From positions 5,638,501 through 5,702,500 of the forward strand of contig NZ_CP092183.1 in assembly GCF_023499255.1 (NCBI RefSeq): a DNA stretch of 64,000 nucleotides, in the 5' to 3' direction. The translations under genes were made by a program, and so were the position numbers. This document shows positions 1 to 64,000 of this stretch, piece after piece (position 1 is the first letter of the stretch; every line of letters begins with the position of its first letter). The notes under the pieces were generated by a model. The model searched no databases. It had not been told where the DNA came from and saw only the letters and a program-made list of their open reading frames with translations. Source of the stretch: Couchioplanes caeruleus (lineage in GTDB: Bacteria; Actinomycetota; Actinomycetes; Mycobacteriales; Micromonosporaceae).

Positions 1-121
1 AGTCCTCGATCACACACTGAGCAGCAAGCGCACCTCCCAGACTTCCTCCGAAGACAGCCCAGCAGACGGGCGAAAACCGGTCCGCGACCTCGAAAGAACC
101 GGCCGAAATACGTAGTCGACG

Positions 122-182
122 GTGAAGGCAGCCGGGAATTGAACCTGCGACCCCTTGCTCCAAATCAAGGGGTCGCGAGACT
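122..182 (-). other. tRNA 3'-half-like remnant with strong hairpin
   Basis: Read on the minus strand, this stretch has a stem-loop with a perfect 11-bp stem (147-157 against 166-176, 8-nt loop). It is followed directly by a T-arm-like GCAGGTTCAATT. This order, anticodon-like arm then T-loop, is that of the 3' half of a tRNA. The stem is longer than a tRNA anticodon stem, the second T-stem strand pairs poorly, and no matching acceptor 5' strand or D-arm is visible upstream. It is therefore not an intact tRNA gene. A remnant of a tRNA-type attachment site is a reasonable inference, given the T-arm repeat array 230 bp away. Confidence 0.4.
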
Positions 183-410
183 ATGCACTGCTTGTCAGAA
201 GTTGCCACTGACCAGGCCAAACATGGCCGAGGTGGCCCAGCGTGTTGTCATCGCTTGCCACGAGTTCGCGTTGTTTTCGGTGGGTAAAGGGTGAGTGAAT
301 CAGAACCGCCATGCACCCGCAGGAGGCGCCCCGGTGACCATAAGTCGAGCAAATCTACGTGCGAGATCCTGTGTAATTGCCCGACGAGTGGAAATGTGAT
401 AGTCGATCGG

Positions 411-905
411 GACTCGAACCCGGTGGACCCGGCGGGACTCGAACCCGGTGGACCCGGCGGGACTCGAACCCGGTGGACCCGGCGGGACTCGAACCCGGTG
501 GACCCGGCGGGACTCGAACCCGGTGGACCCGGCGGGACTCGAACCCGGTGGACCCGGCGGGACTCGAACCCGGTGGACCCGGCGGGACTCGAACCCGGTG
601 GACCCGGCGGGACTCGAACCCGGTGGACCCGGCGGGACTCGAACCCGGTGGACCCGGCGGGACTCGAACCCGGTGGACCCGGCGGGACTCGAACCCGGTG
701 GACCCGGCGGGACTCGAACCCGGTGGACCCGGCGGGACTCGAACCCGGTGGACCCGGCGGGACTCGAACCCGGTGGACCCGGCGGGACTCGAACCCGGTG
801 GACCCGGCGGGACTCGAACCCGGTGGACCCGGCGGGACTCGAACCCGGTGGACCCGGCGGGACTCGAACCCGGTGGACCCGGCGGGACTCGAACCCGGTG
901 GACCC
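411..905. repeat. 25-bp tandem repeat array (about 20 copies) built from a tRNA T-arm
   Basis: The unit, read from GACTCGAACCCGGTGGACCC plus GGCGG, recurs every 25 bp from 411 to 886 with no variation that I can see, giving 19.8 copies. Its minus strand contains CGGG-TTCGAGT-CCCG, a T-stem and T-loop with the invariant TTCGA of tRNA genes, so each copy can fold as a 4-bp, 7-nt-loop hairpin. The period is not a multiple of three, so all frames stay open through the array; long reading frames there (G/P/R-rich on both strands) are artefacts of the repeat. The outermost copy at 402-425 is flanked by different sequence (AGTCGAT) that could be the acceptor end of the founding tRNA. Confidence 0.9.
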
Positions 906-1225
906 GAACCAACAGGATGCGAAATCAGTTCTGGATTTCGTTGATGATCCACTACCGGTACGGGCGGCCCGGGCCATCAAGCACTGACACCGCATTAGCC
1001 CAGCCAGGAGGACGTCCGCGCGCCTCGTTCACCGGCCGTCGCGGCGCTGATGTCGCCTATCGATCACGAGCGCAGGAATCGTACTCGCGGGCCGCCTGGG
1101 CTTCGCGCGAAATAGGCGGTGTGCGAACACTCGGGTGATGACACCTCACGGCTCGGCTGGTTCGTTCGCCAGCTGGACGATGCCGGCCCGGTCACTGCCT
1201 GAGGCCTGGCTTTTCTTCCTCGTAT
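906..1225. other. Non-coding stretch holding a duplicated gene scrap
   Basis: No convincing gene. Positions 943-990 are about three-quarters identical to 6975-7021, sharing an uninterrupted TGATCCACTACCGGTAC. Both copies encode a similar minus-strand peptide ending in TGSGS. The rest shows no ribosome site followed by a coding-like frame. Confidence 0.5.
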
Positions 1226-1258
1226 TGATCCGCCGTGACCCGCGGTCGCGGCGGATCA
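1226..1258. terminator. Near-perfect 33-nt hairpin, likely terminator of the minus-strand gene ending at 1417
   Basis: Ten bases at 1226-1235 (TGATCCGCCG) pair exactly with 1249-1258. After one mismatch the inner GACC/GGTC (1237-1240, 1244-1247) also pair around a 3-nt CGC loop. It lies about 160 nt downstream of the 1417-1749 minus-strand gene. There is no U-tract on that strand, which is common for actinomycete terminators. Confidence 0.5.
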
Positions 1259-1416
1259 CTTCTGGCCCGCGCCGGCCCGGCCCATCAGAGGCCTTCACCC
1301 GCAGCCACCTACCCGATGCAGACCTACTACTTCTGCGGAGTTTGACCCACCGTCGGATGTCCGCGCCTTATCGGTCGAGCGTCCATGAACGCGGGAGAGG
1401 GCAGATCAACCAACCA

Positions 1417-1749
1417 TCACAAGCCCGCCAGGTAGGACCTCCCGTCCTCGAAGGCAGCCTGGAGAAGCGCACGTGCCTGCGCCACTGCGTCGGCGGCGTA
1501 CGCCACGTTCGCCGACGCATCGACCAGAAGTTGGCTTTCAGGCGAGGTCTGCGCGAGGCGAGCAGCAGCTCTAGTCAGCGCGTCGAAATGGCCCTGGAGG
1601 TCTTCCTCCGATCGCGCCGCTGTGACGAGGCATTTCTCGACGGCCTCCCGAAGGTCTCCGATGTTGTTGATCGGCCAGTCCGGGTCGTCATCGTCGAAGT
1701 AGTCCGATGACGACCATTCCGGAGGAATACCGGGTGACGACATGCTCAT
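1417..1749 (-). CDS. Small acidic protein of unknown function
   Basis: About 110 residues starting MSMSSPGIPPEW; a second ATG two codons in would also serve. The N-terminus is acidic (DYFDDDDPDW), and the rest is a predicted helical bundle rich in Ala, Leu and Glu. No catalytic motif is visible. The frame stays open upstream to 2040, but that part overlaps the divergent LuxR-type gene and has unusual composition, so I start here. It is transcribed away from the LuxR-type gene at 1892 and followed by the hairpin at 1226-1258. Function unknown. Confidence 0.6.
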   Translation of the reverse strand: MSMSSPGIPPEWSSSDYFDDDDPDWPINNIGDLREAVEKCLVTAARSEEDLQGHFDALTRAAARLAQTSPESQLLVDASANVAYAADAVAQARALLQAAFEDGRSYLAGL

Positions 1750-1891
1750 CACGCTAAGCACGGCCAAGGCTGCCGGTCCATGACGCCATCGAGGCGGCAC
1801 GATCCTGCCATCGGGTGAGCGGGTGGCGTGCCGGTCAACGGTCGACAATGATCGACGAGCGCGCGCCCCGGTCAGGAGGATGACGGTTTCG

Positions 1892-2494
1892 ATGCTGGTG
1901 CGGATCGCCGTGGCGGATCCCTTGCCCGTCTTCCGGCACGGTGTGGTCGAGATCCTGCGCGATGCCGGGTTCCAGTCGGAGACGCCGGATGACCTCTTCG
2001 CGTGGGTTCGCGACGAGCAGACAACGATCGTCGTGCTCACCCTGCAGAACGAGGTCGACTGGCGGACACTGGAGCAGCTCCAACGGACAGCTTCCGGCCT
2101 GATTTTGGTTGCCCTGCTCGATCAGATGTCGCTGCGCGATTGCGTACGGGCGCTGCGCGCGGGGGCGGTCTGCGTCATGGCGCGGGACTGCACGCCGGCG
2201 GCCTTCCGCGAGCGCTTTCGTGCGTTAGTCCGCGGCGAGAGTGTGGTTCCGGTCGAGGTCTTGCGTGAGCTGGCCGCCCCGGCGGCCGACTCGCCTGGGC
2301 CGACCGAGCCCTCGCCGACCGAGCGGGATTGGTTGCGCAGCCTCGCGCGAGGCACCACAGTCGGAAGGCTGGCAGCCGATGCCGGATATTCAGAGCGCAT
2401 GATGTTTCGCTTGCTTCGCGACCTTTACACGCGTATGGGCGCAAGGAACCGGACGGACGCGCTCATCACCGCACAGCACTACGGCTGGCTCTGA
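1892..2494 (+). CDS. LuxR-type DNA-binding response regulator, atypical receiver
   Basis: About 200 residues. The N-terminal half (MLVRIAVADPLPVFRHGVVEIL) has the beta-alpha pattern of a response-regulator receiver, and the C-terminal ~60 residues form a helix-turn-helix region (TTVGRLAADAGYSERMMFRLL) resembling a degenerate LuxR/GerE domain. The receiver retains one N-terminal Asp (VADPLP), but the usual phospho-acceptor position reads VVLTLQNEVD, so phosphorylation-independent control is likely. I chose ATG 1892, 12 nt after AGGAGG at 1874-1879; an ATG at 1880 abuts that site and is too close. It ends exactly where the convergent STAND gene ends. No histidine kinase is nearby. Confidence 0.72.
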   Translation: MLVRIAVADPLPVFRHGVVEILRDAGFQSETPDDLFAWVRDEQTTIVVLTLQNEVDWRTLEQLQRTASGLILVALLDQMSLRDCVRALRAGAVCVMARDCTPAAFRERFRALVRGESVVPVEVLRELAAPAADSPGPTEPSPTERDWLRSLARGTTVGRLAADAGYSERMMFRLLRDLYTRMGARNRTDALITAQHYGWL

Positions 2495-5194
2495 TCAACC
2501 AAGGAGGTCCTTGATCCGGGGCAATGGATCGCCCGGAGAGCCAGCGGTCAACGCGGCGAAGAGTTCACGCCGCCGGAACCGCGCGCCGCCCACGTCCATG
2601 ATCTGCTGCGCCGAGAGATAGGCGTCAAACGCCGCTTGCTCGCCCAGTTCCGGTCTTAATAAGGAAAGTCCGGCCAGCGCGAGACCTTCGACCTCGAGCG
2701 GACGGTAACAGCCAGGCGACACGACCTTCTGGTAGCAAGCGAGCTCAGCAGCCGCAGTGAAGGCTCGGCGAGTGCCCTCCTCCGGCTCTCCCCCGCGCAG
2801 GCTCGCAACACCCAATACAGCCAGAGCCTCGGCCGCGGAGAGGCCCCAGGGGTACCGGGTTGCCAGGTCGGCCGCACGCAACGCGGGGCCGAAGGCGCCC
2901 CGGCCGAGGTCGAGGACCGCCAGCGTGGTATGCGAAAGGCTCCACAGTTCTGGGTCGTTGACCCGGACCGCTACTTCCTGGGCGCGCGTCGCCGCCTCTT
3001 CTGCCTTGCTGCGGTCGCGGCGGAGCAACCACAGCCACGCGGCCAAATCGTCGCATCGGGCCACCATCACGCGATCGTCCAGCTGCTCGGCCCGGCTACG
3101 TGCTCGTTCCAACCGCGCGATGCCCGAGCCGTCGTCACGCTCGAAGCTGATCAGCGCCTTGAGGTGAAGAAGCGGCAGTTCGAGATCTGGATCGCCGGAG
3201 GCGGCAGCTTCGAGATGTTCCTCGGCCTGATTGAATGCGGCTGTCTCGGTCAGGCACAGCGCCAGTCCCAGATGGGCGGTAGCCACGCCCTTGTGCCCGG
3301 CGGGCGAGTTGTCCAGCAAGGTTTGATAGTGCTCAGCCGCCTTCATCACCTGCCCGGCCCGGAAACAGTACGCGGCCAGTTGCACCAGGAACGCTAAATG
3401 GGCCGAGCTGACTCGCTGTCCCTCCGGCTTTGTGCTCATCCGGACCCCGCGCTCGATCACGTCGATCGCCTCAGCCAGCCGACCCTGCTGAGCCAGAGCA
3501 CGTCCGGCCAACTTGACGTAAGCGACGTGCTCCCGATAGTCGAACAGGTGCTTGGAGACACGGGCCAGCCATGGTGTCAACGCTGCTGTCTGCCCCCAGT
3601 GCCGCAGATATTTGTTGTCGAGCTTATCCATGAGCCGTACCGCTCGCCCGGGTTCGCCAGCGTCGAGGTAGAGGTCAACGGCGTGGAATGCGTCGTCTAG
3701 GTCGGCAAGGCGGGCGGCGCTGCCGTCGCGAGCAGCATCCTCTAGTAACTCCGCCGCGCGCCTGCGCAGCGCGGTGACTTCGGCCGTCGCGGTCCTGTCG
3801 GTGATGCGGCTGGCCTCACCGGCAGGCAGGTAGTAGTGATCGTCGAGCCGCCGGATGAGCCGGCATCGGACGAGTTCGTCGAACACCTCTCGCACCTGCC
3901 CTGTGCTTCGGCCGCTGAGGTGCGCGATGAGCGCGGGCCGGACGGGTCGGTCGAGGACTGCGAGCAGCCGTAGAGCTCGCTCCTGAGGTCCGTTCAAGCT
4001 CGAAAGAAGTGTTCTTGTCAGAGCCCGGATATCCGGCGCGACGTCGAGCGGATCCTCCTCAGAGTGCGGGTTGACGGCCCGAATGCCCAGCACCAGTTCG
4101 GCAGTTCGCGGATGCCCGCGTGCGGCCCGTTCCACGGCCACCACCCCAGGAACGGGGGCATCGGGAATCGTTAGCTTGCCGATCAGCTTCGCGAAGTCCG
4201 GCGGGGGTAACCTCTGATCGACCTTCTCCGTCACTGCGCCCGCCAGTTGCAGCGGCGCCTCGCTCGCCCACAGCACCTTGATACGGTGTTGTCTACGCCG
4301 TGTCCTCAGATCCTCGAAGAGCAGGCCAAGAGCCTCGTCGCGCCAAGCACCAGACTCGGCTACGAACAGATCCTGGGCATCGTCTATCACCAGCCAGACT
4401 CGCTCGTTGCCGAGTTCGCCAAGCACGTCGTTCAGCCGCATCTGAAGGTCCGAGTCGCCATCGTTTAGCCGTTCCACCAACCGTTGGCGATCATCTTCGA
4501 TTCTGACGGCGGCGGCCAACTTGTCTATAACGGAGTAGGCGTTTACGCCGGGATATCCCCGTACAGCAAGATATCCGGCCGCGATGTTGTCCGGTCGGGT
4601 GCGCAGCAATTCCGCGGCGATTGCGGTCTTGCCTATACCGCGCGGGCCGACCAGTTCAACGAACACCACGTCCGGTTGCATCATCCTGGACCGGAGCCGG
4701 TCGAGCAGGGTACAGCGGTCGAAGAGGGTGCCAGCCACGAACTCGGGAAGACCCGGCACATCAGGAACCGGCCCGGCTGCTTCAGGCAACGCCTGCGCGA
4801 TGGTCTGGTGTACGACGCCGTGGTAATGCGTAACGGTGGCCGGTCCGCCGCTCACCACCTGATTCGGATTGCCGGAGCCGCCGCTAATGACCTGATTGAA
4901 GTTATCGGACCCGCCGCTAACCGTCTGGTCGACGGCCCCCGAGCCGTTACCAGGCCCGGTCGCCTCCTTGTCGCCGGAGCCGAGGCGCAGCAGGGGAATC
5001 GCCACCGCGACGCCGGCAAGCGTCAAGATGATGACGGATGGCCAGGGATAGTCCTGGATTAGCTGGAAGGGCGCTGGCCAGGGCTCATCACCGGTCGCAC
5101 CATTGATCGCGATGGCGATGAGGGAGGTGAGCATGCCCGAGAACGCCGTAAGAAGTGCCACCACGAGCGCTCGAGATCGGCCCTTCGACCGCAC
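2495..5194 (-). CDS. Membrane-anchored STAND-like (NB-ARC type) ATPase with TPR-like C-terminus
   Basis: About 899 residues from GTG 5194, which has GGGAGG five nt upstream; a TTG start at 5218 would add eight residues. Two membrane helices lie at about residues 8-31 and 52-70. They are followed by a Gly/Asn/Ser linker with three NQVxSGG-type repeats. The ATPase has a P-loop GPRGIGKT (about 183-190) and Walker B VWLVIDDAQD (266-275), then a winged-helix-like stretch. The last ~400 residues are helical repeats resembling TPRs (EHYQTLLDN, AEEHLEAAA). This architecture is typical of STAND sensors in regulation or conflict, which oligomerise on ligand binding. No effector enzyme domain is visible, so the membrane segment may be the output. 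It converges with the LuxR-type gene with no gap. Confidence 0.75.
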   Translation of the reverse strand: MRSKGRSRALVVALLTAFSGMLTSLIAIAINGATGDEPWPAPFQLIQDYPWPSVIILTLAGVAVAIPLLRLGSGDKEATGPGNGSGAVDQTVSGGSDNFNQVISGGSGNPNQVVSGGPATVTHYHGVVHQTIAQALPEAAGPVPDVPGLPEFVAGTLFDRCTLLDRLRSRMMQPDVVFVELVGPRGIGKTAIAAELLRTRPDNIAAGYLAVRGYPGVNAYSVIDKLAAAVRIEDDRQRLVERLNDGDSDLQMRLNDVLGELGNERVWLVIDDAQDLFVAESGAWRDEALGLLFEDLRTRRRQHRIKVLWASEAPLQLAGAVTEKVDQRLPPPDFAKLIGKLTIPDAPVPGVVAVERAARGHPRTAELVLGIRAVNPHSEEDPLDVAPDIRALTRTLLSSLNGPQERALRLLAVLDRPVRPALIAHLSGRSTGQVREVFDELVRCRLIRRLDDHYYLPAGEASRITDRTATAEVTALRRRAAELLEDAARDGSAARLADLDDAFHAVDLYLDAGEPGRAVRLMDKLDNKYLRHWGQTAALTPWLARVSKHLFDYREHVAYVKLAGRALAQQGRLAEAIDVIERGVRMSTKPEGQRVSSAHLAFLVQLAAYCFRAGQVMKAAEHYQTLLDNSPAGHKGVATAHLGLALCLTETAAFNQAEEHLEAAASGDPDLELPLLHLKALISFERDDGSGIARLERARSRAEQLDDRVMVARCDDLAAWLWLLRRDRSKAEEAATRAQEVAVRVNDPELWSLSHTTLAVLDLGRGAFGPALRAADLATRYPWGLSAAEALAVLGVASLRGGEPEEGTRRAFTAAAELACYQKVVSPGCYRPLEVEGLALAGLSLLRPELGEQAAFDAYLSAQQIMDVGGARFRRRELFAALTAGSPGDPLPRIKDLLG

Positions 5195-5745
5195 ACCCAC
5201 CTCCCGCGCGCCGGCCAAGTCCGCTCACCATGACACGACGCTGACATTGATCGCCATCATGCTGTGCATAACTCTGCACTACGAGCCGCCATGTGCAGGG
5301 CTGTTCGTCCAGCTGATCACCAGCGGGCCGACGGTAATCGCCCGCTTGCTCAGCTGACAACACCAACCACGACCACGGCCACTCGATGACCTCCGCCGCG
5401 AACTTGTGCGGGCCGCGAGCGGTGGGCGGGTTGAGCGAGCAGCATTCCATCAGCGGTGGTTCGAGGATTCCAGGCGAGCGACCTTAAACACGCGACCCAC
5501 GTTCAGTGTGTAACGAACGCCGACGAGGTTCGAGAGCAACCTCCTCAACGAGGAATTCTAGTATGCGGCGCCGCCGGACCACGCCGACGTCGTCGTCGGG
5601 GGAAACCCAGCAACGACCTGCTGCATGAGGGATGGCGTTCCCGCCGGTGGCGAGGTCTTCTGGAAGCCGGAGCAGGCCATCACAGCCAACGATCGGAAGC
5701 TGACCTAACCTTGGGGACGGCCATGAGCTGTCGTGCTCGGGTTCT
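5195..5745. other. Non-coding stretch
   Basis: Between two minus-strand genes. Several short frames overlap on both strands, but none has a ribosome site or coding-like composition. It presumably contains the promoter of the STAND gene. No repeat or strong hairpin seen. Confidence 0.4.
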
Positions 5746-6690
5746 TCAACGTGGCCAACGGCGGCGGACCGGCACCTCGCGGACAGGGATCTCGGACGGA
5801 TGCAACGGCCGGTCGACTACCGGCCGCACGGTATACACGGTGATGCGATCGCGCTCGTGCTCCTCGGCAAGAACCTTGGCGAGCATTTCACCGTCCGCGG
5901 CACCGGCCAGGGCGTCGATCGCCCGCTGGAGCAAGATGTCAAGGCGTTCGTTCTCGGCTTCCGCCGCGATCAGGCGTTCGTGGGCCGTGACCGCCCGATG
6001 CCCGCACCATTGCCGTAGCAGCTCATGGGTCGGCTTCTCCCAGCGCCGGTACCACCAGTACTCGTACTCCGGTGAGGTGGACTCCTGCTCGCCGGTCAAC
6101 GGGTTGCGGCGCTCGGCGCCGTTCTTGCACTTGTGGCGCAGGGCTTTCTCCTCCTCGAGGATCTTCTCGAGGATCTGGTTGGAGTTGGCCCGGCAGGCGG
6201 CCTCGGCAACCAGCAGCGTGCCGGCCGGGGACATCGTGACCGTCGTCTCGTCGGACGCGAACCAGGCGACATTATCGAGGATCTCGCCGAGAGGCTTGCC
6301 AATGATGGCTTCGAGCCCGGCCCGATCCCGGACGGTCGTAGCGTCTCGGACCGGTGACCACTCGGCCTCGGCGATCTGTTCGGGAATGAGCAGCTCGTAA
6401 ACCTGGTAGACGCAACGCTGTTCGACATCGTCGAGGGCCAGGTCGTCGACATGCTGCCAGTTCGCCATCAACTCGTCGTAGCTGGACACCTCATCCCAGG
6501 GCACTCGCAGCCGTGAAGCGGGGATATTTTCGACGCGCTGGTTGGGGTCGTCCAGGAAGACGATGTCGATACGGGCGCTGTTCTTCTTTGGCGTCACCGC
6601 CTGGATCTGCACCCGTTCGGAACGGCTGTCGTCCCGAACTCGGTAGGCCCACACGTCTGCCACCACGAAGCGCGAAGCGTCGAAAGCCAA
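5746..6690 (-). CDS. Unknown protein with SH3-like N-terminus and helical C-terminus
   Basis: 314 residues. The first ~75 residues alternate hydrophobic and charged positions, with VWAYRVRDDS, RIDIVFLDDP and a closing LRVPW, suggesting a small SH3/Tudor-like barrel. The middle (residues ~85-200) is helical with EKILEEEKAL. Towards the C-terminus are an aromatic patch (YEYWWYRRWEKP) and a helical stretch HERLIAAEAENERLDILL. No catalytic motif is recognised. The gene lies alone on the minus strand among defence genes. I do not recognise a characterised family. Confidence 0.7.
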   Translation of the reverse strand: MAFDASRFVVADVWAYRVRDDSRSERVQIQAVTPKKNSARIDIVFLDDPNQRVENIPASRLRVPWDEVSSYDELMANWQHVDDLALDDVEQRCVYQVYELLIPEQIAEAEWSPVRDATTVRDRAGLEAIIGKPLGEILDNVAWFASDETTVTMSPAGTLLVAEAACRANSNQILEKILEEEKALRHKCKNGAERRNPLTGEQESTSPEYEYWWYRRWEKPTHELLRQWCGHRAVTAHERLIAAEAENERLDILLQRAIDALAGAADGEMLAKVLAEEHERDRITVYTVRPVVDRPLHPSEIPVREVPVRRRWPR

Positions 6691-6788
6691 TAGATCCCCC
6701 TCCCAGCGCGCGCGATCGTCAGTGGCGGATCGACTGGTTCAGCATGGGCTACGGCGGCATCACCACGGGCTCCCGCTAAAGAGTGAAC

Positions 6789-7058
6789 CTAGGATCCGAA
6801 CTCCGCACCCGCCGTCAGAGTTCTCACCATGCTGTTCACCTGCTCTTCGAGTTCAACGACGAAGGCTGCAAGCGCGCCGATGGCCTCCGCCTCGGCGCCC
6901 CGGAAGACGCGATCGAGCTGGCGGTGCAGTGGCCGGGCGATGTAGGGACGTAGCCGCCAGTCGAGCGTAGTCGGTGATCCACTACCGGTACAGGCGGCCA
7001 AGTCGATCAGGCGCTGACGCTGCAAACATCCTGCCAGGGACTCGGTACGTCCTTGCAT
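6789..7058 (-). pseudogene. C-terminal scrap of a helical protein
   Basis: The frame ends with a helical stretch (LHRQLDRVFRGAEAEAIGALAAFVVELEEQ) showing the L-x3-L spacing of three-helix surface-protein repeats. It has no good ribosome site or N-terminus. A related scrap encoding TGSGSST lies at 943-990, so the two are probably relics of one duplicated gene. A small genuine gene of up to 89 codons cannot be excluded. Positions 7059-7338 contain nothing I can support. Confidence 0.35.
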
Positions 7059-7338
7059 CCCTTCGCTGGCAGGCAGTCACCGCGCCTCTGCTGCCAGCGA
7101 CTCGAGACGCTTAACGCCGGACGCTGCGCCCCCTCCTCACAGCCGCCGCTGTGCGAACACCCTTGGGCGAAGCGACGGAGCAGCACGGGTCTCCTCAGAG
7201 CCTCGCGGACGCTCACTCAGGGCAGAGCCGGCCCATTCACGCCCGCTGCAGCCCGCCCGCGACCGCGACCGTGCAGACCCTCCTCGGCCTGCACCACATC
7301 GAGAACGATCTACCCAGGTAAAGACGCTCAGTGGCCTC

Positions 7339-8412
7339 CTACTGGTCGAGGGCGAACCGTTGGGTCAGGGTCTTCAACGTGAAGCTGTTGCGCAGCTTGC
7401 AGGCGGAGTGCTGGTTGGCGAACAGGCCCTTCTCGCGGATGGCTTTCTCCCGGTCCAGCGTCTTGATCCAGTTGATCGGGACGATGTACTCGTGGCGGTC
7501 GGGTGCGCTGCCGGCGTGTCGGTATCCGGCGGCGAGGTCCAGTTCGGTCATCTTGCGTGGCTCGCCGTCTACAGTGAGGACCGCGTCATCGAAGGGGACC
7601 ACCGCGCCGGTGACCATGCCTACTGCCACGTATCCGGTCTTGGGTACGTAGACGAACACCCGTCCGCCGACCGGTAGTGCTCGCAGGGAACGGCTGTACC
7701 ATTCGCCGCCGCCAGCGGAGACGAAGCCGTAGCGGCGGGCGTCGTCCCAGGATCGGATGCCGGATTCTTCGCCGAAGGTGACGTACCAGTCCTGGCCGTT
7801 CCATGGCTCCTTGGCACCCGAGCGTCGGGGTGCCGCTGTGTCAGACCCAGCGGTGTCCGGCAGTAGCCAGGTTCGAGCCAGGTATGCCCGGCCACCGTCG
7901 TTGAAGTACCGAAACAGCGCGACGTTGATCGGTACCTGGTATCCAGCGAGATAGGCGATGATCCGCTCGGTGGCCGGGTCCAGATCGCTGGCCACGATGG
8001 TGAGCCGATGGGAGGTGTTGAGCTCTTCGGGTGGTGCGACGCCGAACCGCTCGGCGAATGCCTGCTCGAAGGTGTCGCCCGGCCGGTACTGGCTGAACAC
8101 GTCAAGGATGTCCTCGTGAGCGAGCGTCTGCGCCCAAGAGCCGTAGTCGAGCGCTTGGGCGGTCGCCTCGCGTGGCGTTCTGTCGCGTTTGAGTTCAATG
8201 GCGTGCAAGACGCCATCGCCGTCCACCGCGAGGAGGTCGACGATCTTCCCTTGGGAGGTGGTCACTTGCCGCCCGATGATCATCAGCGGTTCTCCCAGGA
8301 TGTCTGGGTCGTGTTCGATCAGGTCTTCGAGTGCCTTCTCCAGCGGTACCCCGACCGGGTTGAGCCGTACTGGTTGGCCGTCAACGCGCCACAGTCCCAG
8401 TTCCATCGGCAT
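7339..8412 (-). CDS. NucS-like PD-(D/E)XK nuclease fused to an EVE/PUA-like domain
   Basis: 357 residues. Residues ~30-150 carry the nuclease core of the NucS/DUF91 type: D59 in GKIVDLLAVD, E73 and K75 in HAIELKRD, then Q86 and Y90 in TAQALDYGSWA. Residues ~205-300 (DWYVTFGEESGIRSWDDARRYGF, followed by RVFVYVPKTGYVAVGMV) resemble an EVE/PUA-like fold, a class that reads modified bases. NucS proteins cut mismatched or branched DNA; EVE-nuclease fusions are known as modification-dependent restriction enzymes. A single-gene restriction factor against modified phage DNA is the inference. A second ATG two codons in is an equally good start. It stands alone, divergent from the small gene at 8452. 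Confidence 0.75.
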   Translation of the reverse strand: MPMELGLWRVDGQPVRLNPVGVPLEKALEDLIEHDPDILGEPLMIIGRQVTTSQGKIVDLLAVDGDGVLHAIELKRDRTPREATAQALDYGSWAQTLAHEDILDVFSQYRPGDTFEQAFAERFGVAPPEELNTSHRLTIVASDLDPATERIIAYLAGYQVPINVALFRYFNDGGRAYLARTWLLPDTAGSDTAAPRRSGAKEPWNGQDWYVTFGEESGIRSWDDARRYGFVSAGGGEWYSRSLRALPVGGRVFVYVPKTGYVAVGMVTGAVVPFDDAVLTVDGEPRKMTELDLAAGYRHAGSAPDRHEYIVPINWIKTLDREKAIREKGLFANQHSACKLRNSFTLKTLTQRFALDQ

Positions 8413-8451
8413 GTACTACCCTCCATCGCTGTGCAGTGCGCAGTCGCCGCG

Positions 8452-8730
8452 ATGTTCACCGAGGACGGCGTCACCGAAGCGCCGCTGGTACCCGACAACC
8501 ATCCGCTGCGACGACTGCTGGGCCGCGACGCTATCCGGATCGGAGTCGGCCGGCATCACCAGCGGCCAGCCCTCCTGGGCACGATGAACCTGGAACGGTC
8601 CGCGTTCGTCCTGCACGACGCCCCGGACCCCGACGTCTTCATTGCCGAGATCGACGTCGCCTTCGACGAAGCCGATGGACAGCGCACGACGATGTCACTC
8701 GTACAGATCTTTCGCCTCCGCGATGAGTAG
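8452..8730 (+). CDS. Small hypothetical protein
   Basis: About 92 residues from ATG 8452 (GTG at 8431 in frame is only 18 bp from the divergent nuclease start). The C-terminal half looks beta-rich (AFVLHDAPDPDVFIAEIDVAF, MSLVQIFRLRDE) with normal high-GC codon use, but there is no convincing ribosome site. It may be the tail of a decayed gene. No family recognised. Confidence 0.4.
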   Translation: MFTEDGVTEAPLVPDNHPLRRLLGRDAIRIGVGRHHQRPALLGTMNLERSAFVLHDAPDPDVFIAEIDVAFDEADGQRTTMSLVQIFRLRDE

Positions 8731-8919
8731 ATCGCCATGCTTCGCGACTACTTCGCGGAACCACCACCTGTCGACCCGGCAGCAATTTGAGCTGACCTCC
8801 TCGGGCCGGGCGCCCCAGTCTCCACGTCACCGCGAGGCTGTTGCCGAGCGGACGGGCAACTCCTTCAGCAAGCTGCTCGTTCCGCCGAGCGGGTCGATCG
8901 TGGCGAAGCCTCGCTCTTA

Positions 8920-9847
8920 GTGAGTGTTTGAGAAGTTCTCATGTAGACGGTGTGGCGGCGTGATCATGATGGCTGGCTCGGGCAGGGTGTCGCGGTGTCA
9001 TCGCGCCGTGGGTACCCGTCCGACCTGACCGACGCCCAGTGGGACCTCGTCAAAGGCCTCCTTCCTGAGCCCAGCGGCGACGGACGGCCCGAGAAACATC
9101 CACGCCGCGAGATCGTCAACGCGATCCTCTACCTGGTGCGGTCGGGCTGTCCGTGGCGGTATCTGCCAGCGGACCTGCCGCCTTGGCAGACGGTGTACTG
9201 GTATTTCGTCCGGTGGGAGGAGGCCGGGGTGACGGAGAGCCTGCTGACCGTGTTGCGGGTCAAGGCCCGGGTGGCGCAGGGCCGCGCTGCGGAGCCCTCG
9301 GCCGGGGTGCTGGACTCGCAGAGCGTCAAGGGCGCCGACACCGTCGGACGCGACTCGCGTGGCTACGACGCCGGCAAGAAGATCAACGGCAGGAAACGGT
9401 TCATCGTCACCGACACCGCCGGGCTGCTGATCACCGCCTGCGTCCTGGCCGCCTCGTGGCAGGACCGCGACGGCGGCAAGACCGCCCTGCTCGGTCTCTA
9501 TCTGACCAGCCCGGTCCGGCACGTCTTCGCCGATTCCGGGTTCGCCGGCCGGTTCGTCGACTGGGCCGCCGACCGGCTGCGAACCACCGTGGAGATCGTG
9601 CGAAAACCCGCTGACCAGCGCGGCTTCGCGGTGCAACCGCGCCGCTGGGTCGTCGAACGAACTCTGGCCTGGCTCACCGCCCACCGCCGCCTGGCCCGTG
9701 ACTACGAACGCGACCCCGCCGTCTCCGAAGCCCTCATCCGCTGGGCAGCCATCAACGGCATGCTCCGCCGGATCACCCGCGGACACCCATCACGACGCCA
9801 ATCCCGCCGCGCCCTGACCCGCATCTGACCCCATCTCAAACACTCAC
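8920..9847 (+). mobile_element. IS5-family insertion sequence, intact
   Basis: About 928 bp, bounded by perfect 14-bp inverted repeats GTGAGTGTTTGAGA (8920-8933 and the complement at 9834-9847) and flanked by direct TTA copies at 8917-8919 and 9848-9850, the 3-bp duplication usual for this family. It carries one full-length transposase gene. Near-perfect ends and an open frame suggest recent insertion. Confidence 0.9.
8950..9828 (+). CDS. IS5-family DDE transposase
   Basis: 292 residues from GTG 8950; GTG 8995 (VSSRRGYPSDLTDAQW) is the more usual N-terminus of this family. The N-terminal helix-turn-helix module (LTDAQWDLVKGLLPE) is followed by the catalytic triad: Asp in GVLDSQSVKG, Asp in FADSGFAG and Glu in WVVERTLAWL with the Y/R-rich helix after it. 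Length and order match active family members; no stop or frameshift interrupts it. Confidence 0.93.
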   Translation: MWRRDHDGWLGQGVAVSSRRGYPSDLTDAQWDLVKGLLPEPSGDGRPEKHPRREIVNAILYLVRSGCPWRYLPADLPPWQTVYWYFVRWEEAGVTESLLTVLRVKARVAQGRAAEPSAGVLDSQSVKGADTVGRDSRGYDAGKKINGRKRFIVTDTAGLLITACVLAASWQDRDGGKTALLGLYLTSPVRHVFADSGFAGRFVDWAADRLRTTVEIVRKPADQRGFAVQPRRWVVERTLAWLTAHRRLARDYERDPAVSEALIRWAAINGMLRRITRGHPSRRQSRRALTRI

Positions 9848-9943
9848 TTACTCTTTGGACGGTTCAAGGTCGATTTTATGCAGTTGGCTTCGTGCAGGGT
9901 TCCCTCGCCGCGTTGGCGTATCGGCTTCTGTGTTTCAGCAGCG

Positions 9944-10303
9944 TCATCGCCGGCGATTGGTAACCCTATACCACTCGTCCTTCCTCCTCGCCACGGCTGC
10001 CTCCCGCGCACAATGATGCCTGTCATCGCAGATGAGTCGGTCATGTTCGGCGGCGCCGAGGATGACGTAGCTATCGTCGTCTCGGACTAGCACGTCGCCA
10101 TCTGCGAGCAGGTCGCGAAGATGGCGTCGCCGCGCAGTCAGTGAAACCTGTGTGGGAACACGGGTCAAATCCACATCTGCCAGCAACACTCGTCCGTCTT
10201 GGTCGCGGTCGAGCCAGGCGATATGCGAAAGTACCGCGAAGCACCTGGTGGGCGTGCATCGCATGAGGTGTCGAACTGCAAAGGCATGCGTATCCATCGG
10301 CAT
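9944..10303 (-). CDS. Hypothetical protein, possible winged-helix fold
   Basis: About 119 residues starting MPMDTHAFAVRHLMR; the frame is open to 10402, but the extra part is of low coding quality. The pattern AVLSHIAWLDRDQDGRVLLADVDL, then RRRHLRDLLADGDVLVRDDDSYVIL, resembles a winged helix of a replication or plasmid-type regulator. That is inference only. The tail is basic (EAAVARRKDEWYRVTNRRR). Confidence 0.5.
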   Translation of the reverse strand: MPMDTHAFAVRHLMRCTPTRCFAVLSHIAWLDRDQDGRVLLADVDLTRVPTQVSLTARRRHLRDLLADGDVLVRDDDSYVILGAAEHDRLICDDRHHCAREAAVARRKDEWYRVTNRRR

Positions 10304-10819
10304 CCGGCTAGGCATCGGCTCTGGAAGCATCCCGCCACGATCGCCGGTCTTGAGCCCGAAGGCGAGTGACTCGCCGAAACGGTCGCCTGTCTGGGACACC
10401 ATCGGTCTGTGGTACGGACGTAAGTGTGCGGCTTGCCTCAGTGATTCACCCAGAGACGTGACCGCTTGACGAGAAATGAATGGATCTCCGGCTGCGGAGA
10501 CCTACCGACCTACCAGAATTTGGTGTCGGGTGGCGCCCGCGGCGAGCGGTGGTTAGCGAAGACTGATGGTTCGCAGAATGGCAGCAAGCGAGCGCGCTTG
10601 ATCTCGATCTTGGTGAAGAACACTAACGCGGCTCGCGAGTTGGGTTGAAGTAATAGCGGTGCTGCGTTTTTCTGCGTCAGTGAACAACAACGCGCCAGGC
10701 TCGACGTGGAGGCACTCCCGACGTTAGTCACTAGGCAATGATTTGTCTGGCTGCTTCGACACCTGCGTAGTGATCGTCTTTGTGTCATAGCCGTCTGTGG
10801 AGCGAATGGGGTACGCTAT
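10304..10819. other. Non-coding, lower-GC stretch
   Basis: No frame here has a start, ribosome site and coding-like composition. GC falls from about 10,540 onward, in step with the following gene, suggesting a shared foreign origin. No clear inverted repeats of an insertion sequence found. Confidence 0.4.
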
Positions 10820-11857
10820 GTGAGCAGCCGGTACCGGATGGTCGGCAGTCGGAGGGCCGTGGTGGATTATGTGGAAGCTATGCAAATTCGGCTACTCTTC
10901 TGGCTCCGCCGCCACAAGCGGTGGTATATGAATCAGACCGAGTGGAACACGCTTAGCGATGACGATGCCCGGAAGGCGAAGCCGGGAGCGCGCCTCTCAA
11001 ACTTTCTGCAGTCAAGCGACGAATTAATCGTTGCGACTGCGGCTCTTGATCGCCTTCAGGAGCGTATGCTGATTGAGCTGCGCGGAGGAGGTGAAAGCAT
11101 ATTTTTGCGCCGGGTTGGCGTCGATGAAGCGAATCGCCTTCAGCAATTGGCACACCAAACTAGTGCCGCGGCTGAGCGTGCCGCCAGGGATGGGATACTC
11201 CGGTGGCTTTGGGAGGATCGGTATCGAACCTCCCTACGTAGGGGTTCGGGTGAAACCTGGACCATTGAGTGGTTTTACGGCAGCCCTCTATGCCTTTATG
11301 ATGGGGTTCCTTTCTCGTCGGCAAATCTTCGGGATGCCGTCAGATACCTCATTGCGAAAAATCTCGTCGAATACGATGATCCGCGGGATGCGGAACTGTC
11401 GATAGTCCCTAGAATTACGGATCAGGGCATCGACTGTGTGGAGAACTACGACGGATCGGTGGCGAGATACGTGGATCGTAAGCGCGGTTCAAGTTATGAG
11501 ACCCATATTCATGGGTCGGTCAGCAATAGCCAGCTGGCATGGGGCGATCACAACGAGCAGACGATTGAGAACAAGGGCTTCGATGCTGAGGGCGTCAGTC
11601 GACTATGCCAAGCTATAGTTGAGGCAATCCCACTGCTCAACTTAGCGTCAGGCGATGCCGAAGAGGTGGAATCCCTGGCTCGCCTGGTAGACAATCAGTC
11701 TCGTAGCGATCAGCCGGACCAAAGCTGGATGAAAGCCACTCTCGAACGTATCGCCGTTTCGCTTGGGAAGGCTAGCGAAACGGCACTTGGCACCATATTG
11801 CAGGCGCTATTAAAAACCGCCGCGGGTGCTGTTGGCCTGCCGCCTGGAACTGTCTGA
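10820..11857 (+). CDS. Orphan protein, lower GC, with a GSVSNSQ-type repeat-strand motif
   Basis: 345 residues from GTG 10820. Residues ~85-210 look like an alpha/beta or winged-helix region (GDGILRWLWEDRY-type helix, LRDAVRYLIAKNLVEYDD). Around residue 230 is THIHGSVSNSQLAWGDHNEQ, a short beta motif seen next to oligomerising or sensor domains in bacterial conflict proteins. The last ~90 residues are a helical bundle ending in a Gly/Ala/Pro tail. Codon use is clearly less GC-rich than the neighbours (many ATA, TTA, AAA), indicating transfer. The motif suggests a role in self-assembly, but I recognise no enzyme. Confidence 0.65.
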   Translation: MSSRYRMVGSRRAVVDYVEAMQIRLLFWLRRHKRWYMNQTEWNTLSDDDARKAKPGARLSNFLQSSDELIVATAALDRLQERMLIELRGGGESIFLRRVGVDEANRLQQLAHQTSAAAERAARDGILRWLWEDRYRTSLRRGSGETWTIEWFYGSPLCLYDGVPFSSANLRDAVRYLIAKNLVEYDDPRDAELSIVPRITDQGIDCVENYDGSVARYVDRKRGSSYETHIHGSVSNSQLAWGDHNEQTIENKGFDAEGVSRLCQAIVEAIPLLNLASGDAEEVESLARLVDNQSRSDQPDQSWMKATLERIAVSLGKASETALGTILQALLKTAAGAVGLPPGTV

Positions 11858-12206
11858 TTTTAGTTACGGTATGCACCGACGGGCGGCAACTGTGCCCGGT
11901 CGCAGCAGAATTCTATAAATCGCAGTCACTGCGCTGGCCGCTAGAGCAAGAGTGCAGAGCGCGAGCCCAAAGCATTCCGTGGTGGAGGCAGGGGTGCCGC
12001 ACTCACATCGGCAGATGAATGCGCCTGCGGCACCGCATTACCAGCTGCGCGAACGCCGTCGGGCGTCGTCGGCTCGGCCTTGAGCCCAGACCCGATCAAG
12101 GCGGCGAAAGGCGCATCACGGGCGTCTCGACGTTCTTGAGCGCTTCCCCAAGCCACAACTAGACAGGCGGTCGCGTGGTTCTTCAGCGGTTGATTCGTTC
12201 CTGGAT
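11858..12206. other. Non-coding stretch
   Basis: Follows the orphan gene. No supported frame, terminator or repeat. Gene fragments start at 12207. Confidence 0.4.
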
Positions 12207-12430
12207 CTAGGCGAGCATCGGGCCGCTGTAGTCCGGGCTGATGGCGTCGAGAGTGTCGAGCCCGCCGATGCTCGGCAGATGAGTGCCGCCGGCGCGCCGG
12301 CGGATGGTCAGGTCGCGAGTACCGGCAGCGCGTCGCCAGACGGCGATGCTGTCCTCGGCGGGAGTCCATTCGTCGGTCTCGCCGTAGAACAGCAGCGTCG
12401 GGCTGCGGAACGATGCCCCTGTGAGACACC
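12207..12430 (-). pseudogene. C-terminal fragment of an alpha/beta hydrolase (prolyl oligopeptidase type)
   Basis: The minus strand encodes SPTLLFYGETDEWTPAEDS, the acid-turn region of alpha/beta hydrolases, and RRAGGTHLPSIGG, which fits the catalytic-His loop. No nucleophile elbow or N-terminal part is present upstream; the frame begins in unrelated sequence. It is a relic. Confidence 0.55.
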
Positions 12431-12677
12431 AGCCGCTACAGAGTGTGCGCCGCCTGCTCGGGCGGTGCACACCGGCTTGCATTGGTCCTTCCGCGTCAGT
12501 CTGTAAACCTCGTACGGAGCATCGTGAGCGCGCTCGGTACTTTCATCTGGTCATCGCTGACAGCTGCGGGCCCCTACCGCCCCAACCAGTACGGCAACGT
12601 GATCCTCCCGCCAAGACCGGGGAACTCACACAATCTCGCGGCGCCTCGACTGCATCCTCGGGCCCGATCGGGAGACG

Positions 12678-13049
12678 GTGCGCGCGCGAACGGCGAAATA
12701 TGACAACCCCAACCGGCTCAAGACCGAGGTTAACAAGGTTACGGAGGAGCCGTTCTACAACACCTCGATCTACTCCTTTGCCGATCTCCTCGTTGACGCC
12801 GATGCGGCGATCCAGTCCCCCATCACTGAGACCCTCGCCGACCGCACCACGTTCGTCATCGCCCACCGGCTCGCGACCGTCCGGGTCGCCGACCCCATCC
12901 TGGTCATGCACCGCATAGCCGAACGCGGCACCCACCCCGACCTGCTCGCCCGCGGCGGCCGCTACGCCCCCCTCTACCGCACCCAGTTCCACGACCGTCC
13001 GGTCAGCCTGAACAGCGCGCGACCACCTCGACGCGGACCACCGACGTGA
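12678..13049 (+). pseudogene. C-terminal fragment of an ABC exporter ATPase
   Basis: From about residue 40 the frame reads DADAAIQSPITETLADRTTFVIAHRLATV, the D-loop to H-loop (switch His) part of an exporter ATPase. It then reads ERGTHPDLLARGGRYAPLYR, the usual tail. The P-loop, signature motif and membrane domain are missing, and the first ~40 codons look unrelated. The fragment runs 47 nt into the end of the convergent operon at 13003. Confidence 0.65.
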
Positions 13050-13611
13050 GCGGCACGATGTGGTACTGATCCCTGCCGCCCACCCGCAACGAGGTGGCGT
13101 CGGCGGCGAGCAGCCGCCCGCAGATCTGGTCAGTGCCCTGGTCCGAGCCCCAGCTGACCCGCACCACGGGACGGTCGGGTCCGGCCATCGGAGCCGACCA
13201 GGCCACCGCGACACCCAGCGCCACCGCGCACACCCCGCCGACTGTGAGGTGCCGCGCCCGGGTGACGGCCCGGTACACCCCGGCGACCTCCCGCTCCGTC
13301 CACCGCTGCAAATCTTCGCCGGTCAGCAGGCACTCGTCGCCCGGCACCCCAGAGGCCGCCCGGATCGCGGACAGCGTCGCCACCACCAAGGCCGCGGCGC
13401 CGAGCAGGAACAGGGCCAGGACCAGCCACGGGTACGGGTCCGCAAGCGAGCTCGCGTTGTCGCGTCCCTTCACGATCAGCACGGCGCCGAGCAGCCCGGT
13501 CAGCCCGGTCAGCCCGGTACGCCACGTCTCAGCCTGTCGGCGGGCCACGTCGAGCTGCGTGTACCGCAGTTGCTGGGCACGCTGCGCCCACCACAGGCGT
13601 TCCGCGCTCAT
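13003..13611 (-). CDS. Small membrane protein, third gene of the caspase-HSP90 operon
   Basis: About 202 residues from the ATG that overlaps the upstream TGA (ATGA at 13608-13611). Hydrophobic segments lie near residues 32-50 (LTGLTGLLGAVLIV), 60-83 (YPWLVLALFLLGAAALVV) and 118-138 (VGGVCAVALGVAVAW). They are followed by a ~65-residue soluble beta-rich tail (VVRVSWGSDQGTDQICG, TSLRVGGRDQYHIVPL). No enzyme motif. Stop/start coupling with a caspase-HSP90 protein suggests it is the membrane partner or effector of that system (inference). Confidence 0.72.
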   Translation of the reverse strand: MSAERLWWAQRAQQLRYTQLDVARRQAETWRTGLTGLTGLLGAVLIVKGRDNASSLADPYPWLVLALFLLGAAALVVATLSAIRAASGVPGDECLLTGEDLQRWTEREVAGVYRAVTRARHLTVGGVCAVALGVAVAWSAPMAGPDRPVVRVSWGSDQGTDQICGRLLAADATSLRVGGRDQYHIVPLTSVVRVEVVARCSG

Positions 13612-13946
13612 CCGAGGTCCACCCGCCAGTAGGCGCCGCACCCGAGGAACGGCACGGCGTCCGGGCGGTTCGGATGCCCGTGCCCGCAGTCGCAGCACAC
13701 GGTGCGCAGCGGGTCGGCCGGCGGGTCGGCCACCCGGCGGCGCGCGAACAGTCCCTTGTACCCGTTGCCGCTGCCGTAGCGCCACGTCGTGGTCGTGCGC
13801 CCGCCGCAGCCCGGGCACACACCGTCGACCTCGATACGGCGTCCGCCGTCCAGCCGGGTGATCCGGAAGTCGTCGGAGCGCTCCTGGAAGTCCTGCGGCC
13901 GATACTCCACGCTGCGGTGGTGCTCCACGGGCATCGGCTCGGACAC
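13608..13946 (-). CDS. Zinc-ribbon protein, second gene of the caspase-HSP90 operon
   Basis: 112 residues with two CxxC-type knuckles, VCPGCGGRTTTTW (about residue 44) and VCCDCGHGHP (about residue 84), a small zinc-ribbon. The start lies 15 bp after the caspase-HSP90 stop, and the stop overlaps the next start, so all three are probably co-transcribed. No further function is apparent; it may be an adaptor or nucleic-acid-binding subunit. Confidence 0.72.
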   Translation of the reverse strand: MSEPMPVEHHRSVEYRPQDFQERSDDFRITRLDGGRRIEVDGVCPGCGGRTTTTWRYGSGNGYKGLFARRRVADPPADPLRTVCCDCGHGHPNRPDAVPFLGCGAYWRVDLG

Positions 13947-13961
13947 GTCGTTCCCCTCGGG

Positions 13962-16900
13962 TCAGGCGGTGGGTTCGAGCCGCAGCTCGAGGAGGCCGGC
14001 GAACCGGGCCAGCCGCAACCGAACCGCCTCCGCGGTCTCGTCGACGTCGGCCGCCGCGGCGGCGATCTGCTCGGCGGTCACGGTGCCGTGCAGCGCCGGC
14101 TCCTGACCGTCACGGTGCACCGTGAGCACGAGCAAGTCCTGCCACGACACGTACTCGTCGGGGCAGCGGTCCGGCCGATACTCCAGGCTCAACCCGAGGG
14201 GTACCAGCCGCGCCATCCTGCGGTGGCACTCGGCCACCGTCCACCCGTAGCGCGCCGCCACCTGCACTAGCCACAGCAACGAGATCGAGCGCAGCCCGTG
14301 GACTCTGCCGTAGCCCTCCGTCCGGTGCACCATGTGGACGTCGTACCGGTCGGCGGGCCGGTCGTCCAGGGCCCGGCGGGCGTCGTCGTCGAGGGCCGGC
14401 ACGGGGACGCCGATCGCCCGGAACGGTTCCAGCCAACCGAGGAAGGTGGCGACGGACTGCCGCGCCCACGCCGCACCCTGGACGATGTCGGCCGCCGTGA
14501 GCGCCCACGACAGGTCGTGCACGCCGAAGTGGGGGAGGTCCCAGTTCCCCACGAGTGCCCGCCGCTGCTCCAACCGGCTGCAGCGGACGTCGGAGTCGAG
14601 CGCCTCGGCGGACAGGGACGACGCGGCCGACGAGCCGGGGAACAGGACCTCGAAGTAGTTGAGCGCCTCGGCGACGGAACAGTCCAGCACCGACGTCAGG
14701 TCGATGATCTCCGGCAGGGTCGGCGGGCGGCGGGGGTCCACGATGCGCAGCAGCCGGCGCCGCTCGACCAGGCGGTCCTCGAAGCCGCCAATGTGGCGCG
14801 GCCCGATCGCCCGGGACATCTCGTGCACTGCGGTCCAGCGGCTCGCCAGGCTCTGGCGCGTGGTGGCGTACTCGTACAGCATGAGGTCCTCGTTGATGAT
14901 GACGCGTTCGCTCTCCGTCGGGACCGCCTCCGGCTCCGGGTCGTCCGCCGGCAGCCGCACGAAACCGGCGCTCTCGAGGCGGGACAGACCGGCGCGGACC
15001 TCGCGGACGGTTGCCTGCACCCGCCCGGCGAGCGCGAACAGGTGCAGCGCGGTGAGCGGCGTGCCGAGATCGTGTGCGTATGACAGCGCCTCATGCTCGA
15101 CCCGCTGCAGGTCCGCGGGGAACAGGTGCCGGCCGGTCACCTCGTAGCCGAGCGGCCGGTAGCGGTCGAACAGCGTGAGGACCTCCGGCACACTGCGCCC
15201 CAGCTTGGCGCTGACCCGGACGATGTGCGCGGGCGAGATCGACGGCCCGATCCACGGCTGCACGCCGTCGAGGTCCCGCGCGAACAGTTCGAGATCGTTG
15301 AACGTGAATACCTGGTCGCACAGCTCGCCGACCGGTGCGGGCGGGGTCCAGTCCGGCGGTACGAGGGCCGCGGCACGCCGCAACACCTCGCCGAGCGGGG
15401 CGTGCAGGTCGGCGGAGGCCCGGACCAGCAGGGAGCCGAGCGCCCTGCGCGGCGGCCGGCCCGGCGGCGCCCACGCGGCCGCCGCGTACAACAGCGACCG
15501 GTGCTCCGTGCCCTCGGTCAGCAGTTCATCGTTGTCCCGGAACCGGCAGTGCACCGGGGGAATCTCCCGCGCGGCGGACACGTCGAGGCCGGTGATTGCG
15601 TACCGCCGCAGCCGCCGCAGGCGGACGACGGGCGGCTCGTCCTCGTCGGCGGCCAGGTCGATCAGGTCCTCGACCGACGGGCGCCCGTAGGCGCTGGGGT
15701 TGGGGAATCCGCGGCCGGCCTCGTACACCTTGTCGAGCACCGCGGCGTCCAGCGGCCGGACGACGGGGAAGCCGTCCACCCGGGTCGCCTCGGGCACGTG
15801 CTCCATGCCGACGAAGGTCAGGACGCCCTTCCAGATGCCGACCCGCCACGCCAGCAGCCACATGTTGCTGGCGCTCGGGCCGTAGAACGAGATCGGATCG
15901 CCGTTGAAGAGCAGCTGGTCGACGGGGAGGCAGCCGACCCGCTCGATCGGCGCCAGCACGCCGTGCGCGAACGAGCCCTCGACGGGAACTCGCCGCCGTT
16001 GCGCCAGTAGGCGGTCGAACACCTGCTCCGCGACCGCCGGCGTCTTGTCGGTGACCCGCCACAGCCACGGCAGCGTGAGACCCGGCCACTCCTGCAGCGC
16101 GGGCAGCGACGCCTCGATCTCGGCCCGGATCCAGTCACGGTCCCACTGCCGCAGCCGGTTGCGGTCCACCGTGAACTGCGGGCGCCGCGGCCCGCGCAGG
16201 TTCACCACCAGGCCGTGTCGTTCCTGGTTGGTGCGCACCCCGTCGGCGGCCAGGCCGCCCTCGCCGGTCACCCACCACAGGTCCGTGCCGTGCTTGAGCG
16301 GGGTCGTGGTGGCGGTGGGGTACCGCAGTTCCTCCGGCCGCCAGGTATCGGACGGCCCCTGCTCCTCGGCGACGTCCACGTCGAACTCGGCAACCCACAG
16401 CAGGCGACGCATCGTGCGCAGCACGGAGAGGCGGTCCTCGCCGGTCAGGTAGAGCCGCACCCGGGTGCCGCCGCCCGGCATACCGGTCGACGGGTTGATC
16501 TGGAAGAGGCTCCCGCTGCTGGCGATGCGGACATGGAACCCGAGCGGGGCGACGACGTCGTCCTCGCCGATCGGCCGGGTGACGATGGTGATCTCCTCGG
16601 CCAGCATGAAGTAGCTGAAGACGCCGACCCCGAACTGGCTGTTCGGCACCATCTGCAGCGGCGGGTCGAGCTCCTGCCAGCGGGCGTACTCGGCGCGGAA
16701 CGTGGGCCGGTACACGAAGCGTTCGCCCGCGTTGGCGAACGTGCTCAGCAGCACCTCCTTACCCATGCCGACGCCGTTGTCGGTGCACTCGATGTACTCG
16801 CGCCCCTGGGCGTCCGCGCCCTGGCGGATCTCGATCCGGCCGGTCCAGCCCGTGGTCGGCTCGCCCGTGCGGTCGAGGTAGGCGCGGCGGGTGCGGCGGT

Positions 16901-18842
16901 ACCGGCAGGCGTCCAGGGCATTCTGGTACAGCTCGCGGATCGCCAGGTCCGGCTCGCCGTACAGCTGGCGGCCCATGAGCAGCTCGCGGACCTTGTCGTC
17001 GGACAACCGGAACTGCAGCAGGGGCGTATCGAACACCGGCCGGCCCTCGTTGATCTCCGCCCGTACCCGCGCCGCCGAGAACGCGGCCGGCACGCCGCTG
17101 CCGAAGCCGTCCGGGAGCTCCAGTCCGGACAACACCCGGCGGGTCGCGTCGGCGCGCCGGACCAGCCCTTCGAAGGCGGCGTAGAGCGCCGGGTGGTCGC
17201 ACACCGCGGTCAGCGCTAGCGTGTCGCCGGTGCGCTGCCACGTCGCCTTGACCGTCGCCGCGTGCAGCGCCGACAGGTGCAGGCCCTCGCCAACGCCGAC
17301 GTGGTCGACCACCACCGTGGGCATCCGGCGCGGATCCGCCGCCAGGACGCCGGCCAGCCACAGCACGGCGGCCAGCGAGCGCAGGCGCGGTTCGAAGATC
17401 TGCGTCCGCAGGTCATCGGCCAGCCGCCGGTCGGCCGGGTCGCCGTCGATGCCGCGGACCAGGGCGCGCAGTTGGGAGGACAACTCCCGGGCGGTGACGT
17501 TCTCGGAGGTATCCCGGCCGGTGACGGCGGCGGCGAGCCGTTCGATCAGGGCGCACATGTCGGGGTCGGTCCAGAGCGACGACCGGCCGGCGAGCCAGCG
17601 GTGCACCAGCCAGGCGGCCAGCGCGTCGCGTGGCTCGGTTCGTCCCCGGCGCGCCAGCCCCTCCGCCCGGCGGCACACGTGCTCGTGCATGGCGTGCGTG
17701 ATCTCCAGGTCGCTGCGTGGCCCGTCCCGGTACGTCCGGGTGAAGTCCTGCGGGGTGATGCCGGCGGCCAACCGCAGTCCCGCGCTCAGCGCAATCTCCC
17801 GCAGGAACGGGGCGGCCACGAGGACCGCGACCTCACCCGCCGTGAGCCGGGCGTCGGGCGAAAGGCACAGCTCGGCCGCGGCGAGCACCCGCACGGGGTA
17901 GTCCTGCGCCGACCACGGGTCGGCGATGCCGGTGCGCTCTTGCAGGTGGTCCCGGGAGCCCTGCCAGCGGGTGGCGCAGTCGTCCACGATGTCGAGCACC
18001 GCGTGGCGGGCCCGGCCGACGTCGTCGCCCGGGGCGTCCGTGCGCGCCCACAGAGCGGTGGACTCGACGGCCCGGCGCCACGCGGTGCTGACCGGGTCGC
18101 CCTCGCACACGACTAGCGCCTCGACCTGCTCGCGCGTCATGCCGTTGAGCGCGATCACCAGCTCGGGCCTCTGCTCCAGGCCGTCGGTGCGGGCGGCCTT
18201 GCGGGCGAGCTCCCGGGTCACCTCGGCGCAGACCTCGCGCAGGGTCCGGGCGCTGTGCCGGCGGTCCAGCACCTCCGCCAGCGCCTGCGTGAAGAAGCTA
18301 CCGTCGTCCCCGTGCAGGCTGCGCTCGCCCGGCCGGCAGCTGTTGAACAGCACGAACGCGCCGTTGCCGGGGATCGGCAGCTGCCCGCGCGCCCACGGCG
18401 CCGACAGGGCGTCCGCGAGGTCGTTGCGGCAGGCGTCGACGACGAACAGGACAAGGTCGGCGGGACACCGGCTGAGGTCCGACGGTACGACTTGGACGAG
18501 GCTCTCCACCGCGGGCCCGTCCGGCCCGGAGTAGGCGTCCTGCGGCACGAGCCAGCTCTGCCCGTCCACCACGACGCCGTGCCCCGAGAAGTACACGACG
18601 AGCACGCCGCCGGGCGGGGCCTCGCGCACCGCCCGGGACACTGCGGCCCGGATGCGGTTGCCGGTCGGTTCCTGCCCGGTCGGGTCGCCGGCCCCGCAGT
18701 GCCGTACCTGGTATCCGGACTGACCCAGCGCGTCGGCCAGCCGCCGGATGTCGGCGCCCACCACGTCGGGGATCGGTGTAAAGAGGTCGTCGTCGCAGGA
18801 CGGGACGCCGATGAGCAGCGCCGAACGATCGGTCACAGCCAC
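13962..18842 (-). CDS. Caspase-like protease fused to HSP90-like ATPase and tandem helical repeats
   Basis: 1,626 residues. Residues 1-~230 are a caspase/metacaspase-like domain with the catalytic pair His88 (VVYFSGHG) and Cys138 (VVDACRN). Residues ~250-600 are helical with no recognised motif. Residues ~615-900 form a GHKL/HSP90-type ATPase: N-box ELYQNALDACR (637-647), DNGVGM (689-694) and QFGVGVFSY (736-744). The last ~450 residues contain several similar helical units (AKLGRSVPEVLTLFDRYRPL, VLDCSVAEALNYFEVLF, ARYGWTVAECHRRMARLVPL), probably tandem winged-helix or effector-associated modules. Caspase with HSP90-like ATPase occurs in bacterial conflict systems thought to trigger programmed death on infection. 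It leads an operon with a zinc-ribbon protein and a membrane protein. Confidence 0.88.
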   Translation of the reverse strand: MAVTDRSALLIGVPSCDDDLFTPIPDVVGADIRRLADALGQSGYQVRHCGAGDPTGQEPTGNRIRAAVSRAVREAPPGGVLVVYFSGHGVVVDGQSWLVPQDAYSGPDGPAVESLVQVVPSDLSRCPADLVLFVVDACRNDLADALSAPWARGQLPIPGNGAFVLFNSCRPGERSLHGDDGSFFTQALAEVLDRRHSARTLREVCAEVTRELARKAARTDGLEQRPELVIALNGMTREQVEALVVCEGDPVSTAWRRAVESTALWARTDAPGDDVGRARHAVLDIVDDCATRWQGSRDHLQERTGIADPWSAQDYPVRVLAAAELCLSPDARLTAGEVAVLVAAPFLREIALSAGLRLAAGITPQDFTRTYRDGPRSDLEITHAMHEHVCRRAEGLARRGRTEPRDALAAWLVHRWLAGRSSLWTDPDMCALIERLAAAVTGRDTSENVTARELSSQLRALVRGIDGDPADRRLADDLRTQIFEPRLRSLAAVLWLAGVLAADPRRMPTVVVDHVGVGEGLHLSALHAATVKATWQRTGDTLALTAVCDHPALYAAFEGLVRRADATRRVLSGLELPDGFGSGVPAAFSAARVRAEINEGRPVFDTPLLQFRLSDDKVRELLMGRQLYGEPDLAIRELYQNALDACRYRRTRRAYLDRTGEPTTGWTGRIEIRQGADAQGREYIECTDNGVGMGKEVLLSTFANAGERFVYRPTFRAEYARWQELDPPLQMVPNSQFGVGVFSYFMLAEEITIVTRPIGEDDVVAPLGFHVRIASSGSLFQINPSTGMPGGGTRVRLYLTGEDRLSVLRTMRRLLWVAEFDVDVAEEQGPSDTWRPEELRYPTATTTPLKHGTDLWWVTGEGGLAADGVRTNQERHGLVVNLRGPRRPQFTVDRNRLRQWDRDWIRAEIEASLPALQEWPGLTLPWLWRVTDKTPAVAEQVFDRLLAQRRRVPVEGSFAHGVLAPIERVGCLPVDQLLFNGDPISFYGPSASNMWLLAWRVGIWKGVLTFVGMEHVPEATRVDGFPVVRPLDAAVLDKVYEAGRGFPNPSAYGRPSVEDLIDLAADEDEPPVVRLRRLRRYAITGLDVSAAREIPPVHCRFRDNDELLTEGTEHRSLLYAAAAWAPPGRPPRRALGSLLVRASADLHAPLGEVLRRAAALVPPDWTPPAPVGELCDQVFTFNDLELFARDLDGVQPWIGPSISPAHIVRVSAKLGRSVPEVLTLFDRYRPLGYEVTGRHLFPADLQRVEHEALSYAHDLGTPLTALHLFALAGRVQATVREVRAGLSRLESAGFVRLPADDPEPEAVPTESERVIINEDLMLYEYATTRQSLASRWTAVHEMSRAIGPRHIGGFEDRLVERRRLLRIVDPRRPPTLPEIIDLTSVLDCSVAEALNYFEVLFPGSSAASSLSAEALDSDVRCSRLEQRRALVGNWDLPHFGVHDLSWALTAADIVQGAAWARQSVATFLGWLEPFRAIGVPVPALDDDARRALDDRPADRYDVHMVHRTEGYGRVHGLRSISLLWLVQVAARYGWTVAECHRRMARLVPLGLSLEYRPDRCPDEYVSWQDLLVLTVHRDGQEPALHGTVTAEQIAAAAADVDETAEAVRLRLARFAGLLELRLEPTA

Positions 18843-19023
18843 CTACCGCAGAAGGGTCACGGATGTACGACCTTACCTAGTGCGTGCGCGGGGGGACACT
18901 GAGCAATCGGGTTGACTTGCCTGTCACGGCGTTGGGGCGGTGCCCTTTGGGCTGACCCATGGGTTGCCGCGCGGGCCCGGTCGAGATCACTTAGGTGAGG
19001 TCTGTCTCGCGGATCATGGGCGT

Positions 19024-19781
19024 TGATCGTTGAACCGGTACGCCGTTCTTGGACTGCGGGTCCGCCGGGACGCAGGTGCGGATCGTCATGCCGTAGTGCC
19101 GGTCGACCTGGACGATCTCTGGATTTCAAAGGGCGACGTCAGCGACGTGCACGACGGTGATCGTCTTCTCGTTGTCTGTCAGGACATAGGCCGGAACCCC
19201 GCCCAGGCGCCGAAGGGTCGCGTCGAGGCAGTCCACAATCGTCGGCAGGGTCTAGTCGAAGACGGGATCACCACCCGGAACCGAGACCACGCCAGCCAGG
19301 CGCACCACGACGACGTGCGACGGCCGGCGATGCGCGGGCCCTCGCCCCAATCGAACTACATCCACAAATCCGGCTCCAGGATGCACGGCCGGAACACCCG
19401 CCGACGTCCGGCCTGGAACGACTGCTTCACCGCGGCGACCGCCCGCCGCGTCGTGCGTTCCCCGCCCGCAAACCCCATCGCGGTGATTCGCCGATGCACC
19501 ACGCCCGTCCGGACCCGGCCACCCGAGCAGGCGACCAGCTCCTCGATCTTGTCCATGAACTCGTCGATCGGACGAGCCCGATGCTGCCGCTCCTTCGGGT
19601 TGCGGCCCTCGTTCCGCAACTTCACATACCGGGCCACGGTGTGGTGGTCACAACCCGCAATGATGCGCAAACGTACCTTGACCGCCGACCTCATCCATCT
19701 CGCCCTGGACGAGTCGAGCCGCCGCCCGGAACCGTGGGTAGCCGTCGAGCAACCACTGCGATTCCTCCGCACCAGCACCAC
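19024..19781 (-). pseudogene. IS21-family istA remnant
   Basis: The minus strand encodes the IstA helix-turn-helix region (GCDHHTVARYVKLRN, RPIDEFMDKIEELVA). After a frameshift near 19,356 come catalytic-domain pieces AWLAWSRFRVVIPV and LRRLGGVPAYVLTDNEK, whose LTDN carries the second Asp. In-frame stops occur near 19,255 and 19,125, and the C-terminal third and istB are missing. Positions 19,782-19,989 show only decayed sequence. Confidence 0.75.
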
Positions 19782-20046
19782 ACCGGTCGCCGACCTGCTG
19801 TCCCGCTCGTCAAAACACCTACGCGCCCGCTACCAGAACCACTACGGAGCAGCAACTATCCCCTCCACACCTTCACGAAGAAACACGCCGATCGGGTCCG
19901 GTTGTGCAACCTTGCCGACGTCCTGCCAGCCGTCGCCACAGCCCTGCTCTAGCCCTGGCGGACAAGCGTGTCGAGCCCGTTACCGGCCATGGGGGGGGGT
20001 GTCCCTATGGCTTCTGTCAAGCGGCAAGGGCGAGCTTGTCTGCCGG

Positions 20047-20765
20047 TTAGCGCTGGTAGGGCGTTGCGGTGCGGAGCATGGCGTGCAGGACGTCGACACG
20101 ACGGCGGGCCAGGCAGATGAGGGCAGCGTTGTGTTTCTTGCCTTCGGCACGTTTCCGGTCGTAGTAGGCCCGGCTGGCCGGGTCGGCCAGAGCGGCGAAC
20201 GCAGACAGGAAGAACGCGCGTTTGAGCTGCTTGTTACCGCCCTTGGGCGGGTGTTCCCCGCGGATGCTAGTGCCGGAACGCCGGGTGACCGGTGCCAGGC
20301 CGGCGTAGGCAGCCAGATGGCCGGAGCTGGGAAACGCGGCGACGTCGCCGACTTCGAGCAGCATCCGAGCTGCGGTCCTGACCCCGACACCGGGCATCGA
20401 GATCAGGACCGAGGAAAGAGGGTGAGCATCGAGCATCCCCTCGACCTGCTCGGCGAGCTGCTCGCGCTGTTTGAGCAGCTCTCGCAGGTTGTCGGCAAGC
20501 CGCGGAAGGATCGTCTCGGCTGCGGTGGAGCCCGGGACGACGACCGTCTGGGCGTCAAGGGCGGTGAAGATCGCCTCGACCAAGCGAGCTCCCATGCGCG
20601 GTGCACGTGGCTTGACGATCTCCGTCAGTTTCGACCGGCCGGCCTTGCGCAGCCCGGCCGGGCCGGCGCACCGCGACAGCACTTCCAGGACCGCGGGATG
20701 CTGCACCTTCGGGCACAGCACCCGCTCGAGCGGCGGGTGGATCTGAGTGAGCAGACCACGGATCC
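20047..20765 (-). pseudogene. IS110-family transposase, N-terminally truncated
   Basis: The minus strand carries the C-terminal transposase_20 half: coiled coil (LRELLKQREQLAEQVEGML), SMPGVGVRTAARMLLEVGDV, AAYAGLAPVTRRSG and GNKQLKRAFFLSAFAAL. Coding similarity fades at RGLLTQIHPPLERVL near 20,762. The N-terminal RuvC-like DEDD domain is missing, replaced by unrelated sequence read on the other strand, so it cannot transpose by itself. Confidence 0.82.
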
Positions 20766-21661
20766 GACAGCATGGCTCACCGCCGTACCGGCGCTTGCCT
20801 GGTCCGAGATCGTGGCTCGCAGATCGCCGCTGGTCGCTTATCTGTGCCGCAGCGAGATTCTGTCCGCGGGCGCGGTTGCCCGGCACATCGTCGAACCCAA
20901 TGTCATCTACACAAGCGGTACGGAGGACACGGCCCAGTCCGCTTTCGGATATCGCATCGGGATGACGATGGCGGAATGGGCCTGCCGCGGCCTGATGGGT
21001 CTGGGGCCGACGCTTCACGCGGAGATTCGGGCCCCAGTCGGTCATGGACCTGCGTGGACGCCGTCGCTGGGACTGCCAGACCTCATCGGATATCACCCCG
21101 TGACAGGGCTCCCCTGGATTGTCGAGGCCAAAGGAGGACGCCGGCTCGCTGCGGATTCTTCCGATCGGACCGGGTGTCGAGAGTCGGCGCAGCCAACGTG
21201 GCGGAGCTGCAACGGTCACGCTCCTCGAGGACGACGAGTCCACACGGGTGGAGCGGCAGGCAGCTCGCCAGGATCCGTGGTATCTGCAGCGACCTGGCGA
21301 GCATCGGCTCGACATGCTCACCGGTGCCGTACCCGGCACCGACCTCGTCCTTGGCATGTCCCGGCGTTTGTACGCAGCCTGCGAAGAATTCGCGCTGCAA
21401 CAGGAGCAGATCGCGGTGATGGTGGATCAGGAGATCCCGCGCCCGGACCGCGACGAAGCTGACGACGTTGCAGATCAGATCAATGCCGCACGGAGGCGAT
21501 TGCTGTACCAGGAGGTTGACAGGTCCGAGGCAAGAACCCGTACGCGCGAAGCGTTCGAATCGGCGCAGGATCGCCAATGGCGGTCGCTGATCGACCGTCC
21601 CGCGCGGCTCACCCCGGAACCTGAACAGAATGTCTTGGAAGCGGCGACCGAAGACACCTAT

Positions 21662-22592
21662 CTAGGGCGTGTTTGGTAAGTCATCGGAGCCACTCACCGA
21701 TGGCAGCGACTCGGACGGTGGCGAGGTAGCGGACTGCGAGTTTGTCGTATCGAGTCGCGACGGCTCGGTGCCGCTTGAGCCGGTTGATGCCGCACTCCAC
21801 CGCATGACGCTGCTTGTAGATCTCCGGGTCGAACGCCGGTGGCCGGCCACCGGCCGAACCACGCCGTAGCCGATGCCCGACCTGGTCGGCCGGCTCACCG
21901 ATGGTCGCCCGGATGCCACGCCGGCGCAGCTCAGCACGGTTACCGCGGGAGCTGTAAGCCTTGTCGGCCAGGACCCGATCCGGTCGAGTCCTGGCCCGAC
22001 CCGGCCCTCGGCGCGGCACCCGGATACCGGCCAGGACCGCACCGAACTGCGGGCTGTCCCCGGCTTGTCCAGCAGTGACCAGCATCGACAGCGGACGCTG
22101 ACCTTGCTCGCAGGCCAGATGCAGTTTCGTGCTCAGCCCGCCGCGTGACCGGCCGAGGGCGTGGTCGTTGGGTTCGGTGTCCACTCCACCCGGCGGATGT
22201 TTCTGATCGTCCCCCATTTGCGGGCGCCGGCGGCATGCTGATGCGCCCGGCACACCGTCGAGTCGACCGACACGTCCCACGTGATGATCTGTCCCGCGTC
22301 CGCCGCCGCCTGCAACCGGGTCAGGATCTGCACCCACGTGCCGTCGCGCTGCCACTGCCGAAACAACCCATACGCGGTTTCCCACGGCCCATAGCGTTCA
22401 GGCATGTCCCGCCACGGCGAGCCGGTACGCACCCGCCACCGGATCGCGTTGATCACCATGCGCCGGTCCCGAGGCGGGCGTCCCATCCGCACCTCGGGCA
22501 GCACCGCCTCAAGCCTGGCCCATTGATCATTCGTCAAGTCACCACGCGCCACGCAAACTCAACGAACGATCAACATTCCAAACACGCCCTAG
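21662..22592 (-). mobile_element. IS5-family (two-frame transposase) insertion sequence
   Basis: Ends are inverted repeats CTAGGGCGTGTTTGG (from 21,662) and its complement (to 22,592). The target duplication is TA, or CTAG if the outer bases are counted as target; palindromic CTAG makes this ambiguous. The transposase is split across two overlapping minus-strand frames. The element sits within a nuclease-like pseudogene whose frame is restored on its removal. Confidence 0.87.
21681..22552 (-). CDS. IS5-family transposase made from two frames
   Basis: The first frame (22,552 to 22,133) begins [20 protein letters not shown] and holds the N-terminal domain plus the first Asp ([16 protein letters not shown]). 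The second frame (to 21,681) continues [19 protein letters not shown], then [14 protein letters not shown] (second Asp) and [22 protein letters not shown] (Glu). The shift between frames is near 22,145-22,190. Elements of this group commonly use programmed frameshifting, so this is probably functional. Confidence 0.83.
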
Positions 22593-22760
22593 CCGTGGAT
22601 GCACGAACCGCCGAGCTGGCGATGCCGCGCCGGTGACGAGCGGGTTCCGGTGTACAAACGCTGATTTCACGGCCGCCTGGAGTCTCATCCAGGCGGACCG
22701 ACGACCTGTCTGCGGACCGCGACCCAAGTTCGCCAGCTCATCGGTGTCGGAGAGGGTTAG

Positions 22761-24302
22761 GTGTCCCGGACTGGGGACGCGTGGCGCGGGCCGCCCGCTG
22801 CCATCCCCATGGTGGACGATGAGGGCGTGAGCCAGGACATGCACCGGCAGCTGACCACCGCGATCCGTGATCTGCTCGAGTTTTCATGGCAGCACCGGGG
22901 CGACCTGATCGCCGCCGACTCCGAGCACGCCGAAGATCTTGCCACCCACCTGCGGGCCGTCAACGCGGCCGCCACTGCCGCCGCGCAGGCCAGCGGATAC
23001 CTTCATGTCGCCAACGACGAAGCTCCCCTAGACCCGGCCGACGGCATGTGGGGTCGGAAGCTGAACGTTCGAACGTTACGCACGTTGGGGATCAGCGGCC
23101 TGCCACAAACCCGTAGCCATCCTGCTCCACCCGCAGACGTCGTCGAGGACCTCGCCGCATACCTCGCCGGGCCACACGTGCCGTGCGAGCGGATGTTCGT
23201 CATCGACGCAGACCTACCACTCGACCGCCCGCGCACGGTTGCAGGCTGGCGCATGGAGAGGCTGCGGGCCAGCGAACTTGTCCCGCTCACCCCGTTACCG
23301 TCGACTCGTGAGTTCGCTGACGATCCGTGGGACGAGGCGTTGAGTCTGGGCGGCTGCGTCGTCCTGCGCCGCGACACCGGCGATATCCGTCCGCGCGTCA
23401 GCACGATGTTCCCGGCCTGGCTCGGCGCCGACTTGGCTGAGCCCGAAGTACGGATCGCCGCGTGGGGGCCGATGCTGCTGCTGAACCTGGCCGCGACAGA
23501 CCGAGTTGTGGTGGCCGCCGAATACGAAATTGAGCCGGGCCGGGTTGTCGACCGCATCCGCGGGACAGGAGTCGGCCTGAGCGTCGACGGGGACGATGTC
23601 GATACCTGGGACGTTCCCGCATGGGGTCCATATCGACCGCTGTCCGCCGAACTGGACGACATGCTGACCGCGACCGCGGCGCTCGAACCGTTCCTGGCCG
23701 CGTTCCAAGCCCGGCCACAGGCGCCCAAGGACGTACGAGAGCGGGTACAGAAGGCCGAGGGGCGGCTGCGGCGCAGCACTCATCGACTGCTGGCCCAAGG
23801 CCCGCGCCTGGGCGTCGATGGAGACGTCGTATCGCCACGGGACCGTGCGGAGGTCCTGTTCTGGTTCATATCCGCTCTGGAGCACCTACTGATCCCCGAG
23901 AAGGGCGGCGGTGACTTCAGCAGGAAGGTCGCCCAACGAACCGCAATGATGATCGGTGACGACGACGAGGATCGGCTGACCGTCCACCGCGACGTAGCCC
24001 GTTGCTACAGCTTGCGTTCCCGATTCGCGCACGGGGACGCAATCGAGCCGGAAGACCTCGATGTCCTTCCCACCAAGGCGTACGGCTACCTGCGGGAGGT
24101 CCTGCGAGCGCTGATCATCCTCGGCCCGCATTTCAAGGTCGCCGACACGTGCGACGACGCACTGGTGTCAGCCAGCGTGCGAGCCGAGCAGATCACCGAT
24201 CCGGTGTCCGCTGTCGTCGACACTTTACCGGCGGATCTACGTGCCCTTCGCACCCCGGCCGACCGTCTACACCACCGGCCGCGCCGCCGCCGGCGCGCCT
24301 GA
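22761..24302 (+). CDS. Large protein with C-terminal HEPN (Apea-like) ribonuclease motif
   Basis: 513 residues from GTG 22,761; an ATG at 22,809 or a GTG a few codons later are alternatives, and no site stands out. The C-terminal third is helical and holds SLRSRFAHGD, where R419-x4-H424 matches the HEPN RNase motif, in a context (LFWFISALEHLLIPEKGGG before it) typical of Apea-like HEPN domains. The N-terminal ~300 residues have no recognised motif and may sense a trigger. HEPN proteins of this type are found in abortive-infection and toxin-antitoxin modules. No antitoxin partner is adjacent; the gene stands alone. Confidence 0.7.
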   Translation: MSRTGDAWRGPPAAIPMVDDEGVSQDMHRQLTTAIRDLLEFSWQHRGDLIAADSEHAEDLATHLRAVNAAATAAAQASGYLHVANDEAPLDPADGMWGRKLNVRTLRTLGISGLPQTRSHPAPPADVVEDLAAYLAGPHVPCERMFVIDADLPLDRPRTVAGWRMERLRASELVPLTPLPSTREFADDPWDEALSLGGCVVLRRDTGDIRPRVSTMFPAWLGADLAEPEVRIAAWGPMLLLNLAATDRVVVAAEYEIEPGRVVDRIRGTGVGLSVDGDDVDTWDVPAWGPYRPLSAELDDMLTATAALEPFLAAFQARPQAPKDVRERVQKAEGRLRRSTHRLLAQGPRLGVDGDVVSPRDRAEVLFWFISALEHLLIPEKGGGDFSRKVAQRTAMMIGDDDEDRLTVHRDVARCYSLRSRFAHGDAIEPEDLDVLPTKAYGYLREVLRALIILGPHFKVADTCDDALVSASVRAEQITDPVSAVVDTLPADLRALRTPADRLHHRPRRRRRA

Positions 24303-24746
24303 CCGGCGGCCCGGTTAGCAGCGCTCATCAGCTGCACCCCCGGGTCCGATTGCTTGAAGCGTCCTGGGTCTGTCATCCCGCACTGCCGGATCGAACTGAC
24401 CCGGCTCCGTCGTGACTGTGGTCCAGGTACCTGAGTCGACACGTCAGGGACGAGTATGCGTCTGTTCCTTGCGAGCACATCAGCGTGCTTGACGAACTTC
24501 TCTAGGAGGGCTGCCCCGGCCTGCGCTGAACCAGAACTTGCGGCATGCCCCTGACAACGCGGCTACACCGCCGCGTCCGGCGGTCATCATCCTCAACCGC
24601 GCTCGCTCTTCACGGCCCCAGGCAATCCGAGCACTGGCTCGACGAACGCCCCGATCGCCACGTGGGTCGGCGCTGGGATCTGGGTACACGTCTTTACCAT
24701 CGCCATCGACTGAGCACGCTGGAAGATCGTTTCTGGAACTTTTACC
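24303..24746. other. Non-coding stretch between convergent genes
   Basis: A 5-bp stem with 4-nt loop (24,302-24,315, ACCGG...CCGGT) directly follows the HEPN gene stop, a weak terminator candidate. Nothing else is supported. Confidence 0.35.
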
Positions 24747-25847
24747 TTACTTCCATGCCGCCAGCACATGGCCAACGTTCGGAGCATTCTTTGTGAAGGT
24801 GGTACGCCAGTCGAGACGCTTCCGGTGTTGGAGGTATCCCACGACGACGATCCGGGCGACTCCTAGTTCGGTAGCAGCCTGGTCGATCCACGAACTGCTT
24901 ATGCGTGCCGGAACGTTAAGTTGTCCGCTTGGGAAGATGCACGCAGAGGCCAAATTATTTGCTTCCGCCTCTTGAGCCGACTCATGGCTGCCCTTGTTAT
25001 CAATCTCCTCGGCGATGATGCGCTCTACATCCACATGCCCTCGGAGTACATGCGCGACCTCGTGGAGGAGGGTAAACAGGACTTTATCAAGACGCTGCCC
25101 CCTCCCCGAGAGTCCGATAACGGGATAGCCGTCGACATACATGGCACAGCCGTCTATCTTGCCACCCGGAAGCATCTCTACGTAAACCAGCCTTACACCG
25201 ACTTCCGCGAACAACTCAGGTAAGGGGAAGAATGCGTCTGACGTCTTGAGAATTCGAGGCAGGGAGCGGGCAAGGTCTTCCAGCCCGGCGGCTGAATAGC
25301 TTTTCCTAGGAGGCAGTTCGCGTGCCTTCTTACGGACGCACGCTACCCAGGCGCCTTGAAGAACGCTGATCTCTTCGCCCTGGTTGCCACGCCTCGCCGC
25401 AGCAGCGAATTCCGGTTCCGCGTCTAGCGAACTGAGCTCGAACAAATTCATAACTTCGGCCTCGAGTTCGTCGAGTGTGTCGCCGACGAGGAGCTTGCGT
25501 TTGCGAAGCAACTGGATGGGAGCTTTGCTATTGAGAAGCGCGCGCCGGCGCACTTCTTCCAGCTTCCCCTGGGTGGCTTTGTTCTTGACTTGTTCGGCAA
25601 GTAGATATTGATCCTGAAGCCTCAGCCAATACTCGGCCGATAGGCCTAGCGCGGCACCAATCTGGGCCGCCGATTCCCTGGTGATCTCCTTCTTGCCAGT
25701 CACGATCTCGGAGACGAACTGGGTCGGCCGATCGAGGACGGCGGCAAAATCGGCCTGAGACCAACCCCTGGCTTCCAACTCCTCACCAAGGAGTTGCCCC
25801 ACCGGGGTCTGGCGAGGCGGCAGTGGGTCGCGTTCAGGTTTGCTCAT
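24747..25847 (-). CDS. higA: HigA-type antitoxin with ImmA/IrrE metallopeptidase domain
   Basis: 366 residues. The N-terminal ~80 form an XRE helix-turn-helix of the HigA class (GEELEARGWSQADFAAVLD, then ALGLSAEYWLRLQDQYLL). The C-terminal domain has a zinc-peptidase motif H262-E-x-x-H266 (FTLLHEVAHVLRGH) and a downstream Glu in SHESAQEAEANNLA, as in ImmA/IrrE. Such proteins repress their own operon and can be inactivated or act by proteolysis after a stress signal. The start overlaps the upstream toxin stop by 4 nt (ATGA). The control region is likely the palindrome at 26,265-26,283. Confidence 0.87.
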   Translation of the reverse strand: MSKPERDPLPPRQTPVGQLLGEELEARGWSQADFAAVLDRPTQFVSEIVTGKKEITRESAAQIGAALGLSAEYWLRLQDQYLLAEQVKNKATQGKLEEVRRRALLNSKAPIQLLRKRKLLVGDTLDELEAEVMNLFELSSLDAEPEFAAAARRGNQGEEISVLQGAWVACVRKKARELPPRKSYSAAGLEDLARSLPRILKTSDAFFPLPELFAEVGVRLVYVEMLPGGKIDGCAMYVDGYPVIGLSGRGQRLDKVLFTLLHEVAHVLRGHVDVERIIAEEIDNKGSHESAQEAEANNLASACIFPSGQLNVPARISSSWIDQAATELGVARIVVVGYLQHRKRLDWRTTFTKNAPNVGHVLAAWK

Positions 25848-26167
25848 TTGGCTTCCATCTCGGGAGTCAAGAGTTCGAAGACGACGGCACCGTAGCTGTC
25901 GGAGTTCTTGAAGGTGAGGTCAATCAAGCGACCGGAGCTCAACACCGCCTGAGCCTTGCCCGGAAGGCCGTAGCCGGCTGACCTAATGCGCAACACGCGC
26001 ATGTTCCGAAGGTCGGTGTCGACGTGCGCCGCCCGCGCGCACTGAACGAGACGATGAAACTCCGCGATCTCCTGAGCACTCCAGCCTTTCGGATGGAACT
26101 CAGGTTCGACGGCGAGACGACGCAGAGTCTCATCCAGGTACTCCCGTTCCACGCGTTCATTCTCCAT
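25844..26167 (-). CDS. higB: HigB/RelE-like toxin candidate, partner of the ImmA-type antitoxin
   Basis: About 107 residues from ATG 26,167 (GTG 26,170 adjoins; the longer frame to 26,245 crosses the control region). The C-terminus reads RNMRVLRIRSAGYGL, KAQAVLSSGRLIDLTF, AVVFELLTPE, a beta-sheet pattern compatible with a RelE-fold mRNA interferase. Typical catalytic Arg/Lys/Tyr positions cannot be assigned with confidence. Toxin-first order and translational overlap with a HigA-ImmA gene support the role. Confidence 0.6.
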   Translation of the reverse strand: MENERVEREYLDETLRRLAVEPEFHPKGWSAQEIAEFHRLVQCARAAHVDTDLRNMRVLRIRSAGYGLPGKAQAVLSSGRLIDLTFKNSDSYGAVVFELLTPEMEAK

Positions 26168-26264
26168 CACCCATTGGCTGATGACGTGCACTCCAACAGC
26201 CGACGCTACACGTGCCCTACACCGGTCAGGGAGCGCCGAACACACCGAGAGCTCGTCATACTTA

Positions 26265-26283
26265 CATCACCCCTGGGGTGATG
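26265..26283. promoter_or_regulatory. Perfect 9-bp inverted repeat, probable operator between the TA pair and the Ubl operon
   Basis: CATCACCCC (26,265-26,273), a 1-nt centre, then GGGGTGATG (26,275-26,283). It lies 98 bp upstream of the higB start on the minus strand and 140 bp upstream of the Ubl start on the plus strand. A dimeric XRE-type repressor such as the neighbouring HigA is the obvious candidate binder; whether it also controls the Ubl operon is unknown. Confidence 0.6.
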
Positions 26284-26422
26284 GGGTGTATGCTTCGGGC
26301 AGCAAGGTCTCCTTGGAGATCGCGCTGTTGGCGCTACGGCACTGCGGGGGTCGCGGTACAGCGGTGCCAGCCGTCAGCACCTCACCGCAACCGGTGGTTC
26401 GCCGGAGATCAAGGACAACAAG

Positions 26423-26689
26423 ATGAGCAACGACAAGCACGACACCGTCACGGTGACCTACAACGGCGCCGACGAGGACGTCCGCTACCAGCCGAACGCC
26501 GCGATCCAGGCGCTGCTGCAGCAGGCCAAGCACGCGTTCGCCCTGCAGAACAGCCCGAACAACCACCTCCTGGCGCTGTTCACCGGGGACGGCGTCGAGC
26601 TTGACGACAACCAGTCCGCGGCCGACGCCGGCGTGAAGCCCGGCATGCTGCTCGTGCTGCGCCAGAGCACCGTCAAGGGCGGCTCGTGA
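26423..26689 (+). CDS. Ubiquitin-like beta-grasp protein ending in Gly-Gly-Ser
   Basis: 88 residues, start preceded by AAGGA. The pattern HDTVTVTYNGADEDVRYQP (two strands), AAIQALLQQAKHAFAL (helix), LLALFTGDGVELDDNQSAA and PGMLLVLRQ (closing strands) matches a small ubiquitin-like fold of the DUF2604/multi-ubiquitin type. The tail VKGGS carries a Gly-Gly one residue from the end, so removal of Ser would expose a conjugation-ready di-glycine. First of three overlapping genes with a JAB peptidase and an E1-like enzyme. Confidence 0.8.
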   Translation: MSNDKHDTVTVTYNGADEDVRYQPNAAIQALLQQAKHAFALQNSPNNHLLALFTGDGVELDDNQSAADAGVKPGMLLVLRQSTVKGGS

Positions 26690-27129
26690 ATCGGGTGCGG
26701 CTGCCGCGGCGCCTGCTGCAGGACTCGTTCGACCAGCTGCGCGCCTGTGGTGCCGGACACGCCGAGTGCGTCCTGTACTGGTGCGCCGCCCGGACCGAAC
26801 CTGACCTGCTGACCCGCCTGGTGCACCCGGTGCACCAGGCGGGGCCTCGCGGGTACGACGTCGACTCGACCTGGATCACCAGGTTCTTCCTCGACCTGCG
26901 GCGCACGGGGCAGACCGTCCGCGTACAGGTGCACACCCATCCCCGGCACGCCGGACACTCCGAGACCGACGATCAATTCGCGCTTGCCCCCGCGCCAGGG
27001 TTCCTGTCGCTGGTCATCCCAGACTTCGCGGCCGGGCCAGCCAGCCTCGGCGACACCGTCCTGGTGGAGATGGACCGGAACTGCGACTGGGTACCGCGCC
27101 CGGCCGAGGAGGTGCTCAACGTTGTCTGA
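26686..27129 (+). CDS. JAB/JAMM metallopeptidase (deubiquitinase-like)
   Basis: 147 residues. The start GTG overlaps the Ubl stop (GTGA at 26,686-26,689). JAMM residues are all visible: Glu27 (GHAECVLYW), His83 and His85 (VQVHTHPRH), Ser92 and Asp95 (SETDD). JAB enzymes cleave after Gly-Gly; here the likely job is trimming the terminal Ser of the Ubl and/or removing Ubl from targets. The domain fills the whole protein, so it is a stand-alone peptidase rather than a fusion. Confidence 0.87.
   Translation: MNRVRLPRRLLQDSFDQLRACGAGHAECVLYWCAARTEPDLLTRLVHPVHQAGPRGYDVDSTWITRFFLDLRRTGQTVRVQVHTHPRHAGHSETDDQFALAPAPGFLSLVIPDFAAGPASLGDTVLVEMDRNCDWVPRPAEEVLNVV
27106..27112 (+). promoter_or_regulatory. 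Ribosome-binding site that fixes the E1 start
   Basis: GAGGAGG inside the end of the JAB gene, 9 nt before TTG 27,122. It supports an unusual TTG start overlapping the JAB stop by 8 nt. Confidence 0.65.
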
Positions 27130-28432
27130 AGACATCTACGCCGCACTGGCCCGTACCGCGCTGCTCCTGGAGCGGGACGTGTTCGGCCCGGGTGTGGATC
27201 ACCGAACCATCATTGACGGGCTGCGCGCTACGACTGTCCGGGTCCTCGCTGACCGGCGTAACGTCGCCACCCCAGCCGGGCAGACCGCGCTGGTCACCCT
27301 GTTCGGACAGCTGGCGATGATGGGCCTGCAGATCGACCTCGACGTGCCGGAGATTCCGCTCGTGGCCGAGCAGCCGCCACTACGCGGAGGTCAACTGCTG
27401 GGCGGCATGCTGGACTATGCCGACGACCTGATGCCCGGCGGGTCATCAAACGCCAGGACGCCCACGGTGACGTTCGCCCTCGGCGACACCCCGGCGTCGG
27501 CCGACGCCATACGGGTAAGCGGCACCGGTTGGCGGGCCGACGTCGGCTTGCGCGCCACCAGCATCGCCTGGAACGGAGACGACCAAGTGGGCGCCATGGC
27601 AGCAGCCGCGGCGGCCGCGGCAGACGGGCTCCGGGCCGCCCTGCCGCACACAGCGGAGCGTCTCGGCCGCCCGATGCCGTCGGCTGCCGGCTGGCGGCTG
27701 CTGCCGGAGCGCCAGGTCACCCTCGACCTAACCGACTACCGGACCGGCAGGCCGTCGCAGCTCGGGCACGTTGACGTGATCAGTGGCGGCGCGATCACCA
27801 ACGCCGCGCTCTACGCACTGTTGCGCATGGGCCGGACGACCGCGGCTCTGCGCATCATCGAGCCGGAGCTGCTGGACCTTAGCAACCTCAACCGCTACGC
27901 GCTTGCCCGCCGTAGCTGGATCGACACCGCCAAAACGACCATGCTGAGCTCGTACACCCGCAACGGGCTCTCCATCACCGGCGTTCCGACACGGTTCGAC
28001 CACCGCGCCGCTCAAGCACTCGCACCGATCGCCAAGCACGTGCTGGTGGGCGTCGACCACATCCCATCCCGCTGGCTTGTCCAAGCCGCAGCACCCCACA
28101 GCTGGATCGGGATTGGCGCCAGCTCACACGACTTCGTCCTCGTCTCCGCCCATCCAAGCGGAGCCGCCTGCGCCGGCTGCGTTCACCCGAAGGACGACGA
28201 CACGGATGGACCGATCCCAACAATCTCCTTCGTTTCCTTTTGGGCTGGCCTGATCCAGGCCCTCGAGCTCACGTCCAGCAGCCGCGCGGCACGGCAGTCT
28301 GCCACTCGATCAACCCAGGTCTGGCCACTCGGACTGCACAACCTCCGCGGTCTGCACCGCTACACGCAGGCGCCCGCCCCGAACTGCCCGCTCCATTGCT
28401 CGATGTCACGGCCGGGCCAAGCAGCCGCATAG
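27122..28432 (+). CDS. E1-like (ThiF/UBA family) adenylyltransferase
   Basis: 436 residues from TTG 27,122. The Rossmann region starts VISGGAITNAALYALLRMG (220-238), a variant of the GxGxxG loop. It is followed by RIIEPELLDLSNLNRYAL (244-261), matching the E1 nucleotide-binding signature with its Asn-Arg, a conserved Lys (K271, WIDTAKTTM) and VDHIPSR (311-317). Zinc ligands are C350-x2-C353 and C422-x3-C426. The N-terminal ~215 residues (GTGWRADVGLRATSIAW, GAMAAAAAAAADGLRAALP) form the extra domain often preceding the loop in bacterial E1-like proteins. It should adenylate the Ubl C-terminus. No catalytic-Cys domain or separate E2 is evident. Confidence 0.83.
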   Translation: MSEDIYAALARTALLLERDVFGPGVDHRTIIDGLRATTVRVLADRRNVATPAGQTALVTLFGQLAMMGLQIDLDVPEIPLVAEQPPLRGGQLLGGMLDYADDLMPGGSSNARTPTVTFALGDTPASADAIRVSGTGWRADVGLRATSIAWNGDDQVGAMAAAAAAAADGLRAALPHTAERLGRPMPSAAGWRLLPERQVTLDLTDYRTGRPSQLGHVDVISGGAITNAALYALLRMGRTTAALRIIEPELLDLSNLNRYALARRSWIDTAKTTMLSSYTRNGLSITGVPTRFDHRAAQALAPIAKHVLVGVDHIPSRWLVQAAAPHSWIGIGASSHDFVLVSAHPSGAACAGCVHPKDDDTDGPIPTISFVSFWAGLIQALELTSSSRAARQSATRSTQVWPLGLHNLRGLHRYTQAPAPNCPLHCSMSRPGQAAA

Positions 28433-29054
28433 CGCGCAGGCGCGTCGGAAGTGAGCAAGGCATCCCGCCAGCCCCCAGAGCGTATCCAGCGTTGGCCGTC
28501 CATCGACTTCCTCAAGGCCTGGGCGGTCTGCCGGGATCACTGATTCGCATCAGCCATGATGGTCGGATGCGGCACGTCTGGGCCAGCCACCAGGCAATCC
28601 CCGAGGCCCGGACGATGCTGCATCGAACTTCATTTACGGCAGCATGGCCACGCCCGCGAAGCGGTCGTATAGGAAGGGGTACGGATTCGACGAAGGGCTC
28701 GCGGTACATGTCCTGATCGCGGCGGCGAGCACGACCTCCGCCGATGCGGTTGCCGAGTCAGTTGTCGCAATACATCCTCCGGCACGGACAGGGGCCGAGC
28801 CCCGGTCCGACTGCGTTGGCGATGAGCTGGGAATCCAGCGATCAGTGATGCCGTTGACCGCCTCGCGGCAGCTGAGCACACGTCTCGGGCAGCGCATCCG
28901 TCGAGTGAGGAAATTGCCTCGTCAGCGACCTCACGAAGCAGGGCCAGTGCAGTGCCCGGGCAAGTCTCGCGCGACAGCGTGACGATGGTGAGTCCAAGGC
29001 ACGCCCGGTAGGAGGCGTAGCCAGGCCTACTCGCGTGCATCGACCAGCTCGGGT
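28433..29054. other. Non-coding stretch between the Ubl operon and IS3
   Basis: Several overlapping short frames on both strands, none with a ribosome site or recognisable protein. No E2, RING or other ubiquitin-pathway gene here. Confidence 0.4.
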
Positions 29055-29122
29055 GGGTCTGCTGCACCGATAGGTGACATCTGAGATGGCTTGCCCTGAC
29101 GGCGGGCTGGAAGGATGTTGCT

Positions 29123-29431
29123 GTGCCCAAGCCCTACCCGCGAGAGTTCCGCGATGATGTTGTGCGGGTCGCTCGCGATCGTGAGCCCGGTGTGACGGTC
29201 GAGCAGATCGCCAAGGACTTCGGGGTCCACCCGATGACGCTGTTCAAATGGCTGCGCCAGGCCGATATCGACGCCGGCGCCGAGTCTGGCGTCAGCCGCG
29301 GTGATTCCGCAGAGCTGCGCGAAGCCCGCAAGCGGATCAAGCTGCTCGAGCAGGAGAACGAAGTTCTGCGCCGGGCCGCGGCGTATCTGTCGCAGGCGAA
29401 CCTGCCGGGAAAACGCTCTACCCGCTCGTGA
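29123..29431 (+). CDS. IS3-family transposase orfA
   Basis: 102 residues: helix-turn-helix (VTVEQIAKDFGVHPMTLFKW) followed by a leucine-zipper stretch (RKRIKLLEQENEVLRRAA). The start overlaps orfB by 4 nt, the arrangement used for programmed -1 shifting to make the fused transposase. Confidence 0.85.
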   Translation: MPKPYPREFRDDVVRVARDREPGVTVEQIAKDFGVHPMTLFKWLRQADIDAGAESGVSRGDSAELREARKRIKLLEQENEVLRRAAAYLSQANLPGKRSTRS

Positions 29432-30292
29432 ACGAGCTCGCCGCCGACGGCATCCCCGTCGCGGTGACGTGCCGGGTCCTGAACATCGCTCGACAGCCCT
29501 ACTACCGGTGGCTTGCCCGCCCGGTGACCGACGCCGAGCTGGCCGAGGCCTACCGGGCGGACGCATTGTTCGACGCCCACCGCGACGACCCGGAGTTCGG
29601 CTACCGGTTCCTGGCCGACGAGGCCCGCGCCGCCGGCCGCCCGATGACCGAGCGCACCGCATGGAAGATCTGCTCCGGCATGGGCTGGTGGAGCACGTTC
29701 GCCCGCAAACGGCGACGGGGCAGGGGCGGCAGGCCAGGTCCGCCGGTCCACGACGACCTGGTCAAGCGTGACTTCACCGCAGGCGGCTCGAACCGGTTGT
29801 GGCTGGCCGACATCACCGAACACCGCACCGGCGAGGGCAAGCTCTACCTGTGCGCGATCAAGGACGTGTGGTCCAACCGGATCGTCGGCTACTCCATCGA
29901 TTCCCGGATGAAGTCACGGCTGGCCGTCCAACGCCCTGCACAACGCCGTCGCCCGTCGTGGTGACGTGGCGGGCTGCGTGCTGCACACCGATCGCGGGTC
30001 GCAGTTTCGCAGTCGTAAGTTCGTCCGGGCCCTGAACCAGCACCGGATACTCGGATCGATGGGTCGAGTCGGTGCCGCCGGCGACAACGCCGCCATGGAA
30101 TCGTTCTTCGGTTTGCTGCAGAACAATGTCCTCGACCGCCGGGCCTGGAGCACCCGGCAGCAGTTACGAACCGCGATGGTGACCTGGATTGAACGGACCT
30201 ACCACCGCAGGAGGCGCCAACGAGGCTTGTTCCGGTTGACCCCTATCGAGTACGAGACCATCATGACTCCACCGGCCAGTCAGGCCGCGTGA
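29428..30292 (+). pseudogene. IS3-family transposase orfB, broken by a 1-bp frameshift
   Basis: First part: HTH_21-like domain and first catalytic Asp in LWLADITEH. At about 29,929 the sequence reads GCCGTCCAACGCC; deleting one C gives AVNALHNAVARRGDVAGC and joins the downstream frame, which holds the second Asp (LHTDRGSQF) and Glu (NAAMESFFGLLQNN). The extra C (or a sequencing error) is the only visible defect. Confidence 0.82.
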
Positions 30293-30341
30293 CTTGACCT
30301 GTCACCTATCGGTGCAGCAGACCCGCGGTCGATCAGGTGGT

Positions 30342-31463
30342 TCAAGGTTTGAGGTCGTCGAGGAGCGCGTCGAGGCGGGCTTCCTCGTAGACGCCGTCGG
30401 CGTCCGGAAGCCACTCGGCGGCAGTTGTCAGGGTGAGCAGCTCGGTGAGAAATTGTCGCCCTGCATTGTCACGGTCAGCAGTCACCAGTAGCCGGGTGTC
30501 GGCCGCGGCAAGGCCCCGCAGCAGCATCCAGGCCGCAGCAGACGGCCGACCGTAGATGCATATCAACGGCAGGCCGTTCCGGCCGTACCGGTTGGCAGCG
30601 GCCTCGACGATCGCCGGGTTCTCACATACTCGGATGGTCACCTGCTGTTCCGCTGGCGCCCATGTGCCGTGCAGGGATCGAACGGTCAGCCACACTGGTT
30701 CCCCGCAGTCGGCAGCTGCGTTGGCGATCGCTGCGGCCGCTGACGGTCCGGTCAGTCGCAGGTTCAGCACAAGAACCGTCGAGGACACCTCGTCGCACAG
30801 CACGCCATGCTGCGCCCACACCGATCGCCACAGGTCAGCGGTCAGCGCAGATCCCGCGGCGGCAGCCGCATCGTGCGGATCGGCAATCGCTGCGAGCAGC
30901 CGGGCCGCGACTCGGCCGAGCTCGGTGTCGCGGTCCAGCGCGTGCGGGTCGGTGAAGAGTTGGTTCGCTAGTTCCGGCAGCGGTCGATCACCGCCTGGTA
31001 ACGCTTTCCACAATCGAACCAGATTGTCGGCCCGGCCGGGGACCGGGGTGGCGGCACGATCGAGCCATCGCCGCTCGCGGGCCAGCGCGACCACATTGGC
31101 GGGGATGCCGGCGTCGGCAAGTTGCTGGTAGGCGGCGTCGAGCAAGGCCCGCGCCGCGGCGTCGGCATCAGCTCTTGCCGCGACGCGATCGACCAGCGGG
31201 CCTCCAGTGCGCTCTAGCAGGGCGATAAGGTCGTCGCCGCCCTTGGCTAGCGCTGTCTGCAGCTTGCCGAGCCGGACCGGTTGACCCGAGGTATCCCAAT
31301 TCAGGCCGAGCAGCTGGGCGACCTGAGTGCGGGCGTCTGAATTTAGGTTGACCTTGAGGGTGACACGGGGTCCGGTCCGTCGATGCTCGAAGGCATCTCG
31401 GGCGGCAGCGAGGATCTTGACCGGGCCGGGCAGTTGCGCCCACCTGTCGATTGTCGCGCTCAC
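30342..31463 (-). CDS. jetD: Wadjet type II JetD, Toprim-type nuclease subunit
   Basis: 373 residues of the DUF2399/TIGR02679 type. The C-terminal Toprim region shows IRVCENPAIVEAAANRYG, LICIYGRPSAAAWMLLRGLA and VTADRDNAGRQFL, giving the Glu and the D-x-D acid pair. JetD is the nuclease that cuts closed-circular plasmid DNA once the SMC core has extruded a loop. The start overlaps the jetC stop (ATGA, 31,460-31,463). Last gene of the operon, 17 bp from the IS3 end; its C-terminus (EEARLDALLDDLKP) looks complete. Confidence 0.9.
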   Translation of the reverse strand: MSATIDRWAQLPGPVKILAAARDAFEHRRTGPRVTLKVNLNSDARTQVAQLLGLNWDTSGQPVRLGKLQTALAKGGDDLIALLERTGGPLVDRVAARADADAAARALLDAAYQQLADAGIPANVVALARERRWLDRAATPVPGRADNLVRLWKALPGGDRPLPELANQLFTDPHALDRDTELGRVAARLLAAIADPHDAAAAAGSALTADLWRSVWAQHGVLCDEVSSTVLVLNLRLTGPSAAAAIANAAADCGEPVWLTVRSLHGTWAPAEQQVTIRVCENPAIVEAAANRYGRNGLPLICIYGRPSAAAWMLLRGLAAADTRLLVTADRDNAGRQFLTELLTLTTAAEWLPDADGVYEEARLDALLDDLKP

Positions 31464-34400
31464 ATCGGCACCGTGTCCGATTCCGTCGCGGCGGCATTTC
31501 CGGGCTCCTCGGCCTCCTCTTCGTCAGTTTCCGGCGAGCCCGCGAAGGTGAGGTCGGTGAACAGGTCGGGACCGGCGTATGGGTCGACGGGCCGGGTGGG
31601 CTGCAATGCCTGCGCGGCCACGTCAGCGACGGGGACGATATAGCGGGTGTTGCCGGCCCACAGCGTCAGCGATAGGTCGACGCCTGGCAGCGGCGCCGGG
31701 GCTCGTGCGACATGCCAGATGGCGGCGGCAGGCACCTGCGCTGAGGTGACCAGGGTGTCCGGGCCCGCGAGCATGAAGTCGAGGTCGAAGCCGACGAGCA
31801 TCTTCATCATCGTCGCCTGGTTGCGGGCGTCGACGCCGACGAAGGCCTCGTCGAGCCACAGCGGCCGCGGCGCAAGCGGCGAGTCGGAGTACAGGGTGAC
31901 CAGCGTCGCGAGCAGCGGCTGCAGCAAGGTGACGGCCTTGCCGCCACCGGAGTCGGTGGTGTGTTCTTGCTTTGTCAGCGCCTTCCAGCGGGTGGGGTCG
32001 TTGTCGTGTGCAGCGACTCTGAATTCGCAGACAATGTCGAACCAGGCGCGGTAGTCGAGCAGCGTCGCGACCCGGTCGATCCACTCGTCCGCGCCTGGTT
32101 TGGTCGTGGTGTTGGTTGTCCCGGCCGGGAGTTCCTTGGCTTGCTCAAGTCGGTCGGCGAGGAACAACCGGATCTGCTCCTGCGCGGTCTGGGAAGCGAT
32201 CGCGCCATCCTCGATGGCCTTCAGGATCTTGAAGCCGGCGACATGGTCGGCGGCCGGGTGCCGCCGCAGCCGCAGTGTCATCCGGTCTGCACCAGTCGGG
32301 TGTTGTGCGAGGACGGTGTTCACGTCGTCGAGCAGGGTGATCACCGACTTGAGCCGGTCGGTGAGGTGCTCGACAAACGTTGACGACAGCAGCTCGGTGT
32401 ACATGGTGCTGAGCAGCTCGTCGTGGCTGGCGGACAGTTCTACGACCAGGTCGTCGAGCTGCCGGATCGCGTCCGTTGGCCCGTACTGCTGCCCGGATGC
32501 GTCGACGGTCATCAGTACCTGCGGCAGTGGCCGGCTGTCGTCGGCTTCAACGACCGTGATGGCGCGGCCGCCGGCGGACTCCAGCAGCGACTGCAGCTCC
32601 GCCACCTGGTTGCCGACGACGCGGGACATCAGGGCATTCACTCGGGCTGTCTTCTCCGCCGTGGTGTGCGGCCAGTTCGTGGGCCGCAGGTTCTGCCGGG
32701 CCGCGCGGGCCTGCTCGAGCGCGTCGGCGAGGTCACGGCCGTCATGCGGTGCGGGCAGATTTCGGGCCGCGGCCAGACCCGCGTCGACCGGCACCCACCA
32801 TGCGGTGAACGCTTGTTCACGGATCCGGTCGGCGATGTCGCGCTCGTCGCCGGTCCGCTTCCACGCGCTCTCGGCGGTGGAGGCAGCGCTGGCAAGGCGT
32901 TTGCCTTCCTCGTGGCTGTTGTTGATCGACCGGTCTAGGTCGCTGACCCGCTGCTGCAGCGTGTCTTTGCGGGCGAACAGCTCCTTGTCGTCCTGGTCGA
33001 TCGACTTTTCGGCCTCGGCAGCGCGCTCCGCGGCGCGCACTGCCTCGGCGGCCAGGTCGTGCACGGTCGTTTCCGCTTCGCCAAGCCGGTCGGTGGCCTG
33101 CTCGAGCGCGGTGGTAGCCGCTGCCGCGGATCGTTCCGCGCCGCCTTGCTCGGCCAGCGCGATCCCCAGCCCGGACACGGCCTGCGCTGCCGCGTTAACC
33201 AGGTCGGACACCACTTCGAGCGGCTCGGGCGTCGTGGGCAGGTCATGGTCGGCGGCGAACGCGGCGACCTGCCCGTTGGCGTCCTCGGCGACGCCCTGTA
33301 GCTTCGCGGCTGCTGCGGCGGCGGCCAGATGCAGCTGCTGTGCCCGGTCGCGTTCAGTGTTCGCCGCTGCGAGCGCCGTGGCCGCTGCGGAGACCTCCAC
33401 GTCAGTCGGGGCGTTGTCGTTGGCCTCGCGCAGCATGGCGATGCGCGTGTCGAGCTGGTCGGCGTCGCCGCTCAGCACCTGGGCCGCGGCGCGTTCGTTT
33501 TTCGCCAGTTCGCGCAGCTCGACGATCTGGCGGCGGCGAGCTGCGGCCCGGGCAGCGGCGCCGAGCAGTTCGGCGCCGTGAGCGGCACGTCCGGCGCGGC
33601 CCTGCAGCGCCGGGGTCTGGAACCGGCCGTCAGAAGCGACCGCGACCGGGGCGGCCAGGTCGGCGGTGCCACTCGTGTAGCCGATCCCAGCAAGGATCGC
33701 GGTGACCGTTGCGGTTAGATCTGGCGCGTCGGCTGCGGGCCGTAGCACCTGGGCGAGGCTGTCCCCCGCGATGGGTTCGCCAGCGGTGATGACCACGTCG
33801 TCGCCGTCGCGGGTGGCCGCCCAGAGCCCGTCGTTGGTGACCCACGCGTCGAGCAGGCCTGCCGCGGCAAGCGCTGCTTCCAGGCGGTCGAGGACCTCGG
33901 GTTCGAGACCGTCGACCGGGTCGATCAGCCGCCACAGCGGCGCACCGGCTGGCGACGGCGCGGGACGGTCACGGCGGTGCCAGCCAGCGGGGACCGCCGG
34001 TTGCGGATCAGTGGCACGTTCGAGCTCGTCGGCGTCATCGAGAGCGGCGTGAGCGCGCGCGAGCGCCGCGGTGGCGTCGGCTCGCAGCTGCGACGCCCGC
34101 TGGGCTAGTGGCGTGACGGCCGGGTCGAGCCACTGCCGGTTCAACATGGCGGCGAGGACCTGCCGGGGCCGGGCCGTCGTCGCCTGCGCGGTGACCTGCT
34201 GCAGCCACTGTTCTCGCAGCGCTACCGGCGGCGCGTCGTCGCCGAGACCGACTGCCCACCGTTCCAGCCTGTCGGACAGCTCCTGCAACGCGTCGGTCAG
34301 CTCCTCGGCCGCTCGCGCGGCCATCTCCTGCCGGTCGGTGGACTCCTGGTTGCGCTGCCCGGCGACGTTGTCCGCTGACTGCCACGTCGCCGCCGCCTCC

Positions 34401-35857
34401 GCCGCTGTGCGCATGAGGGCTCGCATTCGGCCGACCAGCCGGCGCCGGTCAGCGACGGCGGCGTCGAGCCGGTCGAGGTCGCCGTCGCCGGCCCATACCG
34501 GCGCGTGCGGGCCGAGGCCAGCCGCGGCTGCGGCGGTGATCGTGTGGTCGATGGCGGCGGTGACCGTGGCTCTGACCGCGTCCAGGGCGGCGGTAGCCCG
34601 CTCCTGGCCGGCCCTTGCCTGATCATGCTCAGCCGTGGCCCGGGTCAGCGCGTTGCGAGCATCATCGGCGTGCCGTTTGGCGGTGGTGGCGTTGTCCCGA
34701 AGTCGGCGGGCGTCGTCCGCGCGGCCGAGGGCACTGCCGTACGCCGCGGACTGCAGCAGCTGGTTGTAGCTTGCCTGCGCGCTTTCCCGGGCGCTTATCA
34801 GCTCGCCGGTCCGCTTCGACTCGGCAGTCAGATCGTCGCGTGCCGCGTCCAGCGCGGCTTTCGCCGCGGTGACTGCTTCGTGCGCACGGTCACAGGCGAC
34901 GTCCGCGTCGAGCAGCGTGTCGGCGGCCAGGCGCAGGACGGCGTCCGCCCATGGGCGCCACAGCCGGTTGACGTAGCCGGTGATGGCGGCCCGGGCGACC
35001 TCGGCGTGGTCCCGGTCGGCGCCGAGCTGCTCGACCTGCTGCCAGCTGCCGGCGAGCTCGGCCACCTCGTCACGATCCAGCGCCGGAAGCGCCGAGCGGA
35101 TCTGGCCGGTGAAGAAGTCCGCGTCGAGGATCTTGCCGAGGTTCGGCGTCCGCAGCGACCGCAGCATCGTCAAGACGGTTCGGTACCGATCCGGGTCGGT
35201 GATCCCGAACAGCTGTGTGGCCACATACCCGGCATAGCCGGTCCGGCCGCTGTCGTGGACGAGAAGCCCTTCGATACCAACTAGGTGTTTCGGTTCGTAC
35301 GCGGCCTGCCCGGCGGCCAGGTCGATCCCGGCGCGGACACGAGCACTGCCACGGCAGGTGATCCACGTCGTGGTCACGTCCTGCACACCACGCTTGGCCT
35401 GCGCGTACAGCAGGCACGTGAAGAACTCCGGGGTGCCGTCATCAGTGATGCGGCCATACTCCACCCACACCCAGCCCCGGTTCGTCGACGACGACGCGTC
35501 ACGGCGGTCCTTGGGATGACCGGACGGCTCGACGTAGTACCGGAACCGTTTGCCAACCTCGCCGAATGTGTCGATCAAGTGCTGCCTAGTCTCGCCCTGC
35601 AGCATGATCAGCGTCGTCAGGGTCATCAACGTCGACTTGCCCGACTGGTTCTGTCCGACCAGCTGCGCACGGCCGTCAGCAAACCAGTACTCGGCGACGT
35701 CGAACTCCCACATCCCGATCGCACCCGCGCGCAGCGGCACCCAGCGGGTCCGGTGCGGTGCGGGCAGCGCACCGGTGGTGGCTGCGTCACGCCACGCGGC
35801 CAGCTGGCCGTCGGTGACATCAGGGCCTGGCTGGTGCGGGATCAGGTGCAGGCTCAT
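31460..35857 (-). CDS. jetC: Wadjet type II JetC, SMC-like ATPase
   Basis: About 1,465 residues from ATG 35,857, which overlaps the jetB stop; the frame open beyond that is shadow. Walker A is GQNQSGKST at residues 68-76. Two long coiled coils follow (many Ala/Arg/Glu heptads, AADRAHEAV- and AAVRAAERAAEAEKSID-type stretches). The C-terminal head has the signature-like TDSGGGKAVTLLQPLLATL and Walker B LWLDEAFVGVD. It matches the TIGR02680 SMC/MukB-like subunit that translocates DNA. Complete and uninterrupted. Confidence 0.92.
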   Translation of the reverse strand: MSLHLIPHQPGPDVTDGQLAAWRDAATTGALPAPHRTRWVPLRAGAIGMWEFDVAEYWFADGRAQLVGQNQSGKSTLMTLTTLIMLQGETRQHLIDTFGEVGKRFRYYVEPSGHPKDRRDASSSTNRGWVWVEYGRITDDGTPEFFTCLLYAQAKRGVQDVTTTWITCRGSARVRAGIDLAAGQAAYEPKHLVGIEGLLVHDSGRTGYAGYVATQLFGITDPDRYRTVLTMLRSLRTPNLGKILDADFFTGQIRSALPALDRDEVAELAGSWQQVEQLGADRDHAEVARAAITGYVNRLWRPWADAVLRLAADTLLDADVACDRAHEAVTAAKAALDAARDDLTAESKRTGELISARESAQASYNQLLQSAAYGSALGRADDARRLRDNATTAKRHADDARNALTRATAEHDQARAGQERATAALDAVRATVTAAIDHTITAAAAAGLGPHAPVWAGDGDLDRLDAAVADRRRLVGRMRALMRTAAEAAATWQSADNVAGQRNQESTDRQEMAARAAEELTDALQELSDRLERWAVGLGDDAPPVALREQWLQQVTAQATTARPRQVLAAMLNRQWLDPAVTPLAQRASQLRADATAALARAHAALDDADELERATDPQPAVPAGWHRRDRPAPSPAGAPLWRLIDPVDGLEPEVLDRLEAALAAAGLLDAWVTNDGLWAATRDGDDVVITAGEPIAGDSLAQVLRPAADAPDLTATVTAILAGIGYTSGTADLAAPVAVASDGRFQTPALQGRAGRAAHGAELLGAAARAAARRRQIVELRELAKNERAAAQVLSGDADQLDTRIAMLREANDNAPTDVEVSAAATALAAANTERDRAQQLHLAAAAAAAKLQGVAEDANGQVAAFAADHDLPTTPEPLEVVSDLVNAAAQAVSGLGIALAEQGGAERSAAAATTALEQATDRLGEAETTVHDLAAEAVRAAERAAEAEKSIDQDDKELFARKDTLQQRVSDLDRSINNSHEEGKRLASAASTAESAWKRTGDERDIADRIREQAFTAWWVPVDAGLAAARNLPAPHDGRDLADALEQARAARQNLRPTNWPHTTAEKTARVNALMSRVVGNQVAELQSLLESAGGRAITVVEADDSRPLPQVLMTVDASGQQYGPTDAIRQLDDLVVELSASHDELLSTMYTELLSSTFVEHLTDRLKSVITLLDDVNTVLAQHPTGADRMTLRLRRHPAADHVAGFKILKAIEDGAIASQTAQEQIRLFLADRLEQAKELPAGTTNTTTKPGADEWIDRVATLLDYRAWFDIVCEFRVAAHDNDPTRWKALTKQEHTTDSGGGKAVTLLQPLLATLVTLYSDSPLAPRPLWLDEAFVGVDARNQATMMKMLVGFDLDFMLAGPDTLVTSAQVPAAAIWHVARAPAPLPGVDLSLTLWAGNTRYIVPVADVAAQALQPTRPVDPYAGPDLFTDLTFAGSPETDEEEAEEPGNAAATESDTVPM

Positions 35858-37014
35858 GAGGCAGGCTCCGCAGGGTCGGTCAGCGTGACGTCTGGGTCGC
35901 GGTATCGGCCGACGACCGGCGACAAGACCCAGCCGCCGTCGCCGGTGACGGTCAGCAGCCCAAGTTCCGACAGCTTCGCCTCCGCGTCGGCGCGGACGGT
36001 GCCGGGCACCGTCTTCTGGAGTTTGTTCATATAGTCGCCGCGCCATCGCAGCAGATCGTCGGCTACCTCGTCGACCTGGTCACTGGTAAGGGTGACGGTG
36101 CCGTCCTGGTGGCGGGTGCCATCGCGGCCGGCGATGTCGGCCATCAGCAGCGCTACCCAGTCCGCTGCTTTCGCGCGGGGCCAGTCGACAACAGTCGCCG
36201 GAACCCGCTCATCGTCGGTAAGCACCAGCAGCAGACCTTCGGTACGCGCTTCCACGGTACCGCCGGTCATCTGCGCAAGGTCGGTCGCACGGAAACCTCG
36301 CTGCCGACGCAGCAGGTCCGCGTCCTCGGGATCCCGGCCCGCATACAACACCGCGGGCAGCTCGAGCAGGTCGCGCAGCTGCCGCAACGCCCGAGCGGCA
36401 TTCAGGGTGTCCGGGTCAGCCGGTTCCGGATTCAACGCCAGCGCGAGCACGTCGGCGCTGGTCATCAGCAGCAGCGGATCCCGGTCAACCTCATACCCCG
36501 CGCCGGGTCCGGTGCCGCCCTCGATCCAATCGTCAAGCATCCGGTCGTCGCTCGTACGCCGGCGCAGCACCCCAATCTGATCGAGATACTCGGCGGCAGC
36601 CCTCAGCTGCCGACGTTGCGCACGGTCGTCCGGGTCGTACGCGGTCACATGCACGCCCGGGGTGGCGCACAGGTCCCGGACCATGTCGGACAGCCGCTGC
36701 AGAGTAACGGTGCCGGACACCTCCTCGCAGCAGGCGGCCAGGCAGCAGATCAGCGCAAGCAGCCGCCGGCCCGGCGCGTCCGCCGGCCGGGGCGGCAGCG
36801 ACACAGTCCCGGCCACCGGGACACGGATCAGGCGGACCGCCCGGCCGATCCGCTGTATCCGATACCCCGGGCGGCGGGCGAACTCGGTGACCGCCTGCAG
36901 GTTGCGCAGCACCAGCCGGTACAGCGGCGGATTCGTCGACGAGGTCACCAGAGGCTGCTCGAGCAGCCCGACGAACGCCCGCTGCGCATCCCGGACCGCT
37001 TCCGCACGGCTCAC
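35854..37014 (-). CDS. jetB: Wadjet type II JetB (DUF2398/TIGR02678), kleisin-interacting subunit
   Basis: 386 residues, helical and winged-helix-like throughout. Landmarks are AQRAFVGLLEQPLV at the N-terminus, GRRLLALICCLAACCEE in the middle and DEVADDLLRWRGDYMNKLQ near the end, as in the MukE/KITE-like subunit. The ATGA overlaps with both jetA and jetC indicate tight translational coupling, needed for fixed complex stoichiometry. Confidence 0.85.
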   Translation of the reverse strand: MSRAEAVRDAQRAFVGLLEQPLVTSSTNPPLYRLVLRNLQAVTEFARRPGYRIQRIGRAVRLIRVPVAGTVSLPPRPADAPGRRLLALICCLAACCEEVSGTVTLQRLSDMVRDLCATPGVHVTAYDPDDRAQRRQLRAAAEYLDQIGVLRRRTSDDRMLDDWIEGGTGPGAGYEVDRDPLLLMTSADVLALALNPEPADPDTLNAARALRQLRDLLELPAVLYAGRDPEDADLLRRQRGFRATDLAQMTGGTVEARTEGLLLVLTDDERVPATVVDWPRAKAADWVALLMADIAGRDGTRHQDGTVTLTSDQVDEVADDLLRWRGDYMNKLQKTVPGTVRADAEAKLSELGLLTVTGDGGWVLSPVVGRYRDPDVTLTDPAEPAS

Positions 37015-38570
37015 GCGTTCACCGCCGTGGCCGTGATGTGCAACCGCACATCGGGGTGCACGAGTCGCCCGCCGTTGACCGACACGACCGCGGACGGGAC
37101 ACCACTCTCGGCGGGCTCAGCGCGGACGTACCAGCGGCCGTCGCCGGTGACGACCTCACGTACCCCGGCCTGGTCGGGGCGCGAGGCCGCGACCGTCGAC
37201 AGCAACCTCAGCAACATGTCCAGCTCCGGATCGCTCAGATCGGTCCACTGCGACAGCAGCAGCCCCGATCGGGCGAGTATCGCCTGCTCAGTCCGCTCGG
37301 CCTCCTGCTGTAAACGGCGATTGTGATCACGGGCGGCTTTGCGATGCTCCCGGTTGTCTGCGATCCGCGAGGCGGTCCCCGTCGTAGCCTTAGGGCCCTG
37401 CTTGCGCAGGCGCGCCTCGACCAGGACCGGCTCGGCGTCCCAAAACGACGACGCGGACGGGTTCCCCGCGGGCGCCGGCGCCAGCCCGGGCAAATGCACC
37501 GCCGAGTACAGACTGGTCGCGGTGCACCACAGCTGCCACGCAGCGGCGTCGTCCGGCGCTGCCTCCAGCTGGCCCGCGAGAGCGAGTAGCTCCGCCCGGC
37601 GCGACACGTGTCCGCCGACCGCGGCGAGGGTTCGCTGCCCACGCAACAGCGGCTGGATCGTGTCACGCATCTGACGCCGCAGCCGGCGGGCCTGGCAATC
37701 CGGGCCGTCGAACCACGCGCGCAGAGTGTCTAGCGTCCGGCGGTATGACGCAGTTAGCTCAACGATCGCCTGCTCATCGGCGTTCTGGCCGAGATTGTGC
37801 ACGCCGATGCGCCGCCACACCGCATCCGGCAACCCGGTGAGCGCATTCACGTGCGTGGTGATCATCTCCGAGTGGGTGTCGATCCCGGCGCCCCACATGT
37901 CAACGTACCGGCGCAGCGTCTCCTGCACCGTGCCGATCTTTTCTGCTGTCGGCGTGCCCGCGAGGGCACCCGCAAGCCGCGACTGCCAGCCAGCGGCGGC
38001 GCGGGCCATCGCCTGATACGTCGTCTCGATGATCGACCACGCGGCCGCAGCCTTATCCGGGTCGGTCGTGACGTTGTCCCGCAGGACCGTCAGGTTCGCG
38101 GTCAGCACCCCTGGGGCGAGGGTCGCTGCAGCACCGGCGGCGAGGTCCTGCCCGAAGCTGGTCACCGCCCGGTGTAGCTGCGCCGCCGTTTCGGTCAGTT
38201 GGTACCGGTCGAGGTCCCGGATGAAGTCCGCGTCCCGCAGCGCCTTGTCCTGGAACCGATGGATGACGCCCCACCGGGCGAGACTGCCCATTCTTTCCTT
38301 TAAGTCGAAGTTGGCCTCTTCGATCAGCTCCGGGTCTGCGCCCACCGCGCCGAGGCGGGCGCGCAGCAGATCAGGAAGTTCGGCGGCTGAAACCCCCGTG
38401 AGGGTGTGCTGCTGCTGTTCCAGGAGCACGTCGACGATCACCCGGTACTGCGCCGCGTACCTGCCAGTCAAGTACGACGCTTCGAGCAGCCCGCCGGGCA
38501 GCCCGGCCAACTGCCACAGGTCCGGGCCGGCTGCTGGTTCACGTTTGTCGTCGGGCTGCTCTGGCCGCAC
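37011..38570 (-). CDS. jetA: Wadjet type II JetA (DUF2397/TIGR02677), MukF-like kleisin
   Basis: 519 residues from GTG 38,570, with GGGAGGA (38,577-38,583) six nt upstream. Early part: ASYLTGRYAAQYRVIVDVLLEQQ, and DLKERMGSLARWGVIHRFQD typical of the family's N-terminal winged helix. Helical middle with AGIDTHSEMITTHVNALTGL. A C-terminal winged-helix-like beta segment follows (GDGRWYVRAEPAESGVPSAVV). First gene of the operon, so the operon promoter is in 38,571-38,900. Confidence 0.88.
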   Translation of the reverse strand: MRPEQPDDKREPAAGPDLWQLAGLPGGLLEASYLTGRYAAQYRVIVDVLLEQQQHTLTGVSAAELPDLLRARLGAVGADPELIEEANFDLKERMGSLARWGVIHRFQDKALRDADFIRDLDRYQLTETAAQLHRAVTSFGQDLAAGAAATLAPGVLTANLTVLRDNVTTDPDKAAAAWSIIETTYQAMARAAAGWQSRLAGALAGTPTAEKIGTVQETLRRYVDMWGAGIDTHSEMITTHVNALTGLPDAVWRRIGVHNLGQNADEQAIVELTASYRRTLDTLRAWFDGPDCQARRLRRQMRDTIQPLLRGQRTLAAVGGHVSRRAELLALAGQLEAAPDDAAAWQLWCTATSLYSAVHLPGLAPAPAGNPSASSFWDAEPVLVEARLRKQGPKATTGTASRIADNREHRKAARDHNRRLQQEAERTEQAILARSGLLLSQWTDLSDPELDMLLRLLSTVAASRPDQAGVREVVTGDGRWYVRAEPAESGVPSAVVSVNGGRLVHPDVRLHITATAVNA

Positions 38571-39189
38571 GCTGATTCCTCCCGCCGCTCGTTGCTGCCT
38601 GCCGCCGACCTCACCACCCGCGCATCACCCCATAAGCGACCGCCGACTTCAAGTGCGATAGGCGAGACGGAGCATATGCGCGGGCTCCGACACTTCTCGG
38701 TGACTGCGTGTTGCATCACGGGTCAGCACCATGATCGCCTCGCCCCGCGCCGCCACGGCTTGCCGCCGAGTGGTAACCGCCCCGAGACCAGGCCGCTGGC
38801 CGAGATCGATCTCCAACGAGGGATTAACCGATAGGCCGAACTTTGTCAGGCGGCATGTGAGTACGCCACACGGTCCTTTGTTCTCTTCGCGATCTTCTAC
38901 TTCCCTTGCGACGGCCCGAAGTCCTGACACGACGCGAACGCTCGACGCGAGAGCGGCCTAGCGGCCCTCGCGCCGAGCGCCATGGAGGGCCTCTCAGGCG
39001 TCGCCGAGGGAGGCGGTTGCATGTCAGACCTTAGAATCAAACCTAGAGATGCACAAGAAGGGACAGAGCGCCCAATCAAGAGCAAAGCGAGGCCTATGAG
39101 ATATCTAAAAGCACCTTTCCAGGTATCTAATGGCCATGTAAAGTGGCTCCAGAGCGGGGCACGGTGCCCTCGCCGACAAGGAGGCTTGA
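38571..39189. other. Intergenic region between jetA and the divergent DUF6416-like gene, with a long hairpin
   Basis: Holds divergent promoters by position. 38,939-38,979 is a long hairpin: CGCTCG pairs with CGAGCG, CGCGAG with CTCGCG, with one A/C mismatch, and an inner GGCC-TAGC-GGCC. No gene end is near it on either strand. From 39,020 the sequence turns AT-rich before the ribosome site AAGGAGG at 39,178. No protein found. Confidence 0.5.
38577..38583 (-). promoter_or_regulatory. Ribosome-binding site of jetA
   Basis: GGGAGGA on the minus strand, six nt before a GTG start; it decides the start of the first Wadjet gene. Confidence 0.65.
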
Positions 39190-39618
39190 ATGATCAACGT
39201 CACCGTCTCGGTCCCCGAGGACCGCGTTCCAGAGTTCTACTCAATGTTCGGCCGATGGCTCGCCGAGGCTCCGGACGCCATCGCTGGCCAAGAGATTGAG
39301 CAGAAGGAATGGGGCAGCGAGGACGTTGAGCTGGCCAAGGCCGTCTGGAAGAAGTTCAGCCCCACGGCCAAGGCCCTGTTCAAGACGCTGATGAGTCGAC
39401 CCGACGATCAGTTTGATGGCGACGAGCTGGCTACGATGCTGAACCTGGACAAGGGCAAGCACGGCATCGCTGGCGTTTTGGCCTGGCCTAGCCGGCATTG
39501 CTTCGCTGCCGGTCGCAAGTGGTGCTGGACCTGGGGGTACCCCGATGGGGAGACAGCCGTTTACTGGATGACCAAGGAGCAGGCGGAACTCTTCCGGCAG
39601 GTCGCCGACAACAAGTGA
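39190..39618 (+). CDS. DUF6416-like protein of unknown function
   Basis: 142 residues with an ideal ribosome site (AAGGAGG, five nt before ATG). N-terminal strand INVTVSVPEDRVPEFYSMFG, then a helical region WKKFSPTAKALFKTLMSRPDDQFDGDELA resembling a winged-helix, and an aromatic C-terminus (RKWCWTWGYPDGETAVYWM). Found in actinobacteria, often near mobile DNA; role unknown. A hairpin terminator follows. Confidence 0.75.
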   Translation: MINVTVSVPEDRVPEFYSMFGRWLAEAPDAIAGQEIEQKEWGSEDVELAKAVWKKFSPTAKALFKTLMSRPDDQFDGDELATMLNLDKGKHGIAGVLAWPSRHCFAAGRKWCWTWGYPDGETAVYWMTKEQAELFRQVADNK

Positions 39619-39659
39619 TGCGTGCGCCCGGCGACTGACGGGCGAGCAAACCGGAGGGG

Positions 39660-39704
39660 CCCGCGTGTGCCGAGATTGCTACCAACAACCTCGGACCACG
39701 CGGG
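39660..39704 (+). terminator. Hairpin terminator after the DUF6416-like gene
   Basis: CCCGCGTG (39,660-39,667) pairs with CACGCGGG (39,697-39,704), then after a 2x2 internal loop CCGAG pairs with CTCGG; 15-nt loop. It begins 42 nt after the stop codon. No long T-run. Confidence 0.6.
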
Positions 39705-40277
39705 CTCTTGCCATGCTGCCAGCACAACGGCACCGCTGTCATGCCGTGCGCTGCGTCCGGTGGCGTCATCTCTGGAGTCGTCGAAGAGACGACTCCACGG
39801 TTACCAGCGCCATCGCGCGTTCACGCTCCTGGGCGAGAGTGCCAGAAGGCGCCACGCACTCATCTCGGCCAGATCCGGATGCCAGCCGAAGCACTGCGTG
39901 GCATTCGTTCCGGCCTCCAGCTAGGCGCTTGACTGTCACGGCGCGCAAGATCTTTGTCCTACACGGCCCATGAGGCGTCTCGGACCGGGCAAGGCGTGCC
40001 AACAGCATTAGTTGCGCCGTCGTGATGCCTGCCGCACGTCACTCGAGGGCCGTGCACCTGATGCGAGGCGGCCTCATCCGGCGCTATCACGACGAAGCCT
40101 TGGGCCACGGGGAACACAGCGTGTGCGCACGCAGTTGAGGCTCCGGGATGCGCACGGACTTCGCTGCGGGCGTCGCAGCACGACGATCGGCGCGGCGGCA
40201 TTGGTTCCTTGCAGCGAGGACTCCGAAGACCTGCCCGTGAGGCGTAGCGCTCGCATCTGGTCTTCGGAAGGAGCCAT
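39705..40277. other. Non-coding stretch
   Basis: Multiple overlapping frames without ribosome sites or recognisable domains. Probably decayed sequence downstream of the immunity gene. Nothing further supported. Confidence 0.4.
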
Positions 40278-40634
40278 TCAGCTACCTGCGGTGACGAGCT
40301 CAGACGCGGAGGTCTGTGGCCCGACGGGAACCGCGAAGGAGTATTCGTCGTCGCAGAGCATCAAATCTATGCCGTCCGGTACAAGCCTGCGATACCACAC
40401 AGCCCACTGAGCCGCTTGGTCGATCGGTCCGTCAACGTACAGGCACGTGCCGTCGCTGTGTACGTAAGCTTCGCTCAGGCCGTCACTCCCAGGCAGCGGC
40501 CAGGATATATCGCGAACCTCTTCTCCGATTTCCGTCACCGCAATTTGTGGCCAATCGCGCCTGAGCGCCGCGAGCAAGACGTCGCGCTCCAGACGCCATC
40601 CGGCCTGCTCTCCGTCGAAGACAATTAGGTACAT
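40278..40634 (-). CDS. Probable immunity protein for the RHS toxin
   Basis: 118 residues: MYLIVFDGEQAGWRLERDV, then a helix (LLAALRRDWPQ) and a beta-rich region (EAYVHSDGTCLYVDGPIDQA, IDLMLCDDEYSFAV). It follows the RHS toxin stop by 9 bp on the same strand, the usual position of a cognate immunity gene. The protein is acidic and cytosolic, with no signal peptide. I do not recognise a named immunity family, so the role rests on position and size. Confidence 0.6.
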   Translation of the reverse strand: MYLIVFDGEQAGWRLERDVLLAALRRDWPQIAVTEIGEEVRDISWPLPGSDGLSEAYVHSDGTCLYVDGPIDQAAQWAVWYRRLVPDGIDLMLCDDEYSFAVPVGPQTSASELVTAGS

Positions 40635-40643
40635 GAGGCTTCC

Positions 40644-43600
40644 TCAGGGCTCCACAACGATTTCGCCTGGAACATTGTAGTCCCTCATCATCTTGCGGAA
40701 GTAAGGTACCGCTTCTTCACTGTTGGTGACGACCCTGAGTCGCTGATATCCAGACCCGGGATCCCGGAGCACAGCGCCATACCGGCGGAATTCGTCTTGC
40801 TGCTGCGCATCGATTTTCTTCTGAATGAAGTCAGGAACGCCACTGTTCGAAACAAAGGGGCTCTTCTTGGACCCGACATGCTTTGCTTCGACCAATTCAG
40901 GACCGCTAACGCCGTCGGCGAAAACCTTCTCTCCGCCACCAGCCACTTCAGTTTCAGTAGGGCCTGCCTTAGCAACTTGATAGTCGCGTGCAGCGCCGCT
41001 ACCGACGGCAGGGCGGGTTCGTCCGGTGGCTCCGGCAGCCTGTCCTGATGCACCGCTTGCCTGGTTGTTCCAGTGCAGGTCTTTGACATGGCTGCCAAGG
41101 TTCTTGCTGCCCACGACGAGAGCGGAGGCACCGCCGGCTATTGCCGTTACTCCAAGGGCTGCTGCTGGTACGGCGATGACGGTGGCGAGCCCGCCGCTGC
41201 CCCCTTCGACGACGGCGTCCGCGCCCAACAGGGTGAAGCCGCCTCCGACAGCCATGCTGCCGGCTTCGATCTGGGCGAGGTCGATGGCAATGTGACCGAG
41301 GGTGTCTTGATTCTCGTGAACCCATTCCATGGTGCGCTGGAAGCCGTTGCAGACGGGTGCGAACCAGCCGCACTTCTCCTTCTGCTGCACGGCGGGCACG
41401 GCATCGGCGACGTTGCCGCTCGAGGAGCCGGCGCCGTTGTTGCCGCCGCTGTTCCCGCTGTCGTTGCCGTTCCCGCCGTCGCCTGTGGTGCCGCCCGCGC
41501 CCCCCGTGCTTCCGGCGTCGCTGCCTTCGTTGCCGGTGCAGGCCACGCCGCCGCCTTCGGCGCAGTCGGCCGAGCCGAGGGTGAGCCCGGACGGGTCCAT
41601 GGAGCTGATCGGTGTGCTGTTGGCGTAGGAGTACGGGTTCCACTGCGTCGGATCGGTCAGGTCCATGACCGGGTCGGTGGAGATGAATCGGCCGACGGCT
41701 GGGTCGTACTCGCGGGCGCCGAGGTGGGTCAGGCCGGTGTTGTCGCGGGTGCCGCCGACGAAGCCCTTGTCACCCACCCAGCTCGCGGGCTTGGTGCCGC
41801 GGTCCTCCCCGAAGGGCAGGGTGCGACGGCGGTTGACGGTGAGGGTGGCGTCGCTGGACACCGTGGCGGTGGCGGTTCCCTGGTGGTCGTTGACCAGCCA
41901 GGTCAGTGCGGTTGGCGTGCGTACGGCGATGGTGGAGCCGGCGTGGCTGTAGTAGCGGGTTCCGATCGCGTTGCCGGTCTTGGGTTTGCGGATCTCGAGG
42001 CCGCCGGGCAGGTAGAGCGTCGCGCCGGTGGGGTCGCGGCGGATGAGCCGATCGCCGGAGGCGTCGTAGGTGTAGCTGGTGGTGCCGGTGGAGTCGGTGC
42101 TGGTGGCGACCTTGCCTTCGTCGTTCCAGGTCAGCCCTTGGCTGCCGGTTCCTGCGGTGCCGTCGTCCGCGCATACGTTCGCGGCCGTGCCGGTGGGCCG
42201 GCAGAGGGTGTTGCCTGAGGCGTCGTAGGCGTACTTGAGGGTGACGGTGCTGCCGCCGCTGGCGGTGATCGAGGAGACGGCGTTGGGTTTGCTGCCGGTT
42301 CCCTTGCCGGACGGCGGGTAGGCGTACGTGCGGGTGGTGTTGGTGGTTTGGTGGATGATCTCGGTCTTGCGGTTGCTCGAGGCGTCGTAGGTGTATGAGC
42401 GCCAGTAGGCTGCCGGTCCGCTCATCACGGCGTTCGCCGCTGTCGGGCAGGTGGCGCTGCTCTGGGACCAGGCTTCGGTGAGCCGGTTGAGGTGGTCGTA
42501 CTCGAAGCATTGGGTGTCGGCCGGCTGGCCGGCGTCCGGGGTGTCGGTGATCGAGGTGATCGTGCCGGCTTCGTTGTAGTTGTACTTGAGGTTGTAGACG
42601 TCGTTCTTGAGCTCGGGTACGGCGTTGAATGTGGTCTTGCGGTGGGTGGCGTCGTCGTAGCCGTAGGTCAGTCCGACGCGGGAGCCGTGTTCGCCGAGGT
42701 TCTGGGCGATGAGTTCGTCGAACTGGTTGTAGACGACTTCTTGGGCGTAGATCTGCTTGCCGACCAGGCCGTTGGGCAGGCCTGCTGTGTTGAACAGTGT
42801 GGTGACCGTCTCGGCAGGCAGGCCGGCGACCGCTGGGGTGGTGACCTTTTCGAGGGTGCCGTTGGGCCGGTAGCCGAAGGTCTGGGTGAAGGTGCACGGG
42901 TTGGCTTCGCCGGAGACGCAGAGCCCGCTGTCCGTGTCGGGAATCGTCACCGCAGCGCCCTTGGGGCGGCCTGCGCTGTCGTAGCCGGTGGTGGCGGTGA
43001 CGTACGTGGAGGCTTTGCCGTTCTTGTCGTACTCGTACCGGGTGGAGTTGGTCGGCTTGCCGATACCGTTGGCGAGCCCGTCGTAGGTCCATTCGGCCAG
43101 CGGGCGGCCGTCCTCGGCGCCCTGGTGTATCGCGGTCTTGCGGCCGAGAGCGTCGTAGTCGTAGAAGAGGGCTTTGCCGCGGGCGTCCTTGGTCCAGCTC
43201 AGCTGACCGATGGCGTCGTATCCGCTGGTCGACGTGCCGGCGTCGGGGTCTTCGGCGTACACCTTGTGGCCGCGCAGGTCGTATCGGTAGGTCCAGGTGT
43301 TGTTGCCGGGGCCGGTGACCGAGGAGATCTCGTCGCGGTCGGTGTAGCGGTAGACGGTGCGCTCGAAGGTTGACGCGTCGTCGCTGCCGACCTTCGCGCG
43401 GTCCTGGTACTGGCGCAGCTCGGCGAGGTTGCCGTGAGCGTCCGTGATCGAAGTGGTGGCGGTGCCGCCCTTGGGCGGGGTGACGCTGGTCTTCTCCCCC
43501 GCGTACCCAGTGTGCGTGCGCCAGGCTTCGTCACCGTTGACCGTGAAGATGGCGTCGGTGAGGCGCCCGGCGCCGTCGTACACGTGGGCGGTGAGCGCCG

Positions 43601-46600
43601 GGATCTCCGGGCGGTGCACCGGCGTCACCAGCGTGGTGCTCGGGGCGGTGTTGTCGATGTCGTAGTAGGGGCTGCTGCTCCAGGCGACGAGGCCGCGGGA
43701 GTTGTAGACGGTGTCGACGACGGCGCGGCCGCCGGCGATGGTCTGGGTCTGGGTCTGGCGCAGCCGCAGCATGCCGTCGTACAGGGCGATGGTGGTGCGG
43801 TAGGTCTTCGACCCGGCCGGCATCAGGTTCTTGGTGATGACCGAGCTGGGGGCGTCTTTGCGCAGCTGATAGGTGTAGCTGACCGACGGGTCGGTCTTGT
43901 ACGTCGCGCGGTCGCGTCCGGGTGCCCACACCGACAGCAGGCGGCCGTCGCCGTCGTAGGCCGATTCGGTGACCAGGCCATTGGCGTCGGTGATCTTCAC
44001 GGGTACGGCCAGGGCCGGGTTGAATGTCTGGGTGGCTGTCTGGCCCAGCGCGTTGGTGGTCTTGGTCTGGGTGACCGGGCCGCCGGTCGGTGGGGTGAAG
44101 TCGGTGGTGGTGACGTATCCGAGCGCGTCGGTCTGCTTGGTGGCGCGTCCGAGGTCGTCGTACTTGGTGCGGGTGGCGTTGACGAAGGACGGGGTGTCGC
44201 CGTCGAAGTGGTCGACCTGCACGGAGCGGACGGGAAGGCCGCGGCTCGGTGCGGCACCCCAGGTGTCGGGGTCGTCGTAGTACGTGCGGATGTCACTGAG
44301 CACGTCCTGCGTACCGCTCTTCGCGCCGCAGCCGACCCCGACGAGCAGTTTGCGCTTAACTCGGTCGAGCATCCACGTGTCCGCATTGCGGGCGTACTCC
44401 GTGGTGGTGCAGCGGTCGTCGTTGGCGTCGGCCTCGTCACCGAGGTCGTTGAACTCGCTGATCAGGTTGTCGCCGTTGACCTTGGTGACCGTCTTCGTCC
44501 ACCGGGTCGCGCCGCTCGACAGTTTGAGGCGGTTACGCTGCGTCTCGACGTGCGTCTTCCACGCCTTCTGAAGTCCGGCTGTGGCGGTGGGGCCGTCCGC
44601 AACAGGTGTGCTGAGCGTTCCGCTGACCCAGTCGGTGCCGTTGTAGTCGATCTGCTCGCGCAGCATGCCGGCGAAGGCTTCATGGTCGGTGACCTTGCCG
44701 CCCTGCGAGTCCTCGACCTGGACGCTGCGCGGGGTGCCCTTGGGCGGCAGTTCACCGTTGACCGGCTGAGGATCGCCGTCCATACCGCGGAAGTATCGGT
44801 ACTCGGTGCGCGACTGCACCTCGTCGTCGACACCGGTACGGATCTGCACCCGGCCGTAGCCGCGGAACTGGCCCCAGGTGCGTTTCTTCGGCTTGACGAG
44901 GGCCGTCTTGTCGTACGCCCACATCGGGGTGTCGAGGTAGTCGTAGTTGGTCTGCTGGTGCTCGAAGCCACCGGTGTTGTCGTACACGTCGACCCGCGTC
45001 ACGACGTACTTGTTGAACCAGTCGATCTTCGAGTCTTCGCCTTCGGCGGCGTAGTACTGCGGGAAGCATCGCTTGGTGTTGGCCCATGGCTTGGGCAGCG
45101 TGATGGTGTCGCATTCCGGCTTGGAATACGTGACGCCGATCTGCGCGCCGGACTCGGTGGTGATCGTGTCGATGCGGCTGCGGAACAGGCTCGAGTGTCC
45201 GTTGGGCGTGTTGACCCGGTTGGGCATCACGTCGGCGTTCGGGTTGAACACCACCGCGGGGTCGGTGACCGCAGGACCGCCCGCGCTGGTCACGTTGCCG
45301 GTGTGGGTGATGCTCTTGAGCCACATCGGCGTGCTCTCGTTACCACCGGCCTGCAGGTACACCTGCGACAGGGCATAGCTGTCGACCGTGGTGTAGTCAT
45401 CGCCGCTGCCGGCGTAGACCTGGGTGCGGATCTGCTTGAGCCGGGTGTTGGTCCAGAAGGTCGGCGAGTACTGCGACTCGCACGGCGCCTTGTCGCAGTA
45501 CTGGTCCCACGGGGTGTCGGGGAAACGCTTCGCGATCGGCTTGTCGTCGCTAGTACGGCAGGTGCCGATGCACCGGTCCGCGCGGTCGAACAGCACCCGG
45601 TTGACCGGATGCACGCCGGCGGCGTCGTCGCTGCGGCTGCCGTATTCGGCCTTGGTCAGGTAGCCGGCCCGGTCGTAGGTGGTGCGCTTGTCCTTGTCCC
45701 CCTCGCGGGCGTATGCGCCGGTTTCCTTGCCGTAGAAGTACGTGATGGTGTTCTTGTTCGGGTCGACGGCGTAGTCGAGGTTCCACCGCCAGGCCCGGGT
45801 GACCCGGGACTTGGCGAAGTCGCTGTTGTACCCGGGTTCGTCGGGGTGATTGCTGTACACGGGCAGGGTCCAGGTGGACTTGGTGTCCTCGCCGGACGAG
45901 GTGCCGCCGGTGGCCTTGCCGCGTCCGAAGTAGTACTGCGTGCCGTCGACGGTGGTGACGCGCCAGTAGGTGTTGTCGTCGTCGCCGTTGCTCACGCCGC
46001 CCTTGAGCTGCTCGATGCGGGAGCCGTCGTCAGCCAGACCGCGGTATCGCACGTTCGTGTCCGTCGGGCCGCTGTCGGTGCCGGCGTCCTTGATCAGTTC
46101 CGTCGAGGCTCCGTTGAACGACATGGTGGCGTTGTCGTCGAACCAGCACTGGTCGTCGCCGTAGACGTCCTTGTTGTTCGGCGCCTTACCGCCTTGGTCG
46201 TCTCTGTCGTCGGTGCAGGAGCGGTAGCTGCGCTCGATGTATCCCGGTTCGAGCGACCACCCGTCGCCGATCCAGGAGCCCTGCGTGTTGTTGCCCGAGG
46301 TGCGTCCGTCGATCGCTGCCGACGAGTAGCTCAGCTTCAGATCGGGGGCCATGCCGCCGGGCGGCGGGGGCGTCTTGATGGGGTACGACCACGCGAAGGC
46401 GCCGTTCTGCTGCGACACCTGCCAGGTGGATGCCGCCGCCAACGTCGTCGCCTTGTAGTCGCCGTTCTCACCCTCGGGCGCGGCCGCCAAGGCGAACGAC
46501 GACACGCCGGCGGCAGCAAGCGGAACGGTAGCTGTCACGGTGCCGCTGCGGGCGTCGTTGGTGGAGGGTACCGGCCGCCCGTCGCTGAGCCGGACGAGTC

Positions 46601-47174
46601 GCAATCGGCTAAGGGCATCATGGCTGAACATGCCGGCCACGCCACGGTAGTCCACCGCGACGGTGGCCTGCCCTGCCCGCTTGACGCCGTCAGCACGCGC
46701 GACACGAATGACAAGGCCCCGAACACCCTGCCCTCCTGCTTCAGTACGGGCCAGTGTGCTGACCCGAACCTTGCTGACCGCGTCCTGCGGGTCGCGCCCC
46801 GCGGGCGCCTGCGCGGCGGCGGGCGAGACCGCAGGGATGAGCGACAACCGAACCTTGCCGGATTGGACCCGGGTCGCCTTGTGCGGGCTCAGAGCAATCG
46901 TCTGTTCCCCCGACACGACCTGCGGGTCCGGCGGTATATCGGCCTCGGTCAGTTCGCGGGCATCCGCGGTGTACTCGGGCTCGGGTTTCGGCACCACCGG
47001 GGTCACCTTGATGCCTTTGACATCCTTCGGTGTCGCGGCGGTTGCGGCTGCGTCAGCCGGGCTCGGGGGGAGCTGACCGGCGATGCCGCACGCGAGCGCG
47101 AGGACGAGCGACGCCCGAAGCGCCTTAGTGCCGTTGCGCCCGAGAGTACGCCGATGAACACGATTCGCCGTCAC
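40644..47174 (-). CDS. Giant secreted RHS/YD-repeat polymorphic toxin with PD-(D/E)XK C-terminal domain
   Basis: About 2,176 residues from GTG 47,174 (AAGGAG six nt upstream). Signal peptide in the first ~40 residues (LRASLVLALACGIAGQLPP...ADAAAT). Then an N-terminal beta region, and many YD repeats (residues ~1,000-1,850). The RHS core marker PFGEDRGTKPASWVGDKGF is followed by YDPAVGRFISTDP near 1,900. A Gly/Asn/Ser spacer and a hydrophobic patch (AVAAAALGVTAIAGG) precede the ~115-residue tip, which reads EKVFADGVSGPELVEAKHVG, a D...E-x-K nuclease core. It is expected to enter rival cells and cut DNA. The upstream LamG/DNRLRE gene is co-oriented; immunity lies downstream. Confidence 0.87.
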   Translation of the reverse strand: MTANRVHRRTLGRNGTKALRASLVLALACGIAGQLPPSPADAAATAATPKDVKGIKVTPVVPKPEPEYTADARELTEADIPPDPQVVSGEQTIALSPHKATRVQSGKVRLSLIPAVSPAAAQAPAGRDPQDAVSKVRVSTLARTEAGGQGVRGLVIRVARADGVKRAGQATVAVDYRGVAGMFSHDALSRLRLVRLSDGRPVPSTNDARSGTVTATVPLAAAGVSSFALAAAPEGENGDYKATTLAAASTWQVSQQNGAFAWSYPIKTPPPPGGMAPDLKLSYSSAAIDGRTSGNNTQGSWIGDGWSLEPGYIERSYRSCTDDRDDQGGKAPNNKDVYGDDQCWFDDNATMSFNGASTELIKDAGTDSGPTDTNVRYRGLADDGSRIEQLKGGVSNGDDDNTYWRVTTVDGTQYYFGRGKATGGTSSGEDTKSTWTLPVYSNHPDEPGYNSDFAKSRVTRAWRWNLDYAVDPNKNTITYFYGKETGAYAREGDKDKRTTYDRAGYLTKAEYGSRSDDAAGVHPVNRVLFDRADRCIGTCRTSDDKPIAKRFPDTPWDQYCDKAPCESQYSPTFWTNTRLKQIRTQVYAGSGDDYTTVDSYALSQVYLQAGGNESTPMWLKSITHTGNVTSAGGPAVTDPAVVFNPNADVMPNRVNTPNGHSSLFRSRIDTITTESGAQIGVTYSKPECDTITLPKPWANTKRCFPQYYAAEGEDSKIDWFNKYVVTRVDVYDNTGGFEHQQTNYDYLDTPMWAYDKTALVKPKKRTWGQFRGYGRVQIRTGVDDEVQSRTEYRYFRGMDGDPQPVNGELPPKGTPRSVQVEDSQGGKVTDHEAFAGMLREQIDYNGTDWVSGTLSTPVADGPTATAGLQKAWKTHVETQRNRLKLSSGATRWTKTVTKVNGDNLISEFNDLGDEADANDDRCTTTEYARNADTWMLDRVKRKLLVGVGCGAKSGTQDVLSDIRTYYDDPDTWGAAPSRGLPVRSVQVDHFDGDTPSFVNATRTKYDDLGRATKQTDALGYVTTTDFTPPTGGPVTQTKTTNALGQTATQTFNPALAVPVKITDANGLVTESAYDGDGRLLSVWAPGRDRATYKTDPSVSYTYQLRKDAPSSVITKNLMPAGSKTYRTTIALYDGMLRLRQTQTQTIAGGRAVVDTVYNSRGLVAWSSSPYYDIDNTAPSTTLVTPVHRPEIPALTAHVYDGAGRLTDAIFTVNGDEAWRTHTGYAGEKTSVTPPKGGTATTSITDAHGNLAELRQYQDRAKVGSDDASTFERTVYRYTDRDEISSVTGPGNNTWTYRYDLRGHKVYAEDPDAGTSTSGYDAIGQLSWTKDARGKALFYDYDALGRKTAIHQGAEDGRPLAEWTYDGLANGIGKPTNSTRYEYDKNGKASTYVTATTGYDSAGRPKGAAVTIPDTDSGLCVSGEANPCTFTQTFGYRPNGTLEKVTTPAVAGLPAETVTTLFNTAGLPNGLVGKQIYAQEVVYNQFDELIAQNLGEHGSRVGLTYGYDDATHRKTTFNAVPELKNDVYNLKYNYNEAGTITSITDTPDAGQPADTQCFEYDHLNRLTEAWSQSSATCPTAANAVMSGPAAYWRSYTYDASSNRKTEIIHQTTNTTRTYAYPPSGKGTGSKPNAVSSITASGGSTVTLKYAYDASGNTLCRPTGTAANVCADDGTAGTGSQGLTWNDEGKVATSTDSTGTTSYTYDASGDRLIRRDPTGATLYLPGGLEIRKPKTGNAIGTRYYSHAGSTIAVRTPTALTWLVNDHQGTATATVSSDATLTVNRRRTLPFGEDRGTKPASWVGDKGFVGGTRDNTGLTHLGAREYDPAVGRFISTDPVMDLTDPTQWNPYSYANSTPISSMDPSGLTLGSADCAEGGGVACTGNEGSDAGSTGGAGGTTGDGGNGNDSGNSGGNNGAGSSSGNVADAVPAVQQKEKCGWFAPVCNGFQRTMEWVHENQDTLGHIAIDLAQIEAGSMAVGGGFTLLGADAVVEGGSGGLATVIAVPAAALGVTAIAGGASALVVGSKNLGSHVKDLHWNNQASGASGQAAGATGRTRPAVGSGAARDYQVAKAGPTETEVAGGGEKVFADGVSGPELVEAKHVGSKKSPFVSNSGVPDFIQKKIDAQQQDEFRRYGAVLRDPGSGYQRLRVVTNSEEAVPYFRKMMRDYNVPGEIVVEP

Positions 47175-47260
47175 ACCAGTCTCCTTCAACCGCCCGTCAT
47201 GGCGGTGCCCCGTACACCGGACCAGGCCGGCAGATCCCTTGGATACGTCGCGTTGCGTGA

Positions 47261-47285
47261 GCCGGACGGTCGTCGACCGGCCGGC
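47261..47285 (-). terminator. Palindromic hairpin between the LamG gene and the RHS gene
   Basis: GCCGG/CCGGC outer and CGGTCG/CGACCG inner arms with one mismatch between them. It begins 2 nt after the LamG gene stop, on the path to the RHS start. It could stop or attenuate transcription, making RHS expression partly independent. Confidence 0.5.
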
Positions 47286-47286
47286 T

Positions 47287-50259
47287 TCAGTCGTCGGCTT
47301 GCGCCTTCTGGTAGATCTCGGCCTCTGACCAGACCCGCGGGGTGGCATGGACCTCGTCGATGGCCCCGACCCACCGATCGCTCGCCGCGCCGTTCCAGCC
47401 GCGGCCGATCGCGAACCGGCCGGTGGCCTCCCAGGTTGCGGTACCGGCCTTCTCGGCGAGCACACCATCGGCGGTCGGGATGCCGTTGACGTAGAGCTGA
47501 ATGCGGTTGATCGCGGGGTTCACGATGCCGACCAGGTGCACCCAGGAGCCGGCCTCGACGAAGCTCGTGGTGCAGGCGTCCGTCGTCGCAGCGTTCGCGG
47601 TATCTGTCGCAGCCACGGTGAAGCACCATGCCGGGTCCTTGACCGCGTCGCCGTCCACGTCGAGGTCGGTGCGGTACCCGAGCCGGAACATCGAGGTGTT
47701 CTTGCCGTCCTCGGACACCGCGACCTGATTCCGGGCCGGCAGCGGAGACGGCTCGTCCACCTGCTGATCATCAGATGGGTTCTGCTCCTGCTCGGGGTCG
47801 TCACCCGTTTCGGGTCCGGGTTCGGTAGGGGGATCCGTACCAGGTTCGGTGTCATCGCCCGCGGAGCTCGGCGGTGCGGGCAGCTGCACCCACGCCGCCA
47901 CGGTGAACCCGGACACCGAACGTGTGTCGAAGACCGGGGTCGAGGCGGTCAGCTCACCGATACCGGTGAAGTTCGCGGCCGATTCACCCTTCTTGCCGGC
48001 CTCGGCCCACGTGACGCCGGAACCAGAGAAGGCAGCTGGGCGGTTCGGCTCCGGCGCAGACGCGGCGGTCGTTCCGGAGCCCTCGTCCAGAGACCAGTAC
48101 CAGGCGTCGCCGACCGGCTTGACCTTGAACACGTAGTCGGTAGCGCCGGATAGGTTGCCCGCTGTGTCGATCGCCTTGACGCGCAGGGTGTTGACCAAGT
48201 CTCTGGTGGGCGCTAGGTCCCGCGTGATCACACCACTGGCCGGCGGGAGAATTTGAGTCTCCTGGCCGCCATTGAGCGAGTAGGTGTAGGCCTTCACCGC
48301 GTCCGACGAGCTGCCCGGGCTGAAGGTGAACGACCCCGGCACACCGGGTCCGCCGTTCCATCCGGTGGCTTTGTACGTCCCGCTGGTGACCGTCGGGTCC
48401 TTCGGATTCGTATGGTCGATCTTGAAGCCGAACCAGTCGGAATACGGGCCGCACTCATAGCTGTCGCAGGCGTAACCGCGCCAGTAGTACTGGCCGTCTT
48501 TCATATCCTGCTTGACCGTCCAACCGTGCTTGCTGCCTGCAGCGATGCCGGTGACCGTCCGGTTCGAGGTCGTAATTCGCTTCACCTTGTCGGCGGTGAA
48601 GATTTCGTACTCATAGCGCAGCTTTCCACCGTCAGCGTCGGCCGCGGCCATCGTGAAGGTCGGACGCACACTGGATGTGACCGCGGTGCCGTTGCCACAA
48701 GCCGCGTAGCAAGGACTGAACGCCAGGCCGCTGGGCTTGCCGGCCTTGTGGTTGTAGTCGATGTCCAGGTACGCCGAATCCGGCTTCAGTTTCTTCCACT
48801 GATAGTCATCGGACTCACTCTTGGCCCGGAACGCCAGGGTGATCGTTCCGTACCCTTCCGTGGCCGCGTCCTGGAAGGCGTCCTTCACCGCGGTCTGCGC
48901 GAACTTCACCTCGTCGTTGCTCTTCGGGCACGCGCTCTTGTTCGCCGTCGCCTTCACCTCGCCCAAGGCCTTCCACCACTTGTCCTTGGTGCTGTTCCAA
49001 GTCACAGAGGCGGACTTGTCGATCCAGTTGGTACGCCACAACTGGAACGGCGACGGTGAACAGTCAGCGCTGTGCTGCACATTGACCAGCACTGCGGCTT
49101 TCTTGATGCTGGAGCCCTTCAACTTCGTCACGTCGAACTGCACCAGCGTGCGCCAGTCGTCGTCGGACGAGCCGTGCCACAGCTGACCGGACCGCATGTC
49201 GTCGCGGGTCGCCTTGTCACTCCAGTACGACTTGCTCGGGTTCTTGCGGCTGACATGCGTCCAGATCTCCTTGCCACCGTTGAACCCCGGGTCGATCGAC
49301 ACCGGGTACACGGTCGCCGGGTCCCGCAGCATGTCTTGGGACGGCACGACCGTGAGGGAGTCGTCGTCCAGGTGCACGGGCAGGTCCTCGGTCCGCCGCG
49401 GCTCCGGATCCTGCGGAAGAGGCCCCGCGCCGGGATCCGTGCTGAGGGCACGGGACTTGGAGGTCGCCATCGCGGCCGGCGCCTGCGGCTTGTCCCACAT
49501 CCGGGCACCGTCCGACACGAAGATCGGATCACCGGACGGTGTCCGCGCCGTGATGAAACCGTCAGCGCCCCGCTGCAGGCTCACACCCTGCGTCTCGACC
49601 CCGAACTCCAGCTGCTGCAACGCCGAGTTCGTCGCTGCCGCAGGCGTCTTGACGACCAGCACCTCGCTGAACGAGTCCACCCGAGCCGTCAGTTGCAGAT
49701 CGACGTCGGGCAGCACATTCGCATAGGTCGCCGTGGCGCCCGACAGCGAAGGTCTACGTTTCTGCAGCGTGGCCGGCCATGACATCGATAGCGACCTGCC
49801 GTCCTGCACGACAGTCAGAAGCGGCCCATCCCCGCCGGCAGAGAAGCGCATGTCCAAGGTTGTGGCCTGCGGGACAACGACGTCCCCATTGAACTCGAGG
49901 TCAGCCTTCACCGGGACCCAGCTCGAGCCGAGCCGCACTCGGACCGGAGAAGCGTGCTGACGAGTACGCAACGTGCCGTCCGGCTGAGCGAAGGTCTCCG
50001 AGGACTCGGTGCGCTCCCCCAAGATCTCGACGGGCTTACGGCTCTTCCACGCGAGTTGCATCGCGGTTGCCTCGTCCGGAGCCTCCGTGGGGGCGAACGC
50101 AACAGCAGGTGCAGTCGGCGGCGCAGCCATCGACGGTTCCGCGGCGAAGCTGCACGCAGCCACGGTTATCAAGAACGCGCTCACGGCGGCGATTGGCCGG
50201 CTGTCAGCGGGCCAGGACAGGCTGGTAAGACGGCCGATCGGCCGCCGGGCATACGTCAT
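47287..50259 (-). CDS. Secreted DNRLRE / LamG-domain protein upstream of the RHS toxin
   Basis: About 990 residues from ATG 50,259 (GGGGGAC upstream). Signal peptide region PIAAVSAFLITVAACSFAAEPSMAAP. Middle part has DNRLRE-type beta architecture (SGQLWHGSSDDDWRTLVQFDV, ADCSPSPFQLWRTNW). Fibronectin-like segments (TFTMAAADADGGKLRYEYEI, YYWRGYACDSYECG) follow. A C-terminal LamG-like fold (VSGFTVAAWVQLPAPP, GSWVHLVGIVNPAINRIQL, WVGAIDEVHATPRVWSEAEI) is split by a long Pro/Asp/Glu insert. Such proteins commonly precede RHS toxin genes in actinobacteria and may help display or deliver them. Confidence 0.8.
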   Translation of the reverse strand: MTYARRPIGRLTSLSWPADSRPIAAVSAFLITVAACSFAAEPSMAAPPTAPAVAFAPTEAPDEATAMQLAWKSRKPVEILGERTESSETFAQPDGTLRTRQHASPVRVRLGSSWVPVKADLEFNGDVVVPQATTLDMRFSAGGDGPLLTVVQDGRSLSMSWPATLQKRRPSLSGATATYANVLPDVDLQLTARVDSFSEVLVVKTPAAATNSALQQLEFGVETQGVSLQRGADGFITARTPSGDPIFVSDGARMWDKPQAPAAMATSKSRALSTDPGAGPLPQDPEPRRTEDLPVHLDDDSLTVVPSQDMLRDPATVYPVSIDPGFNGGKEIWTHVSRKNPSKSYWSDKATRDDMRSGQLWHGSSDDDWRTLVQFDVTKLKGSSIKKAAVLVNVQHSADCSPSPFQLWRTNWIDKSASVTWNSTKDKWWKALGEVKATANKSACPKSNDEVKFAQTAVKDAFQDAATEGYGTITLAFRAKSESDDYQWKKLKPDSAYLDIDYNHKAGKPSGLAFSPCYAACGNGTAVTSSVRPTFTMAAADADGGKLRYEYEIFTADKVKRITTSNRTVTGIAAGSKHGWTVKQDMKDGQYYWRGYACDSYECGPYSDWFGFKIDHTNPKDPTVTSGTYKATGWNGGPGVPGSFTFSPGSSSDAVKAYTYSLNGGQETQILPPASGVITRDLAPTRDLVNTLRVKAIDTAGNLSGATDYVFKVKPVGDAWYWSLDEGSGTTAASAPEPNRPAAFSGSGVTWAEAGKKGESAANFTGIGELTASTPVFDTRSVSGFTVAAWVQLPAPPSSAGDDTEPGTDPPTEPGPETGDDPEQEQNPSDDQQVDEPSPLPARNQVAVSEDGKNTSMFRLGYRTDLDVDGDAVKDPAWCFTVAATDTANAATTDACTTSFVEAGSWVHLVGIVNPAINRIQLYVNGIPTADGVLAEKAGTATWEATGRFAIGRGWNGAASDRWVGAIDEVHATPRVWSEAEIYQKAQADD

Positions 50260-50928
50260 CGAAGTCCCCCGTGTGCGCGGCGATACCCCGCGGAGGTGGG
50301 CTCCTCTGCAAGATCGCCTCGGGCTGCACCATATCGACGATGCGCTATACCGCACAAGACCGCAGCCAACGCCACGGACACGAGACGGCTGTGACGTCCA
50401 TGAACACGGGCAACGGCGGGATACCTGAAGCAGGCACGGCACGCGTACGACACCAGATGACGAGCCTGGTGCCGACGGACATTACGCGTCCAGTCCGCGG
50501 AACGATGCGCTTGTCTCCTCCCGAGGTCGCCTTCCGCAACGGCCAGGTCATCTCGCACTGTTCTGTGTACGTCCCGGCGCCGCCAATTACCGGTGGTGTT
50601 GCCGACACATCTCCTTACGCGTCGCGAGCGCCTCAGGCACCCCACTTGTTGTCCGTGCTGACGCGATGAGCCAACAGCAAAACGGTCACCAGAACGGACA
50701 CCAGGTCGGCATTCCCGAAGGTGAGGACCATCCACGAGGGTGGACACCGGCGGACGCGACGTCCGACAGAGCCGGATGCCGGCTCCAGGGCCAGCCGCAG
50801 AGCTTCCGTCGCCGTTGCTGCGATAACCGCGTAGCGGCGGCGGGACAACCTGAGGCAGCGCCCGCCGCACATTCAGCCACCGGTACCGGGCCTGCATCGA
50901 TCGGGCCCGGTAGAGGAAGGAGCGACAC
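50260..50928. other. Intergenic region with divergent promoters
   Basis: Separates the minus-strand RHS locus from the plus-strand DUF397 gene. Overlapping frames in several phases without ribosome sites. No gene supported. Confidence 0.45.
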
Positions 50929-51135
50929 GTGCTCGTGACAGGGCTTTCGGCGGCTGCGTGGAGGAAGAGCAGTTACAGCAACGGCAACGGCGGCAGCAAT
51001 TGTGTGGAAGTGGCCCATGTCGGGACCGCGGTCGCGGTGCGTGACAGCAAGTACCCGAGCGGGCCGTCGTTGCTGTTCACCCCGCAGGAGTGGACGGCGT
51101 TCCTGGCCGGCGCCAAGGACGGCGAGTTCGACTGA
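50929..51135 (+). CDS. DUF397 domain protein
   Basis: 68 residues from GTG 50,929 with GGAAGGAG six nt upstream. It has the full signature: AAWRKSSYSNGNGGSNCVEVAHV, then AVRDSKYPSGPSLLFTPQEWTAFLAGAKDGEFD. DUF397 proteins in actinomycetes are usually paired with an XRE/DUF5753 regulator in Scr1-like systems; here no such regulator is adjacent, so it is an orphan copy. Confidence 0.93.
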   Translation: MLVTGLSAAAWRKSSYSNGNGGSNCVEVAHVGTAVAVRDSKYPSGPSLLFTPQEWTAFLAGAKDGEFD

Positions 51136-51184
51136 GCACCGATCACGACCAGCGGCGGCAGGAATCATCGGGAGGGGGCGCGAC

Positions 51185-51805
51185 GTGCGGTTGGGTGATC
51201 AGGCGTATTGGTTGGTGCAGGACGACTGGAACGGCGGTCTACGGACGTCACCGCGGGCAGCGGACGCCATCGTGACCGGTGCCGTTCTGGCAGAGCTCAT
51301 CGCTGTCGGTGCCATCGCGGTCGACCGTTCCACCACCGCCGTGGCGACTCCTCGACGGATAGCGGGCTTGGAGGATCTGCAAGCCGAGATCGTCGACCAG
51401 CTGGCCGCCGAACCTGGCATCACGTGCGTTGACGCGCTCGACGGGCTGGCGGTGAGCATGCGCGAGCGGGTGGCCCGACGGCTGATCAGAACCGGTGTCG
51501 CCGCGGAGCGGCGGGCCGGCTGGCGGCGCAGGCTTGTGGCGGTGGCTCTCGACGGCGACACCGGCCCGGCGTGGGTGCACGCGAACCTGGTCAACAAGGT
51601 GGACCGGCGGCTGCGGTTGTCCGGGGGCGAGAGTGTGCTGCTGCACCTGGTCCGGCACAGCAGCATGATCGGCAACCCTCTCGACGGGCAGTCCGAGGAG
51701 CGTCTCGCCTTGGCGCTGCGCCAGCCCGCCGATGTGTACACGCGGTACGCGGGGTTGCTGCAGGCCGTGGGTGACGCGCTGCGCGCCACCGCGGTCGCCC
51801 GCTGA
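51185..51805 (+). CDS. GPP34 (GOLPH3-like) family protein
   Basis: About 206 residues from GTG 51,185. N-terminal VRLGDQAYWLVQDDWNGGLR, VTGAVLAELIAVGAIAV and the helical C-terminus (RHSSMIGNPLDGQSEERLALALRQPADVY) match the family. In eukaryotes the fold binds phosphatidylinositol phosphate; in actinomycetes the role is unclear, possibly membrane-associated. It lies 49 bp after the DUF397 gene, possibly co-transcribed. Confidence 0.87.
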   Translation: MRLGDQAYWLVQDDWNGGLRTSPRAADAIVTGAVLAELIAVGAIAVDRSTTAVATPRRIAGLEDLQAEIVDQLAAEPGITCVDALDGLAVSMRERVARRLIRTGVAAERRAGWRRRLVAVALDGDTGPAWVHANLVNKVDRRLRLSGGESVLLHLVRHSSMIGNPLDGQSEERLALALRQPADVYTRYAGLLQAVGDALRATAVAR

Positions 51806-51902
51806 TACCGGCACTCCCCCACCCGATCTCTTCCCCTCTATCCGTTGTTCGAGCCGCCCTGGCGGGTGTGCTCGCGATCTGTCATGTCTGGAGACGACCG
51901 CG

Positions 51903-52960
51903 ATGCCGCGTCGACGACCACGCTCACTACGCGCCGGGCTACGCGCCACCCGCTACGGCACCCCCACCTTGTTCTATCTGGGGATCGCCGCGGTGACCCC
52001 ACTGACGGTGATCAACGGCGGGCAATCACTCGGGTTCGGGCAGGTGCAGCAGTTGGGCACGGCGGTCAGCTACAGCATCGCCGCGGTGCTGCTGGCGGTG
52101 TTCGCCGTCGGGCTGGCGGCGATGGCTCGGCATGTACCGAACTCCGGTGCGTTCTACTCCTACGCCGCGGCCGGCCTCGGCAAACCGATGGGCGCCGCGA
52201 CCGCGGCGGTGGCGTTGGTGGCGTACAACGCGATGCACATCGGCCTGTACGGGGCGTTCGGCGTCGCCGCTGCCACTGCCCTCAAGCAGTTCGGGATGTA
52301 TGGCGGGTGGAGTCTGTGGGCGGTGGCCGGCTGGGCGGCCATCACGGTCCTGGGGCAGCTGCGGGTCCGCACCAACGCCGCGATCCTGGCGATCCTGATC
52401 GCCGCGGAGCTGCTGTTGGTGATAGTGCTGGACGCGGTCATGTTGGCCCACCCCCACGACGCCGTCGTCCGCATCGACGCGTTGAACCCTGGTCTGCTGG
52501 CGAACGCCGCCGGTATCGCGTTCCTCGTCGGCTCGGTCACCGGCCTGGTCGGCTTCGAGATCCCCCTGGCGTTTGCGCCCCTGGCGCTGGACCCGCGGCG
52601 GACCGTGCGCCGGGCGATCACCTGGATCCTGCTGGTCGTCGTGATCCTGTAGACGGGGTCGGGGTGGGCGATGACCGTGACTGCCGGCCCGGACAACATC
52701 ATCACCATCGCCGGGCAACACCTGACCGACTTGTTCTTCTACCTTCCGTCCGCCCACGTGCCCACGGTGGTGCTGAAAGCCGGGGCGGTGTTGTACGCGA
52801 CCAGCCTCTTCTTGGCCATGCTCGCCTTTCACCTCACCGTCGCCCGCTACACCCTCACCATCGCCCGCGAAGGGGTACTGCCGCAGTGGCTGGCAATCAC
52901 CCGCGCCGACGAGGTCGCCGCCACCGCATCCCTGCTGCAGTCCGTGCTGGCCTTCACCAC
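51903..52960 (+). pseudogene. Amino-acid permease (APC family), in-frame TAG and missing C-terminus
   Basis: From ATG 51,903 the frame gives membrane helices typical of an APC transporter (RYGTPTLFYLGIAAVTPLTVI, YSYAAAGLGKPMGAATAA, GIAFLVGSVTGLVGFEIPLA). A TAG at 52,650-52,652 interrupts VVVIL-stop-TGSGWAMTVTAGP, and the same frame continues with further permease sequence (FLAMLAFHLTVARYTLTIAREG). After about 52,950 the similarity stops, so the last helices are gone. Confidence 0.8.
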
Positions 52961-53040
52961 ACGCATTCAGTTTGCAGCCTCCCCTGCGGTCAGCCGTCGC
53001 ACCGGCGCACGACTGCTGCCGACAGCCACAGCACCATGCC

Positions 53041-53065
53041 GCGTGTCGCGTGTCGCGTGTCGCGT
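53041..53065. repeat. Short 7-bp tandem repeat (GCGTGTC, about 3.6 copies)
   Basis: GCGTGTC at 53,041, 53,048 and 53,055, then GCGT. It lies at the junction between the decayed permease and the following lower-GC gene and may mark the recombination point. Confidence 0.75.
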
Positions 53066-53098
53066 AAGATTTTCCAATTCTGAAACTGTTGGAGACGC

Positions 53099-54415
53099 AT
53101 GAAATCAACTCACGCAGCTTGCTTGGCCCTAGGGGCGGCAATTGGACTACTGCTCGCCAGGGCTATCCATCGGCTCAAAGTGGCAAAGCCGAATGGCTCC
53201 ATCCCTCTTCGCATCAACACACATGATACTAACGCAACCACTCCCCAGTCAGCTGCATTGTCGTCCGATGATTTATTGCAGGACGAAAAATCAGTAACCG
53301 ACGGTGGATCGTCCCGGCGAACGGCATTTTCGATCTTAGCTATATCGGTGCTCGCCACGTTTGGAACGGCAACTTTCGGCTTGTGTCAGTACCAACAATT
53401 CGCAGATTCCTATTCATCGCCCAAGCCGCCTGATTCGATCGCCCATATGGCACTTTTATTTGAAGAGCCGGGATCTCGGGTTCGAGCCATGCTATACGCT
53501 AGCCCCTCTGGCGCCTTCACCTTACGAGTGGTGTCGGAGGGGCCCAAAGGCGGAAACTTTCTTTTGATCTATGCTGGCCCTCCGGGGACGCTGGGCTACC
53601 GGGGTGCGCAGCGCCTACCTGTGCCAGGCGCCGATTCGTCGCTTGACCCACCCGATGGGTCCCTTCATCCACTCAACGTCCAGGCAATCTATAATCGGGA
53701 TGGAAGTCGGCTAGCTGTAGCGATGCGTTATCCCAGCGGGTCTACTCGACTCTTCCACCGCCAGAACCGTTCAGAAATTCCAAGTACATACTCGTTTCAG
53801 CATATTGATTTTGAAAAGAACTCAATAAGTTCCGCGATCGTAGGGGCCATGCTGCCTAAGGAATCGTCTTCGAGCATCGAAACCGTAATATATGGAAGAC
53901 TTCCTAGCTTTACACGCGACCTCGCCGGGAAGTCGGCCGGTCGTTTGCCGACAGTAGACGGGCCGACGGCAGTCAGGGAGTCTAATGGTACGTTTCGCGG
54001 CTACGTTAGCCACGATATCGGCAAGCTAACCGTTGGGAAGACTAACTTCTATCCAGCAGCGAGCATGAAGGTTGAATCTATAGTCGACTACAATAAGACA
54101 TACTATTCGGAGTCGCACGGCGCGGGCCCAGCGCAGTTCTCGGACGGTGCCGCCTTCCCGCTTCCCGAAAACCTGCAGGTCAAGAGGTCCCACCCTGCAA
54201 CCAGTGATGACAGCGAGCTTCGATGGTCTCAGTCGAATACTTCTAATGTGTCATGGTTGGTTGAAGACCAGAACGAACAGGACAAGTCCAACTACCACCT
54301 ATTCGTTGCAGGGCTCTTGTTTGGTGCCGCTTTCGGTTTCTTGGCGATGGTCATTGAGCGGGTTGGAGAACTTCTCACCTTCAGCCGCCGGAGTAGACGA
54401 CGGCGCAGGCATTAG
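53099..54415 (+). CDS. Orphan membrane protein, lower GC
   Basis: 438 residues with GGAG eight nt before ATG. Membrane segments: residues ~5-21 (ACLALGAAIGLLLARAI), ~75-95 (FSILAISVLATFGTATFGLC) and near the C-terminus (HLFVAGLLFGAAFGFLAMVI), ending in a basic tail. Between them lies a ~270-residue, probably extracellular domain rich in Ser/Thr with beta pattern. Codon use is much less GC-biased than its neighbours, indicating transfer. No family recognised. Confidence 0.68.
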   Translation: MKSTHAACLALGAAIGLLLARAIHRLKVAKPNGSIPLRINTHDTNATTPQSAALSSDDLLQDEKSVTDGGSSRRTAFSILAISVLATFGTATFGLCQYQQFADSYSSPKPPDSIAHMALLFEEPGSRVRAMLYASPSGAFTLRVVSEGPKGGNFLLIYAGPPGTLGYRGAQRLPVPGADSSLDPPDGSLHPLNVQAIYNRDGSRLAVAMRYPSGSTRLFHRQNRSEIPSTYSFQHIDFEKNSISSAIVGAMLPKESSSSIETVIYGRLPSFTRDLAGKSAGRLPTVDGPTAVRESNGTFRGYVSHDIGKLTVGKTNFYPAASMKVESIVDYNKTYYSESHGAGPAQFSDGAAFPLPENLQVKRSHPATSDDSELRWSQSNTSNVSWLVEDQNEQDKSNYHLFVAGLLFGAAFGFLAMVIERVGELLTFSRRSRRRRRH

Positions 54416-55388
54416 ACCCGACATCAGAACTGGTTATTGGTGCATCCAACGGCGTGTGGCGCGCATGCATGACTCCCACGTATCGACAGTCCGTGTGCAC
54501 GGATCTGCCGCCGAGCGTGTGCGCCGGCCAAGAGAGCGGCTAAGCGATGTGACACCGGCGCTGGCGACCCGATACGCGCTCGAGCCGAACTCCTTGCGCG
54601 CGGCCACGCCATGAGCGCGCCTCAAGCCCGAGCACGAAACGTTCGTTTGCTGGAGCCGCCCCATCGTGGATCACCCCAGAGGTCGAGGCGGAACGCCAAA
54701 GGACGGTTGAAGGTTGGCATCTTCAACAAACTGATGGAAGCACGCGCCCGGGCGCGATGGAAGTTCTCGGCAAGCTGGTCGCTGACGAGGATGCTCCAGC
54801 ATCGGTCCCGAGCCGACATCGGCAAGTTCATCTTCGAGCAGTTCCAGGGCAGAGCCACCGCATAGGTCAAGGGTCGACGGCAGGCTGGAGCAGACCCCAG
54901 GGTCCTGGCCGGTGCCATCGTGCTCGACGACGGACAGCCAGATAGGCATCTCTGTACACCGACGCCATCGAGTACGCCGACGACGAGCGTGAGGCCAACC
55001 GGGAGCATGACGAGTTCGAGTGAGAGTCGGCCCGGACACCCACACCCAGGGACCGGGCAGCTTTCGCATGCTTAATACATCTCAGTGATTCTGACGAGTG
55101 GCTGCGGTTGGCAGCGGTCGTGTACGCTCTCGTCCGCAGCGCACTACCTGAGAAGGGACCTGATCCGAAAGGCCAAGGGAGGCCAACGGATCAACCGGCG
55201 AGATCGGAAACCTAAAGTAGCACCAGAGCAAGACCAGGGACCTGCTCCGATCAGGAGCCGTCTCTGATGTGAGCCCCACGCTTCGCCGGTGGCGCGGACT
55301 CAGCGAGCACCAGTCAGTTGTTGAGACTGGTCGAGCTGAGCCGTGCCTATGCACCTCACTCGACCTCTACATCTTGAGAGGTAGACCT
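54416..55388. other. Decayed stretch with gene scraps
   Basis: No intact gene. At 54,949-55,023 a coding-like tail reads SLYTDAIEYADDEREAN and ends EHDEFE-stop, directly after a stop codon, so only the end of some gene remains. Elsewhere, overlapping frames in both directions lack ribosome sites. Nothing else supported. Confidence 0.4.
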
Positions 55389-55679
55389 GTGGGGATTGAG
55401 GACCCTGCAATCTGGATCGCGGTTGGCGGTGTGGTTAGTTCGGCCGCCGGTTTTGCTTGCAAAGTCCGGCTTGAGAAGATCCGCGCGAAGAGTCGCAAAG
55501 AGAATCTTGACCGAGCACTCCGAGGTGTTAAACCCGCCGACCGTCCGAAAATCATCGAAGCGATGGTCCGGTATGAGCGTCCAGCCTTCGAAGCTGCGCC
55601 AATCACTGATTCGGTCACAGAGATTGCCTCGTCCGTTGTGCAGAGGGCGCGCGGTGCGATTGAGGGGAAGGCGAGTTAG
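55389..55679 (+). CDS. Small protein with one N-terminal membrane helix
   Basis: 96 residues from GTG 55,389 (GAGAGG upstream). IWIAVGGVVSSAAGFACKV forms a membrane helix at about residues 7-25. A basic, charged helical region follows (RLEKIRAKSRKENLDRALRGV, DRPKIIEAMVRYER), and a C-terminal helix. The topology is an inner-membrane anchor with a cytosolic helical domain. A hairpin follows 23 nt after the stop. Function unknown. Confidence 0.6.
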   Translation: MGIEDPAIWIAVGGVVSSAAGFACKVRLEKIRAKSRKENLDRALRGVKPADRPKIIEAMVRYERPAFEAAPITDSVTEIASSVVQRARGAIEGKAS

Positions 55680-55702
55680 ACAGGCGACCGACGTTTGTGT
55701 AG

Positions 55703-55735
55703 CGAGAGGCGATCATTTTAGGTAAGCGCCTCTCG
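55703..55735 (+). terminator. 9-bp hairpin after the small membrane protein gene
   Basis: CGAGAGGCG (55,703-55,711) pairs exactly with CGCCTCTCG (55,727-55,735) around a 15-nt AT-rich loop. No T-run. Positions 55,736-56,008 hold nothing I can support. Confidence 0.55.
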
Positions 55736-56008
55736 TCACGCATGTCGAAGCAGATGGGTCGGCAAGTAACCGGAATCGGCAACCTCTTGAGGGCAGCGAT
55801 TCCGGCATTCCTGTGCACTGATCTGCCGCCGATAAGGTGCGCACGTGGTGTCTAACCGCGGGCACGCGGTGGTACCAGTACTCCGCTCCCCGCCGCTTTC
55901 CGCACAGTCGTTAGGCATCTAAGAATGCGAGCCACACTTCAGGACGGCCCGATCCGGCCGCCCTGGTCGAGACACCCGGTGGACGCCGTCCACCGCGACG
56001 CCTGAGGC

Positions 56009-59000
56009 TTACGCCTCGGCTTCTCGCCGGTCGGCCTCCAGATCACATTCTATCTGCTGTTGCAATACGGCCTGAAGCTCCCGGTACAGCTGTCGGACCG
56101 ATTCAGGTAGCTTCGCGTCCTGCGATAACGCCTGTGCCCGGCCGAGGTTGTCGACGTTTTGTTGAGCCGGCGTTCCGGGAGTGCGAGACGATCCGAACGG
56201 TATCCCGGACGTGAGGAGGGCGGCGCGCACGCCGTCGTGAACCTCAGTAGGGTGGCGGGCGAGAGCCTCGATGATCTCGGCGACGAGTGAAGGGCTGTCC
56301 AGCACGAAGTTGTCGCAGTGGGCCAGAGATTCAGCCATGAAGGTCAACTCGTCGGTCGTGCCTTGGGCCGCGACAGTGGAGATCGCCGTTGAGCCGCCGG
56401 TGGTCGGCGGGGTCCCGGCGATGACGGGCCAGATTCGTGCCCACTGGAAGCGCTGCAGGTCAGTAGAGCCGCAGGCCCGGCGGATCCAGTCGATGAGCGC
56501 GTCAGGGTGGTCGGCGAAGGCCCGATCGAATCCCCAGCCGGGCTGGATCGCCAGTCCGCCGCCAGCTTCGGCGCGGGCTGCGAGTCGATCGATAACCTCG
56601 GCGGGCAGGACGTTAGCCAACGCGACGAGGAGGAGCCGATTCATCGGAAACAGCTTGGGCTGCACGGCAAGGACAGACAGGATTGCGCGGCGCTCGCCGT
56701 CGGTCATCGTGGTGACCCAGCCCACGGGGTCCCGCATCGTGGCGATGGTCGTCGCGGAGGCGACCGCGTCGGGGTGCGTGGACGCGGCGGCAACAAGCAT
56801 CGGGGCATTGCCGATGGGATCGGTGCGAAGAAGGGCGCCCGCGCTGGCCAACGCTTTCTGGCTGACTATGGGATCCGGATGCGTCGTGGCTGCGGTGATG
56901 ATGGCCGCCGCGTTCGCGGCTGCGGTTGCCCATTCGGGCCGGGTGAAACCGTGAAGGGCGCCGATGGCGAGGCTCGCTCTGCCGGCGACGGCGGTCTCTA
57001 GCGCTGCGAGAAAGCCGGCTTGATCGGTCTGAAGGAGGGCGTCGAGGACCTCGGCGACTGCAAGGTCGAGCGGGCTTTCGGGCGCGGCCACGATGGCCTG
57101 GAACAACGCGCTCGTCTGGTCGGGACGAGCTGCGATCACGGTGCGCACGAATGGCTCCAGCCCGGGGGCGGGTTCGGTGCGCACTTCGGCGATCGCGCGG
57201 AGGCGTTCGGCGATGGTGTGAACGATGCTGTCAGGCTCCGCGAGGTCCTTCCAAAGCAGCTCCGCGACGTGGCGGCGGGCCTGCTCCCGCTCTCTGGTGA
57301 ACTCCTGGTAGCGCGAAAGCGCGGCCTGTCCGGAGTCAGCCCCGCCCGTCGATTCGCCGGTCTCGGCGTCCGCTGGGTCGGGAGTCAGGACGACCCGGTC
57401 GTGATCTCCGCTGACGAGCAGATCCGTGAGGAGGTCCTCCTCGTGGGCGTCGAGCACCGCGATCAGTGTCTTGCACGCGTCCTTGACGGCGGGAGACGCA
57501 GCGAGTGTGGCGTGCCAAGACACGGCGGTGCGGATCTCGCTGCGCACGAGCGGTTCGGCGGTGGCGTCGGCCGCAGCGGTCAGAGCCGCCACCGTCTCCA
57601 GGTCGTCGTCCTCCCACGCTATGACGGTCTCCGTCGGCACCTGACGTCCAAAGTAGCCGACCGGCTCGCTCAGCGCCTCGCCCAGAAGGCGGACCGCGGC
57701 GACCGCCCGGCGTACATCGGCACCGGCGATGATCGGGCCGAGGAGCCCGCGGATGCGGTCCCGCAGAGGCCGGACGTGCCCTGGGTCGACGGTGAAAGCC
57801 TGGAAGCCGATCGCGTTCAGCTGCCACTGCTGCTCGAAACCGGTCTTGGATAACAAGGGCTCAACCACGAACAACGGCGTACGGATCGTTCCGACAGGGT
57901 CGGACTGGCCCAGCCAGACGGTAAGCCGGTCGAGCAGGGCGCCGGCGGTGTCGAGGGCGCCGGGCTTGTTGAGCCGAACCAGATTCTCCAGGACGCGGAC
58001 GGGGTGGTGTGGTTGCTGGTGCGGTGGGCGGCTGTCGGCGCGCGCAAGATCCCACAGCAGGTCGAACACCGTGGCTAGGAGGTTGTGGTCTGCCGTTGCG
58101 CAGATTCCGGCCAGCCGGGCGCAGCGATGGCGGACGTCGTCGTGGTCCAACCAGCCACCAGGGCTGGGCGGCCCGGGCGTCGCGATGACGTCGTGCAGGA
58201 GTGCCAGCACTCTGCTGCTCTGGGCTGCGGCGGTAGTCGGTAGTGCCTCCAGCGCCGCGTACCGCTGGTGATTGTCCGCCGCGAGAAGCCAGGCTCGGAA
58301 ATCTATCCAGATCGGGTTGAAAGCGTCCGGCGGTGTTGTGGTGCCTTCGAGTTTGGCCGTATTGCGCAGCCGCCAGTCCAGGCCGGCCAGGCTTGCCACG
58401 AGGGCGAGTCGATGGCCGGGGAACGCCTGCCAGAGCTGCTCGGCGAACCCGCCGTCCACGCCCCCGACGACAGCTTCCCGGGCCAATACCTCGTCGGCGA
58501 GCAGGTCCGGCACAACGGTGATCGTGCCGTCCCGATCGAGCAGCACCCCGTGCTCCGTCAGGGCCTGGATCATGTGCAGGAGGTCTCCGCGATCCATGCC
58601 GAGGAACTGCGCCAACGCGTCGAGCACCGGTAGGTCGTTGCGGGGGACCCAGGTCAGCGCGGCGATCGTCGCGACGAGTTTGCGAGTCTGCTCGGCGGTG
58701 CCGGTGGTGACTCCGGCCAGGATGACCTGGCCGTAGCGGGCCATGACCTCGCGCCGCAGCGTCTTGTCTAAGGTCGGAGCGGTGAAAAGCTCACGTCGCC
58801 GGATCATCGCGATCGCGATAACCGCGATGGCCGGCGTCGCGCGCGCAGTCTGCGCGAGTTGTTCGGCGAACTCGGCGGTCAGGGTCACGTCGTCGGCCTG
58901 CAAAGCTTGCACCAGGTCGCGGGCGGCGGCGGCGGTCAGCGGGGCCAAGGAGTGGACCATAAGGTCGGCTAGGTCGAACTGGGCCGCCACGATGGCCTGC

Positions 59001-59908
59001 TCGCCCAGCTCCGTGGCGAAAGACCGCATCGTGATCACGATCCGCACGCCGTCGGTGCGGCGGGCGTACTGCAGCAGCACGGCTAGCCCCGCCGGGTCAC
59101 GGTGGGCGTCCTCTACGAGAAGGATCGTCGGGCCGATCGGCAATTCGGCCAAAGCGCCGAAGTCCAGGACGTGGCCGTCGGCGCGAACCAGGACTGGGAT
59201 GGGTTTCAGGTTCTCTTGAACCTGCTGCAGTGCCTCGAAGATCAGCCGTGTCTTGCCGCGTCCGGCCGGGCCGTCAACGAGCAGAATCTTGGGGCCGGCC
59301 GGGTCGGTGAGGGCGGTGACGATCGCGGTGACTTCTTCGGCGCGGCCGGCCAACCCCGCCCGGTGGTGGAACCGGGCGCTGGGATCCAGCAACGGTGCGA
59401 AGTAGTCGTCGAGCAGCAGGAACGCGTCGGTGCTGGCAATCGGCAGGAACTGCTGGCGGAACTGCCGGCCAAAGTGGGTGTCCAGCAGCATCCGCTGGTC
59501 TTGGACGAGCAGTGACCGCACACGATCGCCGAGGTCGGCCTGATCCCAAATCTCCCAACCCGGTTGCTTGGTGATCAAGGACCGCGCCCTTGCGCTTGCG
59601 ATGCGGGAGTACACGATTACGTTCTTGTCCGCGGTGTCTCCCGCGTCCGCCACGTCCTTGACCATCTTGTCGATGTGAACCTGGGTGAGGGTTTTCTGGT
59701 CCTTGCACTGCCAGTTCGCGCGGGTTCCGTCAGAAAACACACCGCGGTGATCGACTCCATCTTGGCCTTGACCGGTCGTTCCGTTCCTCGCCGACGACAC
59801 CAGCCGCGGGTTCGCGCCCGGTACCCGCTCCATCCGCTTGAGCAAGTCTCCGAGGAATTCCTCGAGCGCGTACCCGCCCATGCCAGGAGTCGGCAGTACG
59901 TCGCTCAT
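56009..59908 (-). CDS. Avs-like antiviral STAND ATPase with N-terminal Mrr-type nuclease
   Basis: About 1,299 residues from ATG 59,908 (the frame is open to 60,037, but the added part is basic shadow). Residues ~10-130 form an Mrr-like PD-(D/E)XK nuclease: GYALEEFLGDLLKRM, D53 in QDGVDHRG and the Q-x-K variant Q67-C-K69 (RANWQCKDQ). The NTPase follows: P-loop GPAGRGKT (213-220) and Walker B TILLVEDAHR (261-270). The remaining ~850 residues are an alpha-solenoid (LATVFDLLWDLARADS, HPDPIVSQKALASAGALL), suited to sensing a phage protein. The order is that of Avs proteins, which detect terminase or portal and then degrade DNA. No partner gene; stand-alone as expected. Confidence 0.83.
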   Translation of the reverse strand: MSDVLPTPGMGGYALEEFLGDLLKRMERVPGANPRLVSSARNGTTGQGQDGVDHRGVFSDGTRANWQCKDQKTLTQVHIDKMVKDVADAGDTADKNVIVYSRIASARARSLITKQPGWEIWDQADLGDRVRSLLVQDQRMLLDTHFGRQFRQQFLPIASTDAFLLLDDYFAPLLDPSARFHHRAGLAGRAEEVTAIVTALTDPAGPKILLVDGPAGRGKTRLIFEALQQVQENLKPIPVLVRADGHVLDFGALAELPIGPTILLVEDAHRDPAGLAVLLQYARRTDGVRIVITMRSFATELGEQAIVAAQFDLADLMVHSLAPLTAAAARDLVQALQADDVTLTAEFAEQLAQTARATPAIAVIAIAMIRRRELFTAPTLDKTLRREVMARYGQVILAGVTTGTAEQTRKLVATIAALTWVPRNDLPVLDALAQFLGMDRGDLLHMIQALTEHGVLLDRDGTITVVPDLLADEVLAREAVVGGVDGGFAEQLWQAFPGHRLALVASLAGLDWRLRNTAKLEGTTTPPDAFNPIWIDFRAWLLAADNHQRYAALEALPTTAAAQSSRVLALLHDVIATPGPPSPGGWLDHDDVRHRCARLAGICATADHNLLATVFDLLWDLARADSRPPHQQPHHPVRVLENLVRLNKPGALDTAGALLDRLTVWLGQSDPVGTIRTPLFVVEPLLSKTGFEQQWQLNAIGFQAFTVDPGHVRPLRDRIRGLLGPIIAGADVRRAVAAVRLLGEALSEPVGYFGRQVPTETVIAWEDDDLETVAALTAAADATAEPLVRSEIRTAVSWHATLAASPAVKDACKTLIAVLDAHEEDLLTDLLVSGDHDRVVLTPDPADAETGESTGGADSGQAALSRYQEFTREREQARRHVAELLWKDLAEPDSIVHTIAERLRAIAEVRTEPAPGLEPFVRTVIAARPDQTSALFQAIVAAPESPLDLAVAEVLDALLQTDQAGFLAALETAVAGRASLAIGALHGFTRPEWATAAANAAAIITAATTHPDPIVSQKALASAGALLRTDPIGNAPMLVAAASTHPDAVASATTIATMRDPVGWVTTMTDGERRAILSVLAVQPKLFPMNRLLLVALANVLPAEVIDRLAARAEAGGGLAIQPGWGFDRAFADHPDALIDWIRRACGSTDLQRFQWARIWPVIAGTPPTTGGSTAISTVAAQGTTDELTFMAESLAHCDNFVLDSPSLVAEIIEALARHPTEVHDGVRAALLTSGIPFGSSRTPGTPAQQNVDNLGRAQALSQDAKLPESVRQLYRELQAVLQQQIECDLEADRREAEA

Positions 59909-60453
59909 CCTCACCACCGTCCTTGGGGGCACGTCGGCATCGACGGCCCGCTCATAATACGCGATCCGTAACTTAGGGTGAGCGACGTGCCTTGCTGCCC
60001 GCCTACAGACAGGCCGGACACTTATGAGGACGGGCACCGTGATGGTTGCTACCAGCGATTTGACCTCAGGGCGGAGCGCGCCGACCTCTTGCGCCTTGGG
60101 CCGGCTCAGGACGCGACCGCACTCCCCTAGCTCGCGCCACGCTCGAAGACAGCATGCCTATCGGGCGCAACTTGCAGAAGCCTTGACCACACTGGCCGAA
60201 TCCGTGTCCGACGCTGGGGATCGTCCGCAGGCAGCCCTAGACAGCTATGGTCGCTAGACAAGGCGAACAGGGGCGGGAAGACGGCCTGGCTCGCCTCGGT
60301 TCTTGTCGGTCCTACCTCCTAGAATTCACGTCGGCAGAAGGCCCCCGAATGACGGCCGGGAGCCCTGCCAAAAAAGTTCCAAGATTTTTTGCCGGTACCC
60401 CGCTCTGACGGCCTGGAGGAGTAGGAGAACCACTCCAGACACGAAGGAGCACC
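59909..60453. other. Non-coding stretch with a TPR-like scrap and an A6/T6 motif
   Basis: At 60,160-60,257 the plus strand encodes YRAQLAEALTTLAESVSDAGDR, a TPR-protein fragment without start. At 60,370-60,390, A6 and T6 flank GTTCCAAGA, an unusual AT-rich block in GC-rich sequence about 65 bp upstream of the next gene; it may be its promoter. Confidence 0.45.
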
Positions 60454-62004
60454 ATGAACGACAACGAGACGGCCTCCGCAGAGAGCCCCGATTCGCTCAC
60501 CCCGCCGGCCGGCAAAGGGATTCCTTTGGCCCGCGCGTTCCAGCGAGCGGCGGCCGGGAGCCCGAACAGGGCAGGTGCCCCGCTCGCGGCTCTGTTCCCC
60601 CAGGCCGCCGCGTTGACCTCGGCCATGCCCCATGTCGTGGTGTCACCGGCCAAGGTCGTGGTGGTCCGGCGCCGTCAGCAGGTGATGTCTCGCAGCGCGG
60701 TCTTCCGGGCGCATCAGCGGCTGATCGACCGCAGGCTCACCCGCAGCGCCCGCGAGGCCGCCGGACGAGCCCGACGCGCGCCGAGCCGCGAGTCGCGCCT
60801 TCGCGGCGCCTTCATGGCCGGTTGGGCGGGAACACCTGAGGGCAGGCAGTCCTTCCTGGACGAGATAGCGCCCTCGCTGAAGGTCCTGAACCAGATCACG
60901 GACATGATCCGCCCCCTCGCCTGGCTCGAGGAGTTGCAGGAGACGCTTCAGAGTCTGGTCCGCCCGCTCGATGCTCTGTTCGAGGAGGTGCAGCAGGCGC
61001 TCCAGAGCCTCGTATGGGCCCCGATGTTCAAGGCGCTGCGTCGCATCCAGGAGCAGATCGCCACGGCCGCCTGGCCGGTGTTCAGCATCACCCAGCGCAT
61101 CCGGGACGCCGTGACCAGCAGCGCGAGCTGGCTCACGGGCGCGTTCCGGCACCCGCGGGAATGGGCTTCGGGCTTCATGACCTACCAGGCAAAGCTGCGG
61201 CAGCAGGTCAGCTCGATGATCGACTCCTGGAGCTGGAAGCTGCCCGGCTTCACTGAGGTCATCCGGCCGATCACAGAGGGCTTCGCGACGATCCTCCGTG
61301 ACATCAGGTGGCCTGAATTCAGGTTCCCTGACTGGTCGGCGGTGACCGAGGCGCTCTTCAAGCTGGCGGTCCGCGCGGTCTTCTGGGCGGCCGTCCGGGT
61401 TCGCAGGGCGATCCTCCGGGAGGAGAACAGCGAGGAGATCGTCCGGGAGTTCATGCTCGAGTTCCTGGATCTTTTCCCGAAGGGCCAGCCGCACATCGAG
61501 GCTGCGAAGGAGGCCCTGCTTGAAGACGCGTGGTTGAAGGCGGAGCCGGAGAACGTGAAGACGGTGCTGCTCAAGCGGATCAGGGAGCTCCACCGCAATC
61601 ACCGCCTGATCGGCGACACCGAGCTCGGGTACCGCCGCCTCGTGTCCCTGCACACGCCGTTGGGCCAAGCCGATAGCGACGCGGTCCTCACCTTGGCGGA
61701 GGCGCTGGCCGACCCGCGCTCGGTCGAGGACCTCGTGCTCAGCTTGCCCGAGTTCCGCGACCCGCGCATCGACCGTGTCCTCGACAAGCTCAAGCCCGGC
61801 GAGCGGGAAGTCGCTGACCTTTACGCAGTTCACGACGGAATGACCTGGGATCTGGCCGCCGCGGCGGCCGGGCAGCCGCCGGCCTTCGGCGAGCGTGTCC
61901 GCAGGAAGTTGGACAGGTTGGGGAAAGACTTCACCAGCCGACAGGCCGGCGGGCTCCGGATTCCCACCACGACGAGGCCGCGGACCAGGCCAGCGTTCGG
62001 CTGA
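60454..62004 (+). CDS. Unknown helical protein with possible sigma-region-4-like C-terminus
   Basis: 516 residues with ribosome site GAAGGAG four nt before ATG. Residues ~85-120 are basic (RRLTRSAREAAGRARRA). A long amphipathic helical part follows (LEELQETLQSLVRPLDALFEEVQ, IQEQIATAAWPVF), including two hydrophobic stretches too short for sure membrane helices. Near the C-terminus, LKPGEREVADLYAVHDGMTW and ERVRRKLDRL resemble the region-4 helix-turn-helix of sigma factors. The helix-rich middle could bind membranes or DNA. It precedes a small membrane protein by 96 bp. Confidence 0.65.
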   Translation: MNDNETASAESPDSLTPPAGKGIPLARAFQRAAAGSPNRAGAPLAALFPQAAALTSAMPHVVVSPAKVVVVRRRQQVMSRSAVFRAHQRLIDRRLTRSAREAAGRARRAPSRESRLRGAFMAGWAGTPEGRQSFLDEIAPSLKVLNQITDMIRPLAWLEELQETLQSLVRPLDALFEEVQQALQSLVWAPMFKALRRIQEQIATAAWPVFSITQRIRDAVTSSASWLTGAFRHPREWASGFMTYQAKLRQQVSSMIDSWSWKLPGFTEVIRPITEGFATILRDIRWPEFRFPDWSAVTEALFKLAVRAVFWAAVRVRRAILREENSEEIVREFMLEFLDLFPKGQPHIEAAKEALLEDAWLKAEPENVKTVLLKRIRELHRNHRLIGDTELGYRRLVSLHTPLGQADSDAVLTLAEALADPRSVEDLVLSLPEFRDPRIDRVLDKLKPGEREVADLYAVHDGMTWDLAAAAAGQPPAFGERVRRKLDRLGKDFTSRQAGGLRIPTTTRPRTRPAFG

Positions 62005-62100
62005 GCTCGTCCCGGCTGCGGCGGATGCAGCCGCTTGCGACCCGCGAGCGGTCCCGAGCGGCTTCCCCAGACTTTTTCGCTCGTTCTCCGGAGGTTCTCC

Positions 62101-62373
62101 ATGCCCGCGAATGCGGACGGCTCCTGCACGCCCAAAAGCCGCAACACGGCCCTCAAGGACCAGGCCAATTGCAGCCCCAACCGCAAGATCAAGGTTGCCG
62201 CCGGCAGCGGCTTCGGAACGCTGCTCGCCTCCTCGCTGACGCAGGTTCTCGGCTTGGTGCCGCCCGGCCTTGAGACCAAGTTCCACGGAGGCCTCGCCTT
62301 GGTTGCCTTGACCGGCCTGCTCTACTTGGCGCTGCCCCGCAAGGCCAAGATCACCCTTGAGTGGGAACGGTGA
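62101..62373 (+). CDS. Small membrane protein, holin-like size
   Basis: 90 residues from ATG 62,101, with GGAGG six nt upstream. Two hydrophobic segments: GFGTLLASSLTQVLGLVPP (about 37-55) and GGLALVALTGLLYLAL (about 63-78), ending in a basic LPRKAKITLEWER. The N-terminus is Cys/Asn/Lys-rich. Size and topology are holin-like, but there is no lysis gene nearby. It is probably co-transcribed with the preceding gene. Confidence 0.65.
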   Translation: MPANADGSCTPKSRNTALKDQANCSPNRKIKVAAGSGFGTLLASSLTQVLGLVPPGLETKFHGGLALVALTGLLYLALPRKAKITLEWER

Positions 62374-62747
62374 TCGCAGACCGTTATGGGTTTCGAAATC
62401 TCGGCTCGCACTCAGGTAATACGGGAAGTTCCGGCAGGCCACGGTGTTGCGGGGCGGGATCCGCCGGCCGCCGGAGTCGAGGTGCGGTCGTGCTCGGCGT
62501 CGCGATCCTTGTCGTCCTCGTCGCCACGATCGCGGCCGCGGCCGGTCGGGGTGGACTACGCGCGGATCAGCGAAGTAGCGGTACAGCAAGGTCTCAGGAT
62601 GCCGGTCTTCGCGCCGATCGCACCGACTCGTGATCGGCTACGCGCAGGCAACTGTTCGGACCTGCCCCGACCCGTCACCTGGCCAATCGGATCCCGCCCC
62701 ACTTGGCGACCTCCGTTTGTGTCACACCCTCGCTACATAATGCGAAG
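62374..62747. other. Non-coding stretch
   Basis: No gene supported; frames are short and lack ribosome sites. Confidence 0.4.
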
Positions 62748-63668
62748 GTGACCGACCTCGACTCTGATCCGTCGCTCTCCCGCCTCCCGGCATATCTACT
62801 CCGCTACCCCAACCCCTGGGGGTTGGAGCACCGCCGAGAGAAGGGACTCAAACAACTGCGGTCCGTGGTGGACCGCTGCCGTTTCGGCTACATCGGACTC
62901 CGGCTCGACGAGCTGCTGGAGATTGTCCGCCGGCTCGATGAGCAACCCGTCGGTACCGCAACAATGCTGGTAGACGACCTCGTAGACCGGATCGGTGCCA
63001 TGACGACCGGCGAGGTCGAGCAGCTGGTCGGCGTGCTGCTCGACCTGCACCGGCGAGAGATGCCGGGCTGGTGTCGCCTGCATCTCGATCGCGGCCTGCA
63101 ACGTCTGCTGTTCCAGCTGCACGTCCCGAAGGCCCACGATCTCGCATACGAGTGCGCCTGCAGCGAGCGATCCCACCGGCGCTGGGCCGCGTACAAGTTC
63201 TATGGCGAGCACGGGCTCGACGAACAAGCACGCTGTCTGCTGGCCGACCAGGTAGCCGCGGGGACGCTCGAGGAGCCGTCGAACGCGGCCTACTCGTTCT
63301 ACCCCGGGGCCCTGATCGCCCGGGACAGGTCGCTGGTCAACCGGCTCGGCCTGACGGCTGTCCTCGCGATCGCTCCCACGACACAGCACCGTAAGGAAGC
63401 GATCGAGGCCGCGATGACCGAACTTGCGCCGACGGACATCGCCGCCATCTGCGTGGACTACCCCCAGGAACTGGTCTGGGCGGTTCGCTCCCAAGACCGC
63501 ACCGACTACCTGCCGATCATCATGGACATGGTCGACGACTACCGCGACGACCCATATCTGCTTCACCGCGTGGTCGAATGCATCACCCGGATCGGCCGGC
63601 CCGACGAACTCGACTACGCGGTGCACGTCGCCTCAATGATCCTCGAATCCTCCCCGGCGGCAGGGTAG
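62748..63668 (+). CDS. Helical-repeat protein of unknown function
   Basis: About 306 residues from GTG 62,748. Alpha-helical throughout, with HEAT/TPR-like units (LDELLEIVRRLDEQPV, MTTGEVEQLVGVLLDLHRREM, AIEAAMTELAPTDIAAICVDYP, LHRVVECITRIGRPDELDYA). The CACSERSHRRWAAYKFYGEHG segment carries a Cys pair. No catalytic motif. It could be a scaffold or immunity-type protein; its role is not visible from context. Confidence 0.62.
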   Translation: MTDLDSDPSLSRLPAYLLRYPNPWGLEHRREKGLKQLRSVVDRCRFGYIGLRLDELLEIVRRLDEQPVGTATMLVDDLVDRIGAMTTGEVEQLVGVLLDLHRREMPGWCRLHLDRGLQRLLFQLHVPKAHDLAYECACSERSHRRWAAYKFYGEHGLDEQARCLLADQVAAGTLEEPSNAAYSFYPGALIARDRSLVNRLGLTAVLAIAPTTQHRKEAIEAAMTELAPTDIAAICVDYPQELVWAVRSQDRTDYLPIIMDMVDDYRDDPYLLHRVVECITRIGRPDELDYAVHVASMILESSPAAG

Positions 63669-63727
63669 CGGCCTGTTCCTGATACGGCTCGGCTGCTCGT
63701 CAAACGTCAGTCGGGCACCGGGAGCTC

Positions 63728-63937
63728 GTGAACACGCCCTCGCATACTGCCTGTCACGAGCGCCGGGCGGGTCAACGCCCGATCATCTCGTGGACCGGCG
63801 GCGAAAGCGCGGCAGCGGTGCCGATACCGGCGGTCCAGGCGGTGCTCTGCGCGGCCAGCATCCCGGCGGTCACCGCTGCACCCGCGGCGACCGCCACCGT
63901 GGTGGGCGCGGTGAGTCGGGCGTCGGGGTGGCGCTGA
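63728..63937 (+). CDS. Possible small hydrophobic peptide
   Basis: 69 residues from GTG 63,728 after GGGAG. The C-terminal half is Ala/Val/Pro-rich and hydrophobic (PAVQAVLCAASIPAVTAAPA). Composition-driven frames are common in such GC-rich DNA, so this is doubtful. Positions 63,938-64,000 hold nothing. Confidence 0.25.
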   Translation: MNTPSHTACHERRAGQRPIISWTGGESAAAVPIPAVQAVLCAASIPAVTAAPAATATVVGAVSRASGWR

Positions 63938-64000
63938 TAATTCGGGCGGGCTCCTTCCGAGTCGTCCCGGCGTGCTGAAGTCAGAGGGACATATATAAGC

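Follow-up and report, generated by a model that had tools for sequence, protein, structure and literature searches.

A cysteine-less E1 and no E2 in a three-gene relative of the Bil ubiquitin-like systems from Couchioplanes caeruleus

The stretch of Couchioplanes caeruleus DNA analysed here (64,000 nt, hereafter the window) contains a compact operon of three plus-strand genes, for a ubiquitin-like protein (Ubl), a JAB/JAMM peptidase and an E1-like enzyme, which overlap by 4 nt (Ubl/JAB) and 8 nt (JAB/E1) (Table 1). A first-pass annotation, made from the sequence alone, had called this overlapping trio with a Ubl ending in GGS, and our gene calls agree with it. Divergent from the operon lies a two-gene unit encoding a HigA-type regulator fused to an ImmA metallopeptidase and a small protein of uncertain kind. 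The palindrome described earlier between the two units is present and perfect; it has no other exact copy in the window and is a putative operator. A promoter scan of positions 26100-29100 found none.

Table 1. Features of the operon and the divergent unit in the window
Feature	Position	Strand	Details
HigA-type HTH fused to ImmA/IrrE (M78) metallopeptidase	24747-25847	-	366 aa
Small gene overlapping higA-immA, HigB-like by position only	25844-26245	-	
Perfect inverted repeat CATCACCCC-T-GGGGTGATG	26265-26283		9-bp arms, 1-nt spacer, 100% complementary, in divergent intergenic region
Ubiquitin-like protein, DUF2604, BilA-like	26423-26689	+	88 aa, C-terminus STVKGG/S
JAB/JAMM metallopeptidase, BilC-like	26686-27129	+	GTG start, 147 aa
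E1-like enzyme, BilD-like, no catalytic cysteine	27122-28432	+	TTG start, 436 aa
Inactive adenylation domain of E1	residues 1 to ~215		
Active adenylation domain of E1	residues ~216-436		

The first two proteins are of the kinds found in Bil: a BilA-type Ubl with a C-terminal [KR]GG tail and a BilC-type JAMM peptidase. The Ubl matches Pfam PF10790 (2e-7, above cut-off) and part of the PADLOC BilA model (2.4e-6). All 34 listed Ubl proteins, query counted, end in [KR]GG plus 0-1 residue, with exactly one residue past GG in 30, and where Ubl and JAB are fused GG stands at the joint in every one of the 120 listed (the best 120 of 299). A fusion relative was also counted as evidence of Bil kinship. 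Long Ubls of 241-279 aa, one of them annotated as multiubiquitin, occur in seven alphaproteobacterial loci. The peptidase matches PADLOC BilC (2.2e-10), BilC of PDB 8tyx (3.6e-13) and, under its cut-off, Pfam Prok-JAB (9.6e-5), and the JAMM residues noted on first reading are in place (motif HTHPRHAGHSETD and Glu27).

The E1 has the BilD fold, with an inactive and an active adenylation domain, and is not the single-domain homodimer that defines the E1s of MoeB/ThiF sulfur-carrier systems. Its SNLNR motif and two Cys pairs, both reported earlier, are present; the pairs (C350/C353 and C422/C426) are zinc-type and are the cysteines kept throughout the E1 family. R258, K271 and D312 align with MoeB Arg73, Lys86 and Asp130, which a review equates as adenylation residues (in part, PMC12355090), and they are conserved in 120, 120 and 119 of the 120 listed homologues, respectively, and in all 23 aligned rows of the window E1's family. 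Because its glycine loop is unusual (SGGAIT; relatives carry GxGxxG-like motifs), we only infer that the window E1 adenylates its Ubl.

In Bil, BilA passes from the adenylate to Cys417 of BilD, BilB is the E2, and the active adenylation domain of BilD contains an alpha-helical Cys domain of ~80 residues (in part, PMC11354881). The window E1 has no catalytic Cys in either a crossover loop or a Cys domain. When aligned by profile, residues 346-431 of 8tyz stand opposite only 7 profile positions, although what follows the gap scores poorly on its own (5.8 bits). The crossover loop is free of Cys in 118 of 118 parsed E1 homologues (120 listed, two unparsed) and 11-12 residues long in all of them, counted to just beyond the IPT motif, and no Cys lies between CxxC and IPT in any of the 23 family rows. 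All eight E1s of E2-bearing loci (from Sinorhizobium, Rhizobium, two Bradyrhizobium, Natrinema and three alphaproteobacterial genomes) have a crossover-loop Cys, in four of them inside a long insert, and three E2-bearing operons found later also carry the E1 Cys, bringing the total to 11 of 11. A lone Cys lies directly past IPT at two loci (L005 and L025). Alignment column 330, Gly in the window E1, is Cys in 76 of the 120 listed homologues, which might give some relatives a different cysteine to work with. The absent E1 cysteine and the close kinship with Bil both go beyond the first-pass annotation.

The Ubl could instead pass through a different E1 side chain on its way to a target, for example as an oxyester on Thr367. 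T367 is found in 119 of the 120 listed homologues (Ser in the remaining one) and in 23 of 23 family rows, with S372 also near-invariant, and it is replaced by Pro, Ala or Gly in the eight E2-bearing rows. However, T367 adjoins the start of a helix and may be structural, and we consider such a transfer very unlikely.

To search for E2s, nine E2s of Bil-type loci, chosen by their position between Ubl and JAB, served as phmmer queries and as HMMs. The 8tyz-type E2s among them share C138, H146 and H151, which fit the Cys-Glu-His-His residues given for BilB (in part, PMC11354881), and as a positive control the queries and profiles recovered their own loci in nine of nine cases. No E2 was found with them in 27 E2-less stretches (positions 20001-36000 of the window, L001-L025 and L072), and two E2 profiles had no match at E 0.1 in the whole 8.42-Mb window genome; the absence of a BilB E2 from the operon, claimed earlier for its immediate surroundings, is thus confirmed. 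PADLOC BilB had one match in the window genome (E 0.15) and two in 24 other genomes (0.02 and 0.09, both containing a stop), and these genome searches are weak tests because that model matched six of the nine positional E2s and missed three. The idea that an E2 might be hidden in the N-terminal part of the E1, raised in the first-pass annotation, did not survive: the region is an inactive adenylation domain, its model aligns with that of BilD and it has no E2 match, which also sets the protein apart from the E1-E2 fusions of type II CBASS. Recent local loss is likewise ruled out, since the same genes recur, again with no E2 in the operon, in relatives from at least three phyla.

If a remote E2 of the host completed the relay, the operon would be an ordinary Bil that borrows one of its components. 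The genome-wide searches covered E2 families of the Bil type, and in 25 triple-bearing genomes (the window's own included) they found an E2-like gene at E 1.6e-4 or better (nine-row profile) in three (G404, G407 and G410) and weaker matches (E 0.02-0.07) in two more. In the control set, all eight E2-bearing genomes or plasmids matched an E2 profile and W05, a plasmid of the E2-less type, did not. The E2s of the three genomes nevertheless sit in separate E2-JAB-E1 operons of their own with Cys-bearing E1s, the window genome has none at E 0.1, and the window E1 has no catalytic Cys with which to pass on a thioester. A borrowed E2 is therefore highly improbable.

Although it would work like a shortened Bil, the operon falls outside the definition of Bil, because two defining features, the E2 and the E1 Cys, were looked for and are absent. 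It is almost certainly a Cys-less, E2-less relative of Bil. With Bil (BilABCD; 8tyx, 8tyz, 8tz0) it has in common a GG-tailed Ubl, a BilC-type JAMM peptidase and a pseudodimeric E1, in a gene order identical apart from the missing B; it differs in having no BilB E2, no E1 catalytic Cys and no ~80-residue Cys domain. We refer to this branch of the Bil ubiquitin-like family, which has three genes and neither an E2 nor an E1 catalytic cysteine, as minimal Bil.

The E2-less Ubl-JAB-E1 system is sporadic in distribution. We found 25 relative loci on genome contigs of Actinomycetota (including Thermoleophilia), Alphaproteobacteria and Acidobacteriota, and one relative on a Rhizobium plasmid; among nine matching plasmid records, one is of the E2-less type (36% identity). 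Within the window's class, 3 of 394 genomes were above threshold, two with partial matches, and its family yielded 3 such genomes in 300, one of them consistent with a decayed Phytohabitans copy. No homologue matched in phage records, and 28 pattern matches in viral contigs included no relative of the window system. In an unrooted tree in which several E2-bearing rows are long branches, 33 Cys-less E1s fall on one side of a branch (SH-aLRT 99) and the eight E2-bearing E1s on the other; the neighbourhood was seen for 19 of the 33, and the 14 P-numbered rows are Cys-less by sequence only. The Cys-less E1s thus appear, from their sequences, to form one clade spanning at least three phyla. The ancestor may have been a full Bil with E2 and Cys, both of which would later have been lost.

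The identity proposed earlier for the divergent HigA-ImmA protein is confirmed. It matches HigA (1.2e-12; 47.5 bits, just under the cut-off of 47.7), M78 (6.4e-6, above cut-off) and PD-Lambda-2_B (2.4e-34), with a weak match to capP (7.1e-6), and its N-terminal part matches HigA structures. The HigB label given to its small neighbour is not confirmed: no Pfam, NCBIfam, PADLOC or PHROGs model matches the product, and its PDB matches are chance-like and include no toxin. Its membership of a known toxin family is thus unconfirmed.

The suggested link between the operon and a protease-bearing regulator holds as a recurrent neighbourhood. Of 19 usable loci, 13 have an M78 (ImmA) domain no more than ~6 kb away (the window, L002, L005, L006, L008, L009, L012, L014 and L016-L020), a count that omits L001, L010 (duplicate of L009), L013, L021, L023 (decayed) and also L024 and L025 (too little upstream DNA, or partial), and in which absence from L003, L004, L015 and L022 was judged by genome coordinates or a zero count rather than an every-frame scan. 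The genome-wide background is 65 ImmA matches in 114 Mb, locus neighbours included, so ~0.007 would be expected per locus; a binomial test that treats loci as independent gives P = 5e-24, and merging close kin (9 of 15) gives 3e-16. In 7 of the 13 (the window, L002, L005, L006, L009, L012 and L014) the divergent ImmA is accompanied by an XRE-type domain, which in L005 is below the Pfam cut-off. Elsewhere, ImmA stands alone on the same strand as the operon (L008) or is fused to a UvrD helicase (L016-L020, four of the five with a PD-(D/E)XK domain above cut-off), and at L011 a RES/Xre toxin-antitoxin pair occupies the divergent place.

Several of these neighbours resemble CapH+CapP, an XRE protein and an ImmA peptidase: of ten neighbours compared with the models, seven matched capP and three capH, L009 among them (capP 7.1e-34, capH 4.3e-8). 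CapP is reported to be activated by ssDNA and to cleave the repressor CapH, and CapW or CapH+CapP adjoins 219 of 544 Bub operons in a 2026 paper (in part, PMC13373217). The window regulator differs in being a HigA-ImmA fusion nearest to PD-Lambda-2_B, and that of L002 is much closer to RmrA (2.5e-90). The ImmA neighbours would also suit a non-covalent sensor, in which binding or adenylation of the Ubl by the E1 serves as a switch and the JAB peptidase trims or degrades the Ubl, all without conjugation; no acceptor enzyme is known, and the multi-domain Ubl forms could serve as a scaffold. However, the removable residue after GG, like the preserved JAMM and adenylation residues, points to C-terminal chemistry, and we regard a sensor of this kind as unlikely.

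The window also holds a complete Wadjet II (JetA2-D2), a caspase-HD-CE protein and PDC-S11, an island that supports the defence setting envisaged on first reading. The operon itself may act against phage, a reading drawn from these neighbours; no homologue turned up in phage records or viral contigs. Type II CBASS (Cap2/Cap3) likewise puts E1 chemistry to use in defence, with a JAMM peptidase as partner. Cap2 differs as an E1-E2 fusion (in part, PMC12355090), whereas the window operon has no E2 domain.

No sulfur or cofactor gene was found among the window neighbours scanned or 30 flanking proteins of relatives; a DndC-like gene (1.9e-68) lies ~0.7 kb downstream of the E1 in L012. By eye, the gene downstream of the L001 E1 resembles a cobalamin gene. 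Both of these genes would suit a sulfur carrier, in which the Ubl, once adenylated by the E1, is converted to a thiocarboxylate by a sulfur donor and has its tail trimmed by the JAB peptidase (compare siderophore-type ThiS/JAB/E1 operons). Urm1-like thiocarboxylate chemistry would need no E2 either, and Urm1-COSH is able to modify proteins without a ligase (in part, PMC12355090). MoeB-MoaD has been suggested to involve adenylation only, and rows 4a-4e of the same source are E2-less ThiS/MoaD-JAB-E1 operons (in part, PMC1779556). The window operon is like classes 4b-4e of Iyer et al. 2006 (ThiS/MoaD-JAB-E1) in combining Ubl, JAB and E1 without E2, but those classes have rhodanese, cysteine synthase, SirA or sulfur-assimilation partners (in part, PMC1779556). 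On balance, we find a sulfur carrier rather unlikely.

UbaA, the archaeal E1, has a cysteine in its active loop. Uba4 of the Urm1 system also uses a Cys there (in part, PMC12355090), whereas the loop of the window E1 has none. The likeness to archaeal SAMPs lies in conjugation without E2 or E3, by E1s without a eukaryote-type Cys domain (in part, PMC11354881), and SAMP1 and HvJAMM1 work as a pair (in part, PMC4443979). The window E1 differs from the SAMP and Urm1 E1s in being a BilD-type pseudodimer.

With no E2 and no E1 Cys, any tagging by minimal Bil must proceed without the usual relay. Ubiquitin-type conjugation is commonly described as a cysteine relay, and here both thioester steps are removed while the parts for exposing and adenylating the glycine remain, which suggests direct use of the Ubl-adenylate. 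The earlier suggestion of direct Ubl transfer by the E1 gains weight from the second absence, that of an E1 Cys that would pass the Ubl to an E2.

Computation gives us the gene content, the predicted fold, the adenylation and JAMM residues, the GG tails, the absence of E2 and Cys and the recurrent ImmA; on these we build a mechanism of five steps, each of which, as a reaction, we infer. The HTH-ImmA regulator would act at the divergent promoter region to control the operon, releasing it on infection or DNA damage. The JAB peptidase would then cut off the residue following the Gly-Gly of the Ubl, and the pseudodimeric E1 would adenylate the exposed glycine. The Ubl-adenylate held on the E1 would act as the donor and be attacked by an acceptor docked on the E1, most likely an amine of a target protein, and the JAB peptidase could undo the modification. 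We give this mechanism as a whole an even chance of being right. Somewhat more tentatively, we propose that minimal Bil represents thioester-free conjugation, in which a Cys-less E1 would carry the Ubl from adenylate to target with no E2 or E3, in a system placed by ImmA-type regulators under the control of infection and spread over three phyla or more.

A literature search that covered work other than the primary Bil and Bub papers, in which a prior mention is possible, found no account of an E2-less, Cys-less Bil. If the proposal is true, minimal Bil would be a naturally occurring tagging system of two enzymes, allowing direct tests of how far an E1 can go from the adenylate alone. As a relative of Bil, the clade is relevant to the interconversion of E1-only chemistry and full E1-E2 cascades. 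It also suggests a defence module that would be overlooked by any rule demanding all four Bil genes.

Three genomes that hold an E2-less triple of genes for a ubiquitin-like protein (Ubl), a JAB peptidase and an E1-like enzyme each also encode a separate E2-JAB-E1 operon (L074, L075 and L076), and the E1s of these operons bear Cys. In Phytohabitans suffuscus (L023), the E1 copy has decayed and is spread over several frames. Within the window E1, the glycine loop has the unusual form SGGAIT (residues 221-226), and a nearly invariant PT..F.S motif occupies residues 366-372, at the former crossover loop. Column 330, numbered by the window E1, is Cys in 76 of the 120 relatives among the matches listed and Gly in the window protein.

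Defence-type genes, and a large frame, are encoded elsewhere in the window (see table). For a 513-aa protein (22761-24302, +), searches against Pfam, NCBIfam, PADLOC and PHROGs gave no hits. Some 0.7 kb past the 3' end of the E1 gene lie transposase-like frames (29123-30292, +), IS3-like as judged by eye.

Defence-type genes, and a large frame, elsewhere in the window
Feature	Position	Remark
Complete type II Wadjet system	30342-38570 (-)	JetA2-JetB2-JetC2-JetD2
1626-aa protein	13962-18842 (-)	Caspase, HD-CE/iHD-CE and Hsp90-associated wHTH domains
PDC-S11, candidate defence protein	7339-8412 (-)	NucS-like domain (E 1.8e-147)
Large frame	56009-60037 (-)	STAND NTPase match, sub-threshold

Among loci with relatives of the triple, fusions of the metallopeptidase ImmA to a UvrD helicase lie immediately 5' of a long Ubl in L016-L020, and four of these five fusions have a PD-(D/E)XK domain above the cut-off. 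Helicase and nuclease genes adjoin the loci L013, L016 and L072. Downstream of the Acidobacterial triple (L006:7525-10533), a second ImmA protein is followed by a fusion of a P-loop domain with adenylosuccinate synthetase. A DndC-like protein (1.9e-68) is encoded downstream of the triple in another relative (L012:7988-9064), and this gene touches on the alternative that the Ubl may act as a sulfur carrier, in thiocarboxylate form.
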